Shown one piece after another: positions 1-50,330 of a stretch of 50,330 nt of DNA (position 1 is its first letter; each line of letters begins with the position of its first letter). The notes below the pieces were generated by a model that saw only the letters and a program-made list of their open reading frames with translations, searched no databases and had not been told where the DNA came from. The stretch comes from Meridianimarinicoccus zhengii (GTDB lineage Bacteria; Pseudomonadota; Alphaproteobacteria; Rhodobacterales; Rhodobacteraceae). A program made the position numbers and the translations under genes. The stretch lies in contig NZ_QDFI01000027.1 in assembly GCF_003254465.1 (NCBI RefSeq), forward strand, positions 1-50,330, written 5' to 3'.

Positions 1-276
1 AAGCCGCCTGATCATGCCCTCAGGCCATCAGGGAAATTACACCAGCTTGACGGACGCTATCCTGCTAAAATTGACAAATACCGGTCTGGTCATATCGCAG
101 AACTTTCTCGGGAGTCTATCGTTCAGAGCGATGCAGAGCATCTCGGTTTTGAGGGTTACTTTTTGTTTGAAACCAATGAAGCAAGCGGCTTGCGGGGCAT
201 TCGCGTTCTCGCTAAAGTTGCATCCCTTGACGCTGCGTTCTCTATGCTGGACTTTTGGGCTCAACAAACCGCCTAA
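1..276 (+). CDS. 3' end of an unidentified protein gene (start lies outside the window)
   Basis: Reading from base 1, one frame stays open for 91 codons and ends at TAA (274-276). The translation looks like an ordinary soluble protein: it is rich in charged residues, has mixed hydrophobics, and ends in SMLDFWAQQTA. I do not recognise the family. Codon use is clearly less GC-rich at third positions than in the genes further right, with codons such as AAA, TTT, GAA and TCT common, which suggests recently acquired or otherwise foreign DNA. No start is visible, so neither full length nor function can be judged. Other frames here are also open, but this one has the most protein-like composition. 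Confidence 0.5.
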   Translation, partial: KPPDHALRPSGKLHQLDGRYPAKIDKYRSGHIAELSRESIVQSDAEHLGFEGYFLFETNEASGLRGIRVLAKVASLDAAFSMLDFWAQQTA

Positions 277-324
277 GATCAGTGGGTTTGTCAAATATAC
301 AATCGCCTAAAAAATGGTCGGTCC

Positions 325-336
325 CATGGCGCCATG
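325..336. promoter_or_regulatory. Perfect 12-bp palindrome, possible operator
   Basis: CATGGCGCCATG is a perfect palindrome in the 270-bp gap ahead of the ATP-grasp gene. With the larger dyad 41 bp downstream it may form part of a control region. Function is inferred only from position and symmetry. Confidence 0.25.
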
Positions 337-376
337 ATCCTGCCCCAGCGTGAAAGTTTCGGCGGTGGGTTTGCAA

Positions 377-401
377 AAATACTTTGATATGCTAAGTATT
401 T
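377..401. promoter_or_regulatory. AT-rich dyad (8-bp arms, 9-bp spacer), candidate operator or promoter site
   Basis: AAATACTT at 377-384 is repeated as the inverted AAGTATTT at 394-401. The dyad sits in an AT-rich patch, with a TTGCAA just upstream at 371-376 that could act as a -35 box, about 150 bp ahead of the ATP-grasp gene at 547. The arms resemble a dimeric repressor site. A simple RNA hairpin is the alternative, but the stem is AT-rich and weak. Confidence 0.35.
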
Positions 402-546
402 CGTCATCAAGAGAACACTGAACCCATCGCGCCGCCGGCATCGACCTGTTGGCGGTCATCGCTTGCACGGACTTCCGCACGCCCCACCGGGATGGGTGGC
501 GGCGACGACTTGGCCGTGGCACCAAAAACAAATCGAAAGGCCAAAC

Positions 547-1773
547 ATGAACGAGAAAAACCCGGACAAGGGCTATGTCGCGATTCTCGGATGGTCGCTG
601 AACGCGATCGACGCCATCGACCGGTTCGACCGGCGCTACGTGATCGTCGCGCCAGCATGGGCCGAGGAGTACGCCAAGGTCAACGACATCCCCTTCATCG
701 CGTGGGATTTCGACCGGCTGAATGAACGGTCGCACGAGATCGCCCAGATCCTCAAGGACGAGGGCTGCGACGTGGCGATCCCGCTTTACGAAGAGACTGT
801 CGAATGGGCCGGGGCGATCAACTCCGTCCTGCTCGACAATCCGCGCCTGCTGGGCCAGTCGATGCTGTTCCGCGACAAGTCGCTGATGAAACGGCGCGCC
901 CAGCTCGCCGGTATCCGCGTCGGCATTTTCGAGGAGGCTGACAACCGCGCCGACGTGGTCCGGTTTCTGAAGCGCGTGAACCAAACGCTGCTGAAGCTCG
1001 ACGGCGACCCAAACGACCCGATCCATTTCAAGGCGTTCGACAAGGCCGGCTGTCTCGGCCATCGCACAATCCGGACGGTCGAGGATGTCGATTCCATCTC
1101 GGACGACGAGTTCCCCGCGCTGCTGGAGAGCCATCTCGACGGCTGGGAATTCGCTGTCGAGGCATGGATCAAGGACGGCAAGATCCAGTTCCTCAACATC
1201 TCGGAATACGTGACGCTCGGGTATTCGGTCTTCGTGCCCGCGACGCCGGAACTGGAATCGTGGCGTCCCCATATCGAGGCCCAGATCAACAAGCTGATCG
1301 AAGCCTTCGACATCGACTTCGGGTTCATTCATCCTGAATACTTCGTGACCAATGATGGCACGATGTATTTCGGCGAAGTCGCGTACCGGCCCCCGGGCTT
1401 CAATGCGCTGGAACTGATCGAGCGGGCCTATGGGTTCAACGGCTACCAGGGGATCGTGCTTGCCTTCGACCCGAAGACCACGCAGGAAGAACTCGATGCT
1501 TTCTTTCCAACGCCCGTCAAGGATGCCAAGGGCCATGCAGGCTGTTTCGGGGCCTATCCCCGCCGCCGCGTGGTGGAGCGCATGCAGATCCCGGAACAGA
1601 CGGCCAAGGACCCGTATTTCGAGTTCCATGAACTTGCCCAGCCCTTCGAACAGAAGGTCACCAAGCGCACCGCCTTCGGGACGCATTGGGGACTTGTGTA
1701 CTTCTTCGGCGAGGACCCCCACCGGTTGCGGGACCTGCTCAAGTCACAGGAAGAGCTTGATTTCTATGTGTAA
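547..1773 (+). CDS. ATP-grasp family ligase (carboxylate-amine/thiol ligase type)
   Basis: A 408-residue protein. I chose ATG 547, which follows GAAAGG with normal spacing and gives a natural N-terminus (MNEKNPDKGYVAILGW); the frame is open upstream to 463 but that part is not protein-like. The fold order suits an ATP-grasp enzyme: an N-terminal nucleotide-like pre-ATP domain (about residues 1-110), a lysine-containing ATP-grasp subdomain (KSLMKRRAQLAGI near 120), and the metal-binding end FGEVAYRPPG with Glu277 and Arg281, a variant of the usual E-x-N-x-R/RPPG signature. Such enzymes join a carboxylate to an amine, thiol or imide through an acyl phosphate. The substrate is not evident. The next gene begins 21 bp downstream, so the two probably form one unit. 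The family is fairly sure and the substrate unknown. Confidence 0.8.
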   Translation: MNEKNPDKGYVAILGWSLNAIDAIDRFDRRYVIVAPAWAEEYAKVNDIPFIAWDFDRLNERSHEIAQILKDEGCDVAIPLYEETVEWAGAINSVLLDNPRLLGQSMLFRDKSLMKRRAQLAGIRVGIFEEADNRADVVRFLKRVNQTLLKLDGDPNDPIHFKAFDKAGCLGHRTIRTVEDVDSISDDEFPALLESHLDGWEFAVEAWIKDGKIQFLNISEYVTLGYSVFVPATPELESWRPHIEAQINKLIEAFDIDFGFIHPEYFVTNDGTMYFGEVAYRPPGFNALELIERAYGFNGYQGIVLAFDPKTTQEELDAFFPTPVKDAKGHAGCFGAYPRRRVVERMQIPEQTAKDPYFEFHELAQPFEQKVTKRTAFGTHWGLVYFFGEDPHRLRDLLKSQEELDFYV

Positions 1774-1794
1774 CCGTCACGGAGGCCGCCACCC

Positions 1795-3816
1795 ATGACC
1801 GGCGCCGCGCAAGGCGATGAGGCTGATCGTCTCGTCGCCACCCTGGAGGGTCCGCTGGCGCGGCTCGAACAGGCGCGCCCGTTCGCCAAGCCGCGCCACC
1901 AGGCGCAGGTGATCGACATTGCGGGGCGGCTCCTGGCGGTGCCCGGCGGGATCGCCCGCATCCACGCGCTGGCGCCCCGAATGGATGCGGCGGGTCTGTT
2001 CGCCGGATCGGACTGGGACGCACCGGCCAACCTCTTGCCCGGTCTGGTGTCGGGCACGCTGGAAACCGGCGCCCCCGCCACGATCACGATCGAGGCGGTT
2101 AGCCTGCTGCGTCTGCTTGCCGTGGCCAAGGGCGAGGCGGAGCACCCGACGATCCACGCCGCCGCCGCGCGGCGTTTCCTGACGCAGGTGCTGGCGCTGA
2201 ACCTGCGCCGCTTTTTCGGCGCGACCGACGAAGCCGCGCGGGCCGCCGGTGCGCAGAACGATACCATCGACGCCCTGTTTCGCTACCTGGCCGAGCATGT
2301 CGGCTATCAGGACGTTCTGGGCGAACTGGTGGACGAAATCTGGCGCATCCTGCGGCAACGCCCGATCCAGATGGCCCATGTGAAGGACATGATCGCCCAG
2401 ATCGCGCTGACCGTCGTTCGGCATGGGGGTGACCTTGGCGACCGGCGGCTGGGCGCCGACCGGCTTGTGACCGCGCTGTTCGGGCCGACCTCTGCCTGCA
2501 TGGACGATCCGGGCCTGGAGACGTATCGGGAGCGCCTTGCGGCGATGGACGAATCCGATCTGCGCCATGAAGCGCAAGGTCTGGCACGGGCCATGCACGA
2601 TACCGGGCTCGTGTCCGACTACCACGCCGATTTCCTGCTCTGGGTTCTCGACTCCGAACATGACGGTATGGCGCCGGACGCGCTCGGTCTGGGCAGCACC
2701 GGCCGCGATTGCTGGCGGCGGCATCGCGGGCTCGCCATCGACCTGATCCGCCGGGCAGTGCGCCCGGCGACGGCGCAGGCGCTTTATGGGATGTCACTTC
2801 TGCTGGACCGCGGGATCCTGCACCATGCGCCGGTGGCGCCGTCGCTGCGCCGCCTGCTTGCACTGACACCGAATGCATCCGTGGCCGAACGGCTCGCGGT
2901 GGCCGGACTGCATGCAAGCATGCCGGCGGACCTGCTGATCGCGGGCTGCATCCAGGTCCTCGGCCAGCCCCTTGGCGTCGGCCAGGGGGCGAACCCCACG
3001 TGCCAATCGGCGCGGGCCATCGCGATGTGGGCGCAGAACGATCCGGATTACCTGCTGCACCTCGTCACGCAGGCCGCGCGTTTCGATACGGTGTCGATGC
3101 ATTTCGAAGGGCATCTGATCCGGTCCGCCGACCTTCCGGCAGGGCTTGCCCGCAGCATGCCGCTCGATGCCGACCCGGTGTCGGTGGTTCTCGTGCCGCA
3201 TCTCGACAAGGTGTACGCCGAGATGGGGCGGCTATGTGCGGACCGCGAAGACGACCCCCATATCTGGATCAATCCCGAATTCCACGGCTGGTGGGTCAAA
3301 CGCGCCTGCGCGGTGGCTGTCGATGTCCCCACCGGGGCGCTTGCGGGGATTCATGACTTCATCGCGCGGTTCCATTGCGCGTACCACCCGGCCTATAACG
3401 GCGGCGAACCCGTCACCCACCCCCAGCCCGCAGGGATCGCGGCGACGGATGCATCGGCGCGGTTCATCGGGTGGCACGCGATCACCATCCTGCGTGTCGC
3501 GCCCGATCAGGATGACGAAATGCGGGTCTATTTCTATAATCCGAACAACGATTCCGGGCAGGACTGGGGCGACGGCGTCGTGGTTTCGACCCACGGGTCG
3601 GGGGAGCGTGCCGGTGAGGCATCACTGCCTTTCGAGCTTTTCGCCTCACGGCTGTACCTGTTCCACGAAGACCTGATGGCACCCGAAGGCACCTTGCGCC
3701 CGGCCCCCGAGGTTCTTGCGCGCACGGCTGCGCTGGCCCGCCGGACATGGGCCTCGGGACGGCAGGAAATCGAAGGCGATGCGATCTCGCGTCTGGCGAG
3801 CGCGGGGCAGGACTGA
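1795..3816 (+). CDS. Large hypothetical protein with a papain-like Gln/Cys/His/Asn pattern
   Basis: A 673-residue protein, not recognised as a named family. Residues 1 to about 390 are mostly helical and Ala/Leu/Arg-rich. The C-terminal part has a pattern typical of papain-fold cysteine peptidases and acyltransferases: Gln397 exactly six residues before Cys403 (GQGANPTCQSA), then His561 in GWHAITIL, then Asn582 in YFYNPNND. Papain itself has Gln19 and Cys25 with the same spacing, and the order Cys-His-Asn also fits. No signal peptide or membrane segment is seen, so it is probably cytoplasmic. It lies 21 bp after the ATP-grasp gene, suggesting that ligase and Cys-enzyme act on the same peptide or conjugate. 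The Cys/His/Asn assignment is inference from motif spacing; the protein could instead be a transglutaminase-like or inactive member. Confidence 0.6.
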   Translation: MTGAAQGDEADRLVATLEGPLARLEQARPFAKPRHQAQVIDIAGRLLAVPGGIARIHALAPRMDAAGLFAGSDWDAPANLLPGLVSGTLETGAPATITIEAVSLLRLLAVAKGEAEHPTIHAAAARRFLTQVLALNLRRFFGATDEAARAAGAQNDTIDALFRYLAEHVGYQDVLGELVDEIWRILRQRPIQMAHVKDMIAQIALTVVRHGGDLGDRRLGADRLVTALFGPTSACMDDPGLETYRERLAAMDESDLRHEAQGLARAMHDTGLVSDYHADFLLWVLDSEHDGMAPDALGLGSTGRDCWRRHRGLAIDLIRRAVRPATAQALYGMSLLLDRGILHHAPVAPSLRRLLALTPNASVAERLAVAGLHASMPADLLIAGCIQVLGQPLGVGQGANPTCQSARAIAMWAQNDPDYLLHLVTQAARFDTVSMHFEGHLIRSADLPAGLARSMPLDADPVSVVLVPHLDKVYAEMGRLCADREDDPHIWINPEFHGWWVKRACAVAVDVPTGALAGIHDFIARFHCAYHPAYNGGEPVTHPQPAGIAATDASARFIGWHAITILRVAPDQDDEMRVYFYNPNNDSGQDWGDGVVVSTHGSGERAGEASLPFELFASRLYLFHEDLMAPEGTLRPAPEVLARTAALARRTWASGRQEIEGDAISRLASAGQD

Positions 3817-4048
3817 ACGCGTGGCCCGGACTGCGCCGGGTGTGCCGAAGGCGCTGTAGCCCCTGCAAGACAGCGCACTCCGCGCAACCGGGAACGACAG
3901 GTTTCGCGCGCTGCAGGGGCCGTACCGCTTGATCCCGACAGTATGGCTTGGCACGCGCCGCGCTGGTAGGCGGTGCCGTCGATGGTGGCGAGGATCGTCT
4001 CCGCGCCGCGGACCCGGAATGCCGGTCGAACGGAACCGCGTTCAGGAA

Positions 4049-4084
4049 GCGGGCGGCCACGTCCTTGCAGACGCGGCCGCCCGC
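4049..4084. terminator. Strong GC hairpin, candidate bidirectional terminator
   Basis: GCGGGCGGCC (4049-4058) and GGCCGCCCGC (4075-4084) are perfect 10-bp arms with a 16-base loop. The hairpin lies between the converging ends of the plus-strand gene ending at 3816 and the minus-strand gene ending at 4092. There is no long U-tract, only CGTTTC on the plus side. Confidence 0.45.
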
Positions 4085-4091
4085 CGTTTCG

Positions 4092-4763
4092 TCAGGCCGT
4101 CACGTCATTGCCGCGACGACGCCCGACAAGGCGAAGCGCAATGATGCCCGCCCCCATCAGCGGCAGGGCCGCGGGCAGCGGCACGGGCGCGACCGGGGCC
4201 ATCGTGAACGACGCATTGTCGATATAGCCATCGTTGTTTGTGCCGCCGCCGATCCGCGTCGACGTGATGACGAAGCTCAGCGACGCCGTTTCGAACGGAA
4301 CAAGGCCGGACAGGCTCTGGAAGTATTTCCCGCCTGCCTCGATATCCGAATCCCAGTACCCGTCATAGGACGTGCTCGACAGCAGCGTGGCGCTGTCGAT
4401 GCGTTCGTTGTCGGCATCGTTGAAGAACACCGACAGCGTGCCGCGGTCCTCCTGGTAGCGCCACCCGAACAGGTCCGCCGAGAGCGTGAAGCTCAGGCCG
4501 GTCGTTGCAAGGCTGTCCAGTTGCGGCGACGTCAGTGCATAATCCTGAAAGATCATGTGGAACGCGCCCGGTCCGGGGAAGAAATACGGACCGGTGTCGA
4601 TGGTCGGATCGCCGTCGCGGGTCGTGTAGACGCCGGTCCATCCCGTGGTGTTGGTATCGAACGTCCCGTTGACGATCAGGTTCTCGGTGGCGGCTGTGGC
4701 GGAAACGGCGGCGGTAAGCAGTGTCACCGCGGCGAGTCCGCCCGAAAGGGCCATTTTCAGCAT
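4092..4763 (-). CDS. Exported protein with VPLPA-CTERM sorting signal
   Basis: A 223-residue secreted protein. It has a signal peptide (MLKMALSGGLAAVTLLTAAVSATAA), a mature domain beginning NLIVNGTFDTNTTGW that resembles carbohydrate-binding-like beta-sandwich modules of PEP-CTERM proteins, and a classic C-terminal sorting tail: the VPLPAALPLM motif, one hydrophobic segment, then the basic cluster RLVGRRRGN. In rhodobacterial VPLPA-CTERM systems an exosortase-type enzyme recognises this tail and moves the protein to the envelope or surface polysaccharide. No exosortase gene is visible here. The upstream minus-strand gene carries a tail of the same type, so the two are probably co-sorted. The substrate of the beta domain is unknown. 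Confidence 0.8.
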   Translation of the reverse strand: MLKMALSGGLAAVTLLTAAVSATAATENLIVNGTFDTNTTGWTGVYTTRDGDPTIDTGPYFFPGPGAFHMIFQDYALTSPQLDSLATTGLSFTLSADLFGWRYQEDRGTLSVFFNDADNERIDSATLLSSTSYDGYWDSDIEAGGKYFQSLSGLVPFETASLSFVITSTRIGGGTNNDGYIDNASFTMAPVAPVPLPAALPLMGAGIIALRLVGRRRGNDVTA

Positions 4764-4870
4764 TTTGTCGGCTCCGATGGAGGTATGTCCGGTCTTCGGA
4801 CAAGGGATGTCTTGGTTCGCGCCGCGTGATCGGGCGGCGCGCTTGTGGCGATATGCGGTCCGTCCGGGCG

Positions 4871-5962
4871 TCAGCCCCGTGCGGCCTTGGAACGGCGCAG
4901 CATGGCCAGTGCGCCGAACGCACCTGCGAGCAGCGGCAGGGCTGCGGGAACGGGCACCGGTGCGACCGACGTGTTGATGGCCGACACGGTCCCGGCTGCC
5001 GCGATCGAATCGATCACCGCGCGTGCAAGGTCGGGATTGTCGGTGATGAGGCCATCGAGACCCCAGGCGATGTGGTCGCTCATCTGCGCGAAAGCAGCGT
5101 CGAGGTCTGCCGGGCGATAGGTCCAGGCGAAGACGCTCAGGTCAAGATCATGTGCCGCTGCGATGAACTCTTCCGTCAGGGAGCCGGTGTTCACGGCCAC
5201 GGTATCGACATATTTCGAGAGATTGGTCAGCGAGACAAGGTTGCTGACGCCCCACTCGTCGCCGATCATCGTGGCGCTGCCCAACTGGGCGACGCCCATG
5301 TCGACGTCGAATTCGTCCTGAAGCAACAGGAAGTCGAACACGTTGCCGAAATCGAAACCCTGCACGACCGACTTGTCCGAGGTCGTGAAGCCCTTGTCCG
5401 CCAGTGTCGCGATCACGGCGCGGTTCGTGTCCGCGTTGAAGCCGTACTTCGCTTCGGTCAGTATGCCGACATTCGTGCCATTGGCGCTGTTGTAGTCGTT
5501 CAGCGCGTCGAGCATGTCGGCGAAGGTCGGGATGCGGTAGGCATCCGGATCGGACGGCTCGAACCCCGGATAGGTCAGTTGCCCGCTGCCGGTCGGCTTC
5601 AAGGTCAATGACTGCAGTTCGTCGTAGTCGAAGTCAGAGACGCGGTAGTTGCCATTGCGCGGTGCGTAAACCTCGGCCACGTTCGTCGTGCGGGTCAGCG
5701 TCGTGTCATGCATCGCGATCAGCACGCCGTCGCGGGTCATCATGACATCCGTTTCGATCAGTTCGGCACCCATCTCGGCCGACAGTTCGTTGCCGCCGAT
5801 CGAGTTCTCCGGGAGATAGGCCGGCGCGCCGCGGTGCGCGACAACGACCGGCGCCTTGCCGTTCAGCGTGCGGAAGCCGTCGAAGACGGCCGCATCGGCC
5901 GCCATGGGGCCGGTCGCAAGGATGGCGAACGCGAGTGCGTACAGGGCATGGTGTTTTCTCAT
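4871..5962 (-). CDS. Glycerophosphodiester phosphodiesterase with VPLPA-type sorting signal
   Basis: A 363-residue protein. It has a signal peptide (residues 1 to about 24, ending MAADAA), a GDPD TIM-barrel, and a sorting tail VPVPAALPLL followed by a hydrophobic segment and LRRSKAARG. Catalytic features of the family are present: His43-Arg44 in AHRGAP, Glu70 and Asp72 in IETDV, and His85 in AMHDTTLTRTT. The enzyme should hydrolyse glycerophosphodiesters to glycerol 3-phosphate and an alcohol outside the cytoplasm, supplying phosphate or glycerol from lipid headgroups. The sorting tail is the odd part, because secreted GDPDs are usually free or lipoproteins. It lies 107 bp upstream of the other VPLPA-CTERM gene on the same strand. 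Confidence 0.88.
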   Translation of the reverse strand: MRKHHALYALAFAILATGPMAADAAVFDGFRTLNGKAPVVVAHRGAPAYLPENSIGGNELSAEMGAELIETDVMMTRDGVLIAMHDTTLTRTTNVAEVYAPRNGNYRVSDFDYDELQSLTLKPTGSGQLTYPGFEPSDPDAYRIPTFADMLDALNDYNSANGTNVGILTEAKYGFNADTNRAVIATLADKGFTTSDKSVVQGFDFGNVFDFLLLQDEFDVDMGVAQLGSATMIGDEWGVSNLVSLTNLSKYVDTVAVNTGSLTEEFIAAAHDLDLSVFAWTYRPADLDAAFAQMSDHIAWGLDGLITDNPDLARAVIDSIAAAGTVSAINTSVAPVPVPAALPLLAGAFGALAMLRRSKAARG

Positions 5963-6094
5963 GAATTCGGTCTTCCGTCATATCAGGGATGCGGCGTGTC
6001 CAGCGCAGCGCATGCTGCCCGGCCCGCGCCGTGCGTCCCGCGTAGGCTGTCCGGATGACGTGCCGATAACATCTTGGTAACGAAAAAGTTAAAC

Positions 6095-6110
6095 CTTGGG
6101 TTGACCCAAG
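6095..6110. promoter_or_regulatory. CTTGGGT-TG-ACCCAAG palindrome in the gap upstream of the GDPD gene
   Basis: Perfect 7-bp arms with a 2-bp centre, 133 bp upstream of the GDPD start, next to an AT-rich run (6071-6094). It is the only clear structure in the 384-bp gap 5963-6346 and looks like a dimeric regulator site, perhaps controlling the GDPD gene, for example by phosphate or carbon status. The regulator is unknown. Confidence 0.35.
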
Positions 6111-6346
6111 ATCGTGGAGCGGGCGCAGGCTGCCGCGGCAAGGTGTTCATCGACACCCGCTGCGGGCTTTCATCGCGCGCCGCCAGAATGGCACAGGCCG
6201 CGTCGCCGATCAGGCGAGTAACTGCTAATGCCTGACCTTCGGCATCCATACCCGTCGGCGGTATGGCGGCGAAAGGGTCCCTGTGCGACCGTCGCGCGAC
6301 CCAAGCAATGCGTCGCCAGCATCCGGCAACGCGGTGGCCCGTGTCG

Positions 6347-7390
6347 TCAGGCGGCGCCTGTTGCGCCGCCGTGGTCGAGGCCCAGGCGTGCCGCCAGCAT
6401 CAGCGCGGTGTCCCCGTCGATGATCAGCCCCTTGGGAACACCGCTGCGCAGGAGTGCCTCTGTCGCTTCGACCTTTTCGGTTCCCGCCGCCAGAAGGACC
6501 GTGAAGGAGCGCCGGAGATCCTCGAACCCCACCGCGAGGGTCCGGCTGTTGAGATCGTGGGATACAGGATAGCCCGACGCATCGAAGAAGATGCCGTTCG
6601 TGTCGCCGACAGCACCGGCCGCGCGCAGTTCCGCCAGTTCGGTGGACGAGATCATGCCTTGCCGCCGCAGCAGCGAAGACTCGGTCAGTTCCCCCACGCT
6701 GATGAGCGCAAGATCGGCATAGCGTGCCAGCTCCAGCGGGCGCGTCACGGCCTGCTGGGAATAGAGTACGTCCCGGTCGGCCTCGCTGTCGGCGATGAAG
6801 GGAACGGGCAGGAAGAAGCCCTCTGCGCCCGACGCCTGTGCCAGCGCGTGGATCACTTCGAACGGGTTGAACGACGAGTTGGCGGTCAGCGACCCCATGA
6901 GACTGATGAAACGTGCCCTGGGCGCGCTGACCCCGGCCATGTGCTTGCTCATCTGCGCCAGTGTCCGGCCCCAGCCCGTGCCGACCACGAGATCGGGCTT
7001 CGCCGCGAGGGCATCGCGCAGATGCGCCGCTGCCGCTGATCCGACCGCACGCAGCGGGAATTCCGCCAGGATCGGGTTGTCGGCCTTGTCCGCGGGGGTC
7101 AGCGACAATGCGGGCGTGGCGATGCAGAACTGAAGCCCGAATTCCTGACGGATCGCGTTCTCCACGGGGAGCAGGCCGACATCGCGCCCGTCGATGGTGA
7201 TCGACACCAGCCCGCTGTCGCGCGCCTGGGCCAGCAGCTTGTTCACCCGCGCGCGGGTCAGCCCCATGCGCCCTGCCGTCGCCTCCTGGTTCAGCCCGCC
7301 CACGTAGTAGAGCCAGGCGGCGCGCGTCATCAACTGGCTCTCGGACATCTGCATCATGGGCGGGACCATCTCCGATTTTCCGAAGGCCAT
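6347..7390 (-). CDS. SorC-family sugar-responsive transcriptional regulator
   Basis: About 347 residues. It has an N-terminal helix-turn-helix (AAWLYYVGGLNQEATAGRMGLTRARVNKLLAQA, given here as landmarks AAWLYYVGG and GLTRARVNKLL) and a long C-terminal sugar-binding domain of the SorC/DeoR type (VVGTGWGRTLAQM, FISLMGSL, GVPKGLIIDGD). Members bind a phosphorylated sugar and regulate the adjacent catabolic operon. The start is uncertain: ATG 7390 fits family length, ATG 7369 is an option, and the frame is open to a TTG at 7429, inside the shared control region; none has a convincing Shine-Dalgarno. It is divergent from the ABC/kinase operon at 7507. SorC regulators often accompany FGGY kinases, as for erythritol and AI-2, which supports control by a kinase product. 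Confidence 0.85.
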   Translation of the reverse strand: MAFGKSEMVPPMMQMSESQLMTRAAWLYYVGGLNQEATAGRMGLTRARVNKLLAQARDSGLVSITIDGRDVGLLPVENAIRQEFGLQFCIATPALSLTPADKADNPILAEFPLRAVGSAAAAHLRDALAAKPDLVVGTGWGRTLAQMSKHMAGVSAPRARFISLMGSLTANSSFNPFEVIHALAQASGAEGFFLPVPFIADSEADRDVLYSQQAVTRPLELARYADLALISVGELTESSLLRRQGMISSTELAELRAAGAVGDTNGIFFDASGYPVSHDLNSRTLAVGFEDLRRSFTVLLAAGTEKVEATEALLRSGVPKGLIIDGDTALMLAARLGLDHGGATGAA

Positions 7391-7416
7391 CAAGCACAAG
7401 TAAGATACAAAAGTTT

Positions 7417-7433
7417 TTGACATTGACAAATGT
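7417..7433. promoter_or_regulatory. Tandem TTGACA boxes and overlapping dyad between the SorC gene and ABC operon
   Basis: TTGACA occurs twice back to back (7417-7422 and 7423-7428) on the plus strand. The second copy is inside an imperfect palindrome, ACATTGACAAATGT (7420-7433). This looks like an operator overlapping the -35 region of the transporter operon and is the likely SorC site. The -10 region is not obvious. Confidence 0.45.
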
Positions 7434-7506
7434 AATGCCGCGGCGCAGTCTGCGCATGTTCACGCCGCATAAAGGTGTGACGACGGAACCAGGGGAGGAG
7501 AAACCA

Positions 7507-8442
7507 ATGAACGTCATCTTCAAGGGCACGCTCGCGGGCGCCGTGGTCGTCACCCTTTCGGGCGGCGCGATGGCCATGGACATCGCGTGGGTCCATTCCA
7601 ACGCGGCGGCGCAATCCGAACAGCGGGTGAAGGCCGGTTTCGAGGCGTGGCTTGCCGACAGCGGCAAGGACTGGAATGTCAGCTTCCTCGACAGCGGCGG
7701 GTCGGGCGAGGCGACGGCCTCGAACCTTCAGGACGCGGCGTCGCGGGGCGTGGATGCGATCATCATCACGATGTCCGACCTGCGCGCCAGCCGCGCCGCG
7801 ATCACCGCGGCCGCCGATGCGGGCATCCCGATCTTCTCGGTGGACAGCGGGTATATCGACGGCGTTGTCGTGGATGTCACCACGAACAACTGGGCCATGT
7901 CGGCGGACGTATCGCCCTATCTGCTCGACCAGATGGGCGGCGAGGGCAACCTAATCTTCCTGCGCATGGCCGAACACCATGGCACCCGCAAGCGCGGCGA
8001 CGTGATGGAGGACGTTCTTCAGGAATACCAGGGTGTCGAGGTCCTGGTCGAACACAACATCGACTACACGGCGTTCTTCGAGGACACGACCAGCCGCATG
8101 CAGGACTATGTCGCGCGCTTCGGCACCGATATCGATGCCGTCTGGGCGCCGTGGGACGAACCGGCGCAGGCGGCGATCAACGTGATGCAGGCGGCGGGGC
8201 TGACCGACGTCAAGGTGATCGGCATCGACGGCCATCCGCAGGCCGTGGCCGAGGTGTGCAAGCCTGACAGCATGATGATCGCCACCGTCAGCCAGCCGTT
8301 CGAAGGCATGGGTGCGCAGATCGGCGACTGGATCACCGCCATCGTCGAGAACGGCACCCCCGCCGAAGACGTGATCCCCGCGACGACCATCTACATGGAT
8401 GCGCCGCTGGTCACCAAGCAGAACTGCCAGGACTTCATGTAA
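7507..8442 (+). CDS. Sugar ABC transporter, periplasmic substrate-binding protein (RbsB type)
   Basis: 311 residues from ATG 7507, preceded by the strong site GGGGAGGAG. It has a signal peptide (residues 1 to about 23, ending GGAMAMD) and a two-lobed periplasmic-binding fold of the ribose/galactose class (GVDAIIITMSD, GIPIFSVDSG, LTDVKVIGIDGHPQA). It should capture a sugar or polyol in the periplasm for the ATPase and permease that follow. It is the first gene of the operon and is separated from the ATPase by 112 bp holding a hairpin, an arrangement that usually raises binding-protein mRNA levels. Ligand identity cannot be read from the sequence. Confidence 0.88.
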   Translation: MNVIFKGTLAGAVVVTLSGGAMAMDIAWVHSNAAAQSEQRVKAGFEAWLADSGKDWNVSFLDSGGSGEATASNLQDAASRGVDAIIITMSDLRASRAAITAAADAGIPIFSVDSGYIDGVVVDVTTNNWAMSADVSPYLLDQMGGEGNLIFLRMAEHHGTRKRGDVMEDVLQEYQGVEVLVEHNIDYTAFFEDTTSRMQDYVARFGTDIDAVWAPWDEPAQAAINVMQAAGLTDVKVIGIDGHPQAVAEVCKPDSMMIATVSQPFEGMGAQIGDWITAIVENGTPAEDVIPATTIYMDAPLVTKQNCQDFM

Positions 8443-8452
8443 CCTCCCGGTG

Positions 8453-8481
8453 GCCGCGGCGCGCCCTCGGGCCGCCGCGGC
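8453..8481 (+). other. Intercistronic hairpin between binding-protein and ATPase genes
   Basis: GCCGCGGCG (8453-8461) pairs perfectly with CGCCGCGGC (8473-8481) around an 11-base loop, 10 bp after the stop of the binding-protein gene. There is no U-tract. It probably protects or partly terminates the message so that binding protein exceeds membrane components. Confidence 0.45.
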
Positions 8482-8554
8482 GCTGGTGGTGTCCATCGAA
8501 CGAATGTCCCGAAATCCGCACCGCCCAGGCGGTGCGGCAGGGAAGGAGTGCGCC

Positions 8555-10066
8555 ATGCGCGTGCAACTCGAAAACCTTGTCATGGATTTCCCCGGAAGCC
8601 GCGCGCTCGACCATGTGAGCGCCGATTTCGGCTTCGACGAGGTGCACGGCCTCATCGGCGAAAACGGCGCGGGCAAGTCCACGCTGGTCAACATCCTCGG
8701 CGGATCGCTCGCGCCGACTGCTGGCACGGTATCCATCGGCGGCAAGCCCGTGACCTGCCGCACACCGCGCGACGCGCTGGAGCAGGGCATCGCCCATGTC
8801 AGCCAGGAAGGCAGCCTTGTGCCCGGCCTGACGGGGGCCGAGAATATCCTGCTGGGTGAGGAGCCCAGGCGCGCCGGCGTGATCTCACGCCGGGACCTGA
8901 TGGCGCGGGCGCAGGCGCTGCTGACAGAATGGTTCCCGCAGGTCCGTATCGCGCTCGACCGGCCGGTCGAGGACCTGGATATCGCGGATCGCAAGGTGAT
9001 CGAGATCGTGCGCGGCCTGCGCGGCGACATCCGGCTGCTGATCCTGGACGAGCCGACCGCGACCCTGCAGAGCCGGGAAAAGGCACAACTGTGGGACATC
9101 ATCCGCAGCCTGCCCGGACGCGGTGTGGGTGTCGTGCTCATCAGCCATTTCCTGTCGGAAATCCGCGCATTGTCTGACCGGATCACCGTGCTTCGCGACG
9201 GGGTGCATGTGGCGACCCTGCCAGCCGACAGCGCGACCGAGGGCGCGCTTGTGGACCTGATGCTGCGTCGCACGGGCAGCGGTGCCGGTCTCGGCATGCG
9301 CAGGGACATCCCGCACCCCGGTGCGCCGGTCCTGTCCGTGCGCGACTGGCAGGCAGGTGGCGTGCAGGTGCCGGACTTCACACTCCGCGCGGGCGAGATC
9401 GTCGGCCTGATCGGTCTGACCGGCGCGGGGCATTTCGGCTTTGCCCGGTCGCTCTACACGCAGGCGGGGCTGGTCGGCGGCAGGATGCAGGTGGGTGCAA
9501 CCGATGTCACGGACCGTGGCCCACGGGCCATGCAGCGCCACGGGATCGGCTTCGTGCCCGACAACCGGATGACCTATGCGCTGTCCGGCGAAGGCAGCAT
9601 CGTCGAGAACCTGTCGATGGTGCATCCCGAATGCGCGAAGATCCTGCCGGGCGGCATTCTCAGCCGGCGCCGTGAGACCCAAGAGGGCGCACGGATCTTC
9701 GATCTGCTCGGTATCCGCGCCAGCGGTCAGGGCCAGCAGGTCAAGACACTGTCGGGCGGCAACAAGCAGAAGGTCAGCCTTGGCAAATGGCTCTACGGGG
9801 CTGCGGGCCGATACCGCGCGATGATCTTCGTTGAGCCGACCGAGGGTGTCGATATCGGCGCAAAGCAGGAAATCTACGGCCACATCCGCAAGCTGGCGGC
9901 CGAGGGCGCGGGGATTATCGTCGCGTCGTCGGACCTGCTGGAAATCGAGCACCTGGCACACCGGGTCGTGCCCTTCGTGGCCGGGCAGGCCGGGAACGAC
10001 ATCGCCGCCGCCGAATTTTCCGAAGCCCGGTTCATCGCCGCCATGGCAGGAGAGACCACACAATGA
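8555..10066 (+). CDS. Sugar ABC transporter, tandem-domain ATP-binding protein
   Basis: 503 residues from ATG 8555 (site GGAAGGAG). There are two ABC domains, as in RbsA/XylG/MglA. Domain 1 has an intact Walker A (GENGAGKST) and Walker B (LLILDEPTA) but a degenerate signature (EDLDIADRKVIEI). Domain 2 has a degenerate Walker A (GLTGAGHFGFAR, no GKS/T), a good signature (LSGGNKQKV) and a Walker B with Val-Glu-Pro in place of Asp-Glu-Pro. This split, with one competent site built from complementary halves, is common in this subfamily. It energises import with the permease, whose ATG overlaps this stop by four bases. Confidence 0.9.
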   Translation: MRVQLENLVMDFPGSRALDHVSADFGFDEVHGLIGENGAGKSTLVNILGGSLAPTAGTVSIGGKPVTCRTPRDALEQGIAHVSQEGSLVPGLTGAENILLGEEPRRAGVISRRDLMARAQALLTEWFPQVRIALDRPVEDLDIADRKVIEIVRGLRGDIRLLILDEPTATLQSREKAQLWDIIRSLPGRGVGVVLISHFLSEIRALSDRITVLRDGVHVATLPADSATEGALVDLMLRRTGSGAGLGMRRDIPHPGAPVLSVRDWQAGGVQVPDFTLRAGEIVGLIGLTGAGHFGFARSLYTQAGLVGGRMQVGATDVTDRGPRAMQRHGIGFVPDNRMTYALSGEGSIVENLSMVHPECAKILPGGILSRRRETQEGARIFDLLGIRASGQGQQVKTLSGGNKQKVSLGKWLYGAAGRYRAMIFVEPTEGVDIGAKQEIYGHIRKLAAEGAGIIVASSDLLEIEHLAHRVVPFVAGQAGNDIAAAEFSEARFIAAMAGETTQ

Positions 10067-11046
10067 GTTCGCCGACCTTGACCGCAACGCAGGCGCCGGC
10101 GCACGGCCAGCGCCGCCAGTGGGTGCAGAAATACTCGACGCTCGTCGTGCTGGTGCTGATGTTCCTCGGGTTCTCGCTGTTCGTGGACAGGTTCATGACC
10201 GTGTTCAACCTGACCAACATCCTGCAGCAGATCGCGATCCTGACCATCGTCGGCACCGGCCTGACCTTCGGCTTCGCCGCCCGCGAGATCGACCTGTCCG
10301 TGGGCTACACGGTCGGTCTGGCGGGCATTCTCGTGCCGCTCTTGCTGGTCGGGGGCACGCCACTGCCGCTTGCGCTGCTGGCGGGGCTTGCGGCGGGGCT
10401 GGTCGTGGGGTTGGTCAACGGGCTGCTTGTCACGCGGGTCGGCATCCCGTCGCTGATCGCCACGCTGGCCATGGGGTCGATCCTGTTCGGCGTGAACTTC
10501 CTCGCGACCGGCGGGCGGGCGATCTATGGCGGGCTGCCCGACAGCTACCTGTTTCTCGGACAGGGGCGGCTCTGGGGCATTCCGGTGCTTGCCTTCTTCA
10601 TGGCGGCATCCGTGATCGTCGGCTGGTTCGTGATGGAGCGCACGATCTTCGGGCGCTACGTCTATGCCGTGGGCGGCAACCAGAAGGCGGCCGAACTGTC
10701 CGGTGTGCGGGTCACGTTCTACCGCACCGCCGCGCTGGTGATCGTATCGGTCTTCGCGGTCGTCGCCGGAACGCTTCTGGCCGCGCGACTGGGGTCGGGC
10801 CAGCCGAACGTGGGCGAACGCTACCTGCTCGACGGTCTGGCGACGGTCTTCATCGGGATGACCATGTTCCGCCCGGGCACGGCAACCGTTCTCGGCACAT
10901 TCTGCGGCGCGCTGTTCATCGGCGTCATCAACAACGGCCTGAACCTGATCGGGATGGATACCTACATCCAGAACATCGTGAAGGGCGTCATCATCCTGAT
11001 TGCGGTGGCCATCGTGTCGCGCACCACCAAACTCAAGCTTCTGTGA
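10063..11046 (+). CDS. Sugar ABC transporter, permease (BPD_transp_2 family)
   Basis: A 327-residue polytopic membrane protein with about 8-10 hydrophobic segments. It carries family landmarks EIDLSVGYTVGLAG after the third segment and VGGNQKAAELSGV in the cytoplasmic loop that contacts the ATPase. It starts in an ATGA overlap with the ATPase gene. Only one permease gene is present, so the channel is presumably a homodimer, as in RbsC. The E1alpha gene starts 8 bp after its stop, which ties transport and the dehydrogenase-type genes into one transcript. Confidence 0.9.
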   Translation: MSSPTLTATQAPAHGQRRQWVQKYSTLVVLVLMFLGFSLFVDRFMTVFNLTNILQQIAILTIVGTGLTFGFAAREIDLSVGYTVGLAGILVPLLLVGGTPLPLALLAGLAAGLVVGLVNGLLVTRVGIPSLIATLAMGSILFGVNFLATGGRAIYGGLPDSYLFLGQGRLWGIPVLAFFMAASVIVGWFVMERTIFGRYVYAVGGNQKAAELSGVRVTFYRTAALVIVSVFAVVAGTLLAARLGSGQPNVGERYLLDGLATVFIGMTMFRPGTATVLGTFCGALFIGVINNGLNLIGMDTYIQNIVKGVIILIAVAIVSRTTKLKLL

Positions 11047-11054
11047 GGCAAGCC

Positions 11055-12107
11055 ATGACCCCCCCCGAAACCGCTGCCGCGTCCCGGACGGCGCCGCAGT
11101 CCAACACCGATCTGCTGGGCCTTTACACCGACATGCGCCGCGTGCGCACCTTCGAGGAACGGGTGGGCGAACTGTTCGTCCGCGGGCAGAGCGCGGGGTC
11201 CATGCTGCACCTGTCCATCGGCGAGGAATCCGCCGCCGTGGGGGTGTGTTCCGCCATGCGCGACGGCGACACCTTCACGACCCACCATCGCGGGCACGGG
11301 ATCTTCCTGGCGCGCGGGGCCGATCCGAACCGGATGATGGCCGAGATCGCGGGCAAGCAGGACGGGTATTGCCACGGCAAGGGCGGGTCCATGCACATCG
11401 CGGACATGGGGCTGGGCCATCTGGGCGCCAATGCCATCGTCGGCGGCGGCATCCCGGCGGTCGTGGGTGCGGGGCTGGTGGCCAAGCGCCGGGGTACCGG
11501 GGCGGTGTCCATCGCGTTCTTCGGCGACGGGGCCATGCAGCAGGGCATCCTGTACGAGTCGATGAACATGGCCGCGCTGTGGGACCTGCCAGTGATGTTC
11601 GTGTGCATCAACAACCAGTACGGGATGGGCACGCGGGTGGACCAGGCGACGCGCGCCACGAAATTCGAGGAACGCGCCATCGCCTTCGGGCTCGCGGGCC
11701 GCGCGGTGGACGGTCTTGACGTGCTGGAGGTCCGGGAGGCCGCGGCCGAACTGGTGGACGGCGCACGGACAGGCAAGCCTGCGTTCCTGTCGGTGGATTG
11801 CTACCGCTTCTTCGGCCACGCCCGCAAGGACAAGAGCCCCTATCGCACCGAGGCGGAGGAAACCGCCGGGCGCAAGCGCGACCCGGTCGCCCATGCCCGC
11901 GCCGCCCTGCTGGATGCCGGGACGGACGAAGCGCTTCTGGACCGGATCGACGGGGATGCCGCCACCGAGATGGACGCGACGATCGATTTCGCCGTCGCCT
12001 CGGCGGAGCCGCCACTGTCGAGCATGTTCCTTGACGTCTACGGCCCGGACGAGCCGATGCCGGAACCGCTGGCAACCCGTATCGACCGCGTTCTGGCAAG
12101 GGAGTGA
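11055..12107 (+). CDS. Acetoin/2-oxoacid dehydrogenase-type E1 alpha subunit (thiamine-diphosphate dependent)
   Basis: 350 residues from ATG 11055. It has the E1alpha signatures: the HLSIGEESAAVGV region, THHRGHGIFLARG, YCHGKGGSMHIAD, and the ThDP/Mg motif from GDGAMQQG to CINNQYGMGT. It resembles acetoin dehydrogenase AcoA and branched-chain E1alpha more than pyruvate dehydrogenase AceE. In acetoin dehydrogenase the alpha2beta2 E1 cleaves a methyl-ketol and passes the acyl group to lipoyl-E2. Position between a sugar importer and a sugar kinase suggests that the substrate is sugar-derived rather than acetoin itself. Confidence 0.85.
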   Translation: MTPPETAAASRTAPQSNTDLLGLYTDMRRVRTFEERVGELFVRGQSAGSMLHLSIGEESAAVGVCSAMRDGDTFTTHHRGHGIFLARGADPNRMMAEIAGKQDGYCHGKGGSMHIADMGLGHLGANAIVGGGIPAVVGAGLVAKRRGTGAVSIAFFGDGAMQQGILYESMNMAALWDLPVMFVCINNQYGMGTRVDQATRATKFEERAIAFGLAGRAVDGLDVLEVREAAAELVDGARTGKPAFLSVDCYRFFGHARKDKSPYRTEAEETAGRKRDPVAHARAALLDAGTDEALLDRIDGDAATEMDATIDFAVASAEPPLSSMFLDVYGPDEPMPEPLATRIDRVLARE

Positions 12108-12113
12108 CCGACC

Positions 12114-13088
12114 ATGGTTGAGATGACATATCGCGACGCACTGCGTCAGGCGCTGATCGATGCGATGACCGAGAACGACGATATCTTCGTGATCGGCGAA
12201 GAGGTCGGGCGCTATGGCGGGGCCTACGGCGTCACCAAGGGGCTGATCGACCAGTTCGGGCCGGAACGGCTGCTGGACACGCCGATTTCCGAACCGGCAA
12301 TCGTGGGCACCGCCGTGGGCGCTGCCATGGCCGGGATGCGCCCCGTGGCCGAACTGATGTATGTCGATTTCATCGGCATGACGATGGACCAGTTGTGCAA
12401 CCAGGCCGCCAAGATCCGCTACATGTTCGGCGGCCAGATCGGTGTGCCGATGGTGCTGCGCACGCAAGGGGGCACGGGCCGGTCGGCAGGCGCGCAGCAT
12501 TCCCAAAGCCTTGAGGCCTATGTGATGCACACGCCGGGCCTGCGGCTGGCGATGCCGGGCACGGTGGCCGACGCCTATCACCTGCTGCGCATGGCGTTGA
12601 CCCAGCCCGACCCGGTGGTGTTCATCGAACACAAGGCCCTTTACGCCATGAAGGAGGACGTGGACCTGACCGCGCATGTCCCGGACTGGGGCAAGGCGGC
12701 CGTGCGCCGGCGCGGCACGGACGTGGTGATCGTGACCTATTCGCGCCAGGTGCACTACGCGATGCAGGCGGCCGAGGCGCTGGCCGGGCAGGGGATCGAG
12801 GCGACGGTGATCGACCTGCGCACGCTCAATCCGCTGGATTTCGACACGATCCGGGCGGAGGTCGAACACGTCGGGCGCGCCATGGTGGTGTCCGAAGGGC
12901 CGCTGACCGCGGGCGTGGCGGCAGAGCTGGCCGCACGCATCTCCGAGGAATGTTTCGACTTCCTGCACGATCCGGTCATCCGCATCGCGGGCGAGGACAT
13001 CCCGATTTCGGTGTCCGTCGCGCTGGAGGCGGGGTCCGTCCCCTCGGCGGAGATCGTCGAACAGACGGCGCGGAAGCTGGTGGCATGA
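12114..13088 (+). CDS. Acetoin/2-oxoacid dehydrogenase-type E1 beta subunit
   Basis: 324 residues from ATG 12114 (GGGAG site), 6 bp after E1alpha. It shows typical E1beta features: VIGEEVGRYGGAYGVTKGL, the DTPISE segment, MPMVLRTQGG-like GVPMVLRTQGGTG, AQHSQSLEAY and the C-terminal transketolase domain (VVIVTYSRQVHYAM, VIDLRTLNPLD). It forms the E1 heterotetramer with the preceding gene and contributes to the ThDP site. Its stop overlaps the E2 ATG (ATGA), so E1 and E2 should be made in matched amounts. Confidence 0.87.
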   Translation: MVEMTYRDALRQALIDAMTENDDIFVIGEEVGRYGGAYGVTKGLIDQFGPERLLDTPISEPAIVGTAVGAAMAGMRPVAELMYVDFIGMTMDQLCNQAAKIRYMFGGQIGVPMVLRTQGGTGRSAGAQHSQSLEAYVMHTPGLRLAMPGTVADAYHLLRMALTQPDPVVFIEHKALYAMKEDVDLTAHVPDWGKAAVRRRGTDVVIVTYSRQVHYAMQAAEALAGQGIEATVIDLRTLNPLDFDTIRAEVEHVGRAMVVSEGPLTAGVAAELAARISEECFDFLHDPVIRIAGEDIPISVSVALEAGSVPSAEIVEQTARKLVA

Positions 13089-14638
13089 CGACAGGCACGC
13101 TGAAGATGCCCCGGCTGGGCGAGACCATGGACCAGGGGCAGATCGCAAGCTGGCTGGTTGCCGAGGGCGACAGCTTCGCCCGTGGCGACCCGCTGATCGA
13201 GGTGGAGACCGACAAGACCGTGGTGGAGTATCCCGCTCTCGGTCCGGGCGTGCTGACCGAGCGGCTTGTGGCCGAAGGCGACACCGTGCCGGTCGGGGCG
13301 CCCATCGCGCGGGTCGATACCGGCGACGGGCCGGACTGGACGGTGGAGGGTGACGACACGCCGTCCGCGGTCGCGCCTGAACCGGATGCGCCTGAACCGG
13401 TGACGCAGGTGACCGATCTGCTGATGCCCCGGCTTGGGGAGACGATGGAAACCGGGGACATCGCCGCGTGGTTGATCCAGCCCGGCGACAGCTTCGCCCG
13501 CGGCGATGCGATCCTGGAGGTTGAAACCGACAAGACCGTGGCCGAGGTGCCCGCGCTCGTGGCCGGGACGCTGGTGGAGATCCTTGCCGAAGCGGGCCAG
13601 ACCGTGACCGTCGGTGCGCCCATCGCACGGATCGAAACCGGGGAGGCTGTGGACACCCCTGCGCCCGTGCCTGCGAAGTCGGACCCGGCTGTCGCAGCGC
13701 CGGCCAAGCCGATCCCCGCGCGTCCAGCCGCCGGGGCGGATGGTACGCCGCTGCGGGCCACCCCTGTCGCCCGCCGTCTGGCCCGGCGCGCGGGGGTTGC
13801 GCTGTCCGCGCTGACGGGTACCGGGCGCCGCGGACGGATCGAGGCGCGGGACGTGACCGCTGCTGCCGCCTCGCCCGCGGGCCTGCGGGTCACGCAAGGC
13901 ATCGCTTGTGCCGAAACCGGCCCTGCGGACGGCACGCCGGTCCTGCTGCTGCACGGCTTTGCCGGGGACCACACCACCTTTGCCGGACTGTCCCACGCGT
14001 TAGGCCGGGCCGGGTGCCGTGTCGTCGCCGCCGACCTGCCCGGGCATGGTGCGACCGTGGCCGGGGCGGACGATCCAGACACGCTCGCCGCCGCCATGCT
14101 GCCCTTCGCCCGCACGCTGCCGCGGGGGGTGCATGTGGTGGCCCATTCGCTGGGGGCGCTGCCCGCCGTTCGGATGGCCGAGGCGGGCCTTGCGGCATCG
14201 CTGACGCTGATCGCGCCCGCAGGACTGGGCAGCCATATCGACGCCGGCTTCATCGACGGGCTGGCCGCCGCGCAAAGCCCCGGCAGCGTGGGCCACCTGC
14301 TGCGCCGCATGACCGACGGCCCGAACGGCCTGTCGGACGACGCGGTCGCGCAGATCCACGCGACGCTCGCGCAGGGCCGCCTGCGGGGGCTTGCCGCGGC
14401 GCTGCACGGGCCGGGCGGGCAGAGCGTGAACCTTGTGCCCGCGCTCGCGCGGCTGGCTGACCGCATGCCCGTGCGCATCGTCGTGGGCCATCGTGACCGC
14501 GTGGTGGACTGGCGCGATGCACTGGCCGTGTCGCCGATGGTCGCGGTGCATCATGTCCCGCAAGCCGGGCACATGCCGCATTGGGAAGCGCCGCTCGAGG
14601 TGCGCGCCCTGATCCTGAAAGCCGTGGGAGCAACGTGA
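13085..14638 (+). CDS. AcoC-like E2: two lipoyl domains, E1/E3-binding domain and alpha/beta-hydrolase domain
   Basis: 517 residues. There are two near-identical lipoyl domains (about 4-78 and 111-186) with acceptor lysines Lys44 and Lys150, both in VETDKTV. A peripheral-subunit-binding domain follows (about 223-256, ATPVARRLARRAGVAL and GTGRRGRI). The C-terminal half is an alpha/beta-hydrolase (about 284-515) with nucleophile elbow AHSLG (Ser355), HGFAG oxyanion region and the HMPHWE histidine, in place of the CAT acetyltransferase domain. AcoC proteins of acetoin dehydrogenase also have an alpha/beta-hydrolase fold, but usually with a single lipoyl domain in about 370 residues. It should transfer the acyl group from E1 to CoA. 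No E3 gene is nearby; a housekeeping E3 may serve. Confidence 0.85.
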   Translation: MTTGTLKMPRLGETMDQGQIASWLVAEGDSFARGDPLIEVETDKTVVEYPALGPGVLTERLVAEGDTVPVGAPIARVDTGDGPDWTVEGDDTPSAVAPEPDAPEPVTQVTDLLMPRLGETMETGDIAAWLIQPGDSFARGDAILEVETDKTVAEVPALVAGTLVEILAEAGQTVTVGAPIARIETGEAVDTPAPVPAKSDPAVAAPAKPIPARPAAGADGTPLRATPVARRLARRAGVALSALTGTGRRGRIEARDVTAAAASPAGLRVTQGIACAETGPADGTPVLLLHGFAGDHTTFAGLSHALGRAGCRVVAADLPGHGATVAGADDPDTLAAAMLPFARTLPRGVHVVAHSLGALPAVRMAEAGLAASLTLIAPAGLGSHIDAGFIDGLAAAQSPGSVGHLLRRMTDGPNGLSDDAVAQIHATLAQGRLRGLAAALHGPGGQSVNLVPALARLADRMPVRIVVGHRDRVVDWRDALAVSPMVAVHHVPQAGHMPHWEAPLEVRALILKAVGAT

Positions 14639-14973
14639 TGACGACCGATCCGAAACAGGCCCTCGACGCCGCGAAGACCCGCATGGCAGCTTTCGCCAAG
14701 GCCGCACCCGGCGCGATGCGCGGCTTTTCCGGCATCGCCGCCGCGGTCGGAAAGGACGGCGCGCTGAGTGCTGCGCAGAAGGAACTTGTGGCCACGGCCC
14801 TGGCGGTGGCCAAGGGCTGCGACGACTGCATCCTGTATCACGTCGCCGCGGCAAAGCAGCTAGGCGCGACCGAGGCGGCACTGGTCGAAACGCTCGAGGT
14901 CTGTGTTGAAATGGGGGGCGGACCGGCGATCATGTATGCCGGCAAGGCGCTGGAGGCCTATCGCGCCGACTAG
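14638..14973 (+). CDS. Carboxymuconolactone decarboxylase/AhpD-like protein
   Basis: 111 residues, starting in a one-base overlap with the E2 stop (TGATG). It is a small helical protein of the CMD family with the redox pair Cys-Asp-Asp-Cys followed by ILYHV, as in AhpD (CxxC...H). AhpD uses lipoyl groups on E2 as its electron source for peroxide reduction, so a role in redox maintenance of the lipoyl domains or as a lipoamide-linked adaptor of this complex is plausible. A catalytic decarboxylase role is less likely because the CxxC is kept. Operon position supports functional coupling to the E2. Confidence 0.8.
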   Translation: MTTDPKQALDAAKTRMAAFAKAAPGAMRGFSGIAAAVGKDGALSAAQKELVATALAVAKGCDDCILYHVAAAKQLGATEAALVETLEVCVEMGGGPAIMYAGKALEAYRAD

Positions 14974-14999
14974 CCGGGAAACGACGAGGGAGGAGTCTC

Positions 15000-16490
15000 A
15001 TGGCCTATGTCCTGACCGCCGATGGCGGCACCGAAAGCCTGCGCGCGCGGGTCTACGACCTGAACGGCACCTGCCTGGGCAGCCATGCGGTGCCCTATCG
15101 GACCGAGTTTGCGGCTGGCGCACGCGCCGAGCAGGACCCAGCCGACTGGTGGGCGAATTTCGTGACCGCTTCGCGGGCGGCGATCGCCGCGGCGGCGGTC
15201 GATCCGGGGGCGATCGAGGCCATCGCCTATGCGACCACGAGTTGCAGCGTCGTCGCGCTGGACCGGAACGGGGACGCCCTGCGCCCCGCGCTGATCTGGA
15301 TGGACGTGCGCGCCAATGCGGAAGCCGACGCGGTGCTGGCCACGGGCGATCCCGCGCTGGCCTTGAACGGTGCGGGTGGCGGGCCGGTGTCGGCCGAGTG
15401 GATGATCCCCAAGGCGCTCTGGCTGAAGCGCAACGACCCGCAGGTCTATGACCAAGCCTATCGCATCTGCGAATACCAGGACTACCTGACATACAAGCTG
15501 ACGGGCGAATGGGCGGCATCCCTGAACAATGTCGGGCTGCGCTGGCACTACCGCAACGACGCCGGGGGCTGGGCCGCCAGTCTGGTCGACGCGCTGGGAA
15601 TGGGCGATCTTGTCGGCAAATGGCCGTCCCGCGTTGTCGCGCCCGGCGAGGTCGTCGGCACCCTGACGGCGCATGCGGCTGCGGCGCTGGGGCTGAGGCA
15701 ATCCGTCCGGGTCGTGCAGGGCGGCGCGGATGCGCTGATCGGCATGATCGGGCTTGGCGTGTCGCAGCCCGGCCAGCTTGCGATGATCACCGGGTCGTCG
15801 CATCTGCAATTCGGCGTGACCGACGCGGCGTTGAACGCGCCGGGGGTGTGGGGGTCCTACGCCGATATCGTGTATCCTGGCCGCCACATCGTCGAGGGCG
15901 GGCAGACCTCCACCGGGTCGATCATCAACTGGCTCGGGCGGCTGACCGGCGGTCTGGATTACGACACGCTCAACGCGAAGGCGGCGGCGCTGGAGCCGGG
16001 CTGCGACGGGCTGATCGTGCAGGACCATTTCCAGGGCAACCGGACACCGTTCACGGACCCGCTGTCGCGCGGCGCCATCGTCGGGCTGACGCTGGCCCAT
16101 GAAACGCATCACATCTTCCGCGCCATCATGGAGGGGATCGGGTTCGGCACCCGTGCCATCCTCGATGCCTTCGCGCAGGCGGGCTATACCGGGTCCGAGA
16201 TCACGGTGGGCGGCGGCGCCGCGGCGTCGGACCTGTGGCTGCAGATCCATGCCGACACGTCGGGCCTGCCGATCCGGCTGCCCGCGTCGCCCGACGCGCC
16301 CTCCACGGGGTCGGCGGTATTGGCGGCCCATGGCGCGGGGCATTTCGATAGCATCGACGACGGCATCGCCGCGATGGTGCATCCGGGCCGGACCATCGAC
16401 CCGATCCCGGCCAATGTCGCGAAATACGACGTGATCTACCGGCGCTACCGCGCGCTTTATCCGGCAATGAAGGGCGTGGCCGATGCCTGA
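15000..16490 (+). CDS. FGGY-family carbohydrate kinase
   Basis: 496 residues from ATG 15000 behind GGGAGGAG. It is an FGGY kinase in both domains: N-terminal phosphate motif LTADGGTESLRARVYD, central RPALIWMDVRAN with the usual catalytic Asp region, and C-terminal GGGAAASDLW adenosine motif. These enzymes phosphorylate pentoses, pentuloses, polyols, glycerol or AI-2 from ATP. It is 26 bp after the AhpD-like gene and overlaps the next dehydrogenase by eight bases. Its substrate is probably the imported sugar or its oxidised ketose. Xylulokinase and erythritol kinase are the nearest well-known types, but specificity cannot be read from motifs. Confidence 0.87.
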   Translation: MAYVLTADGGTESLRARVYDLNGTCLGSHAVPYRTEFAAGARAEQDPADWWANFVTASRAAIAAAAVDPGAIEAIAYATTSCSVVALDRNGDALRPALIWMDVRANAEADAVLATGDPALALNGAGGGPVSAEWMIPKALWLKRNDPQVYDQAYRICEYQDYLTYKLTGEWAASLNNVGLRWHYRNDAGGWAASLVDALGMGDLVGKWPSRVVAPGEVVGTLTAHAAAALGLRQSVRVVQGGADALIGMIGLGVSQPGQLAMITGSSHLQFGVTDAALNAPGVWGSYADIVYPGRHIVEGGQTSTGSIINWLGRLTGGLDYDTLNAKAAALEPGCDGLIVQDHFQGNRTPFTDPLSRGAIVGLTLAHETHHIFRAIMEGIGFGTRAILDAFAQAGYTGSEITVGGGAAASDLWLQIHADTSGLPIRLPASPDAPSTGSAVLAAHGAGHFDSIDDGIAAMVHPGRTIDPIPANVAKYDVIYRRYRALYPAMKGVADA

Positions 16491-17241
16491 GGGGATCGAA
16501 CGGTTCAGCGTCGCCGGCCGCCGCGCTCTGGTCACCGGCGGGGCGCGCGGCATCGGGCATGCCATTGCCAGCGGGCTTGCCGCGGCAGGTGCGCAGGTCA
16601 TCGTCGCCGACCGCGACGGGGATGCAGCCAATCAGGCGGCGCGCGATCTGGACGGCACGGCGCTCACGCTCGATGTGACCGACCCTGCGGCGGTGGACGC
16701 CGCGGCGGCGCAGGTCGCCGACGACGCACCGCTGGATATTCTCGTGAACAACGCGGGCATCGTGCACAACGCCCCCGCGCTCGACGTCGATCCGCTGGAC
16801 TGGCAGCGGGTCATCGATGTGAACCTCTCCGGCGTCTTCTACACCGCGCGCGGCTTCGGGCGGGCCATGACACGGGCCGGGCGCGGGTCCGTCATCTGCA
16901 TCTCGTCGATGTGCGGCAGCGTGCCGGTCCACCCGCAGCCGCAGGCCGCCTACAATGCCGCGAAGGCCGGGGTGAACCTGCTGACCAAGTCGCTTGCGGT
17001 GGAATGGGCGCCCTTGGGGGTGCGCGTCAACGCCGTGGCGCCCGGCTATACCGCGACCGAACTGACACTGGCCGGTCGCGCCAATCCCGACTGGTTCGAC
17101 ACGTGGCTGCGCATGACGCCGCTGGGCCGGCTTGCGGATCCCGACGAGATCGCGAGCGCGGTGATGTTCCTTGCCTCCGATGCCGCCAGCTTCGTCACCG
17201 GGACCGTCCTGACGGTGGATGGCGGCTACACCGCCCTTTGA
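16483..17241 (+). CDS. Short-chain dehydrogenase/reductase
   Basis: 252 residues; the ATG lies eight bases inside the kinase gene. A classical SDR: NAD(P)-binding TGGARGIGHA, an acidic residue after beta-2 (ADRDGDA) suggesting NAD preference, NNAG, catalytic Ser in ICISSMCG, Tyr-x3-Lys in YNAAKAG, and C-terminal VTGTVLTVDGGY. It likely oxidises or reduces a hydroxyl/keto group of the sugar handled by this operon, for example polyol to ketose. Together with the next SDR it gives two redox steps around the kinase. Confidence 0.88.
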   Translation: MPEGIERFSVAGRRALVTGGARGIGHAIASGLAAAGAQVIVADRDGDAANQAARDLDGTALTLDVTDPAAVDAAAAQVADDAPLDILVNNAGIVHNAPALDVDPLDWQRVIDVNLSGVFYTARGFGRAMTRAGRGSVICISSMCGSVPVHPQPQAAYNAAKAGVNLLTKSLAVEWAPLGVRVNAVAPGYTATELTLAGRANPDWFDTWLRMTPLGRLADPDEIASAVMFLASDAASFVTGTVLTVDGGYTAL

Positions 17242-17256
17242 GAGAAAGGAAACCAC

Positions 17257-18009
17257 ATGTCCGAAGCACGCACGGCTCTTGTGACCGGCGCCAGCCGGGG
17301 GATCGGCGCCGCCATCGCGCTGGGGCTGGCCGAACGTGGCTATGACCTGGCACTGAACGACATCGACCGGCAGGCCGACGCGTTGGCCGACATCGCAACG
17401 CGGATCGACGCGATGGGCCGCACGGCGCTGACCGTCACCGCCGATGTCAGCGACAAGGCGCAGGTGGATGCCATGGCCCGGACGGTCCTGAACCGGTTCG
17501 GCCACCTGGATGCGCTGGTGAACAACGCGGGTATCCTGATCGCGGGCGAGGTCGATGGCCTGCCCGAAGCGCATTGGGACGCGGTCATGGACATCAACGC
17601 CAAGGGCAGCTTCATGGTGATCCAGGCGTTCCTGCCCGCCATGAAGGCGCGCAAATACGGGCGGATCGTGAACATCGCGTCGATCGGGGGCAAGCACGGC
17701 GCGCCGGAACAGGCGCATTATTCCGCATCGAAGGCCGCCGTGATGGGCTTCACCCGCGTTCTGGCGCAGGAGGTCGGTCCCCTTGGCATCACGGCGAACT
17801 GCGTCTGCCCCGGCATCATCCTGACCGACATGGGGCGGGTCAATCTGGACGATCCGGCGATCCGGGACGCCTGGAAGGACAAGACCGCCATGCGCCGGAT
17901 CGGTGCGCCCGAAGACGTGGTCGGTCCGGTCGCGTTCCTCGCCTCTGACGACGCGGGTTTCGTGACCGGGCAAAGTCTCAACGTGGATGGCGGGATCGTG
18001 CTGAACTGA
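17257..18009 (+). CDS. Short-chain dehydrogenase/reductase
   Basis: 250 residues from ATG 17257 (AAAGGAA site), 15 bp after the first SDR. Classical motifs: TGASRGIGAA, NNAGIL, catalytic Ser in NIASIGG, YSASK, and GQSLNVDGGI. It has Asn-Asp-Ile after beta-2 (LNDIDRQ), which suggests NAD(H). It is only moderately similar to the preceding SDR, so they probably act on different carbons or in different directions. Last gene of the operon. The 214 bp that follow hold no clear terminator. Confidence 0.88.
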   Translation: MSEARTALVTGASRGIGAAIALGLAERGYDLALNDIDRQADALADIATRIDAMGRTALTVTADVSDKAQVDAMARTVLNRFGHLDALVNNAGILIAGEVDGLPEAHWDAVMDINAKGSFMVIQAFLPAMKARKYGRIVNIASIGGKHGAPEQAHYSASKAAVMGFTRVLAQEVGPLGITANCVCPGIILTDMGRVNLDDPAIRDAWKDKTAMRRIGAPEDVVGPVAFLASDDAGFVTGQSLNVDGGIVLN

Positions 18010-18223
18010 CTGTTTCCGCGGGCGAGGGGACGGCGCAGCCGCCGCAGGTTCGCCGGGTCAGGCGCCGTGACGGCCATCATCATGGTGCCTATGCGGGGTC
18101 AAGGCGGACAACCGCCCGCGGTGGCCCGCCTGCGCCCGGATCGAACGCGGCCGGACGTGACGGGGCAACCCGGCGCACCGTCCCCGATAGACGTCCCGCA
18201 CCGCGCGGGCGCTTGGCGTCGCC

Positions 18224-19252
18224 TCAGCCGTTGATCCGCGCGGCCGCTGCGACCTTCGGCAGATAGCTGGTGGCCCCGACATGGGCGGCGGCGATTTCCG
18301 CGAATGTCTCGGCCTCGACCGCGGCCACGACCCCGGCGAGTGCCGCGTCACGGGCGGCGTTCCCTGTCAAAACGGTGCCGGTATCATCGGCGATGAGCGT
18401 ATCGCTCCCGACCGCGACGTATCCCGACCCCGTTACCCGGTCCACGAGATCGACGAGGGCGTCCCAACCCAGACGGTCGACGATGCCGGACACGCGGATC
18501 TTCGACCAGATGTCTGCCGCGTCCCATCGCGGCAGAAACGGCACCAGGTCCTTGGCCACCTGCACGCGGTGCGTCGCTGCACCGAGGCCGGCGGCGTGAT
18601 AGGCCGCAGCGAAGGCCGCGTTCCCCGTCACCGGGGGCGCGAAGGCGTAGACCTGGATCGGCAGTGCCGCGGCGGACCAGCGCGCCCGCGCAAGGGCCGC
18701 GCCGAGAAAGGTCATCGCGCCCCCCTTGCTGTGCCCGGTGACGATCAGGCCCTTCGGGGCACGATCCAGCAAGGGTTCGAGCGTTGCCTCGACCCACGGC
18801 CAGAGGGCGACAACCGCCCGGCTGAACCCGGCTTCGGATTCCTGCCTGCCGTGCCCGTCGGGCGGCCAGGGCGTCTGCACGGCATCTGCGTCGTTGAGCC
18901 AGTCAGTGATCCATCCGACAAGGTCGTCACGGACGAAGTTGGGTGCGAGCGTGCCGCGGAAGGCAAGGATCGCGTAGCCATCGCCGGTCAGTCCGATCAG
19001 CGCGGCGTCGGTCAGGTCCGGCCCGGTCGCGTCGAAGGCGGGGGCGTAGCTGTCGCCCGGTCCGACAAATCCGACCGCATCCTGGAACGCGGGCGCGACA
19101 TCGTAGAAGAACGCGCCATTGCCCCCCGGCACGCTGCGCAGGATGGGGGTCTGCGTCGATGGGCGCACACCTTCGGCGCGTATCTGGTAGGCGCAGAGCG
19201 CCGCGTTCATGGCGCGCATGGCGATGGGCCATGAAAACGCACCAGCGCTCAT
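18224..19252 (-). CDS. Class 3 (Lipase_3) family alpha/beta-hydrolase
   Basis: 342 residues from ATG 19252; a GTG at 19318 is an alternative but adds a region unlike protein. The nucleophile elbow is TGHSKGGAM with Ser175 (Ser197 if counted from the GTG). Upstream LAFRGTLAPNF with a following Asp-rich stretch (WITDWLNDADAV) matches the FRGT...D layout of fungal-type Lipase_3 enzymes, and AKDLVPFLPRW probably carries the catalytic Asp. There is no signal peptide, so it may be cytoplasmic or secreted by type I; no repeat motif for the latter is seen. Substrate likely an acyl ester. It is convergent with the sugar operon and stands alone. Confidence 0.75.
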   Translation of the reverse strand: MSAGAFSWPIAMRAMNAALCAYQIRAEGVRPSTQTPILRSVPGGNGAFFYDVAPAFQDAVGFVGPGDSYAPAFDATGPDLTDAALIGLTGDGYAILAFRGTLAPNFVRDDLVGWITDWLNDADAVQTPWPPDGHGRQESEAGFSRAVVALWPWVEATLEPLLDRAPKGLIVTGHSKGGAMTFLGAALARARWSAAALPIQVYAFAPPVTGNAAFAAAYHAAGLGAATHRVQVAKDLVPFLPRWDAADIWSKIRVSGIVDRLGWDALVDLVDRVTGSGYVAVGSDTLIADDTGTVLTGNAARDAALAGVVAAVEAETFAEIAAAHVGATSYLPKVAAAARING

Positions 19253-19668
19253 GGCCGCACCGTGGGCATGTCGCGCACGATCCGGCGCCAGGGCAACGGC
19301 GGTGTCAGGCCGCGGCACTGTGGTAGGGGGCGCCGATCTGCGACCGACGCCGGGATGCGGCGGATGTCATGGACGACCGGCACCTGTTTCGGCGCAAGCA
19401 CGTCCGCACGAATGAATGGCAGCGCCCGTATCGCGGCTCCGACGGTCAGCGGGCTGTCGCGCCGCGGAGTCGGGGCCGTCGGTCGGTTTGCCTGGCGCAA
19501 GCGTGGCATCGGCGCACTCCACCGGCATGGCGCGAGATGCACGCCCCGGTTGACGGATCATGGCCGGAATGGCCCAGTCGATCAAGGTCTACATGGCGCG
19601 GATGGGGGAGAAATACCCCCTGCGATCGCGCTCCCTTTCCGGCGCGCCACCGGTCCGGCACCTCGGCA
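19253..19668. other. Non-coding gap, no gene recognised
   Basis: About 416 bp between the lipase start and the hairpin downstream of the aldehyde dehydrogenase. Several frames are open in this GC-rich DNA, but none has a credible start, ribosome site or protein-like composition. A small GGGGG/CCCCC stem near 19605-19621 is the only local structure. Confidence 0.4.
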
Positions 19669-19692
19669 CCGGCGGCGTACCGTCGCCGCCGG
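19669..19692 (-). terminator. GC hairpin after the aldehyde dehydrogenase gene
   Basis: CCGGCGGCG (19669-19677) and CGCCGCCGG (19684-19692) form a perfect 9-bp stem with a 6-base loop, 32 bp beyond the stop of the leftward operon's last gene. It lacks a U-tract, so it may be a terminator or a 3' protective hairpin. Confidence 0.45.
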
Positions 19693-19724
19693 ACATGCAC
19701 GTCGGTCGGGCCGGGCGCGCCGAC

Positions 19725-21245
19725 CTAGGCTCCGCGCAGATCCTGGGGCAGCAGTGCATCCGGCATGTTCTGGTAGCACACCGGCCGGAGGAACCGCCGG
19801 ATGGCCAGCGTGCCGACGGAGGTCGCGCCGAAATTCGTCGAGGCAGGGTAGGGGCCGCCATGGACCATGGCATCCGCGACCTCGACCCCCGTCGGAAACC
19901 CGTTCACGAGGATCCGGCCGGCCTTGCGTTCGAGGATCGGCACAAGGGTCCCGGCGGCGTCGATATCCGCGTCGTCGAGGTGCAGGGTGCAAGTCAACTG
20001 GCCGTGCAATTGCCGTGCGACATCGCGCATCTCGTCCATGTCCGACGCCACGACGATCATGCCCAGCGGGCCGAACACCTCCTCCGCAAGGGTTTCGTTG
20101 GCCAGCCAGTCCAGCGCATCGACCCTGTAGACAGCCGGGCCGGCATTGCGCCGGTCGCCTGTCGCGGTCACCAGTGCCTGCATTCCCTTGGCAGTGCCGA
20201 CCTTGGCCGCGCCCTTGCGATAGGCTTCGGCGATACCGTCGGTCAGCATCGCCGCCTCGCCCGCCTCGGACAGTGCCGCTGTGGTACCCGAAACGAAGTC
20301 ATCAAGCGCAGGTCCGGCGGGGGCGACGACGATTCCGGGGTTTGTGCAGAATTGCCCGACGCCCATGGTCAGCGATGCGGCCCAGGCGGCACCCAGATCG
20401 GCCCCGCGCGCCGAAAGCGCCGCGGGCATGAGGAACACCGGGTTGATCGATCCAAGCTCGCCGAAGAACGGGATCGGTTCGGGCCGCGCGGCGCACAGGT
20501 CGAACAGCGCCCGACCCGCCCCCAGCGACCCGGTGAACCCGACCGCGCGGATCAACGGGTGGCGCACCAGCGCGCCGCCAAGCGCGTGGCTGACGCCCTG
20601 GATCATCGAGAAGACACCGGCGGGCATGCCCGTGCGGGCGATGGCCGCGGCGATGGCGTCGGCGACGATCTCGCCGGTGGCGGGATGGGCCGGGTGGCCC
20701 TTGACCACGACGGGGCATCCGGCCGCAAGCGCCGAGGCCGTGTCGCCCCCGGCGGTCGAGAACGCCAGCGGGAAGTTCGACGCGCCGAACACCGCCACCG
20801 GGCCGATGGGCCGCTGCACCATCTTCAGGTCCGGGCGCGGCGCGGGCGCGCGGTCCGGCAGCGCCGGGTCGTGGCGGCGGTCAAGGTAGTCGCCCTTCCG
20901 GATATGGTCCGCGAACAGGCGAAGCTGCCCCACGGTGCGACCGCGTTCGCCCTGAAGCCGCGCCTCGGGCAGGCCGGTTTCGGCACTGCCCAGCCGCGTG
21001 ATGTCGTCGCCGCGCGCATCGATTTCCGCGGCGATGGCTTCCAAGAACGCGGCCCGGTCCGCGCGGCTGGTCCATCCATAGGTGATGAACGCCTCTTCGG
21101 CGGCTCGGGCGGCGCGGTCCACCTCGGCGGCGCCACCGTCCGAGAATGTGTGCGCATCGCCGGTCAAGGGCTGGGAGGCGAAGGTGTCGTCGGACCCGAT
21201 CCAGTCGCCTCCGATCAGGTGCTTTCCGTGTGGCGTATAGGTCAT
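19725..21245 (-). CDS. Aldehyde dehydrogenase, probable 2-oxoglutarate semialdehyde dehydrogenase
   Basis: 506 residues from ATG 21245, preceded by AAAGGAAAG. An NAD(P)-dependent aldehyde dehydrogenase with catalytic Cys300 in GQFCTNPGIV, general base Glu in GELGSINPVF, and the cofactor-loop motif FTGSLGAGR. The GQFCTNPG form is typical of the 2-oxoglutarate semialdehyde dehydrogenase group used in oxidative pentose and hydroxyproline catabolism. Here it would oxidise 2-oxoglutarate semialdehyde to 2-oxoglutarate, the last step of L-arabinose degradation. It is the last gene of the leftward operon, 10 bp after the keto-deoxy-acid dehydratase. Specificity is inferred from context. Confidence 0.87.
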   Translation of the reverse strand: MTYTPHGKHLIGGDWIGSDDTFASQPLTGDAHTFSDGGAAEVDRAARAAEEAFITYGWTSRADRAAFLEAIAAEIDARGDDITRLGSAETGLPEARLQGERGRTVGQLRLFADHIRKGDYLDRRHDPALPDRAPAPRPDLKMVQRPIGPVAVFGASNFPLAFSTAGGDTASALAAGCPVVVKGHPAHPATGEIVADAIAAAIARTGMPAGVFSMIQGVSHALGGALVRHPLIRAVGFTGSLGAGRALFDLCAARPEPIPFFGELGSINPVFLMPAALSARGADLGAAWAASLTMGVGQFCTNPGIVVAPAGPALDDFVSGTTAALSEAGEAAMLTDGIAEAYRKGAAKVGTAKGMQALVTATGDRRNAGPAVYRVDALDWLANETLAEEVFGPLGMIVVASDMDEMRDVARQLHGQLTCTLHLDDADIDAAGTLVPILERKAGRILVNGFPTGVEVADAMVHGGPYPASTNFGATSVGTLAIRRFLRPVCYQNMPDALLPQDLRGA

Positions 21246-21255
21246 GGCTTTCCTT

Positions 21256-22173
21256 TCACTTGCCCCAGCGCAGTGCGATGACATCGCGCTCGGCGGCAAG
21301 GTGCAGCAGCCGGTCGCGCGTGCGCTCGGACATGGGTTTCAGCGGATGGCGGACATGGTCGGACCGGATCACGCCGCCCTCCTTCATCACCACCTTGGCG
21401 GCGCGCAGGCCGCACTGGCGGTTTTCGTGGTTGATCAGCGGCAGGCAATCGCGCCAGCCTGCCAGCGCCGCGTCGATGTCGCCCGCGCGATAGCTGGTGA
21501 CGATCGGGCGGATCAGTTCGGGCTGGAGCGCAGATGTCATGGTGCCCGTGCAGCCCGCATCCAGATCCGCCAGAAGGGTCACCGCCTCCTCGCCATCGAA
21601 GGGACCGACGATGTGCTCGCCCCCGGCCTCGATAAGCGCGGCCAGCTTGTCGGCGGCGAAGGGGGTTTCCATCTTGAAATAGCTGACATTCGCGATCTCC
21701 TGCGCCATCCGCACGAGCAGGGGTACCGGCAGCGATACGCCCGACAGCGGCGCGTCCTGTACCATGATCGGGATGGAGATCGCGTCGGACACCGCGGCGA
21801 AATGTTCGAAGATACCCGCCTCGGCCGGCACGAGCCCGACACCGTGATAGGGTGGCATCATCATCAGCATCGCGGCCCCCATGGCTTCCGCCGCGCGGGC
21901 GCGGTCGATCACGACCTGCGTGCTGAAATGGCTCACCGTCACGATCACGGGCACACGGCCCGCGACATGCTCCAGCGACACCCGTGCCAGCGTGCTGCGT
22001 TCGTCGTCGGACAACACGAACTGTTCGGAATAATTGGCAAGGATGCAGATCGCGTCCACGCCCTGGTCGATCATGCAGTCGAGGACGCGTTTCATGCCCT
22101 CGGTATCGACGGCACCATCGTCATGGAACGGGGTCGGTGCCACGGGAAGAACACCGGTCAGCGGTTTGGTCAT
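21256..22173 (-). CDS. DapA-family lyase, probable 2-keto-3-deoxy-L-arabonate dehydratase
   Basis: 305 residues. A DHDPS/NAL-family TIM barrel with Schiff-base Lys167 in SYFKMETPF. The usual YNxP segment is replaced by QDAPLSG (Asp140 near the normal Tyr position), so it is not a housekeeping dihydrodipicolinate synthase. With the IlvD/Edd dehydratase and the semialdehyde dehydrogenase alongside, the fitting reaction is 2-keto-3-deoxy-L-arabonate to 2-oxoglutarate semialdehyde (EC 4.2.1.43). An aldolase acting on the same substrate to give pyruvate and glycolaldehyde is the alternative, but the semialdehyde dehydrogenase next door argues for dehydration. Confidence 0.83.
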   Translation of the reverse strand: MTKPLTGVLPVAPTPFHDDGAVDTEGMKRVLDCMIDQGVDAICILANYSEQFVLSDDERSTLARVSLEHVAGRVPVIVTVSHFSTQVVIDRARAAEAMGAAMLMMMPPYHGVGLVPAEAGIFEHFAAVSDAISIPIMVQDAPLSGVSLPVPLLVRMAQEIANVSYFKMETPFAADKLAALIEAGGEHIVGPFDGEEAVTLLADLDAGCTGTMTSALQPELIRPIVTSYRAGDIDAALAGWRDCLPLINHENRQCGLRAAKVVMKEGGVIRSDHVRHPLKPMSERTRDRLLHLAAERDVIALRWGK

Positions 22174-22211
22174 GTCTTGTCCTGTCGTTCAGTGGTGGCG
22201 GGCGGCCCGCC

Positions 22212-23135
22212 CTATTCCACGAATGCGTCCGTGCGCATCCGTTCCCCAAGCGCCAGCGCATCGGTCACCAGCGTCATCGGGCGCAGGTCCATGTCCATGC
22301 CGCCACGCGACACGAGCTGCGCCATCTTCGCGTAAAGGCGCGGGTATTCCCCGGCCAGCGGCGCGGCTTCGCCCGATGTGGTGCCGTCGATCTGCATCAG
22401 CGCGCCGCCATCCCGCAGGGTCAGCGTGCCCGCGCCGGTCACCGCCTCGATTTCCCAGGTCTGGTCGCCTTCCTGCCGCCAGTCGAAGACGGCGGACACG
22501 TCGGCGCCAGACGGATGGTGAAACCGGATGCGCGCCGCGATGGGCGTCTGGCAGTTTTCGGGCACGTCCAGCGTAGCCTGCGTGACATGGATTTCGTCCG
22601 GCAGGATCTCGGTCACGATGGACAGCGCGTTGATGCCCGGATCGAACACGCCAAGCCCGCCCGGTTCCCAGATCCACGCCTGGCCGGGATGCCAGCGGCG
22701 CACGTCTTCCTTCCAGGTGACGGTCAGCTTGCGCAGGGTCTTGTCCGCAAGCCACGCTTTCGCGGCGGCGACCATGTCGGCCTCTCGCGAATGCCAGGTC
22801 GCATAGATCGACAGACCCGCCGCGCCGGCCGCGCGTTCAAGCGCATGGCACTCCGCCAGCGTCGCGCCGGGCGGCTTTTCCAGCATGACATGCCGTCCGG
22901 CTGCCAGCGCCTGCATCGCGTAGTCAAACCGCGGGACCGGCGGCAGGCACAGCGACACCACCCGGATGTCGGGCCGCCCCGCCAGCATCGCCCCGAGATC
23001 GGAAAAAGCCTCTACCCCGTCGACGGACCCGTGGCGGCTGACCGTGGCTGCCAGGTCCCAGTCGGGGCTGCCCGCGATGGCGGGAACGTGCTGATCGACG
23101 GCGATCTTGCCGATGCCCACAAGTGCGACTTTCAT
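22212..23135 (-). CDS. Gfo/Idh/MocA oxidoreductase, probable L-arabinose (galactose) 1-dehydrogenase
   Basis: 307 residues from ATG 23135, whose ATG shares a base with the stop of the dehydratase gene (TGATG). N-terminal Rossmann motif VALVGIGKIAVDQH, the catalytic-lysine loop EKPPGATLAEC, and a C-terminal alpha/beta domain. Length and architecture match the Azospirillum L-arabinose/D-galactose 1-dehydrogenase (about 309 residues). It would oxidise the pyranose to its 1,4- or 1,5-lactone with NAD(P). Position beside aldonate dehydratase and ChvE genes supports this. Whether arabinose or galactose is the true substrate cannot be settled from sequence. Confidence 0.83.
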   Translation of the reverse strand: MKVALVGIGKIAVDQHVPAIAGSPDWDLAATVSRHGSVDGVEAFSDLGAMLAGRPDIRVVSLCLPPVPRFDYAMQALAAGRHVMLEKPPGATLAECHALERAAGAAGLSIYATWHSREADMVAAAKAWLADKTLRKLTVTWKEDVRRWHPGQAWIWEPGGLGVFDPGINALSIVTEILPDEIHVTQATLDVPENCQTPIAARIRFHHPSGADVSAVFDWRQEGDQTWEIEAVTGAGTLTLRDGGALMQIDGTTSGEAAPLAGEYPRLYAKMAQLVSRGGMDMDLRPMTLVTDALALGERMRTDAFVE

Positions 23136-24877
23136 CAGTGACTGTCCCTTCCGACCGGCGCCCCGCGGCACCCCTTGAGAAAATCGAGATCCGCGCCGGT
23201 ATCCGCGCCCTCGACATGGCTCTGGTGCAGCCATGCGTATCCGCTGTCGGGCCGGTCATGGGTCGGTACCCAGCGGGCCAGCCGCTCGGCCAGTTCCGCA
23301 TCGGAGATATCCAGATGCAGCCTGCGGTTTTCCACGTCGACCTCGATCATGTCGCCGGTCTGCACGACCGCGAGCGGCCCGCCCGCCGCGGCCTCTGGCG
23401 CGGTGTGCAGGATCACGGTGCCATAGGCGGTGCCCGACATGCGCGCGTCCGAAATTCGGATCATGTCCTTGATGCCCTTCTTCAGCACCTTGGGCGGCAG
23501 GCCCATGTTGCCGACCTCGGCCATGCCGGGATAACCCTTGGGGCCGCAGTTCTTCAGCACCATGATGCAGGTTTCGTCGATATCGAGCGCGTCGTCCTCG
23601 ATCCGGGCCTTGTAGTCGTCGATATCCTCGAACACGACGGCCCGGCCCCGGTGCTGCATCAGGTGCGGCGACGCGGCGGAGGGTTTCAGAATCGCGCCAT
23701 TCGGTGCCAGGTTGCCCTTGAGCACGGCGATGCCGCCCGTCTGCGTCAGTGCCCGGTCGAGCGGCAGGATCACGTCCTCGTTCCAGTTCTTTGCGTCCTT
23801 GACCTCGTCCCAGATGGACCGGCCCGATACCGTCAGCGCGTCGCGGTGCAGCTTGCCGCCCTCTGCAAGCCGCTTCAGCACGACCGGAAGCCCGCCCGCG
23901 TAGAAGAACTCCTCCATCAGGTACTTGCCCGACGGCTGCAGGTTCACGATCGTCGCTATGTCGCGCCCGCAGCGGTCCCAGTCATCGAGCGTGATGTCCA
24001 CCCCGACCCGGCCGGCGATGGCCAGCATGTGCACGACCGTGTTGGTCGATCCGCCGACCGCGCCGTTGGTGCGGATCGCGTTTTCGAACGCGTCGCGGGT
24101 CAGGATGTCGGACGGTTTCAGGTCGTCCTTGACCATCTGCACGATGCGACGGCCCGACAGCTGCGCCATGACGCCGCGGCGGCTGTCCACCGCCGGGATC
24201 GCCGCGTTGCCGGACAGCGCCATCCCCAGCGCCTCGGACATCGACGCCATGGACGACGCGGTGCCCATGGTGTTGCAGGTTCCCGACGACCGCGTCACCG
24301 CCGCCTCGGCATCGAGGAATTCGTCCTGCGTCATCTCCCCGGCCTTCACGGCCTCGGAAAAGCGCCACAGATGCGTGCCCGCACCGACGCGTTCGCCCTG
24401 GAACCAGCCGTTCAGCATCGGCCCGCCCGTGACGACGATGGACGGCAGGTCGCACGATGCCGCCGCCATCAGCAGCGAGGGCGTGGTCTTGTCGCAGCCC
24501 ACCATCAGCACACAGCCGTCCATGGGCTGGCCGCGGATCTGTTCCTCGATGCTCAGGGCGGCGAGATTGCGGAACATCATGGCCGTGGGGCGAAACGTGT
24601 TCTCGGAGGCGGAGAAGACCGGCACCTCCATCGGGAACCCGCCGGCTTCCCAGATGCCCGCCTTCACCTTCTCGGCCAGTTCCCGCAGATGCCCGTTGCA
24701 GGGCGTCATGTCGGACCACGTGTTGAGGATGCCGATGACCGGGCGCCCGTCGAACATGTCGTCCGGGTAGCCCTGGTTCTTCATCCAGCCACGGTGATAG
24801 ATCGTGTCCTTCGTGCTGCCGCCATACCATTCCTGCGATCGCAGCTTGCGGGGCCATGCGGCCGGTCGGAAAGCCAT
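23135..24877 (-). CDS. IlvD/Edd-family dehydratase, probable L-arabonate dehydratase
   Basis: 580 residues from ATG 24877. An Fe-S dehydratase with the three cluster cysteines Cys60 (MTPCNGH), Cys128 (VGCDKTTP, with carbamylated-Lys-type Lys129) and Cys201 (SSGTCNTMGT), as in sugar-acid dehydratases of rhizobia. The N-terminal RSQEWYGG and length of about 580 place it with aldonate dehydratases, not with dihydroxyacid dehydratase IlvD. It would convert L-arabonate (or D-fuconate/galactonate) to the 2-keto-3-deoxy acid. It lies three bases from the permease gene and overlaps the dehydrogenase gene, so it is firmly inside the operon. Confidence 0.88.
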   Translation of the reverse strand: MAFRPAAWPRKLRSQEWYGGSTKDTIYHRGWMKNQGYPDDMFDGRPVIGILNTWSDMTPCNGHLRELAEKVKAGIWEAGGFPMEVPVFSASENTFRPTAMMFRNLAALSIEEQIRGQPMDGCVLMVGCDKTTPSLLMAAASCDLPSIVVTGGPMLNGWFQGERVGAGTHLWRFSEAVKAGEMTQDEFLDAEAAVTRSSGTCNTMGTASSMASMSEALGMALSGNAAIPAVDSRRGVMAQLSGRRIVQMVKDDLKPSDILTRDAFENAIRTNGAVGGSTNTVVHMLAIAGRVGVDITLDDWDRCGRDIATIVNLQPSGKYLMEEFFYAGGLPVVLKRLAEGGKLHRDALTVSGRSIWDEVKDAKNWNEDVILPLDRALTQTGGIAVLKGNLAPNGAILKPSAASPHLMQHRGRAVVFEDIDDYKARIEDDALDIDETCIMVLKNCGPKGYPGMAEVGNMGLPPKVLKKGIKDMIRISDARMSGTAYGTVILHTAPEAAAGGPLAVVQTGDMIEVDVENRRLHLDISDAELAERLARWVPTHDRPDSGYAWLHQSHVEGADTGADLDFLKGCRGAPVGRDSH

Positions 24878-24880
24878 GCG

Positions 24881-26110
24881 TCAGCCCTTCTGCTTGTTGT
24901 AGACGTCGAAGATGACGGCGGCGAGCAGCACAAGCCCCTTGATCATCTGCTGGTAGTCGATGCCGATGCCCATGATCGACATGCCGTTGTTGAGAACCCC
25001 CATCAGGAACGCGCCAACGACCGCGCCGACGATCTTGCCGACCCCGCCCGACATGGACGCGCCGCCGATGAAGACCGCCGCGATCACGTCCAGTTCCAGC
25101 GCGAAGCCCGCCTTGGGCGTCGCCGTGTTCAGCCGTGCCGCGAAGACAAGGCCCGCGACCGCGGCCAGGATGCCCATGTTCACGAAGGCCAGAAAGGTGA
25201 GCCGCTCGGTCTTGATGCCCGACAGCTTCGCCGCCTTCTGGTTGCCGCCGAGCGCATAGATGCGGCGCCCCAGCACGGTGCGTTCAGTGATGAAGGCGTA
25301 GATCACGGTCAGCACGCCCATGGTCAGCAGCACGTTCGGCAGGCCGCGGAAAGTGGCTAGCTTGTACAGGATGAAGACCAGCGCGAAGGCCACGATCGCG
25401 GTGCGCACGACGAAGAACACCTGCGGTTCGTCCTCGATCCCGTAAGCGCGGTTGCGGGCGCGCTGGTGCAGCGCCGACCAGACCACCCACGCGGCGGCGA
25501 TCAGCCCCGTGCAGAAGGCGAGGACGTTGAAGTTGCGCGCACCCACAAGTGCCCCCAGCGTGTCGCCGCCGGGCAGGATGTCGGGCACGAACCCGTTGGC
25601 GATCACCTGGAATTCCCGCGGGAACGGTCCGACGGACTGCCCCTCCAGCAGCCACAGCGACAGGCCGCGGAAAACGAGCATCCCGGCCAGCGTCACGATG
25701 AAGGACGGGATTTTCCAGTAGGCGACCCAATAGCCCTGCGCGCCGCCGATGATCCCGCCCACGACCACGCAGGTCAGCATCGTGATGCCGATGGACATTT
25801 CCCAGTTCACGATCATCACCGCCGCGAGCGCGCCGATGAACCCCATGACGGAGCCGACCGACAGGTCGATATGCCCCGCCACGATGACGATCAGCATCCC
25901 CAGCGCCATGATGACGATATAGCTGTTCTGGAGCAGCAGGTTGGTCAGGTTGATGGGCCGCAGCAGCGTGCCGCCCGTGACGATCTGGAAGAACGCCATG
26001 ACGGCGATCAGCGCGAAGAGCAGCCCGTATTCGCGCAGATGCGCGGTCAGATAGGCGCCGATGCCGGCCGGGCGCGCTGCGCCGTCAGAGTTGGTTTCCG
26101 CAACAGACAT
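24881..26110 (-). CDS. gguB: Multiple-sugar ABC transporter permease (GguB type)
   Basis: 409 residues, about ten membrane spans. Landmarks: GHIDLSVGSVMGFIGA and ALGGNQKAAKLSGIKT. Longer than ribose-type permeases because of extra sequence around residues 180-260, as in XylH/GguB. It pairs with the upstream ATPase and the ChvE-like binding protein. In Agrobacterium, ChvE with GguA and GguB imports arabinose, galactose, xylose, fucose and glucose, which fits the catabolic genes that follow it here. The gap to the ATPase gene is ten bases. Confidence 0.9.
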   Translation of the reverse strand: MSVAETNSDGAARPAGIGAYLTAHLREYGLLFALIAVMAFFQIVTGGTLLRPINLTNLLLQNSYIVIMALGMLIVIVAGHIDLSVGSVMGFIGALAAVMIVNWEMSIGITMLTCVVVGGIIGGAQGYWVAYWKIPSFIVTLAGMLVFRGLSLWLLEGQSVGPFPREFQVIANGFVPDILPGGDTLGALVGARNFNVLAFCTGLIAAAWVVWSALHQRARNRAYGIEDEPQVFFVVRTAIVAFALVFILYKLATFRGLPNVLLTMGVLTVIYAFITERTVLGRRIYALGGNQKAAKLSGIKTERLTFLAFVNMGILAAVAGLVFAARLNTATPKAGFALELDVIAAVFIGGASMSGGVGKIVGAVVGAFLMGVLNNGMSIMGIGIDYQQMIKGLVLLAAVIFDVYNKQKG

Positions 26111-26120
26111 GGCTCGTCTC

Positions 26121-27641
26121 CTATTCGTTCACGATGAGCGACATGATGCGCTCCTGGCTGGCCTCGGCAGCCGGCAGTTCGCCGACGATGGCGCCCTTGT
26201 TCATCACGTAGATCCGGTCGCACATGCCCAGCAGTTCGGGCATTTCCGACGAGATCATGACGACGCCCTTGCCCTCGGCAGCGAGGTCGTTGATCAACCC
26301 GTAGATTTCGTACTTCGCGCCGACATCGATGCCGCGTGTCGGCTCGTCGAGGATCAGCACCTCCGGCCCGGCGAACAGCCACTTGGACAGGACGACCTTC
26401 TGCTGGTTGCCGCCCGACAGGTTGACGACCTTCTGAAAGACACCCGGCGTGCGAATGCCCAGGTCCTTGCGATACTTCTCGGCCACCTCGGTTTCGAGAT
26501 GGCTGTTCAGGACCGCGCCGCGCGCCACGCGTGGAAGGTTGGTGAGCGTGATGTTGCGTGTGATCGTCTCGTCCAGGATCAGGCCGAGGCTCTTGCGGTC
26601 CTCGGTCACATAAGCCAGCCCCGCCGCGATCGCGCGGCCGACATCCGACACATCCACCGGCGTGCCGTGCATCTCCACAGTGCCGGTGATCTTCTGCCCC
26701 CAGCTTCGCCCGAAGATCGACATGGCCAGCTCCGTCCGGCCCGCGCCCATCAGGCCCGCGATGCCCACCACCTCGCCCGCGCGCACGTCGAAACCGACAT
26801 TGCGGATCACCTGCCGGTCGGCATGTTCGGGATGGTGCACCGACCAGTCGGCCACCCGCATGATCCGGTCTCCGATCCGCGGCGTGCGCTGCGGATAGCG
26901 TGCTTCCATCGACCGGCCGACCATGTCGCGCACGATCCGGTCCTCGGTGATCCCCTCCGCGGCGTCGAAGCTGCTGACCGACTGGCCGTCCCGGATGACG
27001 GTCACCGTGTCCGCAACGCGCCGCACCTCGTTCAGTTTGTGGCTGATGATGATCTGCGTGACGCCCTGTGCCTTGAGTTCGAGCATCAGGTCCAGAAGCG
27101 CCTGGCTGTCGTTTTCGGACAGGGCCGATGTCGGTTCGTCGAGGATCAGAAGGCGCACGTCCTTGGCCAGCGCCTTGGCGATCTCGACCAGTTGCTGCTT
27201 TCCGACGCCCAGTTTCTCGACGCGGGTCGTCGGGGCGTCGTGCAGGCCGACCTTGCGCAGCAGGTCCTCCGTCCGGCGGTTCGTCGCGCGCCAGTCGATC
27301 ACGCCGCCGGTCGCGTTCTCGTTGCCGAGAAACAGGTTCTCGGCGATGGACAGCAGCGGCACCAGCGCGAGCTCCTGGTGGATGATGATGATGCCCCGCG
27401 CTTCGCTGTCCGTGATGTCGCGGAACGCGGCGAGCGCGCCGTCGTAATGTATCTCACCCTCGTAGCTGCCCGCCGGATAGACCCCCGACAGCACCTTCAT
27501 GAGCGTGGACTTGCCTGCGCCGTTTTCGCCGCAGATGGCGTGAATCTCGCCCTTCCTCACCTTCAGCGACACGTCGTCGAGCGCCTTGACGCCGGGAAAT
27601 GTCTTGGTGATGGAGCGCATCTCCAGAAGCGCGTCCTGCAT
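26121..27641 (-). CDS. gguA: Multiple-sugar ABC transporter ATP-binding protein (GguA type)
   Basis: 506 residues from ATG 27641 (GAGGA upstream). Tandem ABC domains. Domain 1: Walker [11 protein letters not shown]-loop region [15 protein letters not shown], signature variant [15 protein letters not shown], Walker [12 protein letters not shown]. Domain 2: degenerate Walker [11 protein letters not shown], full signature [15 protein letters not shown], Walker [16 protein letters not shown]. It powers sugar import together with GguB. It is separated from the ChvE gene by 125 bp containing a GC hairpin, so binding protein is probably made in excess. Confidence 0.9.
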
Positions 27642-27668
27642 TGCAGCATCCTCACGAATGTTGGGACT

Positions 27669-27692
27669 CGCCGCCGTGCCGGCGGGGCGGCG
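27669..27692 (-). other. Intercistronic GC hairpin between chvE-like and gguA-like genes
   Basis: CGCCGCC (27669-27675) pairs with GGCGGCG (27686-27692) around a 10-base GC-rich loop. It is in the 125-bp gap after the binding-protein stop; the position parallels the hairpin in the other ABC operon of this window (8453-8481). Confidence 0.35.
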
Positions 27693-27766
27693 GACCGGCA
27701 CTGCACGGGGCAGGCCGATCCGCCGGACCGGTGTCGGACCGGGTAGGGCGCCGAGATAGCCGGCGT

Positions 27767-28822
27767 TTACTGGATCTGGTCCAACGTGTAGTAGCCGGTT
27801 TCGATCAGCCGCTCTTCCCAGTTGTCCGCCGTCACCTTGAGCGGTTCCAGCAGGTAGGACGGCACGACCTTGACGCCGTTGTCATACGTCGTCGTGTCGT
27901 TGATCTCGGGTTCGCCGCCTTCCAGCAGCGCTTCGACCATGCCCACGGTCACGCGGGCCAGTTCGCGCGTGTCCTTGAAGATCGTCGAATACTGCTCGCC
28001 CGCAAGGATCGACTTGACCGAAGGCACTTCGGCGTCCTGCCCGGTGACGATCGGCATCGCCACGCCGCCGGACCCGTAGCCCACGCCCTTGAGCGAGGAC
28101 AGGATGCCGATGGAAAGCCCGTCATAGGGCGAGAGGACACCATGCACCTGCGCGTCAGTGTAATGCGCCGACAGCAGGTTATCCATGCGGGCCTGCGCCA
28201 CGGCGCCGTCCCAGCGCAGGGTGCCCACCGTGTCCATGCCCATCTGGCCCGACACGATGTTGACCTTGCCACTGTCGATGAGCGGCTGAAGCACGCTCAT
28301 GCCACCGTCGTAGAAGAAGTACGCGTTGTTGTCGTCGGGCGAGCCGCCGAACAGTTCCACGTTCCAGGTCTCGGCGTCGGGGAAGCGCTCTTCCAGGCCG
28401 GATACCAGCGTTTCGGCCTGCTGCACGCCGACCTTGAAATTGTCGAAGGTCGCGTAGTAGCTCACATGTTCGCTGTCGCGGATCAGGCGGTCATAGGCGA
28501 TGACCTCGATCCCCGCGAAATGGGCGTTCTCCAGCGCGTTCGACAGGGTGGTGCCGTCGATGGCCGCGATCACCAGCGCGTCCACGCCGTTGGTGATCAT
28601 GTTCTCGATCTGCGCCAACTGGTTGGGAATGTCGTCCTCGGCGTATTGCAGGATCGTCTCGTAGCCCGCGGCTTCGAACTGCTGGACCATCGACTCGCCG
28701 TCCGAGATCCAGCGGGCGGACGACTTGGTGGGCATGGCGATCCCGACAAGGCCTTCGGCGAACGCGCCGGTTGCGAGTGTCGTGGCAAGCGCCGTGCCGA
28801 CGAGAATGGATTTAAGGGTCAT
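27767..28822 (-). CDS. chvE: ChvE-like multiple-sugar-binding periplasmic protein
   Basis: 351 residues from ATG 28822, with GGAGGAGGA just upstream. Signal peptide about 1-22 (ending GAFAEG). The mature protein matches what I remember of Agrobacterium ChvE almost motif by motif: [81 protein letters not shown]-like segment, [13 protein letters not shown] and [13 protein letters not shown]. It binds L-arabinose, D-galactose, D-xylose and related aldoses and in Agrobacterium also signals to VirA. No virA is visible here, so import is the expected role. First gene of the leftward operon. Confidence 0.93.
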
Positions 28823-28893
28823 ATCTTCCTCCTCCGAAGGCGCGCGCTCTCTTGATCCGGCGGCGCCCTGCGACAAGAGGTTAGAAAAAAACG

Positions 28894-28922
28894 TCATAAC
28901 AAGCTAATGCAATCAATGGCAA
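28894..28922 (-). promoter_or_regulatory. Sigma-70-like promoter of the chvE operon with overlapping direct repeats
   Basis: On the minus strand, TTGCCA (28922-28917) and TTATGA (28899-28894) are separated by exactly 17 bp, a good -35/-10 pair, about 72 bp upstream of the chvE ATG. The -35 region overlaps a direct repeat CAATCA (28910-28915 and 28920-28925, 10 bp apart) and an AATGC/GCATT dyad (28906-28910 and 28931-28935). These are plausible sites for the divergent LysR protein. Confidence 0.55.
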
Positions 28923-28941
28923 TCAGCATAGCATTTGCGGT

Positions 28942-29868
28942 ATGATGATTGGCATGGTCCATTCGCTTGCCTACCGGCTCAAGCCCGCGCATCTGCGGTT
29001 GATCCGCGCCATACACGACAATGGAAAGCTGCAACTGGCGGCCGATGCGGTGGGCATGTCGCAACCGGCGGCCTCGCGCATGTTGTCGGAGATCGAATCC
29101 GATGCGGGCGGCGCGCTCTTCGAGCGGCTTCCCAAGGGGATGGCGGCCACGCCCATGGGCGTCGCCTTCGTGCGCCATGCACGGGTGATCCTTGCCGAGG
29201 TCGAAACGCTGGCGGGCGAGATCGCGCAATTGCGCGACGGGACCGCGGGGGCTGTCCGCGTGGGCGCGGTCACGGGCCCGGCGGTCGGCGTGCTGGTCCC
29301 CGCGCTGACATGGCTGCGCGCGCGGATGCCGGACATCCGCCCCACCATCGAGGTCGCGCCGTCGGCGACGCTGATCCGCGGGCTGGAGGAAGGGCGCTTC
29401 GATTTCGTTCTCGCACGGATCGGGTTCGAAACCGATACGCGCGCCTACCAAGCCTATCCCGGACGGCGCGAGAATGTCTGTCTTCTCGCGCGCGCGTCGC
29501 ACCCGCTGGCGGGGCGCCGGGTGTCGCTGGCCGAAACGCTGCCGTTCGAGTTCGTCATACAGGAACCGGGGTCCCCGATCCGCAAGGCGCTTGAGAACGC
29601 CTTTCTGGGAAACCGCCTGCGCACGCCCGCCCGGATCACCAACAGTTCGTCGCTGCTCATCGCGCTCAGCCTCGTGACCGGGTCGGACGCGATCGCGCCC
29701 CAGACACGGGAAGTGGCCGAGATGCTGACGAAGCGGAAATCCGATCTCACGGTCATCGAGACGGACGAGGATATCGCGGTGTCGTCGTTCCTCGTTCTGC
29801 AGATCCGCCATCGCCAGTTGTCGCCGGTCGCCGAGAACCTTCTGGACGAGGTGTTGCGCCGGCTTTGA
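28942..29868 (+). CDS. gbpR: LysR-family regulator, GbpR-like (control of the chvE sugar operon)
   Basis: 308 residues. N-terminal winged helix-turn-helix (LRLIRAIHDNGKLQLAADAVGMSQPAASRML, landmarks LQLAADAVG and SQPAASRML) and a C-terminal effector domain (VRVGAVTGPAVGVL, DFVLARIGFE, ITNSSSLLIAL). It is divergent from chvE with a 119-bp shared gap, exactly as gbpR is placed in Agrobacterium, where GbpR regulates chvE in response to galactose, fucose or arabinose. The start is uncertain: ATGs at 28942, 28945 and 28954 have no strong ribosome site, and I took the first. Confidence 0.83.
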   Translation: MMIGMVHSLAYRLKPAHLRLIRAIHDNGKLQLAADAVGMSQPAASRMLSEIESDAGGALFERLPKGMAATPMGVAFVRHARVILAEVETLAGEIAQLRDGTAGAVRVGAVTGPAVGVLVPALTWLRARMPDIRPTIEVAPSATLIRGLEEGRFDFVLARIGFETDTRAYQAYPGRRENVCLLARASHPLAGRRVSLAETLPFEFVIQEPGSPIRKALENAFLGNRLRTPARITNSSSLLIALSLVTGSDAIAPQTREVAEMLTKRKSDLTVIETDEDIAVSSFLVLQIRHRQLSPVAENLLDEVLRRL

Positions 29869-30101
29869 ACGCCACGGCAGGCCGACGCGCCCGCGCGTGC
29901 CCCGGCGGCGGCTGTGCGCTTGCCTTCGCGGGCGCCTTGCATCACGCTTGCGGCGCCAACTGATCGTGACGCCGCCGTCTTTCCGGGCAAGCCCCGGGGA
30001 GCATCGGCAAGCCGGAGTGTCCCCTGCCCATGCCGCAACGCCTTGACCGTCCAGCGCCGTGAGTAAAGCCGTGTCGGGCGACGCTGCCGGAGGCGTGGGT
30101 C

Positions 30102-31913
30102 TTGAGTGACATCCTGATCGTCTTCGCGGTCATCGCCGGTGTCATTGTCCTGTTCGTCTGGGACCGATTCCCGGTCATCGCGGTCTGCGTCGCGGCGGCC
30201 CTGTCGCTCTGGGCGACGGGCGTTCTGACCCTCGACCAGAGCCTTGCAGGATTCGGCGACCCGGCGGTGATGTTCATCGCCTCGCTCTTCGTGGTGAGTG
30301 CCGCGCTGGAAATCTCGGGCGTGACGGCATGGGCCGGGCAGATCCTGATCCGTCATGCGGGCGACAGCCGGTCGCGCCTGATCGTGCTGATGATGGGATT
30401 CGTCGCATGCCTGACGGCGCTCATCAGCGTGAACGGTGCAGTGGCTGCGCTGCTGCCGGTCATTGTCGTCATGGCGATCCGCTTGGGGCGGTCGCCGGGG
30501 CAGTTGCTGATGCCGCTGGTGTTCGGGGCGCATGCGGGATCGAAACTGTTGCTGACAGGGTCGCCCGTGAACGTGCTGGTCATGGATGCCTCGGTCGATG
30601 CGGGTGCGGGCGGCTTCGGCTATTTCGAGTTCGCGCTTGTGGGTGTGCCGCTGGTGCTGGGCTGCATCGTCATCGCCGTGCTGTTCGGCGAACGGTTGCT
30701 GCCGAAACGCACCAGCAAGACGCTGCCCCCCGATCTCAGCCGGCACGCCACGACGCTGGTGGAACAGTACCGGCTCGTCAGTGACATCCACCACCTGCGG
30801 GTTCGTGCCGGGTCCGACCTGATCGGACGCGAGCGTGGCAGCATCGGGCGGTTCGACATCGACGGGCTGGCCCTTGTCACCGTGCAGGACGCGCAGGGCG
30901 ACAAGAAACGCGGTGGGCGCATCGTCGAGGGCGATGTGATCATCCTGCGCGGTCCGGGCGAGGCCGTGGCAGCGGTCGCCGTGGATGCTGGGCTGGCCTT
31001 TCGGGACGAAACGGGCACGCGTGGCGGCGGCATGGCGGACATGCTGTTCAACCGCTCTTCCGGGCTGGCCGAGGTTCTGATCCCGCCCCGCTCCCCGCTG
31101 ATCGGGGAGACGTTCTTTCCCGGCATGGTGACCGAAAGCGGCGATCTGATCGTGATCGCGATCCAGCGTCAGGGTGCGGATCTGGAAGCGGGCGAACCGC
31201 TGGCGGCGGGCGACACGATGCTGCTGCAGGGGACATGGGCGGCGCTGGACACGCGGCTGAACCAGGCCGAGGTTCTGGTCGTGAACGCACCAGACCTCGT
31301 GCGGCGGCAGGCCGTGCCCATGGGGAAGGGGGCGCATATCGTGATCGGCGCGCTGATCCTCATGGTGGTGCTGCTGGCGACCGGATTCGTGCCGCCCGCC
31401 GTTGCCGGGCTTGTGGCCGCGGGCATCATCCTGATCGGCGGCGTGCTGAGCGTCGATCAGGTCTATCGCGGGATCAACTGGACCACGGTGATCCTTGTGG
31501 GCGCGATGATGCCGTTGTCGACGGCGATGCAGCAGACCGGGGCCGCGCAATTGCTGGCCGACTGGCTCGTGTCCACGGTGGGGGAGGCGGGGCCCTATGC
31601 GCTCATGGCGGGGCTGTTCGTGCTGACGGCCGTTCTGGGACAGGTAATATCCAACACCGCGACATCGCTCATCGTCATCCCGATCTCGGTGGTCACGGCC
31701 CAGCAGATGGGGCTGTCGCCGCAGCCGATCCTGATGTGCGTCTGCGTCGCCGCCGCGGGTGCGTTCCTGACGCCCGTCGCCACGGCGACGAACCTGATGA
31801 TCATGGAACCGGGCGCCTACAGGTTCGGAGATTACTGGAAGTTCGGCCTGCCGATGATGATCTGGTTCTTCATCCTCAGCGTTTTCCTGGTGCCGCTGAT
31901 CTGGCCGTTCTGA
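30102..31913 (+). CDS. SLC13-family transporter with two internal RCK_C domains (copy 1)
   Basis: 603 residues from TTG 30102, which has GGAGG at 30088-30092; no ATG or GTG fits better, and the N-terminus then aligns with the paralogue ending at 45137. Membrane half 1 (about 1-180), two RCK_C (TrkA_C) domains (about 225-310 and 325-400, the latter with IPPRSPLIGETFFPGM), and membrane half 2 (about 415-603) with the repeat signature NTATSLIVIPIS. Family members carry dicarboxylates, sulfate or other anions with Na+. The substrate is unknown. It converges with the broken AraC gene, leaving only 23 bp between them. Confidence 0.85.
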   Translation: MSDILIVFAVIAGVIVLFVWDRFPVIAVCVAAALSLWATGVLTLDQSLAGFGDPAVMFIASLFVVSAALEISGVTAWAGQILIRHAGDSRSRLIVLMMGFVACLTALISVNGAVAALLPVIVVMAIRLGRSPGQLLMPLVFGAHAGSKLLLTGSPVNVLVMDASVDAGAGGFGYFEFALVGVPLVLGCIVIAVLFGERLLPKRTSKTLPPDLSRHATTLVEQYRLVSDIHHLRVRAGSDLIGRERGSIGRFDIDGLALVTVQDAQGDKKRGGRIVEGDVIILRGPGEAVAAVAVDAGLAFRDETGTRGGGMADMLFNRSSGLAEVLIPPRSPLIGETFFPGMVTESGDLIVIAIQRQGADLEAGEPLAAGDTMLLQGTWAALDTRLNQAEVLVVNAPDLVRRQAVPMGKGAHIVIGALILMVVLLATGFVPPAVAGLVAAGIILIGGVLSVDQVYRGINWTTVILVGAMMPLSTAMQQTGAAQLLADWLVSTVGEAGPYALMAGLFVLTAVLGQVISNTATSLIVIPISVVTAQQMGLSPQPILMCVCVAAAGAFLTPVATATNLMIMEPGAYRFGDYWKFGLPMMIWFFILSVFLVPLIWPF

Positions 31914-31936
31914 CGATGCGGCGCCGTCTCGGGGAA

Positions 31937-32973
31937 TTACCCGAGCAGATCCCTGAACGTTCCCGTTCGGTCGATGACGCCCCTTTGAACCAGCGCGCCG
32001 ACCAGCAGCGCCTTGCGCGCGTCACGCGGTGAACATCCGAAATGGCGCGAAAAGGTCCGGCTGAAGGCCGCGGCACTGTGAAACCCGCGGGATTCGGCTA
32101 TGTTCGCGATGCTCCGGCTGGCCAGCGCCGGATCGCTCAGGTCGCGCATCACCGCGTCGAGCCGCCTTTCGAGAATGTAATTCGCCACGCCGCCATGGGA
32201 TTCGAACAGCCGGTACAGCGCCGAGCGGGACAGCCCCGAAAGCTGGCAGATACGGTTCAGCGTCAGCCGCGGCGAGGCAAGATGCAGCTGGATAGTGCGG
32301 TAGACGCGGGCGCGGTCCATCTGTGCGATGTCATCCGCCGATACGGTGCCAGGTGCAACGGGACGCTGGAAACAGGCGCGGATCATGGCCGTAGTGGTAT
32401 GCGCCAGACCTGCGCGCTCCTCGGTACTGGCGGTGCGCAGCGTGTCTACCAGTGCGAGGGCGAATTCCCCGAAGAGCTGCGCACAGGCGCCCTTCAGAGG
32501 CCCGCCGGCGCGATCGACGAATTCGAGATGTTCGAATCCCTCGCGGGGGAAGACGAACGCGACCCAGCTCGACTCCGTCCAGGTATCGTCGAACGTGTCG
32601 CGCATGGAATCGAGCACCACGTCCCTTGCCATCTGCCGGTAAGCGTACCCCCCGAGAGCGAAGTCAGCCTGCCCGTGCGCAGAACGCGCAGGATCCAGTG
32701 GTCGAGATCGTCGGCCGCGACTTGCCGCCGGTTGCGAAATAGTGTCACGAGCGGCGACGACCCATCCATCACGAGAACATCGCCAAGCTGCCACATCTCA
32801 AGCCGACCTGTCGCGGAAAGCCATGTGTCGCGCGGCAGGTCGACCTGCATGGTCGGTCCGAAGAATGCCTTCAACGCATCGACCCGATCCGGTGGGGTGA
32901 TCGCGTCCAGAGAAAAGACGATAGAGGGCATCCGATCAGGCGATGCACCGGGCACTTTTCCGTTTCCGTCCAT
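31937..32973 (-). pseudogene. AraC-family regulator with a frameshift at a G6 run
   Basis: Two frames together give a complete AraC regulator of about 345 residues. The N-terminal ligand domain starts at ATG 32973 (AGGAG upstream) and reads to HWILRVLRTGRLTSLSGG. The continuation YAYRQMARDVVLDSM and the C-terminal double helix-turn-helix (LTLNRICQLSGLSRSALYRLF, IANIAESRGFHSAAAFSRTF, both cut here into landmarks) are in another frame. The join falls at six Cs on the plus strand (32648-32653); one extra G on the coding strand restores the frame and total length (1038 bases). It is divergent from the CaiB gene at 33227 and was probably its regulator. A homopolymer error in the sequence, or phase variation, are alternatives to true decay. 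Confidence 0.8.
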
Positions 32974-33226
32974 GCGGCCGCTCCTGTCGAATGCCGTCGA
33001 TGGGCAACCCATCCGCCAGTGCGCGTGGCCTAAAGCCCGTATCTCAAGCACATAATACCATGGGAATTTGCCGAACGTCCCATTTCTTTGCAGCCCATCC
33101 GCGCAAGATTGCGCGGCCCGCGCATGCCCGCCTAGCGTTTCGTCATGGCTGGTCTTGCCCGCTTGCAGAACGCGCGCCTGACTAAATGCATGAATAGAAT
33201 GTGTTTTCATCTTGGAGTGCGACGTG

Positions 33227-34895
33227 ATGCATCAGGGAACACCGAAGGATGCAGGCGGGACAGGGCACAGGATTTCGCGTCGTGACGTTCTGAAAACCGC
33301 GACCGCGGCGACCGTGCTGGTGGGCGCTGGTGGGCGCTGGCGGGTTGGCGGGACGCGGGCACGCCCAGACCGATTTCGACATCGATGTGGCCTTCGCGCG
33401 GTTCATGGCCGATATCGGCGGCAGCGCCGAAGATGGCGGCGGCGCGGTGACATTCACGGGCAGCGACCCGATCCTGCGCAGCCATTTCCGCATCGGCGCG
33501 TCCATGGCGCTGCCGGCGATGGCTGCCGCGGTCGGGGCCGCCGCGATCTGGCGCGCGCGCACCGGCGAAAGTCAGGACGTGGCCATCGACCTGCGCGAGG
33601 CCGTCTACAACGTCAATCCGATCATCACGCCGATCATGCAGCACCGGCTGGCAGTGGGCGCGGTGCCGCCTGACGATCCCGTGGCGCGCGGCTTCACCTT
33701 CACGCCGACGATTAACGGGCGGTTCTACCAGGCGCCGCTGGGGCTTCCGTTCTCCTTCGTGCCGTTCCTGACGCGGGACGAGCGGCATATGAACATCACG
33801 GGGATCTACCCGCACCTGAACGCGCGTGCGCTCAACCTGCTGGAATGCAATCCGACGCGCGAGTCCATCGCGGCGGCGGTGGCGCGCTGGGATGCCGCAG
33901 ATCTTGAGGCCGCGATGTTCGAGAACGGCGTGGTCGGGGTCATGCACCGCACCACGGCGGAATGGCTGGTCCACGCCGAGGGTGCGTTCCTCGCGCAGCG
34001 CCCGCTGATCGACATCCGCAAGGTGGGCGAGGCCGATCCGATCGCGTGGCCGGGCGATCCGACCCAGCCGCTGTCGGGGCTCAAGGCGCTGGCGATGACC
34101 CATGTGATCGCCGGATCCACCGCGGCCCGGACCCTGTCGGAATGCGGCGCCGAGTTTTTGCACATCATGCGCGACCAGTCCTTTGAGCACGAAGTGGTTT
34201 GGACCGACGTCAATATCGGCATGCGGTCGGCGCCGCTGGACCTGCGCACGGAGAACGACGCCGCGGCGCTGAACGCGCTGATCCCCGATGCCCATGTCGT
34301 GTTCGAAGGCTTCGCGGGACGGGGCATCGAAGAGCTTGGCTTCGGGCTGGACGAGGTCGTCGCGAAGCGCCCCGGCGTCGTATACGTCACCCTGCGCGGC
34401 TATAGCTGGGACGGGCCGTGGAAGGACGTGCGCACCTTCGACATGGAGGCCGTCAGCACGACCGGCTTCACCTATGCCGAAGGGTCCGGCGGCAATCCGT
34501 ATTTCGGGCCGTCCTTCGCGGACTCTACTGCCGAGGCCCCGCGCCCGTTCTTCCCGCCGACCTTCGTGCTCAACGACCATATCGCCGGCTACCTCGCGGC
34601 GGCGGGCGCGCTGGCTGCACTTCGGCGGCAGGCGGCCGAAGGGGGCAGCTATCATGTGCATGTCAATTTCGCCCGCGCGGCGATGTGGTATGCCAGCCTC
34701 GGCACGTTCCTGACGACCGATTTCGTTCCGGGCGAAGAGAACCTGATGATCGAACCCGAGACGTTCACGTTCCAGTCCCCCTATGGCGAAATCAGGCGCC
34801 TTGCCCCGCTGGCGAAGCTGTCACGCACGCCGGGACGGTTGCAGGAGCCGTTCCTGACGGTGCGTGGCAGCGATCTGCCGCGGTGGCTGGGATGA
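33227..34895 (+). pseudogene. Tat-signal CaiB/BaiF (CoA-transferase family III) protein, frameshifted by a 10-bp tandem duplication
   Basis: Start ATG 33227 (GGAG site). The first frame encodes a twin-arginine signal, ISRRDVLKTATAATVLVGAG, then goes out of frame; the remainder (TDFDIDVAFARFM to the stop at 34895) is open in the next frame. Deleting one copy of the 10-bp repeat at 33321-33340 joins them perfectly, giving VGAGGLAGRGHAQ, a normal signal-peptidase site, and a 552-residue protein. The mature part holds a C-terminal-type CaiB segment followed by a second, N-terminal-type CaiB module (PLSGLKALAMTHVIAGSTAARTL). CaiB enzymes normally work on CoA esters in the cytoplasm, so a Tat signal is odd. 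Translation from a later start could still give an untargeted protein. Confidence 0.82.
33316..33340 (+). repeat. Tandem 10-bp repeat causing the frameshift in the first CaiB-like gene
   Basis: Period-10 sequence: GCTGG followed by two exact copies of TGGGCGCTGG (33321-33330 and 33331-33340). Ten is not a multiple of three, so copy number switches the reading frame between a full Tat-signal protein (one copy) and an early break (two copies). Confidence 0.85.
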
Positions 34896-35689
34896 TGGGC
34901 GCACGCCTGCACGATGTCGCCCGCTGCCTCGCCGTCCTGACCCTTGCGGCAGGCCTTTCCGGTCGCGCCGACGCACAGGACAGCGTGCAGGCCAACAACC
35001 CCATCGGCAGCCTCACGTCCTTCAACCTGCAGAACCAGTTCATCGGCAACCTGTCCACCGTGGACGAACACGCGAACATCCTGAACTTCCGCCTGATCCA
35101 GCCCTTCACCATCGGCGAGTCCACCTCGATCTCGCGCACTACGGTGCCGCTGACCACGCAGCCGGTGGGGCCGGGGTTCGACCAGCGCACCGGGCTTGGC
35201 GATACGAACGTCTTCGCTGCGCGTCTGTTCGATACCGGCAATCCGAGGGTGACCTTCGGGATCGGGCCAAGCCTGACGATGCCCACGGCGACCGACACGC
35301 GGCTTGGCGGAGAAAAATGGAACCTCGGCATCGCCAACGTGCTGTTCAACGCCAACAGCCCGCGGGTCCAGTTCGGCTACCTGCTGGTCTACGAACAATC
35401 CATCGCGGGGGACGACGACAGGCCGGATGCGGAGCGCGCCTTCTTCCAGCCCTTCGGCATCTATCAACTCGGCGATGGATGGGTTCTGCGATCCACCGGC
35501 GTGTGGCAGTACGATTTCAAGACGGACAACTACGCGACACCGGTCGGATTGGGCGTGGGCAAGGTCGTCCCGTATGAACGAACTGTCGCGAACTTCTTCT
35601 TCGAGCCGCAATACTCGGTATGGCGCGACGGACCCGGCCAGCCGGAATGGGGGGTCTTCTTCGGGATCAATCTTCAACTTCTGAGATAG
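34892..35689 (+). CDS. Exported outer-membrane-type beta-barrel-like protein
   Basis: 265 residues from ATG 34892, overlapping the CaiB stop (ATGATGA). Signal peptide about 1-29, ending GLSGRADAQD. The mature part is rich in alternating polar/hydrophobic strands (NPIGSLTSFNLQNQFIGNL, ILNFRLIQPFTIGE, TRTTVPL-like SISRTTVPLTTQP, GLGDTNVFAARLF) and ends in an aromatic/hydrophobic strand, WGVFFGINLQLLR. This pattern is that of small outer-membrane channels sometimes annotated as transporter or neuromedin-U-like proteins. It is the only intact gene in the decayed block and was presumably co-transcribed with both CaiB-like genes. The specific role is unknown. Confidence 0.65.
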   Translation: MMGARLHDVARCLAVLTLAAGLSGRADAQDSVQANNPIGSLTSFNLQNQFIGNLSTVDEHANILNFRLIQPFTIGESTSISRTTVPLTTQPVGPGFDQRTGLGDTNVFAARLFDTGNPRVTFGIGPSLTMPTATDTRLGGEKWNLGIANVLFNANSPRVQFGYLLVYEQSIAGDDDRPDAERAFFQPFGIYQLGDGWVLRSTGVWQYDFKTDNYATPVGLGVGKVVPYERTVANFFFEPQYSVWRDGPGQPEWGVFFGINLQLLR

Positions 35690-35739
35690 GCACAGGCGAC
35701 GTCTAAATCATCGCTTTCTGACATTGTGAGGGAAACAGA

Positions 35740-38145
35740 ATGACGAAGAAGGACTGGGGAACCGGCAGGGGCATAACGCGGCGCGGGGCGCTCGGCGCGG
35801 GCGTCGGGGCCATCGGGGCCGCACTCGGCGGCGGCATCGCATCCGACGCGCGGGCCGAGCCGTTCCGCGATCCCGAAGGCGCGGCGGGACCGTCGCCCTA
35901 TGCAAGCCTGCGGGTCATCGAAATGAGCCAGACCCTGGCCGGGCGGCTGGCCGGGCAGCTTTTCGCGGACCAGGGCGCAGAGGTCTATCGCGCCGACGCG
36001 CCGCCGGTGGAGGGGCTTGACAACACCTATTTCAATCGCGGCAAGTTCATCGTGCCCGCAGACGCCGTGGACGACACGTCCTCGGCGGACGTGATCATCG
36101 TGGACGGCGAGGCGCCAGTGGACCGCCAGCCGCACCAAATCGTCATGCGCGTGGTTGCGGCCCTGCCCGGCGACGCGGTCTATGGCCACCTTCCCGCCGA
36201 TTGCAGCGAGGACCTGGTGAACGCGCTGGTGGGATTCTTCACCGATATGGCCGTGACCGGGCCGATGCTGGGCCGCCCGGTGATCTATACGCCGCTGCCG
36301 CTCTGTTCCGTCTACGCCGCCACGAACGGCGCCATCGCCGTCGCTGCGGCCCTTGTGGACCGCACCCGCACGGGGCTGGGGCGGGGAGGTGCACGCCTCG
36401 CGCATCGCGGGCGGGCTGTCGGCCATCGGCGCGCTGACGATCACCGAGCACGGGCTGCCGCCGCATCTCAAGCCGATCCAGATCGGTGGCCTTCCGCCGG
36501 GCCTGAGCCCGGAGCAGTTCGTGGAGATCACCCAGAAGGCCGCGGCAGATCCCGCGTGGCAATTGTGGCTGGAGCAGCGGTTCGCCCCGCAGGCGGCGCC
36601 CTATCGCACGTCCGACGGGCAGCTTGTTCTGCCATTGGCGGGTGCCAACCGCCACCTGACGCGTCGGATGCTGGAAGCATTCGATCTTTACTATCGCGCA
36701 CTCGACGGGGGCATGGTCGATGTGTCCCCCTTCGATCCGTTGAATATCGAATACGCGCGCAACAACCTGGCGGACTCGCTGGCGCTGCGGTTCGACCTGA
36801 CCTCGAAACTCGCCGACTGGCTGGAGCCTGTCTTCGCCAGCCGCACCGCCGCCGAGATCGAGGCGTTTCTCGTGGCCAACGACGTGCCGATCACGCGGAT
36901 CAACTCCTTCGCGGAATGGAAACAGGAACGGCAGGCGCGGGAGGCGCGCATCATCACCGATGTCATCGGGACCGGCAACCTGCAGATCGGCATAGGGCTG
37001 CGGGTCGGCCAGCCGGTCGATGCACTGCCGCCACGCGCCACCCCTGTGCCCGAACCGACCGGTGTGACCCCATCGGAAAAGCCGCTGACCGGGTTGAGCA
37101 TGCTGGACCTGAGCAACGTGGTCGCAGGACCGAACAGCGGGTGCATGTTCGCGGAGCTTGGCGTGGGCGTGGCCCAGAGTGTTCCGCCCGAGCCAAACCA
37201 TTCCGTGACCATCGTCGTCGCGTGGAACGGCGAACCGGGCGGCGGCAAGCGCAGCATAATCCTCAACATGCGCACCGAGGAGAGGATGAAGGTCCTTCGG
37301 GATCTCGCCGCCCGCAGCGATTTCGTGCTCAACAATGCCATGGACCAGCAGATGGCGCGGCTCCGGCTCGATCCGGCGTCGCTACACGCGCTCAACCCGC
37401 GGGCCATCGGCTTGCAGATCACCGCGCTGCGGGGTGAACGGTTCGGACCGCGGCACAACCACACGGGATACGACCCGGCGCAGCAGGGCACGACCGGCAT
37501 CATGCACCGGTTCGGCGCGCCGGGGTCCCCAGCTATCACGGTGTGGCGTCGGCGGTGGATTACTTGTGCGGGTATCTTGGCACCTGGGCCGGTGTCACAG
37601 CGCTTTACGCCCGCGAGACGCGCAATGACGGGACCGGTGACTCGGCGGAAACCTCGCTTGCGGTAGCCGCGACGCTCACGCAGCTTACGCTGCAGAAAGG
37701 CGAGCCGCCCGCATCGGCGGTCGGTCCGTTCGCGACGGGCATGACCGAAGGGGCGCGGACCTATCAATTGTCGGACGGCTGGATCTTCGCGCAGGCGGAT
37801 CGGGACATGAGCGCCGATCTCGACGGCATGACGCAGGCCGAGGCGCTGTCCGCGATGGCGGCGCAGGACATTCCGGCCGTACCGGTCCAGACCTGCCGGC
37901 AGGTTGCCGACCGCCATCGGGACGAGCCGACCATCACGGTCCATTTCGAGGCCCGCGAAAGCGACGGCTGGGTGAACGAATGCTTCGCGCCCACATAGTT
38001 CACCTATGACGGGCAGCCCTTCGCGCGACCGACGGCGGCGCCGCGTCTTGGCGCCACCGGACCCGAGATCCTTGCCGAGCTTGGCTATAGCGATGAACAG
38101 ATCGCCCGGATGATCGCCATTGGCGCGGTCGGGCGCACGGAATAG
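35740..38145 (+). pseudogene. Second Tat-signal CaiB/BaiF protein with two frameshifts and an in-frame TAG
   Basis: Start ATG 35740 with a twin-arginine signal (ITRRGALGAGVGAIGAAL, ending SDARAEP). The first CaiB module begins SLRVIEMSQTLAGRLAGQLFADQGAEVYR, cut here to landmark VIEMSQTLAGRLAG. The frame breaks near 36383-36386 (one G too many, between RTRTGLG and EVHASRIAGGLS), again near 37527-37530 (one C too few, between FGAPGSP and SYHGVASAVDY), and an in-frame TAG at 37996-37998 interrupts ECFAPT and FTYDGQPFARP before the true stop at 38145. Total length is 802 codons. A second CaiB N-module (PLTGLSMLDLSNVVAGP) lies in the middle. Three separate lesions make this a convincing pseudogene. 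Confidence 0.85.
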
Positions 38146-38165
38146 GCGCGGGCTTGAGGACAGGC

Positions 38166-39577
38166 ATGTATCGAACTTGGACGAGGAGTAATCCGCGGCG
38201 CAGACACGCGTGCGCCGCGGGACGGGCGTTGGCGGCCGGGGCCTTGTCCCTGGCCGCGCTGGTTTTCGGACAGGCATCCGCGCAGGGCACGCCATCGGCC
38301 GCGAACGGTGTCGTGGTGAACCCCGAGGGCGACCTGCTGATGCCGGGCTCCGTCCTGTCGGACCTGGAACCCCCGCCGCCCCCGCGCCGGACCGAGGTCG
38401 GGCCGATCTTTCCCAACTTCAAGTTTCCCGGTCGGTAGGGTGCCGAGGCGTGGCGGCAATCGCTGGACGACCGCGCCAACCTGCGGATCGGCCTGAGCTA
38501 CCAGCAACTCTACCAGTATGCGACGGAAACCGTGCCCGGGTCCCCCTTCGACACCGCGAACGGGGGCTGGGCGGCGGCGGAGGCCATCTGGACACCCCTC
38601 AACAATGGCTCCGATACCGAAGGGCGGCTGGTCGTGCGGATCGGCTGGTCGTGCGGATCGGCTGGCGCGACAGCATCGGCACCAACGCCATTCCGGCCCA
38701 GTTCGGCGGGCTCAACCTCGGTGCCAACTGGTCGAACTATGAATTCACGACTTGGGACGGCCACACGCGGGTGGAAGACCTGTTCTGGGAACAGCAGCTT
38801 GGGCCGAATTTCAGCTTCCGCATCGGCAACATGATCCCGACCGCGGTCTACAACTTCTCGCGGTTCAAGGATGCGCGGGTGTCCTTCACCGCAAGTCCCT
38901 TCGCTTTCCATGACATGATCCCGCAGCCGACCTTCGGGCTGGGGGCGTCGTTCCGCTGGACGCCCGCACCGCGGACCGATCCCGGCGTCTACGTCGTCGG
39001 CACGATCAACGACATGAACGGCGAACCGGCGGCGAACGGGTTCGACTGGAGCACTGTCGAGGAAGGGCAATTCTTCTACGGGCTGGAGGTCGGCAAGCGC
39101 TGGCGCCGCGAGAACGGCGAATTCGACCACCTCCATGTCAACCTGTTCTACGCGGACGAACGCAGCACGCGGAACCCGGATGTCGCCCCGAACGCGGCGG
39201 GCTGGGGTTTCCGTGTCTACGGCGAAAAGCAGATGGGCCGCATCGTGGGCTTCGGCGGCTATACATACAACACTGCCGAAGGCGGCGGCATTTCAAGCAC
39301 GTTGCATCAGCACGTTGCCACGGCGGGTGTGGCCTATCTCAATCCCTTGCAGATCCGGGGCGAGATCGCTGTCGGCGCCATGTACGCGCGCCCGATCAAG
39401 GACATCATCCCCGGCCTCGCGCAGCGGGACCAATACGGTTTCGAAACCTACTGGCGCCTGCAGGTCACGCCGAACCTGTCGGCAACCCCGGGCGTGCAGG
39501 TCGTCTACGACCCGTCGTTCAACCCGACCGTTGACACGATCATCATCCCGAGCTTCAAGTTCCGGGTCGTCTTCTGA
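38166..39577 (+). pseudogene. OprB-like carbohydrate porin with in-frame TAG and 17-bp tandem duplication
   Basis: Start ATG 38166 (GAGGACA site). Signal peptide with basic head (MYRTWTRSNPRRRH) and cleavage near GQASAQG. An in-frame TAG at 38436-38438 follows FKFPGR; the frame then continues with GAEAWRQSLDDRANLRIGLSYQ, cut here to landmark AEAWRQSLDDR. At 38631-38664 a 17-bp unit is duplicated exactly and shifts the frame; removing one copy gives LVVRIGWRDSIGTNAIPAQFGGL, landmark GWRDSIGTN, and an open frame to the C-terminal strand FKFRVVF. Landmarks of the carbohydrate-selective porin family: WEQQL, RIGNMIPTAVYNF, GEKQMGRIVGF and DTIIIPSF. Restored length is about 464 residues, usual for OprB. 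Confidence 0.82.
38625..38664 (+). repeat. Exact 17-bp tandem duplication inside the porin pseudogene
   Basis: GTCGTGCGGATCGGCTG occurs at 38631-38647 and again at 38648-38664; the flanking CGGCTG at 38625 extends the periodicity. Seventeen is not a multiple of three, so it breaks the porin frame. Confidence 0.88.
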
Positions 39578-39672
39578 TGGTGTATCATGCAGGCGGGACG
39601 CAAGGCGCGCGCCATCGCCACTGACTTCATGCGCATGATCAAAAAGAAAAATTCCAACGAAGAGGACAGACA

Positions 39673-40791
39673 GTGCTACATATCGACCTGCCGACGCGCG
39701 CCGAAATCGACCTCTTGGCCGCGCATCGCGGCGCCCCGGCGATTTCCATCTACCTGCCGACGACCCCGGTGACCCAGGATACGCAGTCGGACCGCATCGC
39801 ACTCAAGAACGCGCTGCGCGAAGCAATCGGCCAGCTGCAGGCGGTGGACACCGCCAAACGCACGATCCTGCCCATCGAGGACGCGGTCGAGGCTCTGGTG
39901 GAAGACGACGATTTCTGGGCCACGCAGGCCAACGGGCTTGCCGTGTTCGTCGCGCCGGATTTCCTGCGCACCTTCCGCCTGCCGAGCCGGCTCGAGACCA
40001 TGGTTCAGGTGTCCGACCGGTTCCATCTCAAGCCCCTGCTGCGGTCGGTGACGTTCCCGCAGGATGCCTATGTGCTGGCGATCAGCGTGGGCGACGTGCG
40101 CCTGATCGAGGTGTCGGCGGACCTGCCGGCCGATACGGTCAAGGTGCCCGGGCTGCCGAGCGATTTCAACGATGCGCTCGGCAAGAAGACGCATCTCGAA
40201 CAGGGCACCATGGGCAAGACTGGCAACATGAGCGAGAACGCCCTGATGAACCGATATTGCCGGGCGGTGGACAGCGCATTGCGCCCGCTGCTGGCCGGGC
40301 AGGAACGGCCGCTGATCGTCGCGGCGAGCGAACCGCTGGCGTCCATCTATCGCGCGGTGTCGAGCTATCCGCACACCACTGCGCAGGTCATCGCGGGCAG
40401 CGTCCAGCGGACGCCTGATCACGAACTTGCCACGGCGGCGCGCAAAATCCTCGATGAACGTCACGCGGATCGCATCGCGTCGCTCGCCGATCTTTACCGC
40501 ACGCGCGAAAACCAGGGCCGGGCCACGGGCGACATCGCGCAGGCGGCGCGCGCGGCCACCTTTGGCGCGATCGACACGCTGGTGGTGGACATGAACGATG
40601 TCGTGCCCGGCACGGTGGACGAGGAAACCGGCGCCGTGACCTTCGCCGATGCGGCGGGGGCCGACAGCTACGGGATCATCGACGAGATCGTGTCGCGTGC
40701 CATGAAGTCGGGTGCGCGCATCTTCTCGGCCCGCAAGGCCGATATTCCGGGCGGGGGCAGCCTTGCGGCGATCCTGCGCTTCCCGGTCTGA
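39673..40791 (+). CDS. Bacterial eRF1-like (baeRF-family) protein
   Basis: 372 residues from GTG 39673, with GAGGACA 3-9 bases upstream. The pattern ISIYLPTTPVTQDTQSDRIALKN, landmark ISIYLPTTP, at the N-terminus, a middle domain ending with NRYCRAVDSALRPLLAGQERPLIVAASEPLASIYR, landmark PLIVAASEPLASIYR, and a C-terminal VDTLVVDMNDVVPG...SGARIFSARKADIPGGGSLAAILRF matches the bacterial archaeo-eukaryotic release-factor superfamily. These proteins share the fold of eRF1/Pelota and are thought to act at ribosomes, perhaps in rescue or modification, but no function is firmly known. It follows the porin pseudogene by 95 bp. It is intact and has normal codon use. Confidence 0.75.
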   Translation: MLHIDLPTRAEIDLLAAHRGAPAISIYLPTTPVTQDTQSDRIALKNALREAIGQLQAVDTAKRTILPIEDAVEALVEDDDFWATQANGLAVFVAPDFLRTFRLPSRLETMVQVSDRFHLKPLLRSVTFPQDAYVLAISVGDVRLIEVSADLPADTVKVPGLPSDFNDALGKKTHLEQGTMGKTGNMSENALMNRYCRAVDSALRPLLAGQERPLIVAASEPLASIYRAVSSYPHTTAQVIAGSVQRTPDHELATAARKILDERHADRIASLADLYRTRENQGRATGDIAQAARAATFGAIDTLVVDMNDVVPGTVDEETGAVTFADAAGADSYGIIDEIVSRAMKSGARIFSARKADIPGGGSLAAILRFPV

Positions 40792-40936
40792 CGATCGGAC
40801 GCAGGATGACGGATCGCGATGCGCGGTGTTGCCCGGTGCGGCGCGGTAGTGTGCACGGGAATGGGCGGTTCTGGTCCCGGACAGGGGCAACCCTGTGCAA
40901 CTGCGTCCTGCGCGCGGATGCAAGGCGAGGCCGGAA

Positions 40937-41896
40937 ATGACCGGTGTCGTGGAAGAAGCAGCGCGGCGGCTTGAAAACCGCTCCCTTGCCCTGTCCATGT
41001 GGGGCAATGTCTTCATGGGTCTGGCCGGGCTCGTGGCGGGCATGCTGGCCAATTCCAACGCCATCATGCTCGATGGGCTGTTCTCTCTCATCGGGTTCGC
41101 CGCCGCGCTTCTGGGTCGGCGCGTCAGCCGGCGGGTGGCGGACGGCCCCGACAAGCTGCGCCCGCTGGGATACGCGGCGGACGAGGCGATCTTTTCCACC
41201 TTCCGAGCGCTGTCGCTGCTGGGCGTTGTGCTGTTCGCCGCGTCGGTGGCGGTGAAGAACATCTACAACTATGCCATCGGGATCGCGCCCGCACCGCTGC
41301 ATTTCGGGCCGATGATGGTCTATTTCGGCGTTGTCGGGGCGACCTGTTTCCTGCTGTGGGCGGCGCATCGCCATGCGTGGCGGAAAACCGGGCGCGTCAG
41401 CGAGATCCTCAAGCTCGAAGGCAAGGCGGCGCTGTTCGACGGGATCATCACCGCGGCGGCGGGCGTCGGGATGGCCGCGATCTTCGTTTGGCAGGACAGC
41501 GTGCTCGCGCCCATCGTGCCGATCGGGGATTCGATCATCCTGCTGCTGCTGTGCCTTGCGGCCACCGGCACCTACATGCAGGATTTCCGCGAGGGTCTCG
41601 GCCAGCTGGCCGGTGTGACCGCCAGCCCCGACAGCATCGCCGCCGCCCGCCGCGCCATTCGGCCCGCCCTCGCCGACGACGGGGGAAAGCTGACCGACGT
41701 GTCGGTACAAAAGACCGGACGCGCCTATCTCGTGACGGTCTATTACGATCCGTTGCGCGCCATCACGGCGGCCGAGATCGACCGGCTGAACCTGCGCCTG
41801 ATCGCCGATGTGCGGCAGGTCCTGCCCGGCGCGGACGTGTTCGTGCTGGTCACGGAATTCACCCGGCGCTGGCCTGACGACCTCGATCCCGGCTGA
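40937..41896 (+). CDS. Cation diffusion facilitator (CDF) family transporter
   Basis: 319 residues from ATG 40937; the frame is open to 40895 but without a ribosome site. Five to six membrane spans with the CDF features: LANSNAIMLDGLFSLIGFAAALL in TM2, landmark MLDGLFSLIG, and LFDGIITAAAGVGMAAIF in TM5, landmark FDGIITAAAGVG, where the Asp residues line the metal site. A cytoplasmic C-terminal domain (SVQKTGRAYLVTVYYD...ADVFVLVTEF) follows. The usual HxxxD pairs appear only partly (DG in both helices, His lacking), so the metal may be Mn2+, Fe2+ or Mg2+ rather than Zn2+. It exports a divalent cation. No operon partner is evident. Confidence 0.8.
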   Translation: MTGVVEEAARRLENRSLALSMWGNVFMGLAGLVAGMLANSNAIMLDGLFSLIGFAAALLGRRVSRRVADGPDKLRPLGYAADEAIFSTFRALSLLGVVLFAASVAVKNIYNYAIGIAPAPLHFGPMMVYFGVVGATCFLLWAAHRHAWRKTGRVSEILKLEGKAALFDGIITAAAGVGMAAIFVWQDSVLAPIVPIGDSIILLLLCLAATGTYMQDFREGLGQLAGVTASPDSIAAARRAIRPALADDGGKLTDVSVQKTGRAYLVTVYYDPLRAITAAEIDRLNLRLIADVRQVLPGADVFVLVTEFTRRWPDDLDPG

Positions 41897-41986
41897 TGCC
41901 GCCGCGCGGTGCGCCGGTTCCGGGCGACCTGGCGCGGGCGGTGGGCAGGGTGGTCCGCACCAACGGGGGAACATGCCGCATGCGTA

Positions 41987-43681
41987 TCAATTCGTCTTCA
42001 CGATCCCCGAGAACCCGGCCACGGCCAGAAGCCCGAGCGCCACGCCCGCAGCTGTCTGGAAATACATGAACCACTTGCCTGCATTCCCGATTTCGCTCCG
42101 CGTGTCGGGCGACCAGTAATTCACTTGCCCGCCACCAAGGCCAGGTAGGAGCGCATCCGCCGACAGCATCGCCGCGTTGAATTTCGGGTAGGCCGATGCT
42201 TCGGGCTGGCGGCGATAGCAGGCGAGCTGCGTCTCGGCGGGCCGCGCCAGGCCTTCGCGGTTCTGCCCCACCGACGCGAGGGTCGTGCCTGTTCCGGCGG
42301 GCGTCGCGCACAGCACCCATTCGGGCGAGCGCAGGATCACGGGCGCGTTCGGGCGCAGCGCCCCCTCATCGTCGAGATGCGCATAGACACCTGTCCCCGT
42401 GACCCAGATCAGCAGGATCCAGAACATGGCCCGCAGGGGTTTGCGCCCATAGCCCACGGTCAGGCCCATCAACCCGTCGATCAGCGCCAGCCGCAGCCGG
42501 GTAAGGGGATTGCGGGCGCGGCGGCGGCGGGCGCGGCGGGCTAGCCGTTCCTTCGTGACCAGCACGCGGCGCTTGTCCTCGTCATGGCCCATCTGGCCGA
42601 GAACGGCAGCGAGTTGTTCATAGGGCTGCGGCCAGAAATCCTCGCCCCAGCGTTCCGGGGTCTGGCGTGCCAGCCAGTCGAGCCGCGTGCGCGCCTCGAT
42701 CGCGCCGCCCAAGAGCGCCCCGTAAAGGCAGCGGTTGAGACGCAGGTCACCCTTGGCGGGCCAACATGCCGGATCGTCGAGGATCGCCCCGAGATTGGCG
42801 CCGTTGAGACTGAGCGTCCCGTTGATCCGGGCGCCCTTTCGCAGGAACAGCGCGCCCTTCACGACTGTGCGGTCCAGATGCGCCGCCATGTCGCCGGGGT
42901 GGGAGATCTGCGCGCCGGTGAGGTTCACATCCCCGCCGACCTGCGCGGTGACGAGCGAAACCCCGCCCGTGATCACGGCCACGCGCAGCACCACATCGCC
43001 TTCGACCTGCACGGAATCGGAATCGAGAACCATGCCATCGGCCCGGTGGAGCGTGGCCCCGGTCAGGTCCAGATCGCCGCCGATGCGCGCGCCGGGCAAG
43101 GCAAATCGGCCCGCGACCGTCGCCCCGCGCAGGAACACGCCGCCCCGCACCGCGCAGCGTTCCGCGACACAGGCCGACCCCTCTGCGTAGTCCAGCGTGC
43201 TGCCGTCCAACACGAGATCGCCGCCGATCCGGCTGCCCGTAAGGGAAACCGGCCCGCGCACGGTGGCCCCGCGGAACAGAAGGTCGCCGCGCGCCTCCAG
43301 CCGGTTGGCATCAAAGCCCGGCAGGTCCGAGCCGTCGAAGGCCAGCGTATCGATGATCGCGGAGCGCAGGACGGGTGTGCGCTCGAACCGGCAGTCGAGC
43401 AGTCCGATGTCGCGCGGCACGCGGCAGCCTTCGAGGTCCAGAACGCCCGTGATCCATGCCCCGCTCAGGCGCAGGCCCTTTTCGTGCATGCGCGGTGCGT
43501 CGGGGTGCCCGAGCAGCAGGAAGCGCACAAGGTCCGCGCGCACGCGACAGGTCTCGTCACCCGCGTCGGGCAGGCCCCCGGCACCGATCCGGTCGGACTT
43601 GCCCGTCCCGATACCGTCGACCATCACGATCTCGGCCGGACCGAGCGCCCCGAACCGTGCCAGTCCCGCCTTGTCGGTCAT
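41987..43681 (-). CDS. Membrane-anchored protein with N-terminal beta-helix-like repeats
   Basis: 564 residues. Residues 60 to about 330 are made of short repeats of about 20 residues with a G-x-L/V-x-L-x-G-A core (GDLLFRGATVRGPVSLTGSRIGGDLVLDGSTL style, landmarks GPVSLTGSRIGGDLVL, GDLDLTGATL, GDVNLTGAQI, GTLSLNGANLG), which should form a right-handed beta-helix like pentapeptide or bactofilin proteins. A basic segment (RLARRARRRRARNPL) precedes two membrane spans near 435-455 and 540-560 with a loop of about 90 residues between them. Similar proteins are sometimes labelled membrane-associated oxidoreductase, but I see no cofactor motif. It is three bases from the M20 peptidase gene. Function unknown; a scaffold or envelope sensor is plausible. 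Confidence 0.65.
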   Translation of the reverse strand: MTDKAGLARFGALGPAEIVMVDGIGTGKSDRIGAGGLPDAGDETCRVRADLVRFLLLGHPDAPRMHEKGLRLSGAWITGVLDLEGCRVPRDIGLLDCRFERTPVLRSAIIDTLAFDGSDLPGFDANRLEARGDLLFRGATVRGPVSLTGSRIGGDLVLDGSTLDYAEGSACVAERCAVRGGVFLRGATVAGRFALPGARIGGDLDLTGATLHRADGMVLDSDSVQVEGDVVLRVAVITGGVSLVTAQVGGDVNLTGAQISHPGDMAAHLDRTVVKGALFLRKGARINGTLSLNGANLGAILDDPACWPAKGDLRLNRCLYGALLGGAIEARTRLDWLARQTPERWGEDFWPQPYEQLAAVLGQMGHDEDKRRVLVTKERLARRARRRRARNPLTRLRLALIDGLMGLTVGYGRKPLRAMFWILLIWVTGTGVYAHLDDEGALRPNAPVILRSPEWVLCATPAGTGTTLASVGQNREGLARPAETQLACYRRQPEASAYPKFNAAMLSADALLPGLGGGQVNYWSPDTRSEIGNAGKWFMYFQTAAGVALGLLAVAGFSGIVKTN

Positions 43682-43684
43682 CGG

Positions 43685-45061
43685 TCAAAGGGCTGCGAGG
43701 ATGCGCGCCCAGGACCGGATGCCCTTGTGGAAACTTGTCAGGCTGTATTTCTCGTTCGGGCTGTGGATGCGGTCGTCGCTCAGCCCGAAGCCGGCCATGA
43801 CCGCGTCAAGGCCGAGCTTGTCCTTGATGAGGGTTGTGACCGGAATCGACCCGCCGCCGCCGACGAAGGCCGCGTCCTTGCCCCATTCGTCGCTCAGCGC
43901 CTGTTGGGTCTTCTGGAAGAACGGCGAGGACACGTCGAAGGTCACGGCCTGTCCCGATCCGAACTCGGTGAATTCCACCCGGCAATCGTTGGGGATTCGC
44001 TCCTGCACGAAGGCGCGGAAGGCGGCCCGGATCTTGTGCGGATCCTGATCGAAGACGAGACGAAAGCTTATCTTGGCCGAGGCGACAGCGGGGATAACCG
44101 TCTTGAACCCGTCGCCGGTGTAGCCGCCCGTCATGCCGTTCACTTCGCAGGTCGGGCGCGACCAGGTCTGTTCCAGCACCGAGCGGCCCTTTTCGCCCGC
44201 GGGCACGGAAAGGCCGACCTCGCCGAGGAAGGCCTCTTCGGAGAAACCGAGTTTCTCCCAGCCGGCAAGCAGGTCGGCCGAGGGTTCGGGCACGCCATCG
44301 TAGAAGCCGGGGATCGTGATGCGGCCGTCAGCGTCGCGCAGGTCGGCGATGATGCGGGCGAGGATGTGGTTCGGGTTTGCGGCGGCCGACCCGTAGAACC
44401 CGGAATGAAGATCGCGGTCTGATGCGTGGATGTGGATCTCCTCGGCGCAGAGGCCGCGCAGGCTGGTGGTGATCGCGGGGGTGTCCCTGTCCCACATGTT
44501 GGTGTCGCAGATCATGGCGACATCGGCCTGCAACTCGTCCTTTGCGGCATCGAGGAAACCGGGCAGGTTCACGCCGCCCGATTCTTCCTCCCCCTCCAGC
44601 AGGATCGTGATGGGGATGGGCAGCGTGCCTGTCACGGCCTTCCACGCCCGGCAGGCTTCCACGAAGGTCATCAACTGGCCCTTGTCGTCGGACGCGCCCC
44701 GGCCACGGATTTCCTTGCTGCCATCGGGCAGGGTGACGATCCTGGGATCGAAAGGTTCTCCCTCCCAAAGTTCCAGCGGGTCGGCGGGCTGCACGTCGTA
44801 ATGGCCATAGAACAGCACCCGTGTGCCATCCGCGTCGTGGTTCTTCGCCAGAACGACCGGATGACCGGGCGTGTCGCGCAGTTCGGACCGGAAGCCGATG
44901 CTTTCAAGATCCGCGGAATGCCATTCGGCGCAAGCGCGCGTTTCGGCGGCATAGGCAGGGTCGGTCGAGATCGACTTCATACGCACCGTGTTGAACAGCC
45001 GGTCGAGCGCGTTGTCGAGATCGGCGTCGATATGCTCAAGGACTTTGTCGAGATCGGACAT
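43685..45061 (-). CDS. M20-family metallopeptidase (dipeptidase/carboxypeptidase type)
   Basis: 458 residues. Di-zinc M20 features: His87 and Asp89 in YGHYDVQP, bridging Asp125/126 in GRGASDDKGQ, Glu158-160 in LEGEEESGG, Asp in MICDTNMWD, and the late histidine in DRIHSPNEKY. The lid/dimerisation domain lies between about residues 210 and 370. No signal peptide, so it is cytoplasmic and cleaves imported dipeptides or acyl-amino acids. The SLC13-type transporter gene 75 bp upstream on the same strand and the AbgT transporter further right hint at uptake and cleavage of acidic N-acyl or aminobenzoyl amino acids, but that is inference. Confidence 0.88.
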   Translation of the reverse strand: MSDLDKVLEHIDADLDNALDRLFNTVRMKSISTDPAYAAETRACAEWHSADLESIGFRSELRDTPGHPVVLAKNHDADGTRVLFYGHYDVQPADPLELWEGEPFDPRIVTLPDGSKEIRGRGASDDKGQLMTFVEACRAWKAVTGTLPIPITILLEGEEESGGVNLPGFLDAAKDELQADVAMICDTNMWDRDTPAITTSLRGLCAEEIHIHASDRDLHSGFYGSAAANPNHILARIIADLRDADGRITIPGFYDGVPEPSADLLAGWEKLGFSEEAFLGEVGLSVPAGEKGRSVLEQTWSRPTCEVNGMTGGYTGDGFKTVIPAVASAKISFRLVFDQDPHKIRAAFRAFVQERIPNDCRVEFTEFGSGQAVTFDVSSPFFQKTQQALSDEWGKDAAFVGGGGSIPVTTLIKDKLGLDAVMAGFGLSDDRIHSPNEKYSLTSFHKGIRSWARILAAL

Positions 45062-45136
45062 GGTGGCTACCTCCCGCTGCGTCGTGAATGAATGCCGGGC
45101 CGCGCGGAGACTGCGCCGCCTTGTTCCGGGTCTTGT

Positions 45137-46942
45137 CTAGAACGGCCAGATCAGCGGCACCAGCACCACGGCGATGACGTAGAACCAGATCAGCATGGGC
45201 AGGCCGAGCTTCCAGTAATCGCCGAACCTGTAGGCGCCCGGTTCCATCACCATCAGGTTGGTGGGCGTCGCCACGGGTGTCAGGAAGGCGCCGGCGCAGG
45301 CCACGCACACGCACATCAGCACGGGCTGTATAGAGATCCCCATCTGGTTTGCCGCGACGACCGAGATCGGGATGACGATCAATGATGTCGCGGTGTTCGA
45401 AATGACCTGCCCCATGACCGCCGACAGCAGGAAAAGCCCTGTCAGCAAGGCATACGGGCCCGCATCGCCCACAAGGTACACCAGCCTGTCGGCCAGCAGT
45501 TGCGCAGCCCCCGTCACCTGCATCGCGGTCGACAGCGGCGTCAGCGCAGCCACGAGGATCACGGTGGTCCAGCCGATGGACTTGTAGACCTGTTCGGTGC
45601 TCAGCACGCCGGATATCAGGATGATCCCCGCGGCGATCAGCCCCGCGACGGCGGGCGGCACAAGCCCGGTGGCCAGCAGGACCACCATGATCGCCAGCGC
45701 CACGAGCACGGTCTTTGCCCCCTGCCCCAGCGGCACCGCCTGCCGGCGCACGAGATCGGGGGAGTTCACGACCAGCACCTCGGGCTTGCTCAGCCGCTGG
45801 TTCAGCGCGTTCCATGTGCCCTGAAGCAGCAGCGTGTCGCCGACCGCCAGCGGCTCCCCCGGGTCGAGATCCGCTCCGGCGCGCTGGATCGCCAGCACGA
45901 TCAGATCGCCGCTTTCGGTGACCATGCCGGGGAAGAACCGCTGCCCGACGAGCGGCGAGCGCGGCGGAATGACGACCTCCGCCAGACCGGAATCGCGGTT
46001 GAACAACTGGTCCGCCACGCCGCCTTCGGGCACGTTTTCACAGAAGGCGAGACCGTATTGCGTGGCCAGTTCCGCGCCCTGATCGGCCGGGCCTCGGACG
46101 ATCAGCAGGTCGCCCTCGGATATCACGTCGGTGCGGATCGGCCTGCCGTCCGTGCCGGTGCGGGGATAAAAGGTGACATCGCGGCGGCCCGCAAGTTCGC
46201 TGTCCATAGGCGCGGTGCCGATGAGGGGCGAGTCGGCGCTGACCCGCAACTGGTTCGTCTCGCCCGACAGGCGGAACTGTTCAACGAGGGTGGTCGCATG
46301 CTGGCTGAGGTCGGGGGGAAGCGTCGCGCTGGTGCGGTTGGGCAGCAGCCGCGCGCCGAAGAACACCACGATGGCGATGCAGCCGATCATCGTCGGGATG
46401 CCGATCAGTGCGAACTCGAAGTAGCTGAAACCCGCGCCACCCGCATCCCGCGACGCTTCGAGCACGAGCACGTTCACCGGGCTGCCCGTCAGCAGCAGGA
46501 GCGACCCGGCATGGGCGCCGAACACCAGCGGCATCAGCATCTGCGACGGTGCGCGGCCAAGCCGCAGCGCCATCACGACGACGACCGGGATCAGCGCGGC
46601 CACCGCCCCGTTGACGCTGATGAGGCCCGCAAGGACCCCCACGAAACCCATCATCAGCAGGATCAGCCGCGGTCGGCTTTCCCCCGCCTGCCGGATCAGC
46701 AACTGACCCGCCCAGGCGGTGACGCCGGCGACCTCGAGCCCCGCGCTGACCACGAACAGCGCCGCGATGAAGATCACTGCCGGATCGCCGAACCCGGCAA
46801 GGCTTTGCTGCAACGTCAGTATTCCGGTCGCCCAAAGTGCGAGGGCCGCGCCCATGCAGACCGCGATCACCGGCAACCTGTCCCATGCGAACAACACGAC
46901 GATGGCGGCGATGATCGCGAAAACGGTCCAGATCTCTGTCAC
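45137..46942 (-). CDS. SLC13-family transporter with two internal RCK_C domains (copy 2)
   Basis: 601 residues from GTG 46942, giving VTEIWTVFAIIAAIVVLFAWDRLPVIAV, landmark VVLFAWDRLPVI; the frame is open further upstream but that part is unlike the paralogue. It aligns along its entire length with the transporter at 30102-31913: same membrane halves, the same two RCK_C domains (landmark VIPPRSPLVGQRFFPGM), the same closing region (NLMVMEPGAYRFGDYWKLGLPM, landmark MVMEPGAYRFGDYW). It differs by extra residues in the first RCK_C domain (DVTFYPRTGTDGRP). Probably a Na+-coupled anion or dicarboxylate carrier. It is followed by the M20 peptidase gene, which may share its transcript. Confidence 0.87.
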   Translation of the reverse strand: MTEIWTVFAIIAAIVVLFAWDRLPVIAVCMGAALALWATGILTLQQSLAGFGDPAVIFIAALFVVSAGLEVAGVTAWAGQLLIRQAGESRPRLILLMMGFVGVLAGLISVNGAVAALIPVVVVMALRLGRAPSQMLMPLVFGAHAGSLLLLTGSPVNVLVLEASRDAGGAGFSYFEFALIGIPTMIGCIAIVVFFGARLLPNRTSATLPPDLSQHATTLVEQFRLSGETNQLRVSADSPLIGTAPMDSELAGRRDVTFYPRTGTDGRPIRTDVISEGDLLIVRGPADQGAELATQYGLAFCENVPEGGVADQLFNRDSGLAEVVIPPRSPLVGQRFFPGMVTESGDLIVLAIQRAGADLDPGEPLAVGDTLLLQGTWNALNQRLSKPEVLVVNSPDLVRRQAVPLGQGAKTVLVALAIMVVLLATGLVPPAVAGLIAAGIILISGVLSTEQVYKSIGWTTVILVAALTPLSTAMQVTGAAQLLADRLVYLVGDAGPYALLTGLFLLSAVMGQVISNTATSLIVIPISVVAANQMGISIQPVLMCVCVACAGAFLTPVATPTNLMVMEPGAYRFGDYWKLGLPMLIWFYVIAVVLVPLIWPF

Positions 46943-47215
46943 GGAGCACCTATGTCGTGATGTGCCGAAAGCATGGCTGCAATCCACTTTTTTGCAACAT
47001 GAATTTCGTCGGTCGGCCACGATTGCGCCGAGTCCCGACGCTGCGTGCTTTTTGCACATGGCGGATGTGATTTTTTGCTTCGGACACCATGAAAATCTGC
47101 GGTTCCATTTCCCAAAAGCGCGCGCTCCCTGAAGAAACACCGGACTTGGCTTTCACAAACTGCTTGATTGAAAATCAGATTCGCGCAGGATGGTGGAGGG
47201 GAGTGTTTGGTCGTG

Positions 47216-47264
47216 CAAGTCGTTCGACTTGTGGAGGTAAGTCGCCGTACTTGCTTATCGACTT
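47216..47264 (+). promoter_or_regulatory. Array of AAGTCG/CGACTT dyads in the leader of the porin gene
   Basis: CAAGTCG-TT-CGACTTG (47216-47231) is a perfect palindrome. A second AAGTCG (47239-47244) and CGACTT (47259-47264, followed by TTT) form another dyad with a 14-base spacer. The four half-sites can pair in alternative ways, so the region could be a double operator or an attenuator with competing hairpins. It lies about 95-140 bp upstream of the porin start, in the otherwise featureless 415-bp gap 46943-47357. Confidence 0.45.
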
Positions 47265-47357
47265 TTTACCAATCCTGAGAACAAGACATGAATGGTGCCT
47301 TGTTTCGACAGAATTTCGGGGATCCGGCGCGGGCGCGCATGGGGAAGGAATGGGGTC

Positions 47358-48545
47358 GTGCGGCATCGCTGTCTCTGTTGTTTCGTTGCGGGGCTTTTTT
47401 TCGTAATTGCGACGGGCGTTTGCGCGCAAGGTGTTTCTGACGGGGATTTCGATTACGATTCCGCTGTCAACGACTTGCCGATCGACTCCGCCGCGACCGG
47501 ATCGGCCTCGACATTCACCAATGACAGTGGCGGGGTCACGACCTTCTACGGGCAGGCGAACCTGACGTTCCAGAGCTTCGATGACGGTGTGGAAACCACG
47601 CAGGGCGTCGTGGACAACGGGAACTGGAACACGCGCCTTGGCGTTACCGTGACACAGCCCTTCGACGCCATGACCGTTCGCTTCCGCTTCGAGACCGGGC
47701 TGGGCCTGCGCAATTCCGCGTCGATCTCTCAGGATGGCGAGCCGCCATGGGTGGACTGGGACCGCCAGTCGCTGCGCTGGTTCGAGGTCGCCTTCGACAC
47801 CGATTACGGCACGCTGTCGCTGGGGCAGGGCAGCACGGCGTCGGACGGAACCGCGGGGCTGGACGACAGTTTCACCTTCCATGCCGGGGCGACCGACAGC
47901 TCGGACGGCTTCGGATCGTTCCGCTTCCGCGATGGTACCGGCGCGCTGACGGACACATCCGTCGGGCGGGTCAACAACAGCTTCGACGGCGCGCGGCGGT
48001 TCCGGGCGCGCTATGACACGCCGGCCTTCCACGGGGTGGTGCTGTCCACGTCCTACGGCGAGAACGTCCTGAACGACGACGACGATACGGAATATTATGA
48101 CGTGGCCATCCGCTGGACCGGCGATATCGGCGATATCGCGGTGCGTGCCGCGCTGGGATACCAGTGGCTCGATGATCCCAACGGTCCAGATACGGAGCGG
48201 TTGGCTGGATCGGCGACGCTGGTGCACACCCCGACGGGGTTGAACCTCGCCGTGTCTGCGGGCGAGCAGATTGACGGCGCCAGCTATGTCTGGACCCGCG
48301 CCGGTTGGCGGTCGGATTTCTTCGATCTCGGCACCACGTCGCTGTCGGTGGATTACTACCGCGGCGATGACTTCGTGTCGGACGGCGCCCGGACGGAAAA
48401 CTGGGGGCTCTATGCCGTGCAGAGCTTCGATGCGCTATCGCTCGATCTCTACGCGGGATGGCGGCGTTTTACCTATGAAGACCGGCTTGGCGGGAGCTAT
48501 CGGGACGCGGATGGCTTCCTGATCGGCGCGCGGGCGTTCTTCTGA
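47358..48545 (+). CDS. Outer-membrane porin
   Basis: 395 residues from GTG 47358, behind AAGGAA at 47345-47350, which gives a proper signal peptide (VRHRCLCCFVAGLFFVIATGVCAQG, landmark CCFVAGLFFVIATGVCAQ). An ATG at 47292 would add 22 residues ahead of it. The mature protein has alternating strand patterns (VTTFYGQANLTFQSF, ARRFRARYDTPAFHG, GWRSDFFDLGTTSLSVDYYRG, landmarks only) and ends in Phe (GARAFF), the classic outer-membrane assembly signal. Length suits a 16-strand trimeric porin. It probably lets small solutes pass. The AbgT gene follows on the same strand, so a joint role in uptake is possible. Confidence 0.82.
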   Translation: MRHRCLCCFVAGLFFVIATGVCAQGVSDGDFDYDSAVNDLPIDSAATGSASTFTNDSGGVTTFYGQANLTFQSFDDGVETTQGVVDNGNWNTRLGVTVTQPFDAMTVRFRFETGLGLRNSASISQDGEPPWVDWDRQSLRWFEVAFDTDYGTLSLGQGSTASDGTAGLDDSFTFHAGATDSSDGFGSFRFRDGTGALTDTSVGRVNNSFDGARRFRARYDTPAFHGVVLSTSYGENVLNDDDDTEYYDVAIRWTGDIGDIAVRAALGYQWLDDPNGPDTERLAGSATLVHTPTGLNLAVSAGEQIDGASYVWTRAGWRSDFFDLGTTSLSVDYYRGDDFVSDGARTENWGLYAVQSFDALSLDLYAGWRRFTYEDRLGGSYRDADGFLIGARAFF

Positions 48546-48654
48546 TGCGGCGAAAGGGCACTGCGGCGGCAAGCGCGGCGTATATCCGAAATTGCGTGGG
48601 GCGCCGGTCGGGCGGTCCCGCGTTCCAGACCCGATCACAGGATGCGAGGTTCCC

Positions 48655-50217
48655 ATGACAGCCAAGCCTGACGACAAGAACGAACTGATCGCCGAGAAAG
48701 AGGCATCGACCGGGTTCCTTGCGACCGTGGAAAGGGTGGGCAACATGGTGCCGCACCCGGCCATCATCTTCTTTATGCTGATCGGGATCGTCATCGTCCT
48801 GTCGGCGATCTTCGGCCTGCTCGGCACGACCGTCACCTATGACGGGTATGACCCGGCCATCGGCGACATCGTGGAGCAGACGGCGTCGGTGCGGAGCCTG
48901 CTGGCACCCGACGGCATTCGGTTCATGCTCACATCGCCGGTTGCGAACTTCCTTGGCTTCACGGGGGTGGGCGTGATCCTCGTGGCGATGATCGGCGTGG
49001 GGCTGGCCGAGGAATCCGGCCTGATCGCCACGCTGGTGCGCAAGCTGGTGGCGGCGGCCCCTCGGTCGATCTTCACCTTCATGATCGTCATGGTCGGCGT
49101 GCTGTCCTCCATCGCCGCCGACGCGGGGTATCTCGTGCTCGTGCCGCTTGCCGCCGCCGCCTTCCATTCGATGGGGCGGCACCCGCTCGCCGGGCTAGCG
49201 GCCGGGTTCTCGGGCGTGGCGGCGGTCTTCCTCGTCAACGTGTTCGTCACGCCCACGGACGCGCTGCTGGTCGAGGTGACGAACGACGCGATCCGCGCCG
49301 TGGATCCAGCCGCGCAGATCAGCGTCGTCGGCAACCTGTTCTTCATGATCGCCTCGTCGATCCTGATGGGGATCATCTGCACGCTGCTGACCGAATACGT
49401 GATCGAACCGCGCCTTGGCGCCTATACCGGCGGCGTACCGGTCGAGGCGTCCGAGGGGTTGTCGGGCAGCGAACAGGCCGGGCTGAAGAACGCTGGTCGC
49501 GCCTTTCTCGGTTTCGTCGTGGTGATCGGGCTGCTGACTGCGCCGCCGCTGCCGTGGGGCATCCTGCGCAACCAGGAAACAGGCGGCATCATGGCGGGTT
49601 CGCCCTTCATGTCGGGGCTCATCATCCTCATCAGCTTGCTGTTCCTCGTCGTCGGCTACGCATACGGGCGCGGTGCGGGCACGATCGCCAATGTCACGGC
49701 CGCGATCGGGTTGGTCGTCAAGACATGGTCGAACCTCGCGGGCATGATCTTCCTGCTGTTCGTGATCGCCAACTTCATCGCCTTCTTCAACTATACCAAC
49801 CTCGCCACCGTGCTGGCCGTGAACCTGGCGGATTTCCTGCAGACCGTGCCGATCGGGGCCGTGGGCTACATCATCCTGTTCGTCGTGGTCGTGGCGATCA
49901 TCGACATCATCCTGACCGGCGCGCTGGCGAAATGGGCGATCCTCGCGCCCGTCTTCGTGCCGCTGTTCATGCGGCTCGGGGGCGATCCGGATCTCGTGCT
50001 CGCGGCCTACCGGGTCGGCGACAGTCCCATGAACGTCATCACGCCGCTGAACGTCTATCTGGCCGTGATGGTGGGTTTCGCCAACAAGTACGAAAAGAAC
50101 GCCGGGATCGGGACCATGGTCGCGCTGATGCTGCCCTATACGGTCGTGCTGCTGGTCCTGTGGACCCTGATGCTGATCGCCTGGTACGTCTTCGGCCTGC
50201 CGCTCGGGCCGGCGTGA
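48655..50217 (+). CDS. AbgT-family transporter (aminobenzoyl-glutamate type)
   Basis: 520 residues from ATG 48655 (GAGGT site). About twelve membrane spans. Family landmarks: VERVGNMVPHPAIIFF, VGVLSSIAADAGYLVLVPLAA, YRVGDSPMNVITPLN and the conserved FANKYEKNAGIGTMVALMLPY, cut here to NAGIGTMVALMLPY. AbgT in E. coli imports p-aminobenzoyl-glutamate, while other members such as MtrF export sulfonamides and related drugs. Signature regions do not decide between the two. The cytoplasmic M20 peptidase at 43685 could cleave an imported amide, although it lies in another transcription unit. Confidence 0.9.
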   Translation: MTAKPDDKNELIAEKEASTGFLATVERVGNMVPHPAIIFFMLIGIVIVLSAIFGLLGTTVTYDGYDPAIGDIVEQTASVRSLLAPDGIRFMLTSPVANFLGFTGVGVILVAMIGVGLAEESGLIATLVRKLVAAAPRSIFTFMIVMVGVLSSIAADAGYLVLVPLAAAAFHSMGRHPLAGLAAGFSGVAAVFLVNVFVTPTDALLVEVTNDAIRAVDPAAQISVVGNLFFMIASSILMGIICTLLTEYVIEPRLGAYTGGVPVEASEGLSGSEQAGLKNAGRAFLGFVVVIGLLTAPPLPWGILRNQETGGIMAGSPFMSGLIILISLLFLVVGYAYGRGAGTIANVTAAIGLVVKTWSNLAGMIFLLFVIANFIAFFNYTNLATVLAVNLADFLQTVPIGAVGYIILFVVVVAIIDIILTGALAKWAILAPVFVPLFMRLGGDPDLVLAAYRVGDSPMNVITPLNVYLAVMVGFANKYEKNAGIGTMVALMLPYTVVLLVLWTLMLIAWYVFGLPLGPA

Positions 50218-50236
50218 CCGCGGGCCACGGCGACGT

Positions 50237-50257
50237 CACGGGCGGACCCCGCCCGTG
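50237..50257 (+). terminator. GC-rich hairpin after the AbgT gene
   Basis: CACGGGCGG and CCGCCCGTG (50237-50245 and 50249-50257) form a perfect 9-bp stem with a 3-base loop, 20 bp after the stop. There is no U-tract, but strength and position suit a terminator. Confidence 0.6.
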
Positions 50258-50270
50258 TGCCACGACCGGC

Positions 50271-50330
50271 TAGAGCGTGTCGCGTTTAATCGGTTCCGTA
50301 TCCGGCGGCCTTGAAGAAGTTGTAGCACTC
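50271..50330 (-). mobile_element. Probable end of an IS630-type insertion sequence
   Basis: A TA at 50271-50272 is followed by GAGCGTGTCGCGTTTAATC, which looks like a terminal inverted repeat. IS630/Tc1-type elements insert at TA and duplicate it. A transposase-like C-terminus runs in from the window edge and stops at 50286, as expected just inside the element end. The rest lies outside the window, so the family call depends on only a few residues. Confidence 0.45.
50286..50330 (-). CDS. C-terminal end of a probable IS630-type transposase (partial)
   Basis: Fourteen codons on the minus strand read ECYNFFKAAGYGTD and stop at TAA (50288-50286). The ending resembles that of IS630-family transposases, which often finish with E-C-x-N-Y/F-F-x-x-A-G-Y. 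The catalytic DDE region would be outside the window. Too short for certainty. Confidence 0.45.
   Translation of the reverse strand, partial: ECYNFFKAAGYGTD

Follow-up and report, generated by a model that had tools for sequence, protein, structure and literature searches.

Why would an operon that encodes a sugar ABC importer and an FGGY carbohydrate kinase also encode an acetoin-dehydrogenase-like E1/E2 complex? This question is raised by positions 6347 to 18009 of a 50,330-nucleotide stretch of Meridianimarinicoccus zhengii DNA (contig NZ_QDFI01000027.1; here called the window). Open reading frame (ORF) and profile analysis confirmed all 11 genes predicted in this interval, and their coordinates bore out the layout described in the initial annotation, in which a SorC regulator is divergent from a gene series for an importer, E1alpha, E1beta, E2, an AhpD-like protein, an FGGY kinase and two SDRs:

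6347..7369, minus strand: SorC/LsrR/DeoR-type sugar-binding transcription regulator, divergent (PF04198, 180.9 bits)
7507..8442, plus strand: CUT2-type solute-binding protein (SBP, Peripla_BP_4; PF13407, 110 bits)
8555..10066, plus strand: CUT2 sugar ABC transporter ATPase with two ABC domains (profile matches)
10063..11046, plus strand: CUT2 permease (BPD_transp_2; PF02653, 141.7 bits)
11055..12107, plus strand: thiamine-diphosphate E1alpha of a 2-oxoacid/acetoin-dehydrogenase-like complex (PF00676, 218 bits)
12114..13088, plus strand: E1beta (passes NF006667, 356 bits versus a cut-off of 321)
13085..14638, plus strand: E2, AcoC type (passes NF011457, 400.5 bits versus a cut-off of 307)
14638..14973, plus strand: AhpD/carboxymuconolactone-decarboxylase (CMD)-like protein (PF02627, 69.7 bits; CDDC...H motif)
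15000..16490, plus strand: FGGY carbohydrate kinase, pentulokinase-like (PF00370, PF02782)
16483..17241, plus strand: SDR oxidoreductase 1 (profile match)
17257..18009, plus strand: SDR oxidoreductase 2 (profile match)

The overlapping starts and stops that had been claimed for the series were found at four junctions and span 1 to 8 nt (ATPase/permease, 4 nt; E1beta/E2, 4 nt; E2/AhpD, 1 nt; kinase/SDR 1, 8 nt), and the widest gap in the forward series, between the SBP and ATPase genes, is 112 nt. For the regulator, the ATG at 7369 was adopted by choice as the start codon; the longest frame opens at a TTG at 7429. The SorC regulator, SBP, permease, E1alpha and kinase each scored below every curated NCBIfam cut-off (the regulator, for example, gave 154 bits with NF053881, below the cut-off of 420), and the ATPase passed no NCBIfam cut-off among the best 25 of its 184 matches. 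The top PDB matches of the SBP were 3l49 and 4wt7. E2 carries two lipoyl domains, an E3-binding domain and an alpha/beta-hydrolase domain (PF00364, PF02817 and PF12697).

We retrieved 80 related loci, 58 of which had sufficient flanking sequence to be usable. The genes for E1alpha, E1beta, E2 and the FGGY kinase were contiguous on one strand in 53 of these 58, with inter-gene gaps of less than 900 nt and in two orders, the kinase gene following E2 in 46 loci and preceding E1alpha in 7. Because so large a share of the usable loci keeps the four core genes together, the grouping exceeds chance, and the concern that orthologous kinase loci might lack E1/E2 was largely dispelled. Of the ten genes of the forward series, the E1/E2/kinase core is kept together; the importers and SDRs change from locus to locus around it. 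Among the 53 E1/E2-bearing loci, a SorC match of at least 30% identity was found in 52, an SBP of at least 60% identity in 33, SDR 1 at 50% or more in 25 and SDR 2 at 60% or more in 32; these layouts were drawn by tblastn and show the queried gene families only.

The link between kinase and E1/E2 weakens below about 65% kinase identity. E1/E2 genes accompanied the kinase in 47 of 49 loci at or above that value and in 6 of 9 below it, the five loci of the 58 that lack them being L042, L081, L100, L105 and L110. Other searches added five loci with 55 to 62% kinase identity (L118 to L122), two with E1/E2 and three without (L120, L121 and L122), as well as L112 (50% identity), which has no E1/E2. 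The upstream enzymes also vary. Some loci have a D-tagatose-3-epimerase-like enzyme (7dz2, 479 bits), others a class II aldolase or FucU; DhaK, of the DhaK/DhaL pair, is present in 9 of the 53 E1/E2-bearing loci and MtnK/MtnA in 3 (L093, L104 and L109), while L110 has MtnK/MtnA with the kinase and no E1/E2. The imported compound may therefore vary between loci.

Acetoin dehydrogenase cleaves an alpha-hydroxyketone, with acetyl-CoA and an aldehyde as products. Its subunits (AcoABC) share with the present locus an E1alpha, an E1beta and an AcoC-type E2 with an alpha/beta-hydrolase domain, and an acetoin-type operon of Paracoccus denitrificans also contains an AhpD/CMD-family gene, whose product shares 42% identity with the AhpD-like protein described here across 105 residues. 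The locus differs in having a sugar importer, a kinase and a SorC regulator. Furthermore, although the initial label of an acetoin-dehydrogenase-like complex stands for E2, which passes NF011457, it does not extend to E1. The FGGY-associated E1s formed their own clade in our tree with a support of 100, and five acetoin E1s formed a separate one, also with a support of 100; the pyruvate dehydrogenase (PDH) reference likewise lay apart from the FGGY-type E1s. A Thermus E1alpha labelled acoA fell outside the acetoin clade and has Val at position 257.

The separation is also visible in a basic active-site loop of E1alpha (GHARKDKS, residues 254 to 261); the active site of these enzymes is formed between two chains. 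R257 and K260 were present in all 76 FGGY-type rows of the alignment (72 distinct contigs), which comprised matches of >55% identity over >300 residues that contained no stops, with rows L123 to L126 taken as second copies of L061, L074, L086 and L087. All five acetoin E1s have Glu at position 257 instead, and their loop reads GHFEGD. Position 50 is Met in the FGGY type, replacing Phe, and this residue and the loop both differ from those of PDH-type E1s. Members of the FGGY clade have two additional invariant residues in E1alpha, His77 and His122, which could mean that the substrate is richer in hydroxyls; in E1beta, the clade has Tyr83.

Our best reading of these data is that the complex cleaves a ketol phosphate made by the kinase. 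The operon as a whole would serve to catabolize a deoxy sugar or a deoxy sugar alcohol, with 1-deoxy-xylulose 5-phosphate (DXP) as the leading candidate for the E1/E2 substrate, a tentative proposal to which we give somewhat less than an even chance. The CUT2 ABC transporter would import the compound, one or both SDRs would oxidize it to a ketose (a role that the tagatose-3-epimerase-like enzyme may take over in some other loci), and the FGGY kinase would phosphorylate the end distal to the keto group. E1alpha/E1beta, with thiamine diphosphate, would then attack the C2 ketone and split the C2-C3 bond, releasing an aldose phosphate, and the C1-C2 unit would pass to the lipoyl arm of E2 and on to CoA, the arm being reoxidized by the cell's own E3. 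A 1-deoxyketose phosphate would be expected to yield acetyl-CoA as the acyl product, together with an aldose phosphate; with DXP, our leading guess, the products would be acetyl-CoA and glyceraldehyde 3-phosphate, both central metabolites, and the reaction would amount to the chemistry of DXP synthase reversed and made oxidative. For the AhpD-like protein, a supporting role in the lipoyl chemistry is probable. We found no enzyme for a free aldehyde or for glycolyl-CoA among the 11 genes between 6347 and 18009.

The accessible part of one published study (PMC3424233) reports that PDH forms 1-deoxy-D-xylulose out of pyruvate and D-glyceraldehyde, that XylB phosphorylates 1-deoxy-D-xylulose to DXP and that aceE point mutants have higher DXP levels in vivo. 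The kinase described here scored 285 bits with the XylB model TIGR01312, below the cut-off of 380; the ribulokinase-like FGGY structure described in the accessible part of PMC4880283 did not decide between substrates for it.

A second locus in the same genome bears on the choice of DXP. It has the order DRL-E1alpha-E1beta-E2-SorC, with ABC importer genes and the beginning of a gene for a sugar kinase transcribed divergently. DRL is the DXR-like enzyme, or DXR type II (PDB 3upl and 3upy), that links DXP and methylerythritol phosphate; an ordinary DXR is encoded elsewhere in the genome. Like the FGGY-type locus, this locus type encodes an E1/E2 complex whose E1alpha loop is basic (positions 257 and 260 were basic in all five DRL-type E1s), a SorC regulator (in L143, L176, L178, L179 and L192) and, in most of the loci inspected, an importer plus kinase or a phosphotransferase system (PTS). 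It differs in having DRL, in lacking the FGGY kinase and the SDRs (L176 has a PfkB-type kinase) and in the clade of its E1, which is without His77 and His122. Supply in several DRL loci is by a sugar kinase together with an ABC importer, or by a glucitol-type PTS, and either would yield a sugar-alcohol phosphate; the DRL-locus E2, which is of the AcoC type or falls just short of the cut-off of TIGR01349, a model for the PDH acetyltransferase (443.4 versus 445 bits), is a pointer to acetyl-CoA. As a control, 150 genomes were searched for E1alpha, and the 29 loci that matched best were kept. Both loop positions were basic in five of them; the same five have DRL in the retrieved stretch and none of the other 24 does, but the five belong to one family (four to one genus) and so are not independent.

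The presence of DRL beside a related E1/E2 and SorC thus lends indirect support, by analogy, to a 1-deoxyketose phosphate substrate. The FGGY-type and DRL-type E1s form separate clades that are not sisters, and the DXP reading is therefore one by analogy. DRL is not among the 11 genes between 6347 and 18009 and was not found in the FGGY-E1 loci, its sole match in 98 stretches being L128, with no E1 in view. Among the 30 best DRL-like matches of the class sample, an E1 lay within about 1.5 kb only at the locus of M. zhengii itself, and a DRL of 71% identity on a Phyllobacterium plasmid has no adjoining E1.

What other substrates would suit the complex? His77 and His122, with E1beta Tyr83, would fit an ordinary ketose phosphate with a C1 hydroxyl, which an "oxidative transketolase" would split into glycolyl-CoA and an aldose phosphate, or into glycolate if the alpha/beta-hydrolase domain releases the acyl group. 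The D-tagatose-3-epimerase-like enzyme, DhaK/DhaL and class II aldolase of the variant loci suit ordinary ketoses, and the PDB relatives of the SBP are mostly labelled ribose-type. Even so, we regard this alternative as unlikely: to our knowledge, ordinary pentulose phosphates require no such complex, none of the 11 genes looks made for glycolyl-CoA, E2 scores above the acetoin-dehydrogenase E2 cut-off and the related complex in the genome adjoins a DXP enzyme. The E2 score, the presence of an AhpD-like gene both here and in an acetoin-type operon, and the reminiscence of the lsr operon would also suit a complex whose substrate is a small alpha-hydroxyketone without phosphate (acetoin, hydroxyacetone or an AI-2-like compound), the kinase serving another branch of the regulon. 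This we consider quite improbable, given that the kinase adjoins E1/E2 in two gene orders, that the E1s and their loop set them apart from the five acetoin E1s and that the 98 stretches L031 to L128 gave, at E 1e-10, no match to AcoX or AcoR (presumably the NAD(+)/NADH kinase and sigma-54-dependent regulator annotated in L183) that covered more than half of the query.

The lsr (AI-2) operon shares with the locus a SorC-type regulator, an FGGY kinase and a CUT2 ABC importer, and its end product is acetyl-CoA, as in the proposed pathway. An AI-2 reading built on these three genes was set aside in view of the E1/E2 core, which takes the place of LsrF and LsrG (no match among the 11 genes), and the low LsrK score of the kinase (NF008187, 166.8 bits versus a cut-off of 528); the regulator, at 111.5 bits with the LsrR-type model NF011947 (cut-off, 486), belongs to the broad family only. 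Membership of the generic E1/E2 family would allow a dedicated 2-oxoacid dehydrogenase for pyruvate or a sugar-derived 2-oxoacid, working downstream of sugar cleavage, but the E1 loop and position 50 are unlike those of PDH-type E1s and no aldolase or dehydratase that could make a 2-oxoacid is present among the 11 genes, and we think this reading very improbable. Scarcely more probable is a multi-substrate salvage island under SorC, with several kinases and cleavage systems in which kinase and complex do not always act in series. The nine kinase loci without E1/E2 in view, the class II aldolase and FucU of other loci, and MtnK and MtnA beside the core or, in L110, beside the kinase would agree with such an island, but just 3 of the 53 E1/E2-bearing loci have MtnK/MtnA, and neither is among the 11 genes.

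According to the accessible part of PMC12632272, the DHAP shunt (MtnK, MtnA and Ald2) salvages 5-deoxypentoses. Its kinase and isomerase families are the ones that adjoin the core in three loci; it differs in using aldolase cleavage to DHAP and an aldehyde, with no E1/E2, and MtnK, MtnA and an aldolase are all missing from the 11 genes. A 5-deoxyribose reading was dropped on the rarity of MtnK/MtnA, and a tetritol/erythrulose reading, suggested by DhaK/DhaL, on the count of DhaK loci and its absence from the 11 genes; an apiose reading met nothing usable among the literature titles listed. An E1/E2 set on contig C199 had been read as PDH; the tree joins it to a set from Phaeobacter whose annotation includes an Xaa-Pro peptidase and a semialdehyde dehydrogenase, and the PDH label was therefore dropped.

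Returning to the cleavage of a kinase-made ketol phosphate, the two operons of this genome might together be a catabolic reversal of the opening steps of isoprenoid synthesis. An alcohol such as 2-C-methyl-D-erythritol would reach DXP through its phosphate and DRL in one, a 1-deoxy pentulose or pentitol would reach DXP or a near relative through the FGGY kinase in the other, and in both a thiamine/lipoyl complex, an "oxidative DXP lyase," would deliver acetyl-CoA and glyceraldehyde 3-phosphate. This joint scheme is speculative, and we think it on balance rather doubtful. Literature searches for the gene set found no paper, and wider ones no fitting title among those listed, in searches lying mostly outside the subscription literature; searches on the DRL-E1-E2 locus gave no such pathway among the titles listed.

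If the proposed route is correct, complexes of the 2-oxoacid-dehydrogenase type would have been recruited as lyases for phosphorylated sugars, making acetyl-CoA with no pyruvate intermediate and no carbon lost as CO2, and the basic loop of E1alpha would be a sequence mark for complexes now annotated as pyruvate dehydrogenases. Plants and bacteria lose 1-deoxy-xylulose and methylerythritol from their isoprenoid pathway, and both compounds would gain a route back into metabolism.

The eleven-gene operon that the initial annotation had described at 6347-18009 proved to be both real and conserved. All eleven genes were confirmed, with overlaps at four adjacent pairs and a maximum gap of 112 nt. 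Domain searches gave the E2 the layout of AcoC (two lipoyl domains, an E3-binding domain and an alpha/beta-hydrolase domain), and it passed the curated acetoin dehydrogenase E2 model (400.5 bits versus a cut-off of 307); the kinase passed no substrate-specific curated model in the profile search. The AhpD-like protein is 42% identical to the product of a CMD-family gene of Paracoccus denitrificans, whose operon also encodes an E1, an AcoC-type E2 and a 2,3-butanediol dehydrogenase, and the motif GCxxCxxxH is present in 38 of 43 aligned relatives; we infer that this protein works with the lipoyl arm. Neither lipoamide dehydrogenase nor lipoyl synthase was matched in 98 fetched stretches, such that the cell's own E3 would serve the complex.

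Downstream (3') of the operon, the minus strand of the window at 19725-28897 encodes, by Pfam, an aldehyde dehydrogenase, DHDPS-family and Gfo/Idh proteins, an IlvD/EDD dehydratase, a permease, an ATPase and a binding protein, and looks like an oxidative sugar pathway. Two other proteins (4092-4763 and 4871-5962) end in V-P-L-P-A or V-P-V-P-A plus a hydrophobic tail, which we take to resemble a C-terminal sorting signal; that at 4871-5962 is glycerophosphodiester-phosphodiesterase-like by eye.

A genome-collection scan with the window kinase gave at least 80 loci (55-81% kinase identity). All 80 listed loci were laid out by tblastn, and 58 were usable, with the kinase flanked on both sides by ≥4.5 kb. 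Counting E1alpha and E1beta at >55% identity and E2 at >30%, the core of E1alpha, E1beta, E2 and FGGY kinase was complete in 53 of these 58 loci, always on a single strand with gaps of <900 nt. The kinase followed E2 in 46 of the 53 and preceded E1alpha in 7, and SorC was matched in 52. E1/E2 accompanied the kinase in 47 of 49 usable loci at ≥65% kinase identity and in 6 of 9 below 65%. The initial annotation had made its pathway depend on E1/E2 being present at orthologous kinase loci; this held for the 53, but E1/E2 were not found in the other 5 (L042, L081, L100, L105 and L110). Among loci from other searches, E1/E2 were present in L111 and L113 (74% each), L118 (57%) and L119 (62%), and none was in view in L112 (50%), L120 (58%), L121 or L122 (55% each). 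In L081, SorC adjoins the kinase, which looks like loss of E1/E2; L105 carries a class II aldolase, FucU, DhaK/DhaL and, by eye, a PfkB-like gene. The kinase is rare, with a match of ≥57% in 6 of 196 genomes of the sampled order (own genome counted) and one passing E 1e-100 in 5 of 385 genomes of the sampled class. Sinorhizobium meliloti Ak57 also has the operon (L111); there the E2 region, 12308-13626, is annotated as two genes.

The conserved co-occurrence expected of the whole gene set thus stood for the core, but the importer, AhpD-like and SDR genes vary among the 53 core-bearing loci. The binding protein of the window type was found in 33 of them (≥60% identity), and 16 have a second ABC system whose binding protein is LsrB/RhaS-like. 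The AhpD-like gene was found in 31, SDR1 in 25 (≥50%), SDR2 in 32 (≥60%), an enzyme resembling D-tagatose 3-epimerase in 11 (479 bits against 7dz2), DhaK in 9, and MtnK plus MtnA in 3. That the core is constant while the supply side varies argues that the E1/E2 complex takes the kinase product and that hosts reach this product from different starting compounds. Epimerase relatives also occur in another operon (L127, 7457-15014; L128, 7409-15008), with a LacI-family regulator, a two-permease ABC importer, the epimerase, an FGGY kinase and a class II aldolase, and with no E1/E2 annotated.

A genome search with E1beta and E2 revealed a second E1/E2 set in the same genome, on contig C156:

C156 locus, L143 (C156:22000-38000), 4895-16001: SorC, E2, E1beta, E1alpha and an oxidoreductase of 444 residues, all on the same strand; importer divergent

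Its E2 is of the AcoC type (358.8 bits, above the cut-off of 307), and at the end of the divergent CUT1-like importer a sugar kinase gene begins (72% match), just where the fetched stretch stops. The oxidoreductase matches Pfam DRL_cat (224 bits) and 3upl/3upy (594 bits over 437 residues), structures that we take to be Brucella abortus DRL (table label, oxidoreductase); we call it DRL (DXR-like, DXR type II) on these two matches, a name that here covers DXR-II, DLO1 and DLO2 alike. DRL converts 1-deoxy-xylulose 5-phosphate (DXP) to methylerythritol phosphate (PMC3424233, PMC3847144), and DLO1 and DLO2 are related families outside the DXR-II clade (PMC3847144). Since the genome also encodes an ordinary DXR (368 bits versus a cut-off of 315.7), isoprenoid synthesis there does not depend on DRL, and the C156 operon is a candidate pathway for 2-C-methyl-D-erythritol.

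Three of four opened close DRL matches from a plasmid search (58-72% identity) had E1alpha-E1beta-E2 directly downstream; the fourth had no E1/E2, nor did two distant loci (36-39%). An ABC importer and a sugar kinase accompany DRL in L176 (kinase of PfkB type), L179 and L224, and a glucitol-type PTS does so in L178, L192, L225, L227 and L228; L226 had neither in 10 kb of sequence. Because L192 and L224-L228 were found through their E1, they are not counted for DRL-E1 linkage. The L178 E2 is of the AcoC type (362.1 bits), and that of L176 lies near the pyruvate dehydrogenase (PDH) acetyltransferase model (443.4 bits, cut-off 445). Against such linkage, among the best 30 DRL-like loci from 385 class genomes, E1 lay within ~1.5 kb in one, that of the own genome; most of these loci, at 35-42% identity, may encode other enzymes. 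In L180 of Ligilactobacillus salivarius (7956-15530), a DRL-like gene (39%) is accompanied by a glucitol PTS, GutM, Fsa and transketolase; this may be a variant that lacks a lipoyl complex.

A tree of E1alpha plus E1beta was built from the window and 24 chosen relatives, five DRL-type and five acetoin-type sets, a Thermus pair labelled acoA, one PDH reference and four others. The FGGY-type, DRL-type and acetoin-type sets each formed one clade (support 100 each), and FGGY-type and DRL-type were not sisters; judged by sequence, the FGGY-type E1 is a separate kind. A Clostridioides difficile set joined the DRL-type clade (support 100), and the Thermus pair sat weakly beside the PDH reference (support 70). 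The C. difficile plasmid stretch L186 (4001-9921) encodes SorC, E1alpha (Thr50, Lys257), E1beta, E2 and LpdA, with no DRL annotated. A third set of the own genome (L144, C199:50000-60000; L189) groups with a set on a Phaeobacter inhibens plasmid, where the neighbouring genes are annotated as Xaa-Pro peptidase-family and semialdehyde dehydrogenase.

Residues 254-261 of the window E1alpha correspond to the phosphorylation loop of human E1, close to the active-site mouth. They read GHAR(K/M)DKS in the FGGY type (5 of 76 rows have Gly in place of Ala), with R257 and K260 in all 76 rows (72 distinct contigs). The loop is GHSKSDRN or GHSRSDRN in all five DRL-type sets, GHFEGD in all five acetoin-type sets and GHSMSDP in the PDH reference; residue 257 is Val in Thermus and Lys in the C. 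difficile set. Position 50 is Met in the FGGY type, Thr in the DRL type, and Phe in the acetoin type and PDH reference. As a control, we took the best 29 E1alpha loci found in 150 searched genomes of the phylum. Both loop places were basic in five, and DRL lay in the fetched stretch of ~4 kb in exactly those five; AcoX occurred in two, both with the acetoin-type loop. All five belong to one family and four of them to one genus, so they show consistency, not repeated origin. The two charges common to the separate FGGY-type and DRL-type clades fit some phosphorylated substrate. Invariant His77 and His122 of the FGGY-type E1alpha are both absent from DRL-type E1s, and the FGGY-type substrate may yet be an ordinary ketose.

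The initial annotation had proposed that a 1-deoxyketose or 1-deoxy-polyol is imported, oxidised, phosphorylated and cleaved to acetyl-CoA plus a sugar aldehyde phosphate; evidence from outside its view now supports this central guess indirectly. According to PMC3424233, purified PDH acts on pyruvate and D-glyceraldehyde to give 1-deoxy-D-xylulose, which XylB converts to DXP by phosphorylation. In cells without DXS and DXR, mutant aceE or ribB raised DXP ~20-fold; wild-type PDH yields too little to replace DXS. A study cited there (reference 39) reportedly names PDH and acetoin dehydrogenase alike as enzymes that form 1-deoxyketoses. The proposed cleavage would be the reverse of 1-deoxyketose formation by PDH, with lipoyl transfer. 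The reading that we rate highest is that a 1-deoxyketose phosphate is cut into acetyl-CoA and an aldose phosphate; taken as a whole, this statement is tentative, at a little short of an even chance. The full DXP picture, joining the window operon to the C156 DRL operon, is perhaps right for this organism, but rather doubtful.
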